Origin: a virus
Reading direction: 5' to 3' (one strand)
IMG/VR virus record: IMGVR_UViG_3300036466_000089
Span: 1 to 38,015 of that record
Length of the DNA: 38,015 nucleotides
The notes beneath the pieces were generated by a model. That model did not search any database and was not told the DNA's origin. It saw nothing but the letters and a program-made list of their open reading frames with translations. A program made the translations under genes and the position numbers. This document shows, piece after piece, positions 1 to 38,015 of the stretch. Position 1 is the first letter of the stretch. Each line of letters opens with the position of its first letter.

Positions 1-127
1 TACCTATATTTATCACGACATTGAAGGCGCTGATATTACTGTTCAAGGGTTTCGCTCATTGAACTCTGGTTATCAGATCTTTGGTGGTGGGCTGGTTGAA
101 CTTCAGTTGTTTCCCAAGCAGCTTGGA
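1..127. repeat. Left copy of the 127-bp end redundancy
   Basis: These bases are identical to the last 127 bases of the window (37889-38015). The repeat lies inside the tail-spike coding sequence, and joining the copies keeps the reading frame open. Exactly 127 bases equals a commonly used assembler k-mer size, so this is most simply the overlap of a circular contig and not a biological terminal repeat. Confidence 0.97.
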
Positions 128-415
128 GAAAGCACCTACTCAAACAGTTGGTTGGATAGACCGCGTGAAACAGTTGCCATTGAGTGTACGTCTATTGATG
201 GTCTTAGTGGCCCTAACTCTCTTATATCTTTTGTTATGAGTGATGGGCGACCTATTAGAACAGATAGCTGGATAACTTCTAATACTACTCTTGTTAAAGT
301 TCTCGGTATTCAGTCGATTACTGTCGCCGGGCCTTTGCGTTCGCAATTGTTACTTGAGGGTGATGTTCGCAGTATCTTTACCCCACTTAATAACTACACG
401 GCTTTAGGAGCTTAA
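2..415 (+). CDS. Tail spike/fibre protein, C-terminal part (gene continues from the right edge)
   Basis: This frame is open from the first bases of the window and ends at TAA 413-415. After removing the duplicated 127 bases it continues the frame that starts at 35718, giving one protein of about 861 residues (766 from the right end plus 95 here). The segment is rich in Gly, Thr, Ser and aromatic residues with short alternating beta-type stretches, as expected for the end of a trimeric beta-helical receptor-binding protein. Its stop region holds the ribosome-binding site (GGAG) of the next small gene. The ATG at 59 is internal. No chaperone or autoprotease domain was recognised at the C-terminus. 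Confidence 0.85.
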   Translation, partial: TYIYHDIEGADITVQGFRSLNSGYQIFGGGLVELQLFPKQLGESTYSNSWLDRPRETVAIECTSIDGLSGPNSLISFVMSDGRPIRTDSWITSNTTLVKVLGIQSITVAGPLRSQLLLEGDVRSIFTPLNNYTALGA

Positions 416-416
416 T

Positions 417-587
417 ATGATTTGCAAGAAGACGCTGATTTTACAGCCGACATTGATTGAGGCATTAACTGAAGGTGAGGAATACCCGGTATTGCGCTCT
501 GATGAAACTGGCGTTTACGTCAAAAACAATCAGGGTGAAGATCACCACTTTTCACCAGAGCACCAAGAAGAGTATTTTGAAGTTTAA
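417..587 (+). CDS. Small acidic protein of 56 residues downstream of the tail spike
   Basis: ATG 417 lies one base after the tail-spike stop and has GGAG at 407-410 in front of it, so the two are translationally linked. The product starts MICKKTLILQPTL and ends with a Glu-rich tail (HQEEYFEV). It reads as a compact single-domain protein with no signal peptide or membrane segment. It could be a tail-spike assembly helper or simply a small phage protein; I do not recognise the family. Its TAA (585-587) overlaps the stop codon of a minus-strand frame ending at 584, so the two transcription arms of the genome converge here. Confidence 0.7.
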   Translation: MICKKTLILQPTLIEALTEGEEYPVLRSDETGVYVKNNQGEDHHFSPEHQEEYFEV

Positions 588-784
588 ATAATCTTCTCAA
601 GTTCACTAATGCGCTTGTTGAAAGATGAGCGCATTTTTTCTAACTCTTCCCAAGACCATTTGACCGGGGATGTATTCGACTCGCAATAGTCAATAATTGC
701 TTGGCCCTCTTCTTCACCGAAGCGATCCTTTAATCCTTGCTTGTATTTTCTGGTTTCATTCCTTTGATGGTTACTATCCCTTTC
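584..784 (-). other. Open frame without a start codon, probably a frameshifted gene or an extension of the YbcO-type gene
   Basis: After an upstream stop at 785-787 this frame stays open to TAA at 584-586 and reads like real protein (segments KYKQGLKDRFGEEEGQ, WSWEELEKMR, NKRISELEKII), but it contains no usable ATG, GTG or TTG near its beginning. The only ATG is 16 codons from the end. It lies in the -1 frame relative to the upstream YbcO-type gene. One extra A in the A4 run (minus strand, 749-746) would let the ATG at 759 read MKPEKYKQGLKDRFG and onward in this frame. It could reflect a real mutation, a programmed shift or a base error. Function unknown. Confidence 0.45.
608..639 (+). terminator. 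Rho-independent terminator of the rightward (late) transcript
   Basis: Stem AATGCGC (608-614) pairs with GCGCATT (629-635) around a 14-base loop, and a T-run extends to 639. It sits just beyond the last plus-strand gene, where the late transcript should stop before running into the opposing genes. On the minus strand the hairpin is not followed by a U-run. The stem also lies inside the startless minus-strand frame at 584-784. Confidence 0.7.
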
Positions 785-1068
785 TCAATTAACCGGCGCC
801 AGGTGCGAACCATTGCCCGGCGCATGTACCATTCACGTTCTTCACCCGTCATTGACGCGTTATTGTTGCGTCTGTCTATCGCATCATGGCAAGCGTGGCA
901 CGCATAGCACGCGCTAATATCGTCAGACTTGGTACTCATTCCGTTTGATTCGTCAGGCAGGTGAGCAAGTATTGTGGTTTGCCAGTTAAAGTTGCACACG
1001 CCGACTATCTGAAGCGTGCATTCTTCATCCCTTGCGCTATCGCGCAGCTTCTTTGAAACGATCTTCAT
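730..1068 (-). CDS. YbcO-type HNH-like phage nuclease (DUF1364 family)
   Basis: The 112-residue product resembles YbcO of the E. coli DLP12 prophage: an N-terminal KKLRDSARDEECTLQI, then GVCN, a central AHLPDESNG and the metal-site-like cluster CYACHACHDAIDRR near residues 54-67, followed by a helical VRTWRRLIEKGI end. Candidate metal ligands are C17, C25, H36, C54, C57, C60 and H61. Members of this family are probably structure-specific or HNH/Endo VII-fold nucleases that act in recombination; that is family knowledge, not shown here. It starts 3 bases after the DUF1367 stop and is the last intact gene of the minus-strand operon. About ten C-terminal residues are extra relative to YbcO as I recall it, and the frame just downstream may belong to it. 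Confidence 0.8.
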   Translation of the reverse strand: MKIVSKKLRDSARDEECTLQIVGVCNFNWQTTILAHLPDESNGMSTKSDDISACYACHACHDAIDRRNNNASMTGEEREWYMRRAMVRTWRRLIEKGIVTIKGMKPENTSKD

Positions 1069-1070
1069 AG

Positions 1071-1673
1071 TTACCCCATTGCCAGTAGCTGATTAACGGC
1101 TTGTTCAGCCTGTCCCTCATTCTCAAAGGTCCTGGATAAAATAAATTTCCAGACCACACTGAAGGCGGCTTTATAGAACCTGGCAAACTCATCTTGGTCC
1201 ATTGCGTTGAAGTTGATTGATAGCGGCACTTTTCGTAGGCCGGTTGGCGTCACTTCATATCGGAAATAACCTGCCTCAATCTTGATCCATTCATGGAGCG
1301 CCTGTTTTGACTTCTCAGGCGCCTCTATGTATTGTGCGCGCCTTTGCCTTAGTTCGGTCAAGAACGCCTTGCAGGCGCGGCGAATTGCGCCAGAATTGCC
1401 GCCCTGGCGATCAAGCCAGTCAGAGAACTTCAATAGCGTGCCTTTTTCGCTGGCGCTTATCAGGCCGCCTTGTGGTTCCCAATACTCGAAAGCCAATTCA
1501 AGAAGGCCGCCCCAATACAGCCGATGGTGTTGAATTGAGCGAGGCTTTAGCATGACAGCCTTAACGCGTACCCCCTGTCCAAGCTTCCAGGATTTAACCA
1601 GGTCCTGATCTGTTTGTGTTACCGGGCGCAATGATCCGTCCTGGCACTTTACCAGTGTTATTTCAGTTGCCAT
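1071..1673 (-). CDS. DUF1367 family phage protein
   Basis: The 200-residue product has the family layout as I know it: an N-terminal ITLVKCQDGSLRPVT, the segment HHRLYWGGLLELAFEYWEP near residues 49-67, a central helical region with IEAGYF, then the NFNAMDQDEFARFYKAAF block and a C-terminal FILSRTF. DUF1367 genes occur in the middle or NinB-like region of lambdoid prophages, typically beside YbcO-type nucleases, matching the neighbour here. The ATG at 1673 lies 11 bases inside the end of the methyltransferase gene, so the two are translationally coupled. A role in recombination has been suggested by context only; biochemical function is not known to me. Confidence 0.8.
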   Translation of the reverse strand: MATEITLVKCQDGSLRPVTQTDQDLVKSWKLGQGVRVKAVMLKPRSIQHHRLYWGGLLELAFEYWEPQGGLISASEKGTLLKFSDWLDRQGGNSGAIRRACKAFLTELRQRRAQYIEAPEKSKQALHEWIKIEAGYFRYEVTPTGLRKVPLSINFNAMDQDEFARFYKAAFSVVWKFILSRTFENEGQAEQAVNQLLAMG

Positions 1674-2196
1674 AAAAACCTACCCTGAAGTCGTGATAAA
1701 ACTGGCGAGTTGGTGCATAGCTTCCAAGCGCCGTGAATATCGCTACCTGGCATGGGAATTGTGGGCTTTGTGGCTTTCCATTTTTATCTAAAAACCTGGT
1801 TCCGTCAGGACGTAAAAACTGAAGCCTAAAGGGCATTCTGATTATTGTGTCTGCCTTTTCCCAGGCGTAGCGTGAATATCCTGTTTCAGTGTTATCAGGC
1901 ATGATTACGCAAGTAGTATTGCCATCATATTCAGCTTCTCGCCATGCCTTCTCAAGCCATGGTTGAATATCACTGAAAGGAGGATTGCACCAGGTTAAAG
2001 GCGCCCATGGTAGCTCAAGCCCATTCTGATCATTTTCCAGGCTGTAAAATTTTTCAGCCTTGGCTGTTTGGGGTAGCGCGCAAGCGTCAAGGTCAAACTC
2101 TTTTACCATTAGATCTTCAAGTGAGGCAATGAACCATGGTGGAGTTTGCGCGCAATCCTTATCGCTGATGGGAGTGTTTGAATTGTAATTTTTCAT
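1663..2196 (-). CDS. Phage DNA N-6-adenine methyltransferase (Dam family, PF05869-like)
   Basis: The 177-residue protein contains the catalytic NPPF motif at residues 71-74 (in LTWCNPPFSDIQPWL), the TPPWF entry motif near residue 18 and the FDLDACA segment near residues 34-40, an order typical of the small phage N6-adenine methyltransferases. It should methylate adenine in duplex phage DNA, which may protect against restriction or modulate replication and packaging. The start ATG overlaps the stop of the P-like gene (ATGA) and has AAGGA upstream. The target sequence cannot be read from the gene. It is a separate protein from the methylase domain of the giant polyvalent protein at 24341-35674. 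Confidence 0.88.
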   Translation of the reverse strand: MKNYNSNTPISDKDCAQTPPWFIASLEDLMVKEFDLDACALPQTAKAEKFYSLENDQNGLELPWAPLTWCNPPFSDIQPWLEKAWREAEYDGNTTCVIMPDNTETGYSRYAWEKADTIIRMPFRLQFLRPDGTRFLDKNGKPQSPQFPCQVAIFTALGSYAPTRQFYHDFRVGFYGN

Positions 2197-2837
2197 TCCT
2201 GTTCCTTGTGTTCAAGTTGCATCATTGCCATGGCCTGGCTGATTGATACCGGGCCTTTCTTCTGGTTTGAACCAGATTGATGGACCAGTAAAGCTTGGCG
2301 AGTGTCACCGATAAGGACCGGCTCAGGTATTGCGTCCATGTGGCCTGTTCGTGAGTTTGACGCCTCAGTAACGCCAATTAGTTTTGATGGGTACCGCTCA
2401 GGTGGACGGTTCAAGTATCCCTTGTAGCGCTTGGTAAACTCATTGCGCTTGAATGGGAGCTCATCATTAGTGATCTTGCAGAGCTCTATCCAGCCGCCCA
2501 TATCCTCAATGCACGCCATGATTGCTGGCTCATCAAATACCACTGTCCCGTATGAACCAATGCGCTCAATGGTGTTTTCAACCTTCGACCAGGCTTGTAG
2601 GGATCGGCTTTCTGGATCACCGTCAATGTGTCTAACCAGGTCGGCAGGCTTTGGCATGAATCTACCGTCACCTGGATCATTGATATGCGCATCCAAAGCG
2701 CGTTTAACGTCTGCCAGGTCATAGCGATAGAGCGCACGAAAGGCCATACCAAGCGCGGCGTCACTTGGTTGTTTACCGTATAGCTCGCAAGTCGCAGACC
2801 ATACGGCGGTGAAGTGAGGGAAGTCAGACTTTTGCAT
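2193..2837 (-). CDS. Lambda P-like replication protein (probable helicase loader, DUF6475-like)
   Basis: The 214-residue protein has an N-terminal helical region with the YGKQPSDAALGMAFRAL pattern, a RFMPKPADLVRHI motif near residues 59-72 and a block EDMGGWIELCKITNDELP followed by EFTKRYKGYL, which I associate with DUF6475. Loaders of this kind bring the host DnaB helicase to the initiator bound at the origin. ATG 2837 is chosen because GAGGA lies 8 bases upstream; the in-frame TTG at 2852 lacks such a site. The start overlaps the end of the zinc-finger gene. Placement two genes after the O-like protein fits an O-P style replication pair. Confidence 0.72.
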   Translation of the reverse strand: MQKSDFPHFTAVWSATCELYGKQPSDAALGMAFRALYRYDLADVKRALDAHINDPGDGRFMPKPADLVRHIDGDPESRSLQAWSKVENTIERIGSYGTVVFDEPAIMACIEDMGGWIELCKITNDELPFKRNEFTKRYKGYLNRPPERYPSKLIGVTEASNSRTGHMDAIPEPVLIGDTRQALLVHQSGSNQKKGPVSISQAMAMMQLEHKEQE

Positions 2838-3237
2838 TGCGGTGTTCCTCAAGTTTGTTCATACATAGATCCACCACACGGTTGCAGGTAGCAACGTCCA
2901 TAAGTCCGATATGGCAATCCTCTTGGTTAATCCCTAGTTGTTCAGCAAGCCATGAGTAAGCGTCATTGCGCTTCATAACTCCATCTTTCCAAAGCCAGTC
3001 AAAAGCTTGGTGAGCATTGCCTTTGGCTTTTCGTAAAACCTTATTGGCAAGCCTTCCAAGGGGCTTATCACCGTCACCCTGGCCATTGCCTGGTTTGTGG
3101 CATCCAACGTATGCAGGCGGGTGCCCGTTATCGCAATGCCAGAATTTCAGGTGATACAGGTCGCGCCGGTGCGGGTATATCACTTCGCCTGTCACAAGGT
3201 TTGCGGCATTACCGCAGTAGTCACAAATCACTGTCAT
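2824..3237 (-). CDS. Zinc-finger-containing phage protein (DUF3268-like)
   Basis: The 137-residue product starts MTVICDYCGN and has one Cys pair at C5/C8 and further candidate ligands C34, C46 and H47 (FWHCDNGHPPAYVGCH), then the characteristic DKPLGRLANKVLRKAK segment and a C-terminal EDCHIGLMDVATCNRVVDLC. This order is that of the DUF3268 zinc-finger-containing domain as I know it. The start is ATG 3237, with AAGGA about 7 bases upstream; the ATG at 3267 lies inside the end of the replication gene and has no good site. Family members sit in phage replication regions; nucleic acid binding is likely but not demonstrated. Confidence 0.78.
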   Translation of the reverse strand: MTVICDYCGNAANLVTGEVIYPHRRDLYHLKFWHCDNGHPPAYVGCHKPGNGQGDGDKPLGRLANKVLRKAKGNAHQAFDWLWKDGVMKRNDAYSWLAEQLGINQEDCHIGLMDVATCNRVVDLCMNKLEEHRNAKV

Positions 3238-3247
3238 GGGTTTGTCC

Positions 3248-4141
3248 TTAGTCTGGTAAGTCGTCAATCATCGCGCTGGCTCTATCGGCCTGGTTTCTTA
3301 CGCGGCTTTCAAATTGCTCAAGGGTTTCTGTGCCTGGTCCGTTCAGGTAGGTTGGTTGGAACTTGGCTACGTTGTTGGCGAATTGCTCAACCTTGTCACC
3401 AGAACGGCAAATCAAAGTAAGATCATCGTAAACAGTGCCTGAGTCATTTTGCCCCATGTGGTGAGGTGACTTTGCACAACCTTCGATTGCCTGCTTGATC
3501 TGATCAACCGTGTAACCTTCATTCAACCTTGCCTCAATGCACTTCTTGCGCTTGTCGGTAAGTTTGGCTTGCGAGGTTTTTCCCATGGTTGTGATCCAGT
3601 GATCGAAAACTTCTTTCACCTGGTCGCGTGTTTGGCGCGACATATTATTCCTTTCCCCTTCCCTTTCCTTTTCCCTTTCCTTTTCCCCTTCTGCGCTGTG
3701 CTCTACGCGTGGCTCACGCGTGACAATTTCAGTGCCTTTTGTTTGTTCAGGCTCAGTAATTTCGGGGCCTTCAGGCTTGGTTCCTTCATTGGTGAGGGTA
3801 CCAACTGACATATCAGGCAGCGTTGACTCACTTTCCCGGTTGTTTATATGTTGGTGGCGCGTAAAAGTAGGAATACACCCGTAAAACTCGCCTTCAACTT
3901 CGTACTTTACGAGAAAGTCACGCGAGGCTAGCGCGTCAATGACGCGTTCAAAGTCGAGATCGTCATAGGGCAATATATCCAGCTTTAATTGCTTAGGGCG
4001 CCAGCGAAAGCGCCCGGCTTTGTCACAAACACAGAACAAGCCGATGAAGGCCAGGCGAACCGGTAAGCCGGTTTCTAGTTCTAAGTCGTGTAGGTCCTCA
4101 TGCCTGAATAAGTCAGGCTTAACTGTTCGTATGCGTGCCAT
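3248..4141 (-). CDS. Lambda O-like replication initiator
   Basis: The 297-residue protein has an N-terminal winged-helix-type domain (residues about 1-110, beginning MARIRTVKPDLFRHEDL), a charged, low-complexity linker rich in Glu, Lys and Arg (about 150-165, GEKEREKEREGERNN), and a C-terminal domain (about 170-255, with VKEVFDHWI and HHMGQNDSGTVYDDLTLICR) of the type found in phage replisome organisers. It should bind origin iterons and recruit the P-like loader. As in lambda, the linker-coding DNA is unusual: it is a 45-nt polypurine strand flanked by ACGCGT-type repeats, a candidate origin. The start follows the HTH gene stop by two bases, with AAGGAA overlapping that gene's end. Confidence 0.8.
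   Translation of the reverse strand: MARIRTVKPDLFRHEDLHDLELETGLPVRLAFIGLFCVCDKAGRFRWRPKQLKLDILPYDDLDFERVIDALASRDFLVKYEVEGEFYGCIPTFTRHQHINNRESESTLPDMSVGTLTNEGTKPEGPEITEPEQTKGTEIVTREPRVEHSAEGEKEREKEREGERNNMSRQTRDQVKEVFDHWITTMGKTSQAKLTDKRKKCIEARLNEGYTVDQIKQAIEGCAKSPHHMGQNDSGTVYDDLTLICRSGDKVEQFANNVAKFQPTYLNGPGTETLEQFESRVRNQADRASAMIDDLPD
3624..3640. repeat. Degenerate member of the 11-bp-phased ACGCGT pair family
   Basis: TCGCGT at 3624-3629 and GCGCGA at 3635-3640 are 11 bp apart. GTCGCG (3623-3628) and CGCGAC (3636-3641) form a perfect inverted repeat. It lies in the replication gene next to the polypyrimidine tract. Confidence 0.4.
3648..3692. other. 45-nt uninterrupted polypyrimidine tract in the replication gene; candidate origin element
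   Basis: All 45 bases are C or T on the plus strand, so the coding (minus) strand is pure purine. It contains two perfect tandem copies of CCCTTTCCTTTT (3661-3672 and 3673-3684). The tract encodes the Glu/Lys/Arg linker of the initiator, the same place where lambda O holds its origin. Three ACGCGT-type repeat groups flank it at 3624, 3705 and 3920. Such tracts can form triplex or easily unwound DNA; origin activity is inferred. Confidence 0.45.
3705..3721. repeat. ACGCGT-N5-ACGCGT phased pair, site 1
   Basis: Two perfect ACGCGT copies at 3705 and 3716, 11 bp apart, with GAC following the right copy. The site is inside the replication gene, 12 bp beyond the polypyrimidine tract. Confidence 0.65.
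3920..3947. repeat. ACGCGT-type triple repeat with 11-bp steps, site 2
   Basis: ACGCGA (3920), GCGCGT (3931) and ACGCGT (3942) are spaced 11 and 11 bp, one helical turn each, inside the N-terminal coding part of the replication gene. Confidence 0.6.
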
Positions 4142-4143
4142 GG

Positions 4144-4359
4144 TTATTCCTTGTTGTAGTCCTGTTCCCCCAATGCAATAAATTCAGATGCAGTGAGCTC
4201 AAAGATTGCAGCCAGCTTTTCAATGTTCGCCAGGCTTACCCGTTCAGAGTTCGCAATAGTGCTGGTGCGCGTGCGGCTTATGCCGAGTTGCTCAGATAGC
4301 CATGTCACGGTCTTACTGCGTTGTGCCAGGGCTACCTTTACTGAGCGGCCAATGTTCAT
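4144..4359 (-). CDS. Small Cro/XRE-type helix-turn-helix regulator
   Basis: The 71-residue protein contains one HTH domain (about residues 17-40: VTWLSEQLGISRTRTSTIANSE in part) followed by helices LANIEKLAAIFEL, the standard XRE arrangement, and no dimerisation or autocleavage domain. It is the first gene of the minus-strand operon, directly next to the divergent control region, where a Cro-like switch protein is expected. GAGGA lies about 7 bases before ATG 4359. It could repress its own promoter, the plus-strand early promoter, or bind the scattered ACGCGT pairs; none of this is shown. No larger CI-like partner was seen. Confidence 0.82.
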   Translation of the reverse strand: MNIGRSVKVALAQRSKTVTWLSEQLGISRTRTSTIANSERVSLANIEKLAAIFELTASEFIALGEQDYNKE

Positions 4360-4396
4360 GTTCTATTCCTCATTGGTGGTTTGATGATTCGAGTGA

Positions 4397-4425
4397 ATGC
4401 TACAACGAGAAATTAAAAAAAGCAA
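4397..4425 (-). promoter_or_regulatory. Putative leftward early promoter
   Basis: On the minus strand TTGCTT (4425-4420) and TAGCAT (4402-4397) are separated by 17 bp, about 38 bases before the HTH gene start. The match is weak (3/6 and 4/6), but the position and the A/T-rich spacer fit. An ATTC-GAGT-GAAT inverted repeat overlaps its -10 side (4387-4398) and could be an operator. Confidence 0.35.
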
Positions 4426-4434
4426 ACATTACTA

Positions 4435-4463
4435 TTGACACCTGTATTATATGGCTGTAAATT
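4435..4463 (+). promoter_or_regulatory. Rightward early promoter
   Basis: A perfect -35 TTGACA (4435-4440), a 17-bp spacer and TAAATT (4458-4463, 4 of 6) precede the first plus-strand gene by 33 bases. It faces the leftward promoter, giving a lambda-like divergent early control region. The octamer TATTGACA (4433-4440) reappears in the control region before the endolysin gene. Confidence 0.6.
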
Positions 4464-4496
4464 TCAACTCAACGCTGATACGGAGAGTGAGCCGTT

Positions 4497-4685
4497 ATGA
4501 AGAAAAAAATTAAGTATGCCGCGTTAGTGGCTGCAATGATTGGGCTTTTTGGCCTGGTTGGTTCCATGGATTACCAGGACCAGCTTGATCAGGAAGCGCA
4601 TTACTGCCAGATGGTCGAGCAAGGCTACTGGCCCAACTTCAACCCTGAAACAAACTGCGATAAGGAGAGTGGCAATGACCGCTAA
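4497..4685 (+). CDS. Small membrane-anchored protein, first gene of the rightward operon
   Basis: The 62-residue product starts with a short Lys-rich end (MKKKIKYAA) and one hydrophobic segment (about residues 7-23), then a polar C-terminal half with CQMVEQGYWPNFNPETNC. This is a signal-anchor or cleaved-signal layout with the C-terminal part in the periplasm; two Cys residues could form a disulphide there. As the first early gene it may be an inhibitor of superinfection or of a host envelope function, but I cannot name a family. GGAG is at 4482-4485, 11 bases before the ATG. The next gene starts inside its last codons. Confidence 0.7.
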   Translation: MKKKIKYAALVAAMIGLFGLVGSMDYQDQLDQEAHYCQMVEQGYWPNFNPETNCDKESGNDR

Positions 4686-4974
4686 TACCCTACCTGAAAC
4701 AATGAAGGTGAAAATCTATATCCAGGTTTCGCCGCATACCGATGAACCACAAGCCTTCACTTCAGACATGAGCGAATATGGTTACATTCCGCTTGGTACT
4801 GATGAGGTAATTGTTGTCGTTCCACAAACAGACCGAGTGCTGGCTGAGATTGAAATGCTGGAAAAGGCAGCAGACAAAATCAAAGCGGATACACACGCCA
4901 AGATTAAAACCATTGATGACCGTATTCAGTCGCTGAAGGCACTTGAGTACAAGCCGGGTGATAACGATGAGTGA
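4675..4974 (+). CDS. Hypothetical early protein, 99 residues
   Basis: The product starts MTANTLPETMKVKIYIQVSP and ends in a predicted helix or coiled coil (ADKIKADTHAKIKTIDDRIQ) with an acidic tail. ATG 4675 is preceded by AAGGAGAG in the end of the upstream gene; the more upstream ATG 4540 in the same frame lies deep inside that gene and is not used. Its stop overlaps the ATG of the Rad52-like gene (ATGAGTGA), so it belongs to the recombination operon. No known domain was recognised. Confidence 0.7.
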   Translation: MTANTLPETMKVKIYIQVSPHTDEPQAFTSDMSEYGYIPLGTDEVIVVVPQTDRVLAEIEMLEKAADKIKADTHAKIKTIDDRIQSLKALEYKPGDNDE

Positions 4975-5788
4975 TAAAAACCTATCTATCTGGAAGCAGG
5001 TTGACGAAACAGCGCCTGGATACACCAAGGCTTCAGAGCTCAATGGTCGAATCGTTACCAGCATTAACGGCACTTACATGGTAAAGCGTGCAACTGAGAT
5101 TTTTGGCCCTATTGGTAAAGGTTGGGGTTACGAGATCACAGAAGAACGCTTTGACCAGGGAGGCCCAATTATTCACAACGGCAATGTTCTTGGTAACTCA
5201 ATCATGCACACCATCAAGTTAATGCTTTGGTACCTGGATGATGAAGGCGAGCGCCGAGAAGTTAGCCACTTTGGTCACACGCCTTATGTGCTTGGTACTC
5301 ACTATGGCTCAATGACTGACTTTGATGCGCCAAAGAAAAGCCTGACCGATGCAATCAAGAAGTGCCTTTCAATGCTTGGTTTTAGTGCTGATGTGTACCT
5401 TGGCCTGTTTGATGATCAGACATACGTTGAGGCGGCACGCGTTAAAGAGTCTGTGAAAAAGGCTGATGATGCAGACGCTGAGCTTATCAAGCAGCGCCAG
5501 GAGTTTGGCGAGTGGGCAGAAGGCGAGCTTAAAGCCTATGGGCAAATCCCTAACAAGGCGGCCTTGCGCACAGTTCACCAGGGCCACCTGAAGAAGATTG
5601 CCAGACAGTGCCAGGTGCTTGGCATTGACCAAGAAAAGGCGAAAAAGCCGTTTGTTAATGCCTTCCAGGCTCGCATGGATGAAATAGCGCCAGACGTTGA
5701 CCTGGTTTGTGCGGATTGTGGTGTTGTCGGAAAGGGAAAGCCAGATAGTAAGTGCCCTGAATGTGGCGGAAAAAGAAGCCCGGAATAA
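4967..5788 (+). CDS. Rad52/22-like single-strand annealing recombinase with C-terminal zinc ribbon
   Basis: The 273-residue protein contains the segment TDAIKKCLSMLGFSADVYLGLFDD near residues 132-155 (shown in part) and an upstream ATEIFGPIGKGWGYEI, which I associate with Rad52-type phage annealing proteins. The last 30 residues add a Cys4 zinc ribbon (C248, C251, C263, C266). It should anneal complementary single strands in phage recombination and repair, working with the SSB, DUF1351 protein and exonuclease encoded downstream. ATG 4967 overlaps the previous stop; the in-frame TTG 4943 has no better site. The zinc ribbon may mediate DNA or partner binding. Confidence 0.75.
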   Translation: MSDKNLSIWKQVDETAPGYTKASELNGRIVTSINGTYMVKRATEIFGPIGKGWGYEITEERFDQGGPIIHNGNVLGNSIMHTIKLMLWYLDDEGERREVSHFGHTPYVLGTHYGSMTDFDAPKKSLTDAIKKCLSMLGFSADVYLGLFDDQTYVEAARVKESVKKADDADAELIKQRQEFGEWAEGELKAYGQIPNKAALRTVHQGHLKKIARQCQVLGIDQEKAKKPFVNAFQARMDEIAPDVDLVCADCGVVGKGKPDSKCPECGGKRSPE

Positions 5789-5795
5789 TCCGGGC
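5778..5795 (+). other. Intergenic hairpin A (no T tail)
   Basis: GCCCGG-AATAAT-CCGGGC spans the stop codon of the annealing-protein gene. It is not followed by a T-run, so it may protect the mRNA 3' end or weaken read-through and need not terminate. Confidence 0.6.
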
Positions 5796-5828
5796 CTAAA
5801 TTGACAGTGATCCAAAAGGAGAAACCCT

Positions 5829-6983
5829 ATGACTTCACTAAACGAAGTTAACATTGAAACCGGAAAAGTTGAAGTAGAAGTTTTCAACAAGACTGAAGCG
5901 GCGCTTGCTGAATTGCGTGAGCGCTATGGTGTTGTGCCAAGCCTTGATACCGAGGAAGGCTACAACTTTGTGAAGGATGGCTTGAAAGAGCTTGTTAGTT
6001 TACGCACTTCTCTTGATGCAGAGCGTAAGCGCATTAAGCAGCCATACCTTGACGCTGGGCGAATCATTGATGCTGAAGCAAAGCGCATTACTGAAGCATT
6101 GGTTGAGCTAGAAACGCCAATGAAGGATGCCAAGAAAGAGTTTGATGATCGCGAAAAGCGCATGAAAGAAGAACGCCTTGCACGCTTGCGTACCAAGATT
6201 GAAGGTATCCGATCTTGGGTGGTCCGGGCTCGCAACCAGCAAAGCGCCACCATTGCCTCAATGATTGAGGAAGTTGACAACATTGATACAGCTGAGGACT
6301 TCTTTGAATTAAGCAAGGAAGCAGCTGAAGCTAAAAACGAAACACTTGAACGCTTGAATGAAATGTACACTGAGCGCCTGGCCTTTGAACGCTCAGAACA
6401 GGAGCGCAAGCAAGCTGAGGAAGCGCGCAAGGCTATGGAGCTTCAGCAGCAGATTGGTGAGCGTATCAACAAGCTACGTATGATCCCAATGGATTTAATG
6501 GGTAAGAAGGCGGCTGAGATACTAGCCAAGATCGCAAGCTTGAGAAATTATGAGCCACCGGTAGCGGAGTTTGGTGATCGCCACCAGGAAGCGCTTGATG
6601 CTCACAAGCAGGTTATCACTCAGCTTGAAACTATGGCGGCTCAGGCTGAAATGGTTGAACAGGCAGAAGCTAAGAAGGCTGAAGAAGAAGCGGCCAAGCA
6701 AGCAGCTGAGCAAGAAGCAGCAGCTGAACAGGCGGCAAAGGCTGAGGCTGAGCGCAAAGAGAAGTTTCCAGGCGTTGATATTGACGCGATTCACCATAAG
6801 CAAGAGGCGAAAGCCAATGAGGTTGCACCAAAACAAGAAGAACCAGAGCAGGACCGCGAGGTAACCATTAAGGTTGTGTGCGACAGTTCAAACAGCAGCG
6901 CTATTTTAAGCCTGCTTATGGATCAGTACGCGGTTGATATTGTTGGTGATGAGTTCACCGGCTTTGTAGTGACAGTTAAATAA
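5829..6983 (+). CDS. DUF1351-like coiled-coil protein of the recombination operon
   Basis: The 384-residue protein has the DUF1351 hallmarks as I know them: an early YGVVPSLDTEEGYNFVKDGL segment, RTSLDAERKRIKQPYLDAGR (about residues 59-78), KRITEALVELETPMKDA, then long charged coiled coils and an Ala/Glu/Lys-rich stretch (about 275-312), and a small globular end (TIKVVCDSSNSSAILSLL...). Such proteins accompany phage annealing proteins and SSBs and probably organise or regulate recombination. A good AAAGGAGA lies before ATG 5829. The function of the C-terminal 50 residues is unknown; it resembles a small alpha/beta domain. Confidence 0.75.
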   Translation: MTSLNEVNIETGKVEVEVFNKTEAALAELRERYGVVPSLDTEEGYNFVKDGLKELVSLRTSLDAERKRIKQPYLDAGRIIDAEAKRITEALVELETPMKDAKKEFDDREKRMKEERLARLRTKIEGIRSWVVRARNQQSATIASMIEEVDNIDTAEDFFELSKEAAEAKNETLERLNEMYTERLAFERSEQERKQAEEARKAMELQQQIGERINKLRMIPMDLMGKKAAEILAKIASLRNYEPPVAEFGDRHQEALDAHKQVITQLETMAAQAEMVEQAEAKKAEEEAAKQAAEQEAAAEQAAKAEAERKEKFPGVDIDAIHHKQEAKANEVAPKQEEPEQDREVTIKVVCDSSNSSAILSLLMDQYAVDIVGDEFTGFVVTVK

Positions 6984-6989
6984 ACCATA

Positions 6990-7007
6990 GGCGGCCATAG
7001 TGCCGCC
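6990..7007 (+). other. Intergenic hairpin B, just before the exonuclease ribosome-binding site
   Basis: GGCGGC-CATAGT-GCCGCC ends 3 bases before the TAGGAG of the next gene. There is no T tail. Its position suggests an effect on translation start or mRNA processing more than termination. Confidence 0.6.
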
Positions 7008-7020
7008 ATTAGGAGAAACC

Positions 7021-7644
7021 ATGAAACCAATTATCTTTTACGACACAGAAACAACCGGTTTGCCAGACTGGAAAGTGCCAAGCGATAGCGAGCACCAGCC
7101 TCACATGGTTCAGTTGGGCGCAATCTTGGCTGATGAAGAAACCCGCAAGGTTATCAGCACGCTTGATGTGATCATTGCGCCTGGAACCTGGTCAATACCT
7201 ACTGAAGTGTCAGAGATCCACGGTATTACTGAAGAAATTGCCAAGCAAGTTGGCGTCAACGAAGAAGATGCGCTTGTGCTGTTCACTCAAATGTGGGGTG
7301 GTGCAAAGCGTGTTGCTCACAACAAGACGTTTGATCAGCGCATTATCCGTATTGGCCTAAAGCGTTACGGGCATCCTGAAACATTAATGGATGAGTGGGC
7401 AGATAAAGACAGTCATGAATGCACCATGATTATGGCTAAACCTATCATGCAGCTTTTGCCAAAGGGTAAGTACGGTTACAAAAACCCGAAGCTTGAAGAA
7501 GCCTATGAGTATTTCACTGGCAAAAAGCTTGAGAACGCTCACACAGCACTGGCAGATGCGCAAGCGTGCATGGAAGTGTATTGGGCAATGCTGGACCTGA
7601 AGGATAAGGAAGAATCCAATGCTGATACTAACGCGCCGTATTAG
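7021..7644 (+). CDS. DnaQ-like 3'-5' exonuclease (DEDDh)
   Basis: The 207-residue protein carries all three exonuclease motifs: Exo I FYDTETTG (D8, E10), Exo [12 protein letters not shown] (D105) and Exo III HTALADA (H164, D169), the DEDDh pattern. It should digest DNA 3'-5' and probably trims ends in recombination or edits replication. ATG 7021 has AGGAG 5-6 bases upstream; the GTG at 7000 lies in hairpin B and is rejected. Its last 26 bases overlap the csrA gene. Phage DnaQ-like exonucleases often sit beside annealing proteins, as here. Confidence 0.88.
7602..7617 (+). promoter_or_regulatory. Candidate CsrA autoregulatory hairpin over the csrA ribosome-binding site
   Basis: GGAT (7602-7605) pairs with ATCC (7614-7617), exposing AAGGAAGA in the loop. 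The loop carries the GGA core (7608-7610) that is also the Shine-Dalgarno of csrA (ATG 7619). CsrA proteins bind GGA in hairpin loops and block ribosome entry, so a feedback loop is plausible. The stem is only 4 bp. Confidence 0.45.
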
Positions 7645-7804
7645 TGAGAAATTAATCATCGACACCGGGCGAGAAGTGATTGAGATAGTCCCGCTTGGCG
7701 TCAATGGTTCCCAGGTGAAGCTGGGAGTTAACGCCCCGCGTGATGTTGAAGTTCATCGCTCGGAAATTTACGACAGAATCCAACAGGAGAAAAACCGTGG
7801 ATGA
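7619..7804 (+). CDS. csrA: Phage-encoded CsrA/RsmA RNA-binding regulator
   Basis: The 61-residue product starts [14 protein letters not shown] and has [20 protein letters not shown] followed by [10 protein letters not shown], matching E. coli CsrA nearly end to end. RNA-binding residues are kept: L4 and R6 of strand 1 and R47, equivalent to R44 of E. coli CsrA. A three-residue insertion lies in the loop and strand after residue 15 ([11 protein letters not shown]). CsrA dimers bind GGA sites in mRNA leaders and change translation or stability; a phage copy could redirect host metabolism or time phage genes. It overlaps the exonuclease gene by 26 bases and its end covers the next start. Confidence 0.93.
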
Positions 7805-8204
7805 TAACGCAGTAGAAAAAGAGATCCAGGACAAAGGGTTAACGGCACCGCGTATCACGCCGGCGCGCATTGATAGCCTTGTCGCTGATCTTAACGTCCA
7901 TTGCTATGTGGTGCCTGGCACTACTACAACAGTGGCAACGGCATTCTTGAGCAATGGCTTCAGTGTGGCAACCGAAATAAGCGCGTGCGCCAGCCATGAA
8001 AACTTTGATGCTGAGCTTGGTATGAAGATAGCCAAGCAGAATGCTGAAGAATCGGCGCGCAAAGAGTTGTGGCGCCTGGAAGGGTACCGCTTGAAGTGCC
8101 AGCTGCAAACGCTGGACAACCTTGCGGAATGGTGTGACAAGCATGGCGTAAGCCTTGAAGCGTCACAGGAGCTTGAATCAATCATTTATGGGGTGGACCT
8201 ATGA
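7797..8204 (+). CDS. Phage Gp49/Gp66 family protein (PF13876-like)
   Basis: The 135-residue product has the family signature [25 protein letters not shown] near residues 60-84 (in part [12 protein letters not shown] and [16 protein letters not shown]) followed by WRLEGYRLK, as in N4 gp49 and Sf6 gp66. The function of this family is not established. GTG 7797 is chosen as start because CAGGAG (7784-7789) lies 7 bases upstream; the ATG at 7740 in the same frame is deep in csrA. It overlaps csrA by 8 bases and the next gene by 4, so these genes are one translational unit. Confidence 0.82.
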
Positions 8205-8569
8205 GCACAAAAGTAGACCAATTCATTGCCGACCTTGATGGCGGCGTATTCGAGGAAAAGCTTTCTGCAATCCTCAGTGATGTTGCCGCGTCAGTAATTG
8301 ACCACGGCAAAAAAGGCACTGTCAGTATCACGCTTGATATTAAGCAGATCGGTAGTAGTCACCAGGTACAGATTGACCATGTGTTGAAGTACAAGCGCCC
8401 AACGTCAAAAGGCTCAATCAGCGAGGATAACTCAACCAGCACGCCAATGCACGTTGGTACCCGTGGTGCGCTTTCGTTCTTCCCTGAGAACCAGGGGCAG
8501 ATGTTCGACAAGAAAGGCGAGCCTTCAGACAAGGTGAGCGCTTTCCCGAACACCAAGAAAGTCAACTAA
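8201..8569 (+). CDS. Conserved-looking early phage protein, 122 residues, function unknown
   Basis: The product begins [20 protein letters not shown], has a beta-rich centre (GTVSITLDIKQIG, HQVQIDHVLKYKRP) and ends with MHVGTRGALSFFPE and GQMFDKKGEP. I recall similar small proteins beside the YfdQ family in Gram-negative phages, but no function. ATGA overlap with the previous gene and a GGTGG site fix the start. Soluble, no membrane segment. Confidence 0.72.
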   Translation: MSTKVDQFIADLDGGVFEEKLSAILSDVAASVIDHGKKGTVSITLDIKQIGSSHQVQIDHVLKYKRPTSKGSISEDNSTSTPMHVGTRGALSFFPENQGQMFDKKGEPSDKVSAFPNTKKVN

Positions 8570-8574
8570 TCGCC

Positions 8575-8591
8575 GGGCGCCTGGTGCGCCC
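8575..8591 (+). other. Intergenic hairpin C (no T tail)
   Basis: GGGCGC-CTGGT-GCGCCC lies just after the stop of the 122-residue gene, with no following T-run. It is one of five similar hairpins placed right after plus-strand genes. Confidence 0.6.
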
Positions 8592-8626
8592 TATGTAAAA
8601 AATCTTACTTAAAGGTAAAAAATATT

Positions 8627-9448
8627 ATGGATAAATCAGCAATCGAGCAGATCCAGCAGGCCCAAACAGCAGAGGCGGTACAGGCTGCATTGGATAAAGT
8701 TAACCTTCAAACGCCAGTAGTTGTGACGCCTGAAAAGTTCGACATTCAGAACCTTGAGCGCTACCTGGCTGGCCGTGTTCGCTATCGTGGCAACATGAGC
8801 ACAATCAGTCCTGAAGATTTTGTTCGCTACTGTACCGACCATGACCGCACCGGTGCCGCCTGCTTTGTTGACCCTGAAGCTATGAATGCAGTGACAGTGT
8901 TCAACCTTGGCACAGAAGAACAGCCAGGCCATGCAGACTACACAGCCAAGCTTCAGCTTCAGAAAACGGCAGAGTATCGCGCTGTGCTTGGTATTGATGG
9001 CAGCAAGATGAGTCAAAAGACCCTGGCAGAGTTCCTGGAAGATTGGGGTGATCATATCCAGGCATACAATGCTGAAGGTGATGCCGTTGCATTAACCAAG
9101 GCAATCAGCGCAGTGCGCCGCCTGACTATCGAGTCAAGCCGCAAGGAAGATCACGAAGTTCAGGACTTCAAGGCAAGCCGTAGCGCCCTGGAAAATGTCG
9201 AAGCGCGCAGTGATCACGGTATGCCTTCAGGGTTCCGCTTTACCTGTATTCCTTACAACGGCCTGGCAGAGCGTAGCTTTGAATTGCGCTTGTCTGTGTT
9301 GACCGGTGGTGATGCGCCGGCGCTGGTGGCTCGCATTAAGCGCCTTGAAGCGGTCCAGGAAGAAATGGGCCAGGAGTTCATGGAGTTGTTGAACGACAGC
9401 TTTGAAGATTATGAGCTGATCACATACTTAGGTGAGTTCAGCGCTTAA
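8627..9448 (+). CDS. YfdQ family protein (DUF2303)
   Basis: The 273-residue protein matches the YfdQ/DUF2303 layout known from the E. coli CPS-53 prophage: TPEKFDIQNLERYLAGR near residues 34-50, a RYRGNMSTISPEDFVRYC segment, HADYTAKLQLQKTAEYRAV near residues 101-119, and a C-terminal FELRLSVLTGGDAPAL. The role is unknown; such genes sit in the recombination and early region. AAAGGT is about 10 bases before ATG 8627. A strong terminator (9457-9482) follows, so this gene probably closes the first early transcript. Confidence 0.85.
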   Translation: MDKSAIEQIQQAQTAEAVQAALDKVNLQTPVVVTPEKFDIQNLERYLAGRVRYRGNMSTISPEDFVRYCTDHDRTGAACFVDPEAMNAVTVFNLGTEEQPGHADYTAKLQLQKTAEYRAVLGIDGSKMSQKTLAEFLEDWGDHIQAYNAEGDAVALTKAISAVRRLTIESSRKEDHEVQDFKASRSALENVEARSDHGMPSGFRFTCIPYNGLAERSFELRLSVLTGGDAPALVARIKRLEAVQEEMGQEFMELLNDSFEDYELITYLGEFSA

Positions 9449-9456
9449 CAGGGGAG

Positions 9457-9482
9457 GCCCGGCCATGCGCCGGGCTTTTGTT
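9457..9482 (+). terminator. Rho-independent terminator after the YfdQ-family gene
   Basis: Stem GCCCGGC (9457-9463) and GCCGGGC (9469-9475) around a CATGC loop is followed by TTTTGTT. It is the clearest terminator of the window; no separate promoter was recognised before the next genes. Confidence 0.85.
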
Positions 9483-9559
9483 ACATGCCAATAATGACAA
9501 TGCTTCAGCTGGGGGTGCCATTCAAAGTGGTACACGCAGCAGCTGGAAAGGAGGTGACA

Positions 9560-9856
9560 GTGGAAGAAATCAAAGACCTTCACAAAGCCAACGAGTTAAT
9601 ACGAATGCAGCAAGCCAACATTGAATTGCTGGTGGAATTGCTTGATGTATCGCGCCGTGAATATGGATCACTGGCTCAGAAGTATGAGAAGCACATGAAC
9701 GGCGAAATAAACGGCCAGGCGCAAGAGTTGATAAATGCGTTTGACCAGGTAATTGAACAAGCCAGGGGTGAATGCGTTGACCGCCAGCATGGGGTTATAA
9801 GCGCAGAGGAAGAAGCCTGGCAAACTTTGGAGGAACGCAATGGCACGCGGAATTAA
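9560..9856 (+). CDS. Helical hypothetical protein upstream of ssb, 98 residues
   Basis: GTG 9560 is chosen because a near-perfect anti-16S match AAAGGAGGTGA (9547-9557) sits directly before it; the ATG at 9485 lies next to the terminator and lacks such a site. The product (starts [18 protein letters not shown]) is predicted almost all helical, acidic, with probable coiled coils and a C-terminal [13 protein letters not shown]. It overlaps the ssb start by 17 bases and is probably co-translated with it. The unusually strong ribosome-binding site suggests high expression. No family recognised. Confidence 0.75.
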
Positions 9857-10340
9857 CAAGGTGATCATCGTTGGGAATTTAGGGCAGGACCCTGAAATCA
9901 GATACCTACCCAACGGAAATGCAGTTGCTAACCTGAGCATTGCCACCAGCGAGCAGTACAAAGACAAGCAGACAGGACAGCCTGTAGAAAAAACCGAGTG
10001 GCACCGTGTTGTGCTGTACGGGAAGTTGGCAGAAGTAGCAGGCGAGTACACGCGTAAAGGCTCAAAGCTTTACGTTGAAGGCAAGTTACGCACACGCAAG
10101 TGGCAGAACCAGCAAGGGCAAGATCAGTACACTACTGAGATTGTTGTCGGTCCTGGTGGTGAGTTTCAAATGCTTGATAGCAAGCCTCAAGGACAACAAT
10201 CCGGTAATACCGGACAGTACCAGGGGCAGCAAAGTGGAGGTTATGCCCAGGCAAAACAGGGAACGAGTCAAAGACAGAGTGCGCCGCCTCAATACAATGA
10301 TCCGCCAATGGATGACTGGGATCAAGACATTCCATTCTGA
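9840..10340 (+). CDS. ssb: Single-stranded DNA-binding protein
   Basis: The 166-residue protein has a full OB-fold domain (residues about 1-105: [49 protein letters not shown]), a Gln/Gly-rich linker (about 115-150) and the conserved acidic tip [10 protein letters not shown] that recruits repair and replication partners. It covers single strands in replication and annealing and should cooperate with the Rad52-like protein. The start lies inside the end of the previous gene, with TTGGAGGAA upstream. Length and architecture equal bacterial SSB. Confidence 0.95.
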
Positions 10341-10361
10341 TGTGTTGTTGTCGTGCGCCTC

Positions 10362-10378
10362 ACGCGTGGGGCACGCGA
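10362..10378. repeat. ACGCGT-N5-ACGCGA phased pair, site 3 (intergenic)
   Basis: ACGCGT (10362) and ACGCGA (10373) are 11 bp apart in the ssb-endolysin gap, about 35 bp upstream of a promoter. The pair lies within an imperfect hairpin (arms 10351-10360 and 10369-10379). This is the only member of the family outside coding sequence and the best placed to act as an operator. Confidence 0.6.
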
Positions 10379-10412
10379 CAAAGCGCCTTAACTCATTACC
10401 GATTATAAGAGG

Positions 10413-10440
10413 CTGACTTATATTGACATTAGTTTATAAT
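10413..10440 (+). promoter_or_regulatory. Promoter before the lysis and morphogenesis genes
   Basis: CTGACT (10413-10418), 16 bp, TATAAT (10435-10440, perfect). An overlapping alternative is TTGACA (10423-10428), 17 bp, TGTATT (10446-10451). Either would start transcription 25-60 bases before the endolysin gene and could drive the late operon. Confidence 0.55.
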
Positions 10441-10458
10441 CATCCTGTATTGACATTA
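10421..10458. repeat. Direct repeat TATTGACATTA x2, 27 bp apart
   Basis: The 11-mer occurs at 10421-10431 and 10448-10458, flanking the perfect TATAAT. Its first eight bases also form the -35 of the early rightward promoter (4433-4440). It may be an activator or repressor site shared by the two control regions. Confidence 0.5.
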
Positions 10459-10473
10459 AAAACGGGGTGATCT

Positions 10474-10902
10474 ATGGGGTTCAAGTTCAGTGAAAGAAGC
10501 AAGAGCAGGATTGCAGGCGTTCATCCTGAGCTTGTTTTGGTGTTTCACGAAGCTTTAGCAGTGTCACCTATCGACTTTGGCATACCAGAACATGGCGGTT
10601 TAAGAAGCGCTGAAGAACAGCACTCGCTATTCCTGGATAACAAAAGCAAGGCCGATGGTTACAACAAGCTGAGCAATCACCAGTCTGGCAACGCGCTGGA
10701 CTTCTACGCATACCTGAATGGCTCGGCCAGCTGTGACAAGGTTCACCTGGCAATGGTGGCTGCAACAATCCTTTCAACAGCAGCCAGGCTAAAAGAGCAG
10801 GGAAAAATATCAATTTCAATCCGATGGGGCGGCACGTTTGGCAACAAAGGCCGCTCTTTCCATGGTTGGGACTACCCGCACATGGAGGTTATCAATGCTT
10901 GA
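10474..10902 (+). CDS. Endolysin: M15-family D,D- or L-alanyl-D-glutamate peptidase
   Basis: The 142-residue protein has the LAS-metallopeptidase ligands: SNHQSGNALD (zinc ligands H69 and D76), and the C-terminal HGWDYPHME (catalytic D133, zinc ligand H136). An R-S-A-E-E-Q segment near residues 44-49 corresponds to the conserved entry helix. It cuts peptide cross-links or stems of peptidoglycan in the periplasm. No signal peptide or cell-wall-binding domain, so release depends on a holin, two of which follow. The holin start lies inside its last codons. GGGGTGA precedes ATG 10474. Confidence 0.87.
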   Translation: MGFKFSERSKSRIAGVHPELVLVFHEALAVSPIDFGIPEHGGLRSAEEQHSLFLDNKSKADGYNKLSNHQSGNALDFYAYLNGSASCDKVHLAMVAATILSTAARLKEQGKISISIRWGGTFGNKGRSFHGWDYPHMEVINA

Positions 10903-11314
10903 TTTATTGACAGGTCCAGTCACAAGTATCATTGATAAGCTGATACCAGACAAAGAGGCGGCAGAGAAAGCGAAGCTCAAGCTTATCGAGTTACAGCAAA
11001 ACGGCGAACTGGCCGAGCTCAATGCAATGGTTGAGCTCAATAAGGCTCAGGCTGAAATCAACAAGCAGGAAGCGGCGCACAAGTCTTTATTTGTAGCAGG
11101 CTGGCGCCCATTCATAGGATGGACTTGCGGTATTGGTGTATTCTGGCAATTCGTAGGGTACCCGGTTGCAACATTCATCATATCCACAACTGGCGCCGTG
11201 GCAACGGTACCAACTATCCCAACAGACAATCTTTTCGAGCTTATCCTGGCCATGCTTGGCATGGGAGGATTGCGCACATACGAAAAGCTGAAGGGTAAGG
11301 CAAGGGAAAAGTAA
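10895..11314 (+). CDS. Holin of the 3-TM superfamily (Holin_3TMs-like)
   Basis: The 139-residue protein begins with an amphipathic LLTGPVTSIIDKLIPDKEAAE region and a helical stretch (about 20-60), then AGWRPFIGWTCGIGVFWQFV and two further hydrophobic segments (about 70-125), ending in a charged tail (YEKLKGKAREK). The AGWRPFIGW motif is typical of this holin family. ATG 10895 follows GGAGG at 10884-10888 and overlaps the endolysin end. It probably forms the inner-membrane lesion that releases the endolysin. Confidence 0.8.
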   Translation: MLDLLTGPVTSIIDKLIPDKEAAEKAKLKLIELQQNGELAELNAMVELNKAQAEINKQEAAHKSLFVAGWRPFIGWTCGIGVFWQFVGYPVATFIISTTGAVATVPTIPTDNLFELILAMLGMGGLRTYEKLKGKAREK

Positions 11315-11659
11315 ATGGCACGCAGAGCAGCAAAGACTGATGCGAACCAGCAAGAACTGGTTGAGGTCATGCGCAACATGGGGGTGAGCGTGGAGATTAC
11401 CAGCAGCGCCCATGATGGCATGACTGACCTGGTTGTTGGCTATGGTGGTATTACCGTACTGGTCGAAGTTAAGGATGGGAACAAAGTTCCGAGCAAGCGG
11501 AAGCTAACACCGGCGCAAGTGAAGTTCCATGGAGGGTTTCAGGGAGCTATCACTGTGATTGAAACCGTTGATCAGGCTATCGCCCTGGTAAACGAGATCC
11601 GCAAGGTGGCAGCCCAGGTCAAAACTAACTGGAATATGGGGGCGGTAGCGTATGCCTGA
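11315..11659 (+). CDS. PD-(D/E)XK / VRR-NUC-like small nuclease
   Basis: The 114-residue protein contains the pattern GMTDLVVGYGGITVLVEVKDG (residues 35-55, shown in parts DLVVGYGG and VLVEVKDG), i.e. an Asp followed by E-x-K on the next strand, the PD-(D/E)XK metal site, then KLTPAQVKFH, typical of VRR-NUC/resolvase-like phage nucleases. It may resolve branched DNA before packaging. It starts directly at the holin stop and overlaps the next holin gene by 8 bases, so it is embedded in the lysis cassette next to terminase. Confidence 0.75.
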   Translation: MARRAAKTDANQQELVEVMRNMGVSVEITSSAHDGMTDLVVGYGGITVLVEVKDGNKVPSKRKLTPAQVKFHGGFQGAITVIETVDQAIALVNEIRKVAAQVKTNWNMGAVAYA

Positions 11660-12047
11660 TGGTCAAGGCAGTTCTAACATTATCAAGATGCTGGTTGATA
11701 CTGGCCTTGGCTACCTGTGGTTCACATTCCTAGCGATATGGGGTGGTACCGCGTCTTACATTAACCGAGTCAGAAAAACCAATGCACCATTTTCCCTGAT
11801 CGAGCTCGTTGGCGAGTGGACCATAAGTGGCTTTGCTGGACTAATTACCGCGTATCTGTGTGCAGAAATGGGTATGAGCTTCTACATGACAGCAGCATTA
11901 ACCGGGATTAGCGGCCACATGGGAGGCCGAGCAATCTTTATTATGGAAAAGTGGTTTCAACATCGTTTGTACTGGAAGCCAGAGAACGGCCAAGCGCCAT
12001 TCAGTACCGGTAAGGATGATGAGGAATATCCGACAAAGAAGGATTAA
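11652..12047 (+). CDS. Second holin-like protein (LydA-type / holin superfamily III)
   Basis: The 131-residue protein has hydrophobic segments around residues 15-35 (LGYLWFTFLAIWGG), 55-70 (SGFAGLITAYLC) and 75-95, and the motif LTGISGHMGGRAIFIMEKW, which I associate with LydA-like phage holins. The C-terminus is acidic and cytoplasmic-looking. Together with the 3-TM protein it gives the phage two membrane lysis factors; one could be the holin and the other an antiholin or pinholin. No Rz/spanin gene was identified nearby. Confidence 0.75.
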   Translation: MPDGQGSSNIIKMLVDTGLGYLWFTFLAIWGGTASYINRVRKTNAPFSLIELVGEWTISGFAGLITAYLCAEMGMSFYMTAALTGISGHMGGRAIFIMEKWFQHRLYWKPENGQAPFSTGKDDEEYPTKKD

Positions 12048-12050
12048 GGC

Positions 12051-12674
12051 ATGAGTGTAACGCTGACAGAAGAACAGCTTGAGCTTGGCAGTAAGCTGAC
12101 ACCGCTTCAGCGTAAGACTGTTATCAACCTGGCTACAGGAAAAATGAGCCAGCGTGAGGCTTATTACGCAGCTGGTGGTAAAGCCAAGAAGCCAGAGACA
12201 GCTGATGCAAGCGTGAGTGAGATCCTTGGCAATCCTAAGGTGAAAGTGTTTTATGAGTCACTGATGAATGCAGCCGCCAGTGATGCAGTGATGACAAGAC
12301 AGGAAGCGCTCGAAAGGCTAACGCGTGCAGCACGCGTCACAATGACTGATATTGCTGAGTTTGCTGAGCAGGTTGTTGGTGAAGATGAAGATGGCAACCC
12401 GGTAAAGCAAACAGTGTGGCGAATCAAGAACAGTGATGAGCTCACGCCTGAAGCGGCAGCGGCAATCAAGTCTGTTACAGCCACCAAGTTTGGGCCAAAG
12501 CTTGAATTGCATGATCCGCATAGCGCCATCAAGCAGATTGCAGACCTGGAAGGATGGAACGCGCCGAGTAAGCATGAAGTAACCGGCAAGGATGGCAAGC
12601 CATTGCAGATCCAGGCTGATGTGAAGTCGCCAGATATTGCTGAAGCTATCAACAAGGTACTTGAGCGACTATGA
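12051..12674 (+). CDS. Terminase small subunit
   Basis: The 207-residue product has an N-terminal HTH-like recognition region with LTPLQRKTVINLATGKMSQREAYYAAG (in part), a SVSEILGNPKVKVFYESL helix, EALERLTRAARVTMTDIAEF and a C-terminal DPHSAIKQIADLEGW segment, the usual Terminase_2-like order. It recognises the packaging site and recruits the large subunit, whose start overlaps its stop. In P22-like phages the pac site lies inside this gene; an ACGCGT pair occurs here at 12321. GAAGGA precedes ATG 12051. Confidence 0.85.
   Translation: MSVTLTEEQLELGSKLTPLQRKTVINLATGKMSQREAYYAAGGKAKKPETADASVSEILGNPKVKVFYESLMNAAASDAVMTRQEALERLTRAARVTMTDIAEFAEQVVGEDEDGNPVKQTVWRIKNSDELTPEAAAAIKSVTATKFGPKLELHDPHSAIKQIADLEGWNAPSKHEVTGKDGKPLQIQADVKSPDIAEAINKVLERL
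12321..12337. repeat. ACGCGT-N5-ACGCGT phased pair, site 4
   Basis: Two perfect copies at 12321 and 12332, 11 bp apart, within the terminase small subunit gene. The codon phase differs between the two copies. Confidence 0.65.
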
Positions 12675-14293
12675 GCGATCTTGAGCACCTACCGAACGGC
12701 CAGCCTATCCGCTTACTGAAGTGGGAGGATATGACGGACGCTGAGAAGATAGCTGTTAAGGTGATGAGTGAAGCCTCTTTTGAGGCTTTTATGCGTATCT
12801 GGTTCCAGCTATTGCAGGGCCAATACTTCAGGAAGAACTGGCACCACACTTATGAGTGCCAGCTTGCTGAGCAGGTTTATCAAGGGAAGATTAAGCGCGG
12901 CATTGTAAACGTGGCGCCAGGCTCAACAAAGACAGAGATATGGTCAATACACTGGCCTGTGTGGTGCATCATCCAGTGTATCAAAGAGGGCCGCTCAACC
13001 AGGTGGCTACCGCTTAGCTATTCTGATGACCTGGTAACTGAGAACAGCGCCAGGGTAAAAGAGATCATCGACAGTGAGGAATTTCAATCCTTGTGGCCGA
13101 TGAAGCAGAGCAAGGACACCAAAGGCAAGAGTGACTGGAAGTACCATGACCAGAACGACAATATGCACCGAATGTTTGGTACCAGTATCAACGGCCAGGT
13201 AACAGGACGCCGGGCAGGCTTCATGCAAGAAGGATTTACCGGTGCGCTTATCCTTGATGACCCTATGCCGCCTAAAGACCAGAACAGCGCAAAGGTGATG
13301 GATAAGGGTAACAAGCAGCTGAACCGAGTCGTGCGCTCACGTTTGGCACATGATGGTGTGCCTATCATTATGGTTCAGCAGCGCATAGGTAAAGGTGATA
13401 GCACCGACTTCCTGTTAAGTGACAAAGCACCGGATGACTACCTTGTGTATAAGGTCCCGGCGCTCATTGACAGGGAATACCTGGATTCGTTGCCGGCAGA
13501 TATGCGCGAGGCGTGTATCAATGACACCAAGTTCACCGGCAAGCGCACCAGCTACTGGCCAGACAAAGAACCAACAGAGGTGTTACTCGCAATGGAGAAA
13601 GCAGACGCGTATATGTTTAGCTCGCAGTACCAGCAAAACCCTGATGAAGCCCTGGCTGAAGGTGTTGTGTACAAGAAAGAGGTTGAACTGCTCATTGAAG
13701 AAGGGCGCTACTGTGCCATACCGGTTGAGAAGTCATTGCCGGTTTATACGTTTTGGGATCTTGGTATCAATGACGATATGGTTGTGTGGCTTATGCAGCC
13801 GCACCGCAAAGAGCTACGCATGATTGCCTGCTATGGCAACAACAACGAAGGCATGGAGCACTATATCAACTGGCTGCATGACTTTGCTGACAAGTACGGT
13901 ATTCGATACGCTGAGCACTTAGGGCCTCACGATCTGGCTGTGCGTGACCTGATGACCAAGCGCAGCCGCATTGAGGTAGCCAAGACCATGGGTATCAAGT
14001 TCACCCTGGTTGAACGATGCAAGAGTAAGCGAGACAGTATCAACGCATTGAAGATGCTATTCCCGCGTATCTGGATTGATAACGCCAGGTGTGAAAAGGG
14101 ATGGGATGGCCTCAAGGCATTGCGCCGTGAGTGGGATCACGACAATGAAACCTTCAAGGACCAGACCGGGCCGAAGTGGGCAACTAACTACACTGATGCA
14201 ATCCAGCAAATGGGCTTGCATTGGAAAGACAAAGAACCGAAGAAGCCAGCCAAGCCAATGCCTATGGGTACCGGTGGCTGGATGGGAGCCTAA
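12671..14293 (+). CDS. Terminase large subunit (packaging ATPase-nuclease)
   Basis: The 540-residue protein shows a Walker A-type motif APGSTKT (82-88), Walker B LILDD (193-197), the TGRRAGF segment (178-184) seen in related terminases, and a nuclease domain whose acidic residues include D363 and D368/D369 in FWDLGINDD plus HDLAVRD further on. It pumps DNA into the prohead and cuts the concatemer. The Walker A has Ser-Thr-Lys in place of the usual Gly-Lys arrangement, as in many phage terminases. The ATG overlaps the small-subunit stop. Headful packaging is likely from its P22-like companions. Confidence 0.92.
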   Translation: MSDLEHLPNGQPIRLLKWEDMTDAEKIAVKVMSEASFEAFMRIWFQLLQGQYFRKNWHHTYECQLAEQVYQGKIKRGIVNVAPGSTKTEIWSIHWPVWCIIQCIKEGRSTRWLPLSYSDDLVTENSARVKEIIDSEEFQSLWPMKQSKDTKGKSDWKYHDQNDNMHRMFGTSINGQVTGRRAGFMQEGFTGALILDDPMPPKDQNSAKVMDKGNKQLNRVVRSRLAHDGVPIIMVQQRIGKGDSTDFLLSDKAPDDYLVYKVPALIDREYLDSLPADMREACINDTKFTGKRTSYWPDKEPTEVLLAMEKADAYMFSSQYQQNPDEALAEGVVYKKEVELLIEEGRYCAIPVEKSLPVYTFWDLGINDDMVVWLMQPHRKELRMIACYGNNNEGMEHYINWLHDFADKYGIRYAEHLGPHDLAVRDLMTKRSRIEVAKTMGIKFTLVERCKSKRDSINALKMLFPRIWIDNARCEKGWDGLKALRREWDHDNETFKDQTGPKWATNYTDAIQQMGLHWKDKEPKKPAKPMPMGTGGWMGA

Positions 14294-14295
14294 GA

Positions 14296-14580
14296 ATGAC
14301 AGATACAAAGATTATAAGCGCGGCAATGAGAGAGCTTGCGGCAACAATACAATCAGATGATGGTGTAGCTAATGCCGCGTGCTATGAAGCGGCAGAAAGG
14401 CTTGATGAGCAGGATGGTAGAATCAAACAACTTGAATCTGCCATATCTGAGACTCTTAACGAGAATGCGCACTTGGCTGATGGGGATGTTTGTACACTTA
14501 TAAAGCTGAAGCGGGTTATTCATGGCGAACCAAAGCCATTAACAGATGAGCAGCTGCATTTTCAGCGCTTTGCAGATTAA
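14296..14580 (+). CDS. Small helical protein between terminase and portal
   Basis: The 94-residue product (starts MTDTKIISAAMRELAA) has a coiled-coil-like EAAERLDEQDGRIKQLESAI and ends HFQRFAD. ATG 14296 follows GGGAG (14283-14287), inside the terminase end; the ATG at 14221 in the same frame lies within terminase without a site. Small proteins of this type are common in phages between packaging genes; function unknown. Confidence 0.65.
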   Translation: MTDTKIISAAMRELAATIQSDDGVANAACYEAAERLDEQDGRIKQLESAISETLNENAHLADGDVCTLIKLKRVIHGEPKPLTDEQLHFQRFAD

Positions 14581-14592
14581 CAGGAGAAAGCC

Positions 14593-16659
14593 ATGCTACC
14601 GGGTAATGAACCGATTAAGACCAGGGACGATGACAGCCAAGAGGCAATGCTTCAGGAAATACGAGAGCGAGCAGCGCACGCCGTTACTTGTTGGAAGCAT
14701 AACTTTGATGCAGCCCAGGAAGATATTTCATTCCTGGCCGGCCAACAATGGCCTGAGTCTGTGCGCAAGGAACGGGAGGACGAGGGCCGCCCATGCTTGA
14801 CGCTGAACAAGTTGCCTCAATACGTTGACCAGGTTTTAGGTGATCAACGCCAGAACCGCCCGGCAATTCAAGTGCATCCAGTAGAGGCTAATGCCACTAA
14901 GGACACCAGCAAGGTGCCAAACGTGGCAGGCACTTCAGATTACAGCCTGGCAGAAGTGTATGAGAGCCTGATCCGCAATATTGAGTACACCAGCAACGCA
15001 GAAGCGCATTATGACAACGCATTCCAGCACGCAGTCGAAGGTGGCTTTGGTTGGTTGCGTGTGCTTACCAAGTACAGCACTGATGATGCCTTTGACCTGG
15101 ACCTGTGTATCAAGAGCATTCACAACCGCTTTGCTGTGCTGATGGACCCTGATGCTACAGAGCCAGACTACAGTGATGCCAACTGGTGTTTTATCAGTGA
15201 GCGCATGAGTAAGGCAGAGTTTCAAAAGCGGTACCCAGGCAAAGCAGTTGGTGATCTGAGTGATGCTGAGCGAGGCGAATACAGCTGGTGGACGAATGAA
15301 GAAGGCGTGCGCGTGTCTGAATACTTCTATCGTGAACCGGTAACTCGCAAGCTGTTATTGCTCAGTGATGGTCGTACCGTGTGGGAAGATGAAGTAAAGG
15401 ATGTGCTTGATGAATTGCGCGACCTTGGCACGACAGTCACGCGTGAAAGACGCGTCAAAACGTACAAAGTTAAATGGATGAAGGTCACTGCATACGATGT
15501 GCTGGAAGGCCCGGTTGATTGGCCTGGATCAACTATCCCTGTGGCGCCTGTGCTTGGTAAGGAAATGGTTATTGGTGACAAGACCTATTACCGTGGCTTG
15601 ATTCGTTTTGGTAAGGATGCCCAGCGTATGCACAACTATTGGATGACAGCGGCAACTGAGCGTGTTGCGTTGGCACCAAAAGCGCCATGGGTAGCGCCGG
15701 CAGAATCCATTGAAGGCTATGAAGAAGAATGGAACCAGGCAAACCGCAAGAATATGAGCGTGCTGCGTTACAACGCCTTGCCAGGTGTTGACCGTCCTCA
15801 GCGTGATATGCCTGCCAGTATGCCAGCGGCAGAGCTTCAGCTTGCATTGAGCGCTACCGATGAAATGAAAGCCACTATTGGCTTGTATGATGCAAGCCTT
15901 GGCGCACAAGGGAATGAGCAAAGCGGCAAGGCTATTCTTGCCCGCCAGCGCCAGGGGGATCGCGGCACATTTGCCTATATCGACAACCTGAGCCGGGCTA
16001 TTCGCCGTGTTGGCCAGATCTTGATTGAGCTTATTCCTCGAGTGTATGACAGTGATCGCGTGTTGCGCTTGCGCTTCCAGGATGGTGAAGGTGATTGGGT
16101 TCAGATAAATCAGATGGTCATGGATGAGGAAACACAGAAGCCGGTCCTGGTTAATGATATTGCAGCTGGTAAGTTTGATGTGACAGTGAAAGCAGGCCCA
16201 AGCTATCAAACACAGCGCATGGAAGCAGCAGACAGCTTGATGCAGTTTGTCCAGGCTGTACCGGCAGCTGGTGGCGTTGTCCTTGATCTTATTGCCAAGA
16301 ATATGGATTGGCCTGGTTCGCAGGATATTGCACGCCGACTACAGAAAACCTTGCCGCCTGGCATTCTTGATCAGGATGAAATGGAGGAAGCAGGTATTGA
16401 ACCGCCTCAACCGTCACCAGAGCAGCAAGCCAATATGGCACAGGCTCAAGCCGATATGGAGAAAGCAAAGGCAGACACAGCTAAAGCCCAGGCCGATATG
16501 GCAATGGCACAAGCTAAGACAGCTGAAGCACAAGCGAAGTTGGCAGAAATAGAGCAGGCAGCCATGATGGCCGGACCTGGATCACTGGAAGAAACAGTGC
16601 GTAACCTGGTTGCTGAGGCTATGGCCGAATTAATGGCTCAGAGCCAAGGGAATGCTTAA
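14593..16659 (+). CDS. Portal protein, P22-like
   Basis: The 688-residue protein has the family features: an N-terminal FLAGQQWPESVRKERE, LTLNKLPQYVDQVLGDQRQN (residues about 73-92), the FQHAVEGGFGWLRV segment, a central domain with KNMSVLRYNALPG, and GNEQSGKAILARQRQGD. Twelve copies form the DNA-entry ring of the capsid. The C-terminal part (about 600-660) is a repetitive Ala/Gln/Met/Lys-rich helix like the long barrel of P22 portal. AGGAG precedes ATG 14593. This is the main evidence for a P22-type virion. Confidence 0.93.
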   Translation: MLPGNEPIKTRDDDSQEAMLQEIRERAAHAVTCWKHNFDAAQEDISFLAGQQWPESVRKEREDEGRPCLTLNKLPQYVDQVLGDQRQNRPAIQVHPVEANATKDTSKVPNVAGTSDYSLAEVYESLIRNIEYTSNAEAHYDNAFQHAVEGGFGWLRVLTKYSTDDAFDLDLCIKSIHNRFAVLMDPDATEPDYSDANWCFISERMSKAEFQKRYPGKAVGDLSDAERGEYSWWTNEEGVRVSEYFYREPVTRKLLLLSDGRTVWEDEVKDVLDELRDLGTTVTRERRVKTYKVKWMKVTAYDVLEGPVDWPGSTIPVAPVLGKEMVIGDKTYYRGLIRFGKDAQRMHNYWMTAATERVALAPKAPWVAPAESIEGYEEEWNQANRKNMSVLRYNALPGVDRPQRDMPASMPAAELQLALSATDEMKATIGLYDASLGAQGNEQSGKAILARQRQGDRGTFAYIDNLSRAIRRVGQILIELIPRVYDSDRVLRLRFQDGEGDWVQINQMVMDEETQKPVLVNDIAAGKFDVTVKAGPSYQTQRMEAADSLMQFVQAVPAAGGVVLDLIAKNMDWPGSQDIARRLQKTLPPGILDQDEMEEAGIEPPQPSPEQQANMAQAQADMEKAKADTAKAQADMAMAQAKTAEAQAKLAEIEQAAMMAGPGSLEETVRNLVAEAMAELMAQSQGNA
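15439..15455. repeat. ACGCGT-N5-ACGCGT phased pair, site 5
   Basis: Two perfect copies at 15439 and 15450, 11 bp apart, within the portal gene; GTC precedes the left copy. Confidence 0.65.
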
Positions 16660-16664
16660 CGTGA

Positions 16665-16692
16665 TTGCTCATTAGTATTTTCACGTTATAAT
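16665..16692 (+). promoter_or_regulatory. Possible promoter before the scaffold and coat genes
   Basis: A perfect TATAAT (16687-16692) lies 16 bp after TTGCTC (16665-16670, 3/6). The gap also has a 7-bp inverted repeat AACGTGA (16658-16664) and TCACGTT (16681-16687), whose right arm ends on the first base of the TATAAT; this could be an operator or a weak terminator for the portal transcript. Extra coat and scaffold transcription would fit their high demand. Confidence 0.35.
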
Positions 16693-16758
16693 GTCAAGTA
16701 GTTATAAGCTACCCATGGCTTCATGGGGTTAAACAATCCGCGACAGGAGAGAGCGCGC

Positions 16759-17718
16759 ATGGCAGACGAAAACAAAGCCACTGACACCGACAACTTTGAG
16801 GTTGTTACTACCGAGGCCGCCGAAACTGAGCAAGCACCAGAGCCTGCAAAGGCAGATGAGCAAACTCAGGTTCAAAAACCAGAGGGTGATGAATCGGCCA
16901 CCGCCCAAAATGAGGACGAAGGCAAGCAGGAAGGCAAGGATGATGACAAGGATAGTGGCAAGGATGATGCCGGCGAGGAAGCGAACCACCGCCGAGGCCG
17001 TGGACGTTTTCAGAAGCGAATTGACCGCTTGACCAAGCGTGCAGCTGAAGCAGAGCGCCGAGCCCAGGAGGCAGAGCGTAAACTGCAAGAGGCTGAAGGC
17101 AAGAAGGGTGGAAAGGCCAAGCCTGAAGCCCAGGATGATGAAGGTGAGCCTGATCCGTCAGAATTTGATAGCTATGACGAGTACCTTGATGCCCTGGCCG
17201 ACTGGAAAGCTGATCAGAAGATTGGCGCCAAAGGCAAGAAGGACGACAAGGCCGCAGCCGATGATGACAACGGCAGTAACAAAGACGACCAGGACACCGA
17301 GTTCACTGAAGCCCTTGAAGATGTACAGGACGCGTTCAGCGAAACGCGCAAAAGCCACAAGGACTTTGATGAAGTAATCGGCCAAGAGGATTTGCAGATC
17401 ACCCGCGATATGGTTATCGCTATGGCTGATTCTGAAGATCCTGGTGCAATCGCCTATCACCTTGGTAAGAACAAGCAGGAGGCCGCACGCATTGCGAAGC
17501 TATCACCTATTGCCCAGGCAAAGGAGATTGGCAAAATTGAAGCAAAGCTTGCAGCCAAACCGCAACAGCCCGGTAAAAAGACAACTAGCGCCCCGGACCC
17601 GATTGATCCTGTTAAGGGAAGCGACTCAACCAGCAAGGCTCCACAAGATATGGACTTTGCTGAATACGAGCGAACTCAGAACGAAAAGGAACAACGTGGT
17701 GGCCGAGGCTTTTGGTAA
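16759..17718 (+). CDS. Capsid scaffolding protein
   Basis: The 319-residue product is extremely charged: an acidic Asp/Glu/Lys-rich N-terminal half (about residues 1-75), an Arg/Glu coiled-coil stretch (RIDRLTKRAAEAERRAQEAE), another acidic block, and a more globular end with DEYLDALADWKADQKIG and a basic C-terminus. Position between portal and coat, and composition, are those of P22-type scaffold, which guides coat assembly and then exits. ATG 16759 has CAGGAGAG upstream; the ATG at 16723 has no site. Sequence identity to P22 gp8 is not visible, so the call is by context and composition. Confidence 0.8.
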   Translation: MADENKATDTDNFEVVTTEAAETEQAPEPAKADEQTQVQKPEGDESATAQNEDEGKQEGKDDDKDSGKDDAGEEANHRRGRGRFQKRIDRLTKRAAEAERRAQEAERKLQEAEGKKGGKAKPEAQDDEGEPDPSEFDSYDEYLDALADWKADQKIGAKGKKDDKAAADDDNGSNKDDQDTEFTEALEDVQDAFSETRKSHKDFDEVIGQEDLQITRDMVIAMADSEDPGAIAYHLGKNKQEAARIAKLSPIAQAKEIGKIEAKLAAKPQQPGKKTTSAPDPIDPVKGSDSTSKAPQDMDFAEYERTQNEKEQRGGRGFW

Positions 17719-17741
17719 CAGAAACTTTGGAGTATTAAGCC

Positions 17742-19001
17742 ATGAGCGTACAAGGTGAAAAAGGTAATCGCATCTTAACGGATGACATTATCATCAAAGA
17801 GGCATTGCGCCTTCTCAAAAACAACTTGGTAACAGCACCGCTTGTTTACCGTGATCTGGAAAAGCGTTTCGCAAAGGTTGGTGACACTATCAGCCTGAAA
17901 AAGCCTTTCCGTACTAAAACCGCGTCTGGCCGCGTGTTGCAGAAGCAACCAATGGTCGATCAGACAATCCCATTCCAGATTAACCGCCAAGAGCACTTTG
18001 GTCTGGAAGTAACCATGCGTGACCGCACGCTGAGCATTGAGCAGTTCTCAGAGCGTTACCTGAAGTCTGGTATTATCCAGCTGGCCAACGTGATTGACCG
18101 CTCTATCCTGCTTGAAATGAAGAAAGCATTTTTCAGTTCAGGCACGCCAGGCACTGCGATCGGCACCAAGTCATTCCACCTGGCGAAAGCCTACATGGGT
18201 AACGTGGCTGTGCCTGATGACGGTATGCGCCGTTGTATCTTGAATATGCTGGATGGCGCTGAAATCAGTGACGCGATCAGCAACAAGTACAATGAAGCAA
18301 TGGTGAAAGGTGCGTTGCAGAAGGGTTATATGGGCCCATTGGCAGGCTTTGACCTGTTTGAATCTGCGAACATTCCTGTTCATACCGTTGGTGCGCATGG
18401 TGGTACGCCATTGACTAATGGTGCAGACCAGACAGGCTCAAGCATTGTGACCGATGGTTGGGATACTGGCGTCACTGGATTGCTGAAAGAGGGTGATGTT
18501 ATTACCTTTGCCGGCGTCTATGAGATTAACCCGCAAAGCTACCAGTCAACTGGCCGCCTACAGCACTTTGTTGTAACAGCTGATGTGAACAGTGACGGTA
18601 CTGGCAATGCGACTATCCAGATAAGCCCTGCTATCAACGATGGCACACTGACCACTGTGGATGCTGAAGGTAACACTGTTAGCCTTTCTGCATTCCAGAA
18701 CGTGTCAGCAGCGCCAGCAGATGGTGCAGCTATCACTGTGCTGGGTACCGCAGACACAAGCTACCGTCAGAACTTCCTGTTCCACCGTGATGCTTGTGCC
18801 CTGGCAATGGTTGATCTTGAGTTGCCTCAGTCAGCTACCGTCAAGTCACGCGTGCGTGATCCTGATTCTGGTTTGTCACTGTGCATGACTGGTGCATACG
18901 ACATTAACCAGCAAACTGAGATCACCCGTATTGATGCGGTATGGGGTACTCACCTTATCTATCCTGAACTTGCTCACCGTATGTGGTCAGCAGCAGGCTA
19001 A
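17742..19001 (+). CDS. Major coat protein, P22-like
   Basis: The 419-residue protein begins with ILTDDIIIKEALRLLKNNL, has VGDTISLKKPFRTKTASG near residues 46-64 and LEVTMRDRTLSIEQFSERY, and ends with RIDAVWGTHLIYPELAHRMW, matching the P22 coat family (PF11651). An insert-like region rich in Gly, Asp and Thr (about 215-330) corresponds to the I-domain area. It forms the icosahedral shell. TTGGAG lies before ATG 17742, and a strong terminator follows the gene. Confidence 0.93.
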   Translation: MSVQGEKGNRILTDDIIIKEALRLLKNNLVTAPLVYRDLEKRFAKVGDTISLKKPFRTKTASGRVLQKQPMVDQTIPFQINRQEHFGLEVTMRDRTLSIEQFSERYLKSGIIQLANVIDRSILLEMKKAFFSSGTPGTAIGTKSFHLAKAYMGNVAVPDDGMRRCILNMLDGAEISDAISNKYNEAMVKGALQKGYMGPLAGFDLFESANIPVHTVGAHGGTPLTNGADQTGSSIVTDGWDTGVTGLLKEGDVITFAGVYEINPQSYQSTGRLQHFVVTADVNSDGTGNATIQISPAINDGTLTTVDAEGNTVSLSAFQNVSAAPADGAAITVLGTADTSYRQNFLFHRDACALAMVDLELPQSATVKSRVRDPDSGLSLCMTGAYDINQQTEITRIDAVWGTHLIYPELAHRMWSAAG

Positions 19002-19012
19002 GATAGTTCACC

Positions 19013-19035
19013 GGGCGGCCTAGTGCCGCCCTTTT
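19013..19035 (+). terminator. Terminator-like hairpin after the coat gene
   Basis: GGGCGGC-CTAGT-GCCGCCC followed by TTTT. A short T-tail predicts partial termination, which would set the coat-to-tail gene expression ratio while letting some transcripts continue into the downstream virion genes. Confidence 0.75.
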
Positions 19036-19055
19036 ACCATTGACGGAGAAACACA

Positions 19056-19409
19056 ATGCCAGAGAACAAACCAAAGCGTATGTGGCTTTATCATCCTGAG
19101 AATGGTGCAAAACTATTCACCCTGGAAGATGAAGCTGATATTGACGATCTTGAGCAAGAAGGCTGGCGCGACTCGCCGGCAGAGTTCAAGCAGGCTGAAG
19201 AATCAAGTGATGAAGGTGGTGCAGAGCTCACAGCTGAACAGCAGGGCCTGTTAAGTGCATTCCAGGAAAACCCTGAGAGCCTTACCAAAGATGAGCACAT
19301 TGAACTTGGTAAGGGACTTGGCCTGAAGTTAATGAAAGCCTGGAAGGAAGAAACATTGATTGCCAAGATCCAGGAGAAACTAGATGGCAACGACCAAGCA
19401 ACTGATTGA
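19056..19409 (+). CDS. Small acidic virion-region protein, 117 residues
   Basis: The product starts MPENKPKRMWLYHPENGAKL, has LEQEGWRDSPAEF, an acidic linker, and a C-terminal helical domain TKDEHIELGKGLGLKLMKAWKEETLI like a small HeH/SAP-type helix-turn fold. It lies between coat and gp4-like genes. The N-terminal motif pattern (Y-HP-G-A, W-DSPA-F) recurs in small phage proteins of this position. Its end overlaps the next gene by 26 bases. A head-completion or accessory role is likely; not certain. Confidence 0.7.
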   Translation: MPENKPKRMWLYHPENGAKLFTLEDEADIDDLEQEGWRDSPAEFKQAEESSDEGGAELTAEQQGLLSAFQENPESLTKDEHIELGKGLGLKLMKAWKEETLIAKIQEKLDGNDQATD

Positions 19410-20088
19410 TGGTGCCTTGCGCACTATCGGCGTGCTTGCCAGTGGGGAGCAGGCAAAGCCTTCTGAAGCACAGGATGCACTTCAATATGCAAAGCAGATG
19501 CTTGATAGTTGGAGTAATGAGGGCTTGCTTGTTCCCGCATTGACGCATGAGTCATTCACACTGAGCAGCAAGCGAACCTATACCATTGGTCCTGGTGGAG
19601 ACTTTGACACTGTTCGCCCCACTACCATTGAGAATGTGCGTATTCGTGATACCGGTAATCTTGAAACACCGGTAAGCATTGCCAGCTTGAACCTTTGGGC
19701 CAATATCAGCTTGAAGGATACGGTTGTAAATACGCCCGACTACGTTTACTACGAACCAGAATACCCACTTGGCCGCCTTGAGTTCAGTTGCATTCCTACA
19801 GCTGGAGATACACTGAAGTTGGTCACAACAAAGCCTATCACAGAGTTACCAGCACTCACTGAGTCTGTTCAGTTTCCACCAGGATACGACAAGGCCATTC
19901 GCCTTGGCTTGGCTATCGAACTTGCTCCAGAGTATGGCGTTGATGTTACGCCAGCAGTTGCAGCAGGCTTTCGGCAAGCAATCATGGTGCTGAAGCGGGT
20001 AAACAGCAAAACCCGCATGGGGACGGTTGAGGTTGACTCAGGATTGATTCGCAAGAATGGGTATGACATTAACCATGGGCCATTATGA
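19384..20088 (+). CDS. P22 gp4-like head-tail connector (tail accessory factor)
   Basis: The 234-residue protein starts MATTKQLIDGALRTIGVL, with the QDALQYAKQMLDSWSNEGLL helix, YTIGPGGDFDTVRPTTIENV and VQFPPGYDKAIRLGLAIELA, the layout of the P22 tail accessory factor family. It binds the portal ring after packaging and holds the tail hub. AGGAG precedes the ATG within the previous gene, and the gp10-like gene overlaps its stop. I could not judge whether the muramidase activity reported for P22 gp4 is present. Confidence 0.87.
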   Translation: MATTKQLIDGALRTIGVLASGEQAKPSEAQDALQYAKQMLDSWSNEGLLVPALTHESFTLSSKRTYTIGPGGDFDTVRPTTIENVRIRDTGNLETPVSIASLNLWANISLKDTVVNTPDYVYYEPEYPLGRLEFSCIPTAGDTLKLVTTKPITELPALTESVQFPPGYDKAIRLGLAIELAPEYGVDVTPAVAAGFRQAIMVLKRVNSKTRMGTVEVDSGLIRKNGYDINHGPL

Positions 20089-21473
20089 AAATACCAATTC
20101 AATGGGCTGTCGGCAGCCATAAAGGAAGAAGTGAAAAAGCTAACGGGTCTAGGCTTGTTAACCTTTTTGCTGAAGCGTTACCTCAAGATAGCAAAAGCTC
20201 AGTTGTGCTATACGGTACTCCTGGCACTGCTGTTTTTTCAAAACTTCCAACTTATCCAATTCTTGGAATGCAGGTTATGAATGACGAGCTTTACGCTGTT
20301 ACTAATAGCAACCTGTATAGGATTTATGATGATGGAAGCTACCTTGATCTTGGTGCAATAACAATTACAGGCCGAGTTAGCTCAGCAACAAATGGTGTAG
20401 ATATTGTGATTGTTGATGGGTTCAATGGGTATTCATACAACAAAGATGATGGGGTAAAGATTCTTGGCGGTGATGGCTGGTACCCTGCAAATACAGTGGC
20501 ATATCAAGATGGATATTTTGTTTTCAACCGTATTGGTACAGGTCAGTTTTTTTTAAGCAAGCTGTTATCGACTGAATTTGATGCTCTTGATTATGCAAGC
20601 GCAGAGGGCGCGCCAGATGACACCGTTGCTGTAATTTCTGATCATCGAGAATTATGGGTGTTTGGAGAGCGCAGCACTGAAGTTTGGTATAACAGTGGCC
20701 ATCCTGATTTTCCATTCGAACGTATGCAAGGCGCATTCGTAGAGAGGGGTATTGCTGCGGCCCATTCCGCAGCAAAGATGGATAACAGTGTTTTTTGGCT
20801 TGGTGATGATAGAGTAATCTATCGGGCCAATGGCTATCTGCCACAAAGAATAAGCACTCACGCAGTTGAGTACAGTATTAGGTCTGGAAAGGTGGATGAT
20901 GCCTTTTCATATACCTATGATGATGAAGGCCATAAATTTTATTTAATAACATTCCCAAGCCAAAATATTACCTGGTGTTTTGATGTTTCAACTGGCCTAT
21001 GGCATGAGCGATCTCATTACCAGTGGGGCCGCCATCATTCAAATTGTTATGCAAAATGCTTTGGTCGCAACCTAGTTGGTGACTTTCAGAATGGTTATGT
21101 TTATGAGTTATCAATGAACTCAATGATGGATGATTCTGATCCGATAGTAAGGGAAGCTATTTCACCACCAATACACGCAATGAGAAACAATATCTCAATG
21201 AGCAGTTTTGAAATAGATATGGAGAGCGGGATTGGGCTTACTTACGGCCAAGGGGATGATCCACAAGCAATGCTTAGTTGGTCTGATGATGGCGGCAAGA
21301 CTTGGAGTAACGAGCATTGGGCAAGCATTGGTAAAATTGGTGAGTATCTTACAAGGGTTAAGTGGAATAGGCTTGGAATATTCAGACAAAGGCAGATGAA
21401 AGTGGCTATATCTGATCCTGTTCCAGTTGTTTTTATTTCAGCTTTTGCGGAGGTTAAAGGTGGCAGGAATTAA
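20085..21473 (+). CDS. P22 gp10-like packaged-DNA stabilisation / tail hub protein
   Basis: The 462-residue protein begins with the family motif SEKANGSRLVNLFAEALP and YGTPGTAVF, followed by a beta-propeller-like sequence with repeated short Y/W-x-D blades (ELYAVTNSNLYRIYDDG, RELWVFGERSTEVWYNSG, NSVFWLGDDRVIYRANG). In P22 the hexameric gp10 sits below gp4 and anchors the tail spikes. Base composition becomes more A/T-rich from this gene through 21943-22287. Its end overlaps the next gene by 14 bases. Confidence 0.88.
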   Translation: MKIPIQWAVGSHKGRSEKANGSRLVNLFAEALPQDSKSSVVLYGTPGTAVFSKLPTYPILGMQVMNDELYAVTNSNLYRIYDDGSYLDLGAITITGRVSSATNGVDIVIVDGFNGYSYNKDDGVKILGGDGWYPANTVAYQDGYFVFNRIGTGQFFLSKLLSTEFDALDYASAEGAPDDTVAVISDHRELWVFGERSTEVWYNSGHPDFPFERMQGAFVERGIAAAHSAAKMDNSVFWLGDDRVIYRANGYLPQRISTHAVEYSIRSGKVDDAFSYTYDDEGHKFYLITFPSQNITWCFDVSTGLWHERSHYQWGRHHSNCYAKCFGRNLVGDFQNGYVYELSMNSMMDDSDPIVREAISPPIHAMRNNISMSSFEIDMESGIGLTYGQGDDPQAMLSWSDDGGKTWSNEHWASIGKIGEYLTRVKWNRLGIFRQRQMKVAISDPVPVVFISAFAEVKGGRN

Positions 21474-21933
21474 GGTAGAACCGCCACCAATGGCGGTACA
21501 GGTTGTTGACCCAAGAACAGGATACCCAACAAGGGCGCTTTCTGACTTCCTTCATAGGCTATGGGAGAGGTCAGGTGGCAATGATGATGCGAGCGATTTT
21601 ATAGTCAAGCTTATGACTGGCTTAAAGTCTCAGCCTTCAGTTAAGCCTGTGCAGCAGGATGGTCCAGGAGAGCAGGTTTTTCAAATTGGAGGAGGAGTAG
21701 GGCAGTATGAAATAAATGAGCTTATCGGCAGTGTCGTAGTTATGGCTATGCAATCAAAGTCAGACAATACTCAGCAATTGCTTGAAGCAATATTGTCAGT
21801 TGGCGTTATGGTTAACTCAATGACAAGATCGCATAGCAGTGAGATAGCTGAGCTAAAAAAAGAAATAGAGTCAGTAAGGGCCATGGTTTCGTCTATGGCT
21901 TTTGTTGGTACAAAAAGTTATTCAGGAATTTAG
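21460..21933 (+). CDS. Virion-region protein with C-terminal coiled coil; possible needle or hub accessory
   Basis: GTG 21460 is chosen because GCGGAGG (21448-21453 area) lies 6 bases upstream; ATG 21427 is inside gp10 without a site. The 157-residue product starts MAGIKVEPPPMAVQVVDPRT, a Pro-rich N-terminal segment, has ALSDFLHRLWER and ends with the helix IAELKKEIESVRAMVSSMAF. In P22 this position holds gp26, the trimeric tail needle; a coiled coil fits, but the protein is short and no needle motif was seen. Confidence 0.65.
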   Translation: MAGIKVEPPPMAVQVVDPRTGYPTRALSDFLHRLWERSGGNDDASDFIVKLMTGLKSQPSVKPVQQDGPGEQVFQIGGGVGQYEINELIGSVVVMAMQSKSDNTQQLLEAILSVGVMVNSMTRSHSSEIAELKKEIESVRAMVSSMAFVGTKSYSGI

Positions 21934-21942
21934 GAGAACAAT

Positions 21943-22287
21943 ATGCAAGCCGTACCAGTACAGATTATTGAGCCGCAAGCGATAAGCGATACATTAACAC
22001 CTTATTATGCAAGCCCGGCAAGCAAGAAAACGATTATCAGCAAATTAACTTTTACAAACCATGGTGCAGATGCTGAAGCAATAGATGTTCATATCGTCCC
22101 TTCTGGCGATTCAGCTACTGATGCAAACAAGGTTGTAAGTGCAAAGCTTGTTGATGCAAATGAGGCGTGGCCAGCATACCAGCTTGAAGGTCAGATCTTA
22201 AAGCCTGGTGATGCAATTCATTGCAAGACAGGCACCGCATCTAGCACAGATATTGTTGTTATGGGCTCAGGCGTAGAGGTGTTTTAA
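21943..22287 (+). CDS. Beta-rich small structural protein, 114 residues
   Basis: The product alternates short strands (AVPVQIIEPQAI, KTIISKLTFTNHG, IDVHIVPSGD, GDAIHCKTGTASSTDIVVMG), an Ig-like or jelly-roll pattern often seen in capsid-decoration or tail accessory proteins. AGGAG precedes ATG 21943. The next gene starts within its stop codon. No family name can be given with confidence. Confidence 0.65.
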   Translation: MQAVPVQIIEPQAISDTLTPYYASPASKKTIISKLTFTNHGADAEAIDVHIVPSGDSATDANKVVSAKLVDANEAWPAYQLEGQILKPGDAIHCKTGTASSTDIVVMGSGVEVF

Positions 22288-22781
22288 TGGATGATCTAAC
22301 ACCGGCGCAGGTCCACCAGCTATTGGCAGAGCAGGTAAACGAAAAGATTGAAGCCATGGAAGAATTCATGCTTGAGCATGAGCAGGTTGAAATGCCAGTT
22401 GAGCACCGCTTTGTGAATGGCATGTATGCGCGTGAGATAACCATTCCAAAGGGCACCCTATTAACCGGTAGAGTTCACAAGTTTGGCTATGTGGATATTA
22501 TGCTGAGCGGCGATATTACAGTTGCAACGCCAGATGGAGTTAAGCGGTTGACCGGGGTGAATATCATGGAAGGTGTGCCAGGTCGCAAGCGTGCTGGATA
22601 TGCTCACGAAGATACGCGGTGGATTACTGTGCATAAGACAGATGCCACAAGCCCTGAAGGCATTGAAGATATTTTAACGGTATTTAGCATGGCGCAATTC
22701 CAGGAGTTACCGCCTGGCGAGCGTGCAGCACTACCAAATGAACAGGAGAATGAGTCATGTCAGTTGTTGCAGCAGCAGTAG
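22287..22781 (+). CDS. Cupin-fold-like phage protein
   Basis: The 164-residue protein has an N-terminal helix (AEQVNEKIEAMEEFMLEHEQ), then VNGMYAREITIPKGTLLTGR, HKFGYVDIMLSGDITVATPDG and GVPGRKRAGYAHEDTRWITV, a double-stranded beta-helix (cupin-like) order. Such proteins occur in virion operons, possibly as decoration or head-tail accessory proteins. It overlaps the next gene by 25 bases. The histidine positions do not clearly form a cupin metal site. Confidence 0.65.
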   Translation: MDDLTPAQVHQLLAEQVNEKIEAMEEFMLEHEQVEMPVEHRFVNGMYAREITIPKGTLLTGRVHKFGYVDIMLSGDITVATPDGVKRLTGVNIMEGVPGRKRAGYAHEDTRWITVHKTDATSPEGIEDILTVFSMAQFQELPPGERAALPNEQENESCQLLQQQ

Positions 22782-23437
22782 TTGGTAGCGCCGTTGTTGG
22801 CGCATACTCAGCAAACCAGTCAAGCAAGGCACAGTCAAAGGCTTCACAGAGGGCCAGTGATGCTCAGGTGCAGGCGAACCGAGAAACCATTGAATTTCAG
22901 CGTGAAGTGTTTGACCAGCAGCGCGAAGATAATGCGCCTTGGCGTGAAATTGGTACTGAGGCCCTTGGTCAGCTTCAGCGTGGCATTGCTTCAGGGAAAT
23001 TCGACCCAAGCAACTTTCGCTTTGAAGAAGATCCTGGTTATCAATTCAGACTAAGTGAAGGTGTCAACGCCTTGGATAAGAGCGCAGCAGCAAGAGGTAT
23101 GTTGCAATCAGGCGCACAACAAAAAGCACTTACCCGGTTCGGACAAGACTTTGCCAGCAATGAGTATGCAAACGCCTATGCGCGCAATGCTGGCCAGAAG
23201 GTGACAAACTTCAATCAGCTTGCATCATTGTCAAATGTTGGTCAGGTAGCGAACCAGGCGGATGCTAATGCGCGCACAAATATGGCTAATCAAGTCACGC
23301 AAAGCACGCTGGCAACTGGCAATGCAATTGCTCAAAACTATATGAATCAAGGAAATATTAGGTCGAGCGAGATTAATGCTTATAACAATATTGCACAGCA
23401 AGGAATTACAAATTGGCTGTCTTTTAAGGGGGTTTAA
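22757..23437 (+). CDS. DNA ejection / transfer protein (gp7-position, N-terminal hydrophobic helix)
   Basis: The 226-residue protein starts with a hydrophobic helix (MSVVAAAVVGSAVVGAYSA), followed by QREVFDQQREDNAPWREIG (about 49-67), GYQFRLSEGVNALDKSAAARG and a long Asn/Gln/Ala-rich helical tail. The NAPWREIG and LSEGVNALDKSAAARG motifs are typical of phage DNA-transfer proteins. In P22-like phages three pilot proteins (gp7, gp20, gp16) are encoded in this order here and are injected with the DNA. AGGAG precedes ATG 22757 within the previous gene. Confidence 0.78.
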   Translation: MSVVAAAVVGSAVVGAYSANQSSKAQSKASQRASDAQVQANRETIEFQREVFDQQREDNAPWREIGTEALGQLQRGIASGKFDPSNFRFEEDPGYQFRLSEGVNALDKSAAARGMLQSGAQQKALTRFGQDFASNEYANAYARNAGQKVTNFNQLASLSNVGQVANQADANARTNMANQVTQSTLATGNAIAQNYMNQGNIRSSEINAYNNIAQQGITNWLSFKGV

Positions 23438-23439
23438 CA

Positions 23440-24333
23440 ATGGCCACAGCAACGCCGTATGGAATAAATTTAGGCGCTATATATGCTGAAAACGAACGGC
23501 TGAAAGCGGCTAAGCAGTCACGCGATAACAACGCGTTAATTATGGACTGGAAGAAAGAGGACCGCGAGGCAGCGCGCCAGCGAGGTAACGCTCTTGCTGG
23601 TTTGCGCTCAAAGGCGTCAGCTGGTGATCCTCAGGCTATGCAGCAGCTGAACGCCTTTGACCCTGAAGAAGCTAAAAAGATGCTTGAGTCACTTAGCAAG
23701 ATGGATGAGCGCCAGCGCAAACAGACCCAGGAAAACATTGATGCGGTTGGCAAGATGTCAGCCTATGTGCTTCAGTCTGAAAATCCTGAACAGGCATATC
23801 AGCTTGCCAGGCAAAGCGTATCACCAGAGCTCGCAGCAAAGATGCCTGAGCAATACGATCCTAACTTTCTGCAAATGCAGCTTGCCAGAGCTCGCCAAGT
23901 TGATGAGTTGCTACAAAACCCTGAACGCATGACGTTTGGCACAGAGGACCGATTGTACAAGGATGGACGCGTTATCGAACGCACAACAAGTAGCCAAGAA
24001 CTTGACCGTCAGACAAGCCGGCAGAACGCATTAACGCGTGCCAGCGGTGATGGAGGCTTGAAGTCAGCTGATGAATCATTGATGTATCGCCAGGCTGGTG
24101 AGTTGCTTGGTGGTTTGTTTGACCAGCAGGGGAATCTACAAAACCTTGACCCGGCCACACGCGGCAAGGTTCAGTCTATAGCAACTGAAGCGGCTAAGAT
24201 TTATAGCCAAGGTGGCGTTACTCGCTCGCAAGCTGTAACACAAGCAGCGAGAAAGCTTGGTATTCAGGTTCAAGATTTGGGGCAAAGTGGTAATATAGAT
24301 CGCAACAAATTACTTGAAATGTATTCACAGTGA
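23440..24333 (+). CDS. Second ejection protein (gp20-position), helical and Gln/Ala-rich
   Basis: The 297-residue product is almost entirely helical: YGINLGAIYAENERLKAAKQ at the N-terminus, GNALAGLRSKASAGDPQAMQ (about 50-69), repeated Gln-rich helices and a C-terminal DRNKLLEMYSQ. Sequence is typical of phage internal or ejection proteins. It starts two bases after the previous stop with AAGGGGG upstream. The gene order places it where P22 gp20 stands; no sequence motif was recognised. Confidence 0.7.
   Translation: MATATPYGINLGAIYAENERLKAAKQSRDNNALIMDWKKEDREAARQRGNALAGLRSKASAGDPQAMQQLNAFDPEEAKKMLESLSKMDERQRKQTQENIDAVGKMSAYVLQSENPEQAYQLARQSVSPELAAKMPEQYDPNFLQMQLARARQVDELLQNPERMTFGTEDRLYKDGRVIERTTSSQELDRQTSRQNALTRASGDGGLKSADESLMYRQAGELLGGLFDQQGNLQNLDPATRGKVQSIATEAAKIYSQGGVTRSQAVTQAARKLGIQVQDLGQSGNIDRNKLLEMYSQ
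23520..23536. repeat. ACGCGA-N5-ACGCGT phased pair, site 6
   Basis: ACGCGA (23520) and ACGCGT (23531), 11 bp apart, near the start of the second ejection gene; AGTC precedes the left copy, as at sites 2 and 5. Confidence 0.55.
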
Positions 24334-24340
24334 GGCGGGG

Positions 24341-27300
24341 ATGGCAGAGAACCAACAACCTACAAAGGACCAGTTGCTAACAGCACTTGAGAAAGCACAC
24401 CTTTCAGGGGATACCCAGGGCGCCAAGGAGTTGGCCGCCTGGCACAATGAGCTTTACGGACCAAAGCCAGAACAAGAACAGCCTGGACTTATTGACCGGG
24501 CTAAGTCTTTTTTCACTTCCGATGAACAGCCTGAAGTAGATGGCTTCACCGGCGCAATGCAGAAGGCGCCACCAGAGTACGATAGCTTTGTAACCGCCAC
24601 TGGTAAAGCTGTTCGCAATGTTCCTGAGCGTTTTCAGCAATCAGCAGCCGGCCTCATTCAGATGCTTGGCGAGGATATGGGGCAGGAACGTGAGCGCCAT
24701 ATCGCTATTGTTTCTAACCGTCTTGGTATTACGCCAGGCGATTACAAGTTGCTGGCATGGGCTGGAAATGAAGGTCTTGTTGATCCTAAGACACCTATTC
24801 CTGAAGCGCTTGATTACATTAAGCGCAATGTGACTGGCTCACTCAATGAGCAGCAACTGAAGCAGGTTGCTGATATGGGCATTATCAACCCTGATGAGAT
24901 AGCCGGCTTTGCCAAATATTGGCGTGAAGAAACACAGAAAACCATGGAGCCAGTAAACGCTGAGCCAGGAAGCGCCGCTTATTATGGTAGTGCGGCGATC
25001 GGTAGCGTTGCTGAAATGGGGCCTGCATTGCTTGGCAGTATCCTAACTCGCAATCCAAGTGTAGGTATGCGCTTGATGGCCGGCCAGGTAGGTGGTCAAT
25101 CGTATGCTGAAGGCCGTGAGCAAGGATTATCGCCTGATGAAGCGCAATTCTACGCAGTAGCCAATGCGGCAGCAGAAGCAATCCCTGAGTATATTCCGCT
25201 TAGTGTGATTATGAAGCCAGGCCAGAACTTCTTTAAGCGCGTGCTTAAAGGTGCCTTGGCAGAATCAGCCCAGGAAGTGCTAACCGAGGCCATTCAAACC
25301 GGACTTGATCAGCAGATGATTAACCCGGATATGACTTGGGCAGAAGCGCGCCAGCGCCTAATTGATGCCGGTATTATCGGTGGCCTTGCTGGTCCTATGA
25401 TGAGCGGTGTTGCTCATCCAGTCGTTAAGGCTCAAGAGAAGATTGACCAGGCACTTAATGCGCCAGAGCGCCAGCTTGGTATTGCGCTTAATCAGCAGGT
25501 TGAGGCGACTCAGTTTGCACCGGCAGAGCAGGCAGCAGCGCAGGCTTTTGATCCAGCAAATGCACAGCAGCAACAGCAGCCAGTACAGCGTAAAAGCATG
25601 GCAGAGCTTGTGGCTGAAAAGCTTGAGCAGCGTGGGGTTAAGCCGGCGCCAGTGGTTGACTACGCACCGAAGCAGCAAGCAATGCCTGAGAATATTGATG
25701 TGCCGCTTGAGGTTCCTACTCAGGAAGTGGTTGTTGAAGAACAAGCTAAGGAGCAGGTCAAAGATGAGCCCAAGCAAGAAGCGCCAACTGAAGAACAAGC
25801 GAAAGATGAAGCGCAACCAACGGATGCGGCGCCAGTCTATGGCGAAGGGGCTGAGAGAGTTCAACACACAACCAAGCGCGGAAAGGAATTAACTGGCGTC
25901 ATTGATCGTGAAATGACACTGGACCAGGCCAAAGAGATCGACCCTTACGCCTTCAAAAAGGATGGTGGTGTTTTCATTCGTGATAACCGCATTCAGGAGT
26001 ACAACCAGAAGCGGAGTGAAGAAAATGCAAGAGTGGATACAGCAGGCGTTGAACGACAAGGTGATCAGCAGCAGCGAAGCCAAGAGCCTGGACGAGTACC
26101 TGAGCCAGCACAGCAACAGCAGCAACCTAGTGATATTGCCTCAGAGCCTGGAAAGCGCGGCTCAGAGAATATTCCTATGGGAGATACCGCTGAGCGAATT
26201 GACGATGCACTGACCCAAGATGATCTTGCCAAGCTAAGGGATCAGGTAAAAGCGAAAATAAAAGAGCAGGGAACAGTTACTGACGACCGCCTTGAGGAAA
26301 AGTTGCGAGGAATTGAAGCGGCCATTGGTGAGCAAGGTGGCAGTATAGGTAGTGGCCGAAGGGTAGAAACTGAAAGCGGTGATATGTTGGAAACTATCGG
26401 GCAAATAAGAAGTGATATGCCAGATGGCGCCATGGTTACTGTTAGAAAGAATCCCGACACAATAGGCGAGCGAAAGTTAAGAATTAGTGTTGGTGAGTTG
26501 AGAGGTTTAATTAACCAGGAGCAAACCAATGAGCCTACAAGTGTGGAGGCTAAGAAAACTCCAACTGGCATTATCAAAAAAGGCCGCGATGAAAAATACG
26601 ATATTGATGTAGAGCTGCGCAAGGATGGCGAAGGCTACACGATTGTAGATAGCGACCCGAATACCAAAGACAAGCGCATTAGCACCGGCATGGGTGGCGT
26701 TTACAAGAACGATCAGATTCTCAACCGAGAGGGCGAGTTTGTATCGCCTCGCGATATTGTTCAGGCCGGTAGCGCTACTCTTGATAAGCAGCCGTTCAAA
26801 GGCACAAAAGATGAGATGGCGCAGGCCGCAAAGCTTGTTGCTGAGATAGAATATGAAAGAAGCGTAGGCAATAACGCCAGGGTTGAAGAATTAGAGAGCC
26901 AGTTAATCGACCTGGTATCTGGTAGGAGAAAAGCAGATGAACCTGAACAATTGGGCGAGCAAGGCGCAGAAACACTGGCAGGAGTTCCAGCCGAACAAGT
27001 ACCAGGCACTGAAGAAACAGGGGACGCTGGACTTGGCGCTGAAGCAGGCAGCAGAACAGACGCTGGCAGAAGTGAGCGAGTTGGAGAATCAGGGCTATCA
27101 ACCGGACGAGGCGTTCCAGATGGTCAGGGAGAATTACCTGTTTCCACCAGCGGAGCAGAGCGAACCGGACGAGGCGAGCAACGCGGCACCGATGTACCAG
27201 GAAGCGTTGCAGATGAAAAGCCGAGTGATGCAGGCCGACCAGTATCAAGAGGGGATGCAGAGTTAATCCAGGCTGAGGAAAAGGCGGCAGAAGAAGCGCC

Positions 27301-30300
27301 GGCGCCAGTTGGTGAAACAACTCAGCAGGCAGTTAGTGCAGATAATCGCCCGGCCAAGATGTTTACCATTACGCCAGATATGGGAATTGGTGAAGGTGGC
27401 CAGAAAACTAAATTCAAGAACAACCTTGAAGCAATCAAGATCCTGAAGTCTCTTGAGGCTGAAGGGCGCCAGGCAACGCCAGAAGAACAGCAAGCGCTTG
27501 CGCGTTATGTTGGTTGGGGCGGTATTCCTCAAGCGTTCTATGGTGATGCAGGTAAAGTATCAAAAGGATGGGAGAAAGAGGCGGCACAGCTTAAAGAGTT
27601 ACTTACCGATGCTGAGTATGATGCAGCGCGCCGAAGCACGCAGGATGCCCACTACACAAGCCAGGAGATTGTTACTTCAATCTGGAAGGCTGTTAAGGAT
27701 ATGGGTTTTACTGGTGGCCGAGTGCTTGAGCCTTCAGTTGGTACTGGTAACTTTTTAGGGATGATGCCGGCAGGTGTTCGAGGAAAAAGCCAGATCACCG
27801 GCGTAGAGCTTGATCATATTACAGGCGGGATTGCTTCACACCTTTACCCAGGCGCAAACATTAAAACGCCAATGGGCTTTCAAGACTTCACTATGCCTGA
27901 TGGTTACTTTGATCTGGCAATAGGGAACCCGCCATTTGGGAGCCAGAAGCTATATGACGGTAAGCGCAAAGACTTATCTAAGTTCAGCATTCACAACTAC
28001 TTCTTTGCAAAAAGCCTGGATGGCCTGAAGCCTGGCGGCGTACTTGCAATGGTTGTATCTAACAGCCTTATGGATGGTCAAAGCAATCAGGCAGCGCGTG
28101 AGTACATGGCTAATCGTGCAGACTTCATTGGCGCGGTACGATTGCCTAATAACGCATTCCTGAAGAATGCAGGCACAGAAGTTACCACTGACATTGTTTT
28201 CCTTCAGAAGCGAGAGGAAGGCACGCCGCGTAAAGGTCCTTCATGGAAGCGTACTGAATCAGTGAAAGACGCCAACGGCATTGAAACACCACTGAATGAA
28301 TATTTTGTAAAGAATCCCGACATGATGCTTGGTGAATGGGGTGCATACGGCTCAATGTATGGACCTAATGACCCGGCGCTTGTTGCGCGTGAAGGTCAGG
28401 ACACTGGCGCATTGTTGCGTGAGGCATTGGCTAAGTTACCAAAAGGGATTATGGCAGAGTCAAAAGCGGCGCCGGCAAAAGAAGAAGTGAAGCTATCCAC
28501 CAGCGTTGATAACGTCAAAGTTGGTAGCATGTTCATTGATGGCGGCAAGGTGATGGTTCGCCAGGATAATGAGCTTGGTAGTATTCAGGCTGAGCCGGTT
28601 GAGTTTGCCAGCGACAAAGCGCGCCAGCGCGTTGAGGGCATGATCAAGGTTCGTGATGTGTTCACAGACTTGAGGAAGGCCCAGCTTACTGAAGGCGTAA
28701 AAGATGCTGCGCTTGACGCGTTGCGCACGCGTCTTAATCGTGAGTATGACGCGTTTGTTAAGGCGCATGGTCCAATAAACTCAGATGCCAACAAGCGCTT
28801 ATTCCGTGATGATCCTACCTGGCCTCAGATTGCAGCATTGGAAGAATCGTTCGATAAAGGCATTACGCCTGCAATGGCAAAGAAAACCGGCGAGCAATCG
28901 CGTAAGCCAAGCGCAAGCAAGGCGGCAATTTTCTTTAAGCGCACTCAGTCACCATATAAAGCGCCAACCAAAGCGGCAACTGCCAAGGATGCAATGGCGG
29001 CAAGCCTATCAGAGTATGGCGCCATTGATATGGATTACATGGCGAAGCTTTACAACAAAACACCAGGATATATTGCCAATGAGCTTGGTGATCTTGTGTA
29101 TGAGGTTGAGCCTGGCCGATTTGAAACGCGTGACCAGTATCTGAGCGGCAATGTTAAGCAGAAGCTTTCCCAGGCAAGGCAGCTTGCCAAGGCAGACAGC
29201 AAGTATAAGCGCAACGTCCAGGCTCTTGAGGCGGTACAGCCTGAAGATATTGAGGCCGTTGATATTGATGTTAAGCCAGGCGCTCATTGGTTGCCGCGTG
29301 AAGATATGAAGTCATTTGTTGATCATGTGCTTGGCAATGAAAGCGGCAAGGCTGTTTATATCCCTACCAATGCAAAATGGTCTATTGATGGCGTACCAAC
29401 TGAGGCGGCGCGTTCGCGTTGGGGTACTGACCGAGTTCAGGTTACTGACATTGTTGCAGCAGCTGCAAACCAAAAGCAGATTGTTGTGCGTGACCGTATT
29501 GACGAGAACACAACAAGAGTAAACGAAGCAGCTACCAATGCTGCTAATGAAAAGGTTGAGCGATTAAAAGCTGAGTTTCGCCGTTGGGTATGGCAGGACG
29601 ATGCGCGCCGTAGTCGGTTGACCAGAATCTATAACGACACATTTAACACCGATCGCTTGCGTGAGTTTGATGGTTCGCACCTTACTTTCCCTGGAAAGGT
29701 CAGTGACGACATTATCAAGTTACGCCCACACCAAGCCAATGCAGTTTGGCGTATCGTGCAGTCTGGCACAACCTTGCTTGATCACGTTGTAGGTGCTGGT
29801 AAGACGTTCACTATGATTGCTGGCGCTATGGAAATGCGCCGCATGGGCAGAGCTAAAAAGCCTATGTTTGTTGTTCCTAATCACCTTGTTGGTCAGTGGG
29901 CAGAGGACTTCACCAAGCTTTACCCTGGCGCTAATGTGCTGGCGGCAACCAAGAAAGACTTTGAGAAAGGCAACCGCAAGCGCCTATTTGCGCGTATTGC
30001 CACCGGTGATTGGGATGCTGTTATTGTGGCTCACTCATCATTCGGTAAAGTGGAAATGGATAAGGAGTTCCAGGAGCGATTTATCAATCAGCAGATCCGT
30101 GACATTGATGAGGCTATCCAAAATATCCGGGCCCAGGATGGGCAGAAGTCACGAAGCATTAAGCAGATTGAGAAGCAGAAAGAGCGCCTTCAGGAAAAGC
30201 TGAAGAAGCTGTTTGATGCAGAAAACAAGGATGACAACCTAACCTTTGGTGAGCTTGGTGTTGATGCTTTATTCCTGGATGAAGCGCATGAGTTTAAAAA

Positions 30301-33300
30301 CCTTGGCTTTGCCACCAGTATGACCCGCGTTGCTGGTCTTGGTAATCCGCAAGGAAGCCAGAAGGCGGCAGACCTGTTTATGAAAACTCAGTTTGTCCTG
30401 GAAAAGACTGGTGGCAATAACGTGGTGTTTGCTACCGGTACGCCGATCAGTAATACCATGGCGGAAATGTACACCATGCAGCGCTATCTGGATTATCAGA
30501 CGCTACAGGACCAAGGTATTGCACACTTTGACGCGTGGGCGCGCATGTATGGCGAAGTTGTTACTGATTGGGAATTATCACCTTCAGGAAGTTACAAGCT
30601 AAATAGCCGCTTCAGTAAGTTTGTGAATATCCCTGAGCTCATGCAGCGCTACCTATCGTTTGGTGATGTTATCAACCGTGATGACATTAACCGACAGTTG
30701 GCCGCCCAGGGTAAGCGCCTACCAGTACCAAAGGTTAAAGGCGGCAAGCCTAAGAATGTTGTGGTTAATCGCAGTGATGATCAGGCCGCCTATATCGGCG
30801 AACCTATCACCGATGAGAATGGCCGCGAGTCATACCCGGAAGGTAGCCTTGTTTGGCGCGCTGAGCACTTACCTAAAAAGCCTGAAAAGGGCGCGGATAA
30901 CATGCTGAAGATTATGAGTGACGCCAGAAAGGCAGCACTTGATATGCGCATGATTGATCCGGCCATGTATGGTGACTACGAAGGCAGCAAGGTAAACCAG
31001 GCGGCAGACAACATTAAGCGCATTTACGACCAGTGGAGTGCAGACAAAGGCGCGCAACTGGTATTCATTGACCTGAGTACACCGAAAGGAGCTAAAGCAA
31101 AAGAGGCGGCAAGAATCCGCGATCTGATTGAAAAAGCAGACAATGGTGATGAGCGCGCACAGGATGAGCTCGACAAGATGAGCCCTGATGAATTATCAGC
31201 GCTTGACGGTGATTTCAGTGTTTACGATGACTTGCGCCAAAAGCTGATCAATAAGGGCATTCCTGAGCAGGAGATAGCATTTATTCACGATGCCAATACA
31301 GAGCTTCAGAAAGAAGAATTGTTTGGCAAGGTTCGTAGTGGCCGTATCCGTGTGCTATTTGGCTCTACCGCCAAGATGGGTGCAGGCATGAACGTGCAAG
31401 ATCGTCTTGTTGCACTACACCACATGGATGCACCATGGCGACCTTCAGACCTTGAGCAGCGTGAAGGCCGTATTATTCGCCAGGGTAACAAGTTGTATGA
31501 GCGCGATCCTGATGGGTTTGAGGTTGAAATTAATCGCTATGCAACCAAGCAAACGCTTGATAGCCGTATGTGGCAGACCATTGAAACCAAGGCGCGATTC
31601 ATTGAGCAGGTTCGCAAGGGCAATACTAAGACACGAGAAATTGAGGACGTTGGCGGCGAGGCAAGTAATGCAGCTGAAATGAAAGCAGCCTCAAGTGGTA
31701 ATCCGCTTATCCTGGAAGAAATGGACTTGCGTCAGAAAATCAGAAAGCTTGAACAGCTTGAAGATGAGCATGACCGCGAGCAGTTCCGTATTCGTGACCA
31801 GGTTCGCCGCCTGAAACTACGCATTGAAACCGGCAAGGATAGAATGCTGAAGTTTACGCGTGATGCCAAAAAAGCAGAAAAAGCGCCAAAAGACTTCTCT
31901 ATCACAATTAACAGCGGAAAGTACGACAAGCACAAGGAGGCTGGTCAGGCATTGCTGGCGGCAGCAAATAAGATGGCTGATGCAGGGCAGGAAACAAAGG
32001 CTATTGGCGAGTATGCCGGCTTTAAGTTGCGCCTGGATAATATCAGCGGTGCCGAGTTCGTGATCACCATAGAGGGTGAGCAGGAATATCAGGTAGACAT
32101 TCCAGATATTGCTGAAACTGATCCTACCGGTTTAGCTATGCGAATTACCAACACAGTGAAGCGCATTAGTGCAGATGCCAAGAATGAAGCTGAGCTTATC
32201 AAGCAAGCTGAGCGAGATATACCAGACCTTGAAGGGCAGATTGCTGATTGGTCACAGGCTGATGAGCTCGCAAAGGTTAAGGCGCGCCATGCCTTGGTTA
32301 TTGCAGAGCTGAAACCAAAGAACAAGGACCAGGAGGAGATTGAACAGGACGGTACAAGCGCCATGATGTATAACGCTGGCGCTGATGTTCCAATGCCTAA
32401 CTGGCGTCCAACATATCGCCAGGCTGGCGTGCCAAAGCGCCCTGAAGGTGATGAGTTTGCTATTGGCGATCGTCAAGTTAAGTTGAAGCCAGAGGAACAA
32501 CCAACGCGCCGCGAGGGTGTTCGCGTTATGGTTGAGGATGTTATAGGTCCAAGACTTTACCAGGGAAAGGTAAAAGGCAAGTCAAAGCTTGGCTTCTACC
32601 GCAAGAATAACAGTGAAGTTCGCGTTGCCAATTACGATGATGTTGAGGTTATGGCGCATGAAATGGCGCACTATCTTGATATGCACTACCGCTACAACAA
32701 GCGCTTTACTAGGGCATACAAAGATACCAAGTATCGTGATGAGGTTTCCGGCCTGAGCTACACCAGTCAAAAGAACCTGAAGTACAAGGAAGGCTTTGCT
32801 GAGTTTGTGCGCCTATGGCTTACAAACTATGCAGAGGCAAAGGCGGCGGCTCCATTGTTTACTCAACGCTTTGAGCAAGTGCTCGCAGAGGATTCAACAC
32901 TCAATAAGAAGATGGTTAAGCTTCAGGATGAAATGCACCGGTGGTACCTACAAGGTGCGCGTGCTCAGTTGCGTGCCAAGTCTGGTAAAGAGTTAAGCCA
33001 GTCTCAGCAGATCATTCAGTACATGCAGTCATATCCACTTGAGCGCTATCGCCAGGAAGTGATTGATAAGATCCATGCAGCCAAGGTTGTTGAGCGCACA
33101 CTTCATGGTGAGGTTCGTGATGCGGCATTAAGCCCATTCAAGCAATTCCAGCTTATAAATGGTGCAGAGTCGTTACATGAGGCAATCCTGAAAGATGGCA
33201 CGCCTTCACTTGCTGAAGATGGAACCTTTGAGTTTAACGGAAAGGGGCTTAACCAGGTGTTTTGGCCGGTATCAAAACATGGTTGGAAGCGTTTTGACCT

Positions 33301-35674
33301 GCTTATGGATTACTTCAAGGCTCGCCGGGCCAATGAGCTTATGAAGCAGGGCCGTGAAAGGCTGTTCACAAAGCAAGAGATTGAGGCCGGGTTAAAGCTT
33401 GGTGTTACATACCCTGAGTTCCGTGATGTGTTCAAGGAATATCAGGAGTTCAACAAGCGAATGCTGGACTTCTACGAGCAGATGGGCCTGATTGATGGGA
33501 AGCAGAAGCAAGCCTTTGCTGATGCCAACAAAAACTATGTACCATTCCACCGGGTAATAGAACGCCTTGAAGATGGTGATCAGGCTGGAACAACGTCAAT
33601 CGGCAAGCGCCTGAGTGGTGGCACTCAGAACGTGCGTGACATTGCTGAAAACATTGTTGAGGGCCTTTACTCAAATATCCGGGCGGCATTGATTGCCAGG
33701 GCCAAGCAGACGCTATACCGGGACATTATGACTAGCCAGGATGGTTCCTTGTTTGCAGTTAAGCTATCGCCAGATAGCAAGCTGGTTAAGGTTGAACAAA
33801 CTCAGATGGCGGCAAAAATTGCTGAAGCCATGGCTGATGTTGGCCTAACTGTAAGCAAAGATGGAATGATTATGGCCGGCGATCCTGATGCGCAGATCAC
33901 TGATGTTGATGATATTGCCCAGGCCCTTGAGTCTAACCCTGATCTGCTTAACTTCTGGACCTTTGGGCACAAGCCAACGACAGCAGAAACATACGTTGAT
34001 AGTGCCATCATTGATGGTAAGCGTACCTGGTTTGAGGTTCGCAATCCGTTGCTGGTGGATATGCTAACAGGTATGAGAGGCTTTAAGTCTGGCGCGTTGC
34101 TTAATGCCATGTTCCGCGTGAAGAACCTGCAAACTCGCACTGTAACGTCAATGCTTCAGTTCCTTGGTCCAAACGCTGTGCGCGATACGCTGAGCGCCTT
34201 TGTGATCAGTAAAAACAAGTTCATTCCTGTATGGGATACCTTGATTGGTATGGGGCACGCCATATTCCACACCAAGCTTTACCGTGAGTTTCGTTTGCAT
34301 GGTGGCGGCTATGGTACCCGTATCGAGGCAAGAACAGAGGAAACCAGAAAGCGCAGGCAGCTTGATCTTCCAAGCCGCAATATGTGGGATACCGCCGCTA
34401 AGTTTTTAGCAGGGTATGACCGCTTTGCTAGTGCATTTGAGTATGGTAGCCGCCTTGGTGATTATCGCCGTGGCCGCCAGGCTGGAAAGAATGCGCTTGA
34501 GGCTGCATGGGAGGCCAGGGAAGTTGCAACAGACTTTAGCAAGATGGGGCGCAATGAGTTGTGGGCCAAGTTCCTTCGTACCGTTCCGTTTATGAATGCC
34601 GGCATTCAGGGCCTGGACAAAACAGCGCGAGAGATATTTGAATTGCGCGGTGAAATGAAGGGTAGCAACCTGGCAAAACTTGATGATGCTAAGGTGCGAT
34701 TCCTGGCTGCTGGTGGCGTGCTCACTCTTATGACAGTGATCTTGTGGTTGCTGAATGAGGATGATGACCGGTACCAGGCATTGACGCCAGACCAAAAGGC
34801 GCGCTTCTGGTGGATCTTCCTTCCTGGTGCAGAGAAGCCTCTTAAAATTCCGCGTCCATACGATATAGGGCATTTGTTCGCAACCATACCAGAAGTTAGC
34901 CTTGACTATATCAAGGAGCGTGATGGTAAAGAGGCAGCGCAGACGCTGGCATGGACCTTTGCTAATACGCTTGGTGTTGGTGATTACCCTGGCATATTCC
35001 AGCCAATGATTGAGGTGGCCAGGAATAAGAAGTTTACAGGCGCGCCTATCGTCCCTGAAAGGTTGATGCACGTTCCTAATGAGTATCAATTCACTGATCG
35101 CACGCCGCAGCTGTACCGCAATCTTGGTGAAGCGCTTGGAGTGTCACCATTGGTGGCAGAGCATTACATGAAAGGTTACTTGCGTTACGTTGAGGCGTAT
35201 ATCTCAGATGGAAGTGAAGCCTTGCTATGGAATGAAAAAGAGTGGGGGCCGCGTCCATTCGTTAAAGAACCGATTGACTACCTAACCTATCAATTCCAGG
35301 GGCAGCGTGTTCCTTATCGAACAAAATGGACTGAAGGTTATTTTGAACTCAAGAAAAAGGCAGCCGGCGCCAAGTCTGCATTTGAACTACTGACCGCACA
35401 GGCAATACGCGATCAGCAGCCAATGAAAGACTTTTCAGCCGACAAAGTTAACCAGTTGCTTATCAGCATGGATAACGCCTTTAGACAGATTGATGGCGCA
35501 TTCAAGGACCAGGAAACTGTGCTTGCAGCAATCAAGTACAACCCGGACCTAACCAGGGATGAGAAGGAAAGGAGAATAGAAAATTGGTACCAGCAGAAGA
35601 ACAACGCTTTAGCGCAGTTCTATGACCAGGCCAATAAGGCATTGGAGCAAGTTGAAAGCGAGCTTTCCCAATAG
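24341..35674 (+). CDS. Giant polyvalent protein, 3,777 residues: ejection-like N-terminus, N6-adenine methylase, SF2 helicase, zincin, membrane-associated C-terminus
   Basis: Domains by approximate residue: 1-380 ejection-like with hydrophobic segments (about 210-235 and 340-361); 383-620 and 866-976 low-complexity linkers; 1000-1065 with ALARYVGWGGIP; 1130-1293 methylase with PSVGTGNF and NPPFG (N1196); 1792-2400 SF2 helicase with VVGAGKT (1816-1822), DEAH (1980-1983), ATGTPISN and QREGRIIRQGN; 2773-2777 zincin HEMAH; about 2970-3777 a part like the LPD38 region with TM near 3453-3470. The methylase-helicase core resembles phage P1 DarB and other polyvalent proteins. Its place after two ejection genes equals that of P22 gp16, so it may be injected to shield incoming DNA from host defence; this is inference. 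ATG 24341 follows GAGGCGGGG. Confidence 0.88.
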   Translation: MAENQQPTKDQLLTALEKAHLSGDTQGAKELAAWHNELYGPKPEQEQPGLIDRAKSFFTSDEQPEVDGFTGAMQKAPPEYDSFVTATGKAVRNVPERFQQSAAGLIQMLGEDMGQERERHIAIVSNRLGITPGDYKLLAWAGNEGLVDPKTPIPEALDYIKRNVTGSLNEQQLKQVADMGIINPDEIAGFAKYWREETQKTMEPVNAEPGSAAYYGSAAIGSVAEMGPALLGSILTRNPSVGMRLMAGQVGGQSYAEGREQGLSPDEAQFYAVANAAAEAIPEYIPLSVIMKPGQNFFKRVLKGALAESAQEVLTEAIQTGLDQQMINPDMTWAEARQRLIDAGIIGGLAGPMMSGVAHPVVKAQEKIDQALNAPERQLGIALNQQVEATQFAPAEQAAAQAFDPANAQQQQQPVQRKSMAELVAEKLEQRGVKPAPVVDYAPKQQAMPENIDVPLEVPTQEVVVEEQAKEQVKDEPKQEAPTEEQAKDEAQPTDAAPVYGEGAERVQHTTKRGKELTGVIDREMTLDQAKEIDPYAFKKDGGVFIRDNRIQEYNQKRSEENARVDTAGVERQGDQQQRSQEPGRVPEPAQQQQQPSDIASEPGKRGSENIPMGDTAERIDDALTQDDLAKLRDQVKAKIKEQGTVTDDRLEEKLRGIEAAIGEQGGSIGSGRRVETESGDMLETIGQIRSDMPDGAMVTVRKNPDTIGERKLRISVGELRGLINQEQTNEPTSVEAKKTPTGIIKKGRDEKYDIDVELRKDGEGYTIVDSDPNTKDKRISTGMGGVYKNDQILNREGEFVSPRDIVQAGSATLDKQPFKGTKDEMAQAAKLVAEIEYERSVGNNARVEELESQLIDLVSGRRKADEPEQLGEQGAETLAGVPAEQVPGTEETGDAGLGAEAGSRTDAGRSERVGESGLSTGRGVPDGQGELPVSTSGAERTGRGEQRGTDVPGSVADEKPSDAGRPVSRGDAELIQAEEKAAEEAPAPVGETTQQAVSADNRPAKMFTITPDMGIGEGGQKTKFKNNLEAIKILKSLEAEGRQATPEEQQALARYVGWGGIPQAFYGDAGKVSKGWEKEAAQLKELLTDAEYDAARRSTQDAHYTSQEIVTSIWKAVKDMGFTGGRVLEPSVGTGNFLGMMPAGVRGKSQITGVELDHITGGIASHLYPGANIKTPMGFQDFTMPDGYFDLAIGNPPFGSQKLYDGKRKDLSKFSIHNYFFAKSLDGLKPGGVLAMVVSNSLMDGQSNQAAREYMANRADFIGAVRLPNNAFLKNAGTEVTTDIVFLQKREEGTPRKGPSWKRTESVKDANGIETPLNEYFVKNPDMMLGEWGAYGSMYGPNDPALVAREGQDTGALLREALAKLPKGIMAESKAAPAKEEVKLSTSVDNVKVGSMFIDGGKVMVRQDNELGSIQAEPVEFASDKARQRVEGMIKVRDVFTDLRKAQLTEGVKDAALDALRTRLNREYDAFVKAHGPINSDANKRLFRDDPTWPQIAALEESFDKGITPAMAKKTGEQSRKPSASKAAIFFKRTQSPYKAPTKAATAKDAMAASLSEYGAIDMDYMAKLYNKTPGYIANELGDLVYEVEPGRFETRDQYLSGNVKQKLSQARQLAKADSKYKRNVQALEAVQPEDIEAVDIDVKPGAHWLPREDMKSFVDHVLGNESGKAVYIPTNAKWSIDGVPTEAARSRWGTDRVQVTDIVAAAANQKQIVVRDRIDENTTRVNEAATNAANEKVERLKAEFRRWVWQDDARRSRLTRIYNDTFNTDRLREFDGSHLTFPGKVSDDIIKLRPHQANAVWRIVQSGTTLLDHVVGAGKTFTMIAGAMEMRRMGRAKKPMFVVPNHLVGQWAEDFTKLYPGANVLAATKKDFEKGNRKRLFARIATGDWDAVIVAHSSFGKVEMDKEFQERFINQQIRDIDEAIQNIRAQDGQKSRSIKQIEKQKERLQEKLKKLFDAENKDDNLTFGELGVDALFLDEAHEFKNLGFATSMTRVAGLGNPQGSQKAADLFMKTQFVLEKTGGNNVVFATGTPISNTMAEMYTMQRYLDYQTLQDQGIAHFDAWARMYGEVVTDWELSPSGSYKLNSRFSKFVNIPELMQRYLSFGDVINRDDINRQLAAQGKRLPVPKVKGGKPKNVVVNRSDDQAAYIGEPITDENGRESYPEGSLVWRAEHLPKKPEKGADNMLKIMSDARKAALDMRMIDPAMYGDYEGSKVNQAADNIKRIYDQWSADKGAQLVFIDLSTPKGAKAKEAARIRDLIEKADNGDERAQDELDKMSPDELSALDGDFSVYDDLRQKLINKGIPEQEIAFIHDANTELQKEELFGKVRSGRIRVLFGSTAKMGAGMNVQDRLVALHHMDAPWRPSDLEQREGRIIRQGNKLYERDPDGFEVEINRYATKQTLDSRMWQTIETKARFIEQVRKGNTKTREIEDVGGEASNAAEMKAASSGNPLILEEMDLRQKIRKLEQLEDEHDREQFRIRDQVRRLKLRIETGKDRMLKFTRDAKKAEKAPKDFSITINSGKYDKHKEAGQALLAAANKMADAGQETKAIGEYAGFKLRLDNISGAEFVITIEGEQEYQVDIPDIAETDPTGLAMRITNTVKRISADAKNEAELIKQAERDIPDLEGQIADWSQADELAKVKARHALVIAELKPKNKDQEEIEQDGTSAMMYNAGADVPMPNWRPTYRQAGVPKRPEGDEFAIGDRQVKLKPEEQPTRREGVRVMVEDVIGPRLYQGKVKGKSKLGFYRKNNSEVRVANYDDVEVMAHEMAHYLDMHYRYNKRFTRAYKDTKYRDEVSGLSYTSQKNLKYKEGFAEFVRLWLTNYAEAKAAAPLFTQRFEQVLAEDSTLNKKMVKLQDEMHRWYLQGARAQLRAKSGKELSQSQQIIQYMQSYPLERYRQEVIDKIHAAKVVERTLHGEVRDAALSPFKQFQLINGAESLHEAILKDGTPSLAEDGTFEFNGKGLNQVFWPVSKHGWKRFDLLMDYFKARRANELMKQGRERLFTKQEIEAGLKLGVTYPEFRDVFKEYQEFNKRMLDFYEQMGLIDGKQKQAFADANKNYVPFHRVIERLEDGDQAGTTSIGKRLSGGTQNVRDIAENIVEGLYSNIRAALIARAKQTLYRDIMTSQDGSLFAVKLSPDSKLVKVEQTQMAAKIAEAMADVGLTVSKDGMIMAGDPDAQITDVDDIAQALESNPDLLNFWTFGHKPTTAETYVDSAIIDGKRTWFEVRNPLLVDMLTGMRGFKSGALLNAMFRVKNLQTRTVTSMLQFLGPNAVRDTLSAFVISKNKFIPVWDTLIGMGHAIFHTKLYREFRLHGGGYGTRIEARTEETRKRRQLDLPSRNMWDTAAKFLAGYDRFASAFEYGSRLGDYRRGRQAGKNALEAAWEAREVATDFSKMGRNELWAKFLRTVPFMNAGIQGLDKTAREIFELRGEMKGSNLAKLDDAKVRFLAAGGVLTLMTVILWLLNEDDDRYQALTPDQKARFWWIFLPGAEKPLKIPRPYDIGHLFATIPEVSLDYIKERDGKEAAQTLAWTFANTLGVGDYPGIFQPMIEVARNKKFTGAPIVPERLMHVPNEYQFTDRTPQLYRNLGEALGVSPLVAEHYMKGYLRYVEAYISDGSEALLWNEKEWGPRPFVKEPIDYLTYQFQGQRVPYRTKWTEGYFELKKKAAGAKSAFELLTAQAIRDQQPMKDFSADKVNQLLISMDNAFRQIDGAFKDQETVLAAIKYNPDLTRDEKERRIENWYQQKNNALAQFYDQANKALEQVESELSQ
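26025..26213 (+). CDS. Nested small gene 1 in the +1 frame of the giant gene
   Basis: ATG 26025 has GCGGAG (GGAG 26013-26016) 8 bases upstream and opens a 62-residue frame. The product has a plausible fold-like sequence: a helix MQEWIQQALNDKVISSSEAK, then LVILPQSLESAAQRIFLWEI and an end SELTMH. In contrast the giant frame over the same bases is Gln/Glu/Arg/Pro-rich and featureless. Short proteins with an xxAAQRxxLWE-type segment are known to me from phage virion operons, without function. The overlap suggests that the small gene is the older coding layer. Confidence 0.65.
   Translation: MQEWIQQALNDKVISSSEAKSLDEYLSQHSNSSNLVILPQSLESAAQRIFLWEIPLSELTMH
26937..27266 (+). CDS. Nested small gene 2 in the +1 frame of the giant gene
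   Basis: ATG 26937 has TAGGAG (AGGAG 26924-26928) with an ideal 8-base spacer. The 109-residue product starts MNLNNWASKAQKHWQEFQP and continues NKYQALKKQGTLDLALKQAA, ENQGYQPDEAFQMVRENYLF with a Met/Gln-rich tail. The pattern W..KA..HW...P..Y..LK..GTL..AL..AAE..............G....EA...VRE.YLF is one I recall from small, separately annotated phage proteins. The giant frame over these bases is Gly/Glu/Arg/Ser/Thr-rich filler. Function unknown; a helical, acidic protein. Confidence 0.8.
   Translation: MNLNNWASKAQKHWQEFQPNKYQALKKQGTLDLALKQAAEQTLAEVSELENQGYQPDEAFQMVRENYLFPPAEQSEPDEASNAAPMYQEALQMKSRVMQADQYQEGMQS
28716..28732. repeat. ACGCGT-N5-ACGCGT phased pair, site 7
   Basis: Two perfect copies at 28716 and 28727, 11 bp apart, inside the giant gene between methylase and helicase coding parts. 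A further single ACGCGT lies close downstream (28749 area). Confidence 0.65.
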
Positions 35675-35685
35675 GGTGAGCGAGT

Positions 35686-35691
35686 TATAAT
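35686..35691 (+). promoter_or_regulatory. Possible -10 element before the tail-spike gene
   Basis: A perfect TATAAT follows the giant gene stop by 12 bases and lies 27 bases before ATG 35718; the -35 side (CTTTCC at 35663-35668) is very poor. TATAAT in the same TTATAAT context appears in the two other late gaps (10434-10440 and 16686-16692), so a phage-specific activator could assist. AATAGGAG at 35703-35710 is the ribosome-binding site. Confidence 0.3.
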
Positions 35692-35717
35692 GAACATTAT
35701 TTAATAGGAGATTAACC

Positions 35718-38015
35718 ATGGCAGTCTCAATGATTGGCCCAAAGTTTTACGCTTGGGACCGCAACGGCAAACCTCTGGCCTTCGGTAAGATATACACATA
35801 CCAGGCTAGAACAAATGCGCCAAAACCAACTTATCAATCAGAGGATCAGGTTGCTGAAAACACCAACCCTGTGATCCTTAACGGTGAGGGATACGCCAAT
35901 ATTTACCTTGATGGCTCTTATAAAATTGTCCTTAAAGATAAAGATGAAAACGAAATTTGGAGCGCAGATCCAGTATCAGCAGCTCAGCCGGATGAATGGG
36001 TTAATTGCCTAAGCGCAACCTATGTAAGCCCTACTGAGTTCAAAGTTAATGGTAACTTCGCCTCAGTTTATGATCCTGGTCGCCGTGTTCGCGTTGATAG
36101 CAATGCAGCGCAATACGAATACTCGACAATTATCACCTCAGTTTTTGCTGGTGGTGAAACTACGGTGACGCTTCTTGATGCCATTGTTACAACTGGCATT
36201 CAAGAGGTTTGCGTTTCAATTGTCGGGCATCAGTCTCGCGGTGATGGTCAGATCCTCAGCTTTGGAAACCTTGAAGACGCTGTTGAATATGCGCTTCTTC
36301 GCAAGGGTGATGCCATTGACATAAAAGAGCGTCTTACTGGTAAAGGCGGCGGCTCTCTTTGGGATGTTGTTGAAACATCTTCCGTAACTGTTAACGGCTT
36401 TAATGTGGTGCAGTCAAACGGTAATCCATTATTGTCATTAAAGCTTCGCGAGGGTAACAATCGCAACGCCCTTGCTTGGGGTTTCGATCCGGGGCTTGAC
36501 GCTGATAATGACGATGTTTGCGGCGCGTTCTTCGCTGACATTAACGATGGTGATCGGGTTGATTTTGACGGGAATATGTTCCGGGTGTTTGCAAATACAA
36601 CTGGCATTCCTTCAAGCGGCGCAAATCCGGCAACCGATAGAGCACAAGATCTTGATAAGATGGCATTCCTTAACGGTAAGAAGAATATTAACTTTTCGCC
36701 GGGCGGTCTTTATGCTGCCAACCAAGGAACAGCACCAGCCAAGAATTACTTCCCTTCTACCCTTTACCTGAAGGCGTGTGAGGGCATTCACTTTGAGCGT
36801 GGATCTATCTTTGAAGGCAAGGGTGGATCTTGGGGTGACTCTGACGCTTCAGTAAGCTTGTCGAAAGATGATCGCCAAGACTTCCTTGGTCAGAATGGTG
36901 GTCACGCAATTGTTACCTGTCGATGCAAGCGCATTACTGGTACACCAACAACTCGTTTGTGTGGTTCTGTTGCGCCTTTCTATGCGTCAAGTACGCAAGG
37001 TGTTGATCTTACCGATCCATTTAGCAACTCGGCCTCTCTTGGTTATGCGTCTTATGCTTTTGATGCTTGGGTTGGTAATGTTGCTGCTACAGGGCTTGAT
37101 AATTACCACGGAAACATAAGTAACCCACAAGCGTATAAAGAAACAATTTTACGCCGTGAAGATGGGCTTCAAGCTGGCTCTTCTATTTACAGCGGTAAAG
37201 GTGGTGTTTTAACTGAAGATGCTGACGTTGAAGTTGCAACTCAGGGTGGTTATATCGCAGATATGTACGGAAACGGTTCAGCAAAAGAACTAGGTTATGC
37301 GTTTGGCGCTGGTGTTCATTCATTGTGTACTAACGTTGGTGCTATTGTCCGTAACTGTCAGGAAGTTGTTTATACTAACGTTTCAGCTAATGGTACAGCA
37401 GAATGTCGCGTTACTGATGTTGATGCTGTCGTTGGCTTGACTGGAGTGATGATTGATAACCAATCATTCGGAGTGTGTAAGGCCACATTAAAAGGTAAGG
37501 TGCGAGTTAACAACAGCCGGGTATGGGCTGGTGAGGTTGAAACCCTTGGAAATACCAGTCTTGTCGCATGTATGAAACCGGCATCAAATGCCTTTGTCAC
37601 CATCGACTGTGATGCTGCACCGGATGACAACCCACCAGCAGGTAAAAGTGGTAGCATCTTCGCTTTGATCAGCAACAAGAACGAGGCGACTTATGGCGGT
37701 GTCATCATTGAAGGCGGTGAATACGTAATTAACGGATACCTTATCCGATCTGAAGGATGGGGTGGCGCTATCGCTGGCACTAAGCAAGGCCTTGTTATAA
37801 AACCAGGTGTTCGCATTGAGTGTTTGAGTACGGCGGCAACTGATGGCTTTATTCAGTATCGAAACAAGTCTTCTGGTGGTGGGGTGTTTACCTATATTTA
37901 TCACGACATTGAAGGCGCTGATATTACTGTTCAAGGGTTTCGCTCATTGAACTCTGGTTATCAGATCTTTGGTGGTGGGCTGGTTGAACTTCAGTTGTTT
38001 CCCAAGCAGCTTGGA
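35718..38015 (+). CDS. Tail spike/fibre protein, N-terminal and central part (runs off the window)
   Basis: 766 codons are open from ATG 35718 to the last base; with 128-415 the protein has about 861 residues. The N-terminus (MAVSMIGPKFYAWDRNGKPL, then FGKIYTYQARTNAPKPTYQS and NGEGYANIYLDGSYKIVL) is the head-binding module common to podovirus spikes and fibres. After about residue 170 the sequence is Gly/Asn/Asp/Val-rich with repeated short strands, suggesting a right-handed beta-helix that binds and possibly cleaves host polysaccharide. No catalytic residues can be assigned. It is transcribed last, before the 56-residue gene and the terminator at 608-639. AATAGGAG sits 7 bases upstream. Confidence 0.87.
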   Translation, partial: MAVSMIGPKFYAWDRNGKPLAFGKIYTYQARTNAPKPTYQSEDQVAENTNPVILNGEGYANIYLDGSYKIVLKDKDENEIWSADPVSAAQPDEWVNCLSATYVSPTEFKVNGNFASVYDPGRRVRVDSNAAQYEYSTIITSVFAGGETTVTLLDAIVTTGIQEVCVSIVGHQSRGDGQILSFGNLEDAVEYALLRKGDAIDIKERLTGKGGGSLWDVVETSSVTVNGFNVVQSNGNPLLSLKLREGNNRNALAWGFDPGLDADNDDVCGAFFADINDGDRVDFDGNMFRVFANTTGIPSSGANPATDRAQDLDKMAFLNGKKNINFSPGGLYAANQGTAPAKNYFPSTLYLKACEGIHFERGSIFEGKGGSWGDSDASVSLSKDDRQDFLGQNGGHAIVTCRCKRITGTPTTRLCGSVAPFYASSTQGVDLTDPFSNSASLGYASYAFDAWVGNVAATGLDNYHGNISNPQAYKETILRREDGLQAGSSIYSGKGGVLTEDADVEVATQGGYIADMYGNGSAKELGYAFGAGVHSLCTNVGAIVRNCQEVVYTNVSANGTAECRVTDVDAVVGLTGVMIDNQSFGVCKATLKGKVRVNNSRVWAGEVETLGNTSLVACMKPASNAFVTIDCDAAPDDNPPAGKSGSIFALISNKNEATYGGVIIEGGEYVINGYLIRSEGWGGAIAGTKQGLVIKPGVRIECLSTAATDGFIQYRNKSSGGGVFTYIYHDIEGADITVQGFRSLNSGYQIFGGGLVELQLFPKQLG
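37889..38015. repeat. Right copy of the 127-bp end redundancy
   Basis: Identical to bases 1-127. Both copies keep the same tail-spike reading frame (codon boundary after 127 and after 38015), showing that the contig closes on itself. Confidence 0.97.

Follow-up and report, generated by a model that had tools for sequence, protein, structure and literature searches.

A putative family of small genes nested in the +1 frame of DarB-like methylase-helicase genes of phages and plasmids

Introduction

Phage genes nested out of frame inside other genes are well known, as in phiX174, which has genes inside others, and in lambda, where Rz1 lies inside Rz. The nested frame that is the main subject of this work, n2, resembles these in being a whole gene inside another, on the same strand, in a different frame and with its own start. 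It differs from them in that its host frame is neutral filler within a giant fusion, and in that plasmids and phages of many hosts share this type of nest.

The host gene of n2 also has described relatives, in the DarB-like polyvalent methylase-helicase dyad (Iyer et al. 2017, PMC5512222). This dyad has the methylase, the helicase and LPD38 in common with our giant gene, and its described occurrence on plasmids and in phages agrees with the distribution found here; no mention of nested genes was found in the paper as searched. Antirestriction by an injected protein is known for phage P1 DarB (PMC5512222), and by analogy the giant may have this role; P1 darB differs from the giant in starting at about the methylase and in having no overlap. 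TnpV (PF14198), a small protein of mobile elements, has a weak resemblance to n2, and the n2 of our sequence is not assigned to it. In the open literature, to which the search was confined, we found no description of a nested gene in these methylase-helicase genes. Thus nested genes and DarB-like giants are already known, and the n2 nested family is without description in the open literature searched.

Results

Layout of the Giant Gene. The window, that is, the whole 38,015-nucleotide stretch of viral DNA analysed (IMG/VR record IMGVR_UViG_3300036466_000089), contains a giant gene whose frame matched Eco57I (3e-11), ResIII (2e-10), SNF2 (7e-7), Helicase_C (6e-6) and LPD38 (1e-39). It is therefore an adenine methylase fused to an SNF2-type helicase and LPD domains, of the DarB-like polyvalent kind, and its counterpart in VvAW1 is annotated 'DarB-like antirestriction'. 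The coordinates are collected in Table 1. An earlier note on this DNA had placed two small frames, n1 and n2, in the +1 frame of the giant, each with an SD (ribosome-binding) motif 8 bases before its ATG and lying under Q/P/G/E/R filler of the giant frame, and our analysis bore out each of these points. n2 is a complete frame, wholly within the giant and in another register.

Table 1: Features of the giant gene and its nested frames in the window.
Feature	Position	Strand	Remarks
Giant polyvalent gene	24341..35674	+	3,777 codons from ATG 24341; open from TTG 24314
Parts of the giant: N-terminal part, Eco57I-type methylase, SNF2/ResIII helicase, LPD38			Profile matches
Nested gene n1 (putative)	26025..26213	+	62 aa; +1 frame of giant; open from ATG 25962
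Nested gene n2 (putative)	26937..27266	+	109 aa; predicted four-helix core, residues 3-67; +1 frame of giant
Giant-frame linker over n2	26936..27262	+	Low-complexity filler, neutral at the amino-acid level; dNN/dNS 1.01, phase flip
Methylase module start (YVGWGG motif)	27506..27985	+	Fixed landmark, 239 bases 3' of n2 stop
Ribosome-binding site of n1 (GGAG), putative	26013..26016	+	8 bases 5' of n1 ATG
Ribosome-binding site of n2 (AGGAG), putative	26924..26928	+	8 bases 5' of n2 ATG

The window also contains, ending at 26531, the SD and ATG that stand before n2 in close relatives (ccaggagcaaaccaATG). They are followed by about 400 bases with no counterpart in those relatives and then by n2 with a different SD and ATG; it seems that a segment was inserted at the n2 start (window 26517-26936) while n2 was retained.

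Open-Frame Length and Start Signals. To evaluate frame length, the synonymous codons of the giant were shuffled 1,000 times. A +1 frame of at least 109 codons arose in 61.5% of the shuffles; the stretch of n2 stayed free of stops in 14% and that of n1 in 51%, and the real giant has longer +1 frames elsewhere, of 144 and 119 codons. Frame length was accordingly rejected as evidence; as bare open frames n1 and n2 are unremarkable, so the case depends on conservation.

The start signals are conserved. An SD-like motif stands at the right distance in 64 of 68 copies of n2, compared with 932 of 12,463 (7.5%) for the remaining ATGs of these giants (p ~5e-67). The start codon is ATG in 64 copies and GTG in 3; the start of one copy (L102) was aligned to a non-start codon, and this copy was scored as being without SD. 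For n1 the motif set was matched in 8 of 10 relatives.

Selection on n2 and Its Linker. Each nucleotide change was classed by its effect in both frames. For n2, taking 18 independent pairs, the nested-frame dNN/dSN was 0.21 and the giant-frame dNN/dNS was 1.01; in the methylase DNA used as control these values were 0.79 and 0.11, respectively. The rates in the n2 region were 0.242 for SN and 0.052 for NN. After allowing for the giant frame, the nested frame is thus under strong purifying selection (controls, 0.79-0.96), and the giant-frame value of 1.01 means that the linker over n2 is about neutral as protein, apart from avoiding stops. The earlier note had named conservation of the giant frame only as part of the outcome that would speak against its reading, and the pattern found for n2 is the opposite one. 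In addition, of 30 independent pairs, 29 had a higher amino-acid identity in n2 than in the giant frame that shares its DNA.

The position of the changes within the codon agrees with these values. Among near relatives, giant position 1 (position 3 of n2) takes 64% of the substitutions in n2, and giant position 3 takes 17%; upstream, downstream and in the rest of the giant, 87-89% are at position 3, and the fast-changing segment 26214-26936 is less skewed toward third positions. A 40-codon sliding scan of the giant showed a sustained codon-phase flip solely at n2, so that no other sustained flip pointed to further nested genes in this giant; one marginal scan window lies beside the insertion at ~26.5 kb, where there are few aligned codons. 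The conservation, start signals and substitution pattern of n1 and n2 are far beyond chance. By its substitution pattern, its conserved start with an SD of its own and its fixed place just 5' of the methylase motif, n2 is to be regarded as a true protein-coding gene, wholly inside the giant and in its +1 frame.

Relatives in Phages and Viral Contigs. A tblastn search with n2 brought up 21 records, 43-91% identical, from phages of Vibrio, Klebsiella, Pseudomonas, Agrobacterium, Ochrobactrum, Sinorhizobium, Erwinia and Microcystis. n2 was inside the giant wherever the giant was annotated on the right strand, mostly under the label 'DarB-like antirestriction', and its offset to the annotated giant frame was +1 in every one of these loci except that of PBC5. 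Scans with the n2 alignment gave 64 viral-contig and 20 genome-contig loci, nearly all nested; the few that are not lie in chromosomes.

For a sample unbiased by n2, viral loci were ranked on their match to the first 160 residues of the methylase, and the top 80 were taken. All 80 had a +1-frame small gene just 5' of the methylase motif, 3 or 4 of them weakly matched. An n2 match was present in 68 of the 80, between roughly 140 and 750 bases 5' of the motif, always in the +1 frame and never in another. In the remaining 12, an open frame that begins with ATG or GTG and has an SD occupies this place in the +1 register, and it matches a second phage family (A8) or the plasmid family (A7) described below; some of these 12 loci helped to build A8, and the fair evidence for them is the position and SD result, which preceded the A8 profile. 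Loci L213, L227, L208 and L228 were weak against the n2 profile or overall. Such a nested frame is found too in BcepIL02 and in Pseudomonas phages 8P and USP_18.

The non-nested relatives of n2 are a handful of diverged chromosomal loci in several phyla. When 871 genomes from three groups were searched for stand-alone copies, 6 had matches, 3 of these being the group centres. One non-nested copy (L097) shares 69% identity over 78 residues with the nested PEp14 copy, and at least this one, among the few, could have escaped from a giant. Searching for homologues, as the earlier note had proposed, thus revealed a widespread n2 family whose separate copies are few and chromosomal. Its statement that similar proteins occur as stand-alone phage genes did not hold: every copy found in phage or viral sequence has a giant frame over it (PBC5 is a special case), and the plasmid relatives are annotated separately, yet overlap.

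Plasmid Versions and Absences. The methylase-helicase occurs in ~2,000 plasmid records. A plasmid search with an n2-type query (L097) gave no match, and the plasmid relatives surfaced only via the methylase. The nested layout was found on plasmids of Burkholderia, Paraburkholderia, Stenotrophomonas, Pseudomonas and Xanthomonas, where a conserved methylase N-terminus of 35-45 residues is followed by filler over the nested gene and then by the methylase. The nested gene of these plasmids has ~101 codons and an SD, and is in the same position and the same +1 frame as in phages. An L145-type gene is present in 66 plasmid records. In the NCBI annotation, L145, L253, L255 and L256 have the small gene and a shortened methylase, and L257 has the long gene alone. 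The locus is annotated inconsistently across L145 and L253-L257, some records having the long methylase alone or nothing.

One Salmonella and one Campylobacter plasmid had an identical layout. In the latter, C. jejuni plasmid p14991B (L149 4513-4989), a 158-codon +1 frame with SD lies in the SNF2-related gene; this gene has 29.5% GC, and the shuffle P of the frame was 0.003. The methylase is held by 218 Campylobacter plasmid records, and the nest was examined in this one.

Comparison of profiles related the plasmid family firmly to the second phage family (96.5%, E 7e-10) and moderately to n2 (71%, E 4e-5), the direct match of n2 to the second phage family being weak (18%). In the plasmid relatives the nested-frame value was 0.55 and the giant-frame value 1.57, with controls of 0.88 and 0.26, from three divergent pairs. 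No nested gene was present in phage P1 darB, and the profiles found no nest in a Listeria plasmid, a Bradyrhizobium plasmid and two faecal phage contigs; the methylase-helicase therefore does not always need n2.

Predicted Fold of n2. The AlphaFold model of n2 had a pLDDT of ~95 or more over ~70 residues (block pLDDT 91-97 in the first 70), with predicted helices at residues 3-17, 19-28, 31-51 and 56-67 and a loose tail. Searches of solved structures and folds gave no convincing match, and none of the curated functional families fits. TnpV was matched weakly but in constant register by 30 of 43 n2 relatives (best E 2.9e-7); the window n2 scored 14.6 bits, below the curated cut-off of 27, some relatives scoring higher, and membership in TnpV was not accepted.

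All 43 members also match the end of the PHROG 938 'endolysin' profile, and Q8W6J4 of BFVD was the sole significant viral fold match. Both matches apparently arise because, in Sinorhizobium phage PBC5, the upstream frame shifts into n2 before the n2 start, and the endolysin assignment was rejected as an artefact of this frame change. Relative to its relatives PBC5 has one frame change just 5' of n2 (L025 9955-9988), either a sequencing error or a real change, and its annotated upstream protein therefore ends in n2 sequence.

The Nested Gene n1. n1 has fewer relatives, namely, the VvAW1 group, Vibrio phage FGH, Thalassomonas phage BA3 and two more contigs, all in the +1 frame; in BA3 a nested gene is annotated at the n1 site (BA3_0004). 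By the same two-frame classification, the nested and giant values were 0.15 and 0.20 in the Vibrio group and 0.28 and 0.55 in the FGH/BA3 group, so both frames are constrained, unlike at n2. The AlphaFold model is helical and of moderate quality, and a relationship between n1 and n2 was rejected, as their profiles share no similarity. Judged by these comparisons, n1 is a second, rarer nested gene of the N-terminal part of Vibrio-type giants.

Discussion

We consider it likely, for the explanation as a whole, that n2 is dual-coding DNA with an internal start, that it predates an extension of the methylase gene at its 5' end and that its product may have a partner role. Considering that the start signals are conserved, ribosomes very likely initiate independently at the n2 site on the mRNA of the giant, and a helical protein of ~100 residues would be made alongside the giant, probably in excess of it. 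n2 is most likely a small helical protein produced by such internal initiation. That n1 and n2 are accidental open frames in GC-balanced low-complexity DNA, with a coincidental ATG and SD, is hardly credible. Frame length by itself is not significant in the window, given the other long +1 frames; however, the codon-phase flip, the dNN/dSN of n2, the 64 SD motifs and homologues of 40-90% identity that never depart from this frame and place speak against accident, and the substitution pattern already refutes it. A DNA or RNA element (packaging, regulation) conserved in place of a protein is an equally negligible prospect: the synonymous sites of the giant are indeed depressed over n2 and n1, but the changes cluster at n2 third positions, as the SN and NN rates indicate, which an RNA element would not produce. 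Very improbable, too, is that n2 is a C-terminal alternative reached from the giant frame by programmed ribosomal frameshifting without a start of its own, even if its +1 frame follows a translated one and the upstream frame runs into it in the PBC5 record. The ATG (or GTG) and SD are conserved at fixed spacing; the n2 frames of Lastavirus and Pavtokvirus open just 2 codons before the ATG, which leaves almost no room for a shift; and the PBC5 case is a single change in that old record only. The pattern of a frame open from an upstream shift site, with no need of its own start, was thus not what we found.

Taking into account the values of 0.21 and 1.01 and the confident predicted fold, the linker over n2 appears to be a by-product of n2. 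An n2-type gene would be the older element, and the 5' end of the methylase gene would have been extended over it in another frame, giving rise to the filler; that n2 is older than the linker is probable. The reverse order, in which n2 was born in a tolerant methylase linker and the non-nested copies escaped later, is in our opinion unlikely. It would account for nearly all copies being nested and for the likeness of L097 to the PEp14 copy, and disordered linkers do tolerate a second frame; against it, n2 is predicted to be well folded and is constrained under a neutral linker, several phyla have diverged non-nested relatives and the weak TnpV similarity keeps its register. The preferred order, with n2 first, would place the extension before the separation of plasmids and phages and before the addition of the phage ejection part. 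The earlier note had attributed the overlap to overprinting during the fusion of ejection and methylase genes in phages. Its overprinting part stands, with a constrained n2 frame and a neutral linker, and the fusion as cause holds only in part: plasmid forms without an ejection part already overlap, so the fusion is probably not the origin and probably added the ejection module upstream of an existing nest.

The role proposed for n2, as partner or regulator of the methylase-helicase (antirestriction) module, is the weakest step. n2 might well act with the methylase-helicase, at somewhat under even chances, because their linkage is constant in very different elements. Slightly more doubtful is that n2 is a real nested hitchhiker, unrelated to the module and kept since frame-compatible DNA is hard to lose. 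Some non-nested copies without a methylase nearby and the methylase-helicases that lack n2 would fit this; on the other side, linkage was seen in all 80 sampled viral loci and, with the exception of L151, in every proteobacterial and Campylobacter plasmid examined, and it persists despite extensive exchange of the adjoining segments. Between these two in probability, we tentatively entertain a stronger form of the partner role, in which the helical protein would be a standing component of the methylase-helicase machine, its gene nested since before plasmids and phages split, and the linker would exist only by extension across the older gene.

A gene family across many phages and plasmids has mostly been missed by annotation, hidden because annotation programs disallow a gene within a gene; plasmid records display the small gene or the long one, never both. 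The direction of overprinting is testable here, where a far larger protein has its neutral linker over a small one that is constrained and predicted to be folded. The case suggests one way for long disordered linkers of giant fusion proteins to originate, and n2 becomes a candidate partner for a widespread antirestriction module.

Among the records inspected, Pseudomonas phage Itty13 (L003 3905-15163) has its giant unannotated, with three long reverse-strand frames annotated over it. A Pseudidiomarina chromosomal protein of 263 aa (L108 5974-6762, L109) has an n2-like start followed by apparent membrane segments, and its gene adjoins others that resemble the McrC and HsdM restriction parts (putative identities).

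Follow-up and report, generated by a model that had tools for sequence, protein, structure and literature searches.

The window analysed here is the whole of IMG/VR virus record IMGVR_UViG_3300036466_000089, a stretch of 38,015 bases. A 127-base direct terminal repeat is present at 1-127 and 37889-38015, and the record is therefore a complete, circularly permuted genome of 37,888 bp; the tailspike gene spans both ends of the record. The closest annotated relative is Vibrio phage VvAW1, with TerL and coat proteins >99% identical to those of the window phage. Within 20085-22287 and 35718-38015, identity to VvAW1 is 55% for the head-closure protein, 49% for the product of the gene at 21943 and 46% for the tailspike over its first 84 aa only, and the genes around them are 89-99% identical. 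Such strong divergence amid similar neighbours indicates that tail/host-range genes were swapped. A separate Dam-type N6-adenine methylase (PF05869) is encoded in the early region at 1663-2196 on the minus strand; it is unmatched in VvAW1 and has a 27% match in X14. The window phage thus carries two unrelated adenine methylases, this one and that of the giant protein described below.

The locus under study has the gene order head closure (20085), jelly-roll adhesin (22287), gene-7-like gene (22757), gene-20 slot (23440), giant gene and tailspike. The gene-7-like gene (22757..23437, plus strand; phrog_598, 8e-57) encodes a DNA ejection protein and is the first ejection gene. The second, the gene-20-slot gene (23440..24333, plus strand; phrog_36852), has homologues in BA3, X14 and the cargo-free locus L030, which is described below. 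The giant gene (24341..35674) accounts for 29.9% of the 37,888-bp genome, and it and all of its parts lie on the plus strand.

The giant frame is uninterrupted from the ATG at 24341 to the stop at 35674 (3,777 aa). An alternative TTG start is possible 27 bases 5' of this ATG; the annotated and near-identical VvAW1 homologue, gp01, begins at the corresponding ATG. Near-identical proteins in VvAW1 and in L015 and L016 rule out a frameshift or assembly artefact. The first-pass annotation had placed methylase, helicase and zincin motifs and hydrophobic segments in one frame, which is borne out by translation, Pfam and hydropathy: NPPF (aa 1196), VVGAGKT (aa 1816-1822), DEAH (aa 1980) and HEMAH (aa 2773) share the frame, and hydropathy gives one strong hydrophobic segment (aa 3449-3474) and two weaker ones (aa 217-236 and 340-358). 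Pfam matches over the curated cut-offs were Eco57I methylase, ResIII/SNF2, Helicase_C and LPD38. The central 1,900 residues carry the PHROGs label 'DarB-like antirestriction' (2652 bits), in agreement with the DarB-type methylase-helicase module that had been proposed. With several unrelated enzyme domains, a zincin and an LPD domain in one chain, and with its gene among virion/late genes, the giant has the make-up of a polyvalent protein.

The protein begins with a helical hairpin (aa 8-40; 24362..24460), a candidate packaging/ejection signal found by HMM, tblastn and gene order. It is followed by a hydrophobic/amphipathic region (aa 191-360; 24911..25420), likely a membrane or translocation part, which is conserved in the P22-like siblings and the 60-kb phages introduced below, and by a low-complexity linker (aa 361-860; 25421..26920), the fastest-evolving part of the chain. 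VvAW1 lacks a 117-residue segment of this linker (aa 737-853, about 26549-26899 of the window). The central part, termed here the cargo cassette (aa 866-2664; 26936..32332), is a DarB-type methyltransferase-SNF2 dyad. It contains the core of a gamma-class N6-adenine methyltransferase (aa 1102-1299; 27644..28237; Pfam Eco57I 3.1e-11; NPPF at 27926-27937) and an SNF2/SF2 translocase (aa 1790-2450; 29708..31690; Pfam ResIII, SNF2 and Helicase_C) with Walker A at 29786-29806, DEAH at 30278-30289 and motif VI at 31457-31489. The C-terminal part, termed the chassis (aa 2667-3777; 32339..35671), is common to P22-like siblings with other or no cargo. It comprises a zincin domain (aa 2722-2854; 32504..32902; HEMAH 32657-32671, EGFAE 32789-32803), the strong hydrophobic segment, which is the single transmembrane-like helix of the chassis (aa 3449-3474; 34685..34762; hydropathy 1.97), and an LPD38 domain (aa 3475-3640; 34763..35260; PF18857, 1.1e-39).

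The methylase precedes the SNF2-type ATPase in one chain, which is the arrangement of DarB-like proteins. Residues N1196, P1198, F1199, G1136 and E1156 of the methylase and K1821, T1822, D1980, E1981, T2034, P2035, R2377 and R2380 of the ATPase were at 100% in 73 dyad relatives, across which the median column agrees with the window in 48% of sequences. Around Walker A and motif V-VI, identity reaches 79-88% in relatives of 50-68% identity. The methylase core matched TaqI in the PDB weakly (0.007). The least conserved stretches of the dyad are its ends, aa 1361-1460 and aa 1661-1760, and no hypervariable target-recognition segment stood out when one was sought there. Between the giant and its VvAW1 homologue, which are about 97% identical in amino acids at a dS of about 0.5-1.1, dN/dS was 0.015 for the methylase, 0.007 for the helicase, 0.023 for the zincin, 0.015 for the LPD38 part and 0.089 for the linker. 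The catalytic residues are under strong purifying selection and both enzymes look functional; a decayed enzyme is ruled out by the invariant residues and the low dN/dS. Loss of catalytic residues in relatives had been set beforehand as the result that would count against the first reading of this gene, and they are kept in the 73 cargo relatives and in 44 relatives of the C-terminal part.

A BLASTP map of the giant shows that its parts have different histories. The P22-like 37-kb phages (BA3, X14, Vibrio 1.183.O, 1.211.A, 41E34.2 and FGH) have giants that align strongly with residues 2667-3777 and weakly with residues 1-500, and the siblings' own middles, about aa 500-1540, are unmatched to the window giant. 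With the giants of the 60-kb phages PEp14, SopranoGao and Itty13 it is the middle that aligns (aa 866-2664; 59-62% identity), and their C-parts are unmatched. The right-hand boundary is sharp: in all three, cargo similarity stops at 2663-2664, and chassis similarity starts at 2667-2684. The core genes give the reverse picture: against X14, identity is 75% for TerL, 59% for the coat and 50% for the portal, and against PEp14 it is 23% for TerL and 22% for the portal, and the coat is undetectable. High cargo identity to PEp14 yet distant core genes, and the reverse for X14, show that the cassette was transferred between otherwise unrelated phages. On these alignments the giant is a chimera, with an N-terminus and a C-terminal third that are P22-like and a methylase-helicase cassette that has moved between phages. 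The first-pass annotation overlooked that, by the same comparisons, the methylase-helicase part comes from another lineage of phages and can be exchanged as a cassette. Recombination extends to the N-terminal hydrophobic region, which is 58% identical to that of Itty13.

IMG/VR was scanned with the C-terminal part, which gave 64 loci. In these the C-part measures approximately 1,000-1,100 residues, and complete genes add about 250 to 3,000 other residues before it. The cargo found on the chassis is the dyad, a smaller methylase (X14 group), an SNF2 ATPase alone (L026, L029 and L047, which have no NPPF methylase motif), ART with methylase and ddrB-ParB, GNAT with methylase, GNAT, RadC, phage lysozyme, lytic transglycosylase or nothing recognisable. 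In L030, a single metagenomic contig, the C-part is 65% identical to that of the window, the coat is 76% identical and the gene order is unchanged; its giant has 1,617 aa and the zincin is its sole enzyme domain. L056, L057 and L064 are further cargo-poor examples, and in these the zincin is also invariant. Mapped on a tree of 48 C-parts, the cargo label requires a minimum of nine changes, and the dyad by itself four; the tree does not tell gain from loss. A cargo-free version and this number of changes along the chassis tree are taken to show, from sequence, that the chassis has a core role of its own.

Giants of other construction also occur. In L008 (Vibrio phage 1.232.O) and L013 (Skulduggery) the order is reversed, with the ATPase motif before the methylase motif, which is an independent assembly of the two activities; the 1.232.O giant is without a standard HExxH. 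In L010 (Pseudomonas phage Itty13) a giant frame of >4,000 aa on the minus strand, with a transglycosylase-like start and the dyad, crosses the record start, and three hypothetical genes are annotated on the strand opposite to it. The only match in 84,980 bacterial and archaeal genomes was L162, a contig binned to Chlorobiaceae, and this single match suggests that phages with such giants are mostly non-integrating. The L162 giant has at least 3,147 aa and is 53% identical over window aa 869-3768.

The dyad could be an entry motor, its SNF2 translocase pulling the genome in, threading it inwards or stripping host proteins from it, as transcription does in T7 and N4, with methylation being secondary. 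This would fit with the ATPase being the most constrained part of the giant (both in dN/dS and in its Walker A and motif V-VI blocks), with the occurrence of SNF2-only cargo on the same chassis, and with N4 and T7 ejection proteins having been linked to DNA uptake (PMC12633501). We nevertheless regard it as doubtful: the methylase residues are just as invariant, many siblings (X14, BA3) have a methylase without a helicase, and phages with a cargo-free chassis enter without any such motor.

A tblastn search of 50,697 phage records was made with the first 40 residues of the giant. Besides VvAW1, it matched P22-like Salmonella and Vibrio phages at the N-termini of their gene-16-type proteins (E 0.03-0.6), and the sole other matches, which were weaker, were to ribonucleotide reductase. 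In all four of the records that were opened, the match lies at residues 4-28 of the third ejection gene and the gene order is identical. An HMM built from window-type proteins only was then run over 7,909 frames; it matches the start of each of the four gene-16 proteins (E 1.6e-7 to 9e-6), and its remaining matches are giants' N-termini only. As these four loci were chosen via the N-terminal motif, the unbiased evidence is the location of the match at the gene-16 N-terminus, not its score. The match spans about the first 33 residues, and tblastn with the N-part and C-part of the giant found no homology to the bodies of gene-16 proteins. Together with gene order, this common motif upholds the earlier placing of the giant in the position of the third P22 ejection gene. 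The two helices of the hairpin are the best-predicted part of an AF2 model of the N-terminus, which was of low confidence (pLDDT 54) and was excluded from the fold search. In the siblings, the N-terminal hydrophobic region matches the N-terminal part of a virion RNA polymerase family (phrog_2206, E 8.5e-5). A second type of N-terminal motif, FRxxNPxYxDxxDDQLVxALHxKYY, is present on L023, L027, L095, L161 and the X14 group, and also on the giant of Ruegeria phage 45A6. Three dyad giants carry this motif, and from its distribution N-terminal signals are swapped independently of cargo.

It could be argued that the giant is not injected at all and has a late role in the methylation or remodelling of progeny DNA as this is replicated or packaged, with late expression alone accounting for its gene position. 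The separate Dam-type methylase implies that DNA methylation is useful to this phage in the cell. We consider such a role improbable in view of the gene-16 slot, the N-terminal motif and the exchange of cargo on a chassis with hydrophobic, ejection-type termini. Known dyad proteins are also found in virions: the homologous 4,515-aa giant of JC1 (gp69, DarB-like) gave 51 unique peptides in purified virions (PMC9144972), and P1 DarB is located in the head, with its N-terminal 30 residues being enough for packaging (PMC9024508).

The C-terminal part (aa 2660-3777) was modelled with AlphaFold at a pLDDT of 83. Foldseek with this model returned nothing from the PDB at E<=0.001. With VIA-align only the zincin domain was convincing, matching lethal-factor-type zincins with a middling Z of 7.1 over 127 residues and plasmid ArdC further down the list; the helical part was without a listed solved relative, and has many phage relatives in BFVD. 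EGFAE lies 44-48 residues downstream of HEMAH, and HExxH and EGFAE are invariant in the 44 C-terminal relatives, down to 17% identity. The hydrophobic helix is found at the equivalent place in BA3, X14, V1183, PTXU04 and others.

Two accounts of the zincin step alone were weighed. The zincin may be mainly self-processing, freeing the payload from the chassis after entry. Of 60 dyad giants, 41 have an HExxH after the dyad where 1.6 would be expected, the cargo/chassis boundary falls about 60-110 residues upstream of it, and self-processing is a general proposal of Iyer 2017. Set against these points, the remaining 19 dyad giants have no HExxH there, the cargo-free or cargo-poor L030, L056, L057 and L064 retain an invariant zincin, and the N4 virion RNA polymerase (vRNAP), with a similar domain, is packaged uncut; we therefore hold self-processing as the main function to be tentative. 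The first-pass annotation had suggested that the giant may act as pieces cut by its own zincin, and this is weakened as a sole explanation; because the zincin is invariant in cargo-free versions, releasing cargo cannot, on this evidence, be its only job. Secondly, the zincin could act as an effector on the host, cleaving an envelope or defence protein there once injected, as Iyer 2017 also allows. The active site is invariant whatever the cargo and the closest fold is that of secreted lethal-factor-type zincins, ahead of ArdC, but with the Z score only middling we find this rather unlikely.

From these observations, the giant is probably the third ejection protein of a P22-like podovirus, carried in the virion and bringing a methylase-translocase to the DNA as it enters, as a chassis with an interchangeable payload; its packaging, ejection, DNA target and protective effect, and the zincin substrate, are what we infer. 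The N-terminal hairpin would target the giant to the capsid or portal, and the hydrophobic N-terminal region and C-terminal helical part would join a trans-envelope conduit. The giant would exit the virion partly unfolded, either before the DNA or together with it. Once in the cytoplasm, the methyltransferase-SNF2 payload may load on the incoming linear DNA and travel along it, methylating it and/or clearing host proteins, so that this molecule would be protected from restriction-type defences. The zincin may process the chassis itself, or a conduit or host protein, after entry. Protection could come from methylation, from translocation or from a coating of the DNA. Methylation may not be the protective act, because P1 Dar protection acts in cis, with physical occlusion named as a hypothesis and the mechanism called unclear in a 2025 review (PMC12707154).

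DarB-like dyads, polyvalent proteins, the zincin and LPD38 are already described, and the VvAW1 copy is annotated. In the literature found, the P22-like chassis-cargo organisation, its cargo-free natural version, the cross-lineage dyad transfer and the N-terminal gene-16 link are undescribed. Genetic work on Dar-type protection of injected DNA reportedly dates from 1987. A handle on how this protection works is offered by natural cargo-plus and cargo-minus versions of one ejection protein in related small phages, with which domain swaps in laboratory phages could tell apart what the chassis, methylase, translocase and zincin each do. Were the chassis general, it would also be a means, evolved in nature, of delivering large enzymes into bacteria.

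Among known systems, the same gene in the same position is VvAW1 gp01 (YP_007518343.1), annotated as a DNA methylase/DarB-like antirestriction protein and about 97% identical in the N-part, cargo and C-part; no experimental study of it was found in the literature. The P22-like siblings (BA3, X14, Vibrio 1.183.O, 1.211.A and 41E34.2, and FGH) share the zincin and LPD38 part (37% identical over 96-98%), but their giants are of 2,631-2,740 aa and the middle is a different, smaller methylase cargo without a helicase. The gene-16 ejection proteins of Emek and Vibrio 1.067.O share the third-ejection slot and the first ~30 residues with the giant; in contrast to it they have about 640 aa and no enzyme, zincin or LPD38, and their bodies are unalignable. 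P22 itself injects gp7, gp20 and gp16, from which a conduit across the envelope is assembled; putative ejection proteins of very large size, Pavtok gp27 among them, have to be partly unfolded for the passage (PMC8402733). The giants of 60-kb podoviruses (Bcep22, JC1 gp69, PEp14, SopranoGao and Pavtok) have the same dyad in a large virion-linked protein encoded downstream of virion genes. Unlike the window, the SopranoGao giant has an N-terminal lytic transglycosylase and LPD39 in its C-part, and PEp14 has unrelated head genes. P1 DarB also has a methylase-helicase dyad, is a virion protein and gives DNA protection in cis, but only about 200 methylase residues align with the giant (tblastn, 31%); P1 has five further Dar proteins, and the LPD38 chassis was not seen there. 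Polyvalent proteins were described, and motor-driven methylation proposed, by Iyer 2017 (PMC5512222).

A parallel in layout is N4 gp50, the vRNAP, which is likewise a third ejection protein with an N-terminal membrane domain, an enzyme, an HExxH domain and a helical C-domain; it is a 3,500-residue polymerase with a lipid-binding N-domain (PMC12633501). The N4-like layout of the giant comes from the model and domain map, the membrane nature of its N-part being read from hydropathy alone, and its cargo is a methylase-translocase where that of gp50 is an RNA polymerase. With hhalign, the giant C-part matches the N4 C-domain in the zincin strand-helix only (P 0.0098; reversed control 0.61), and no significant sequence homology of the helical C-part was found, either to the N4 C-domain or to the LPD39 chassis, for which there were two colinear weak matches (P about 0.03). 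Descent from a common ancestor with the N4 C-domain is an appealing idea that sequence does not support. We consider it possible, if unlikely, that several podovirus lineages share one ancient third-ejection-protein chassis, with a membrane-active N-part, a zincin and a helical C-part, on which payloads were swapped: methylase-SNF2 dyads, lone methylases, SNF2 motors, acetyltransferase, ADP-ribosyltransferase, RadC, peptidoglycan hydrolases and the N4 virion RNA polymerase. If so, the unexplained C-terminal domain of the N4 enzyme would be chassis, not a part of the RNA polymerase.
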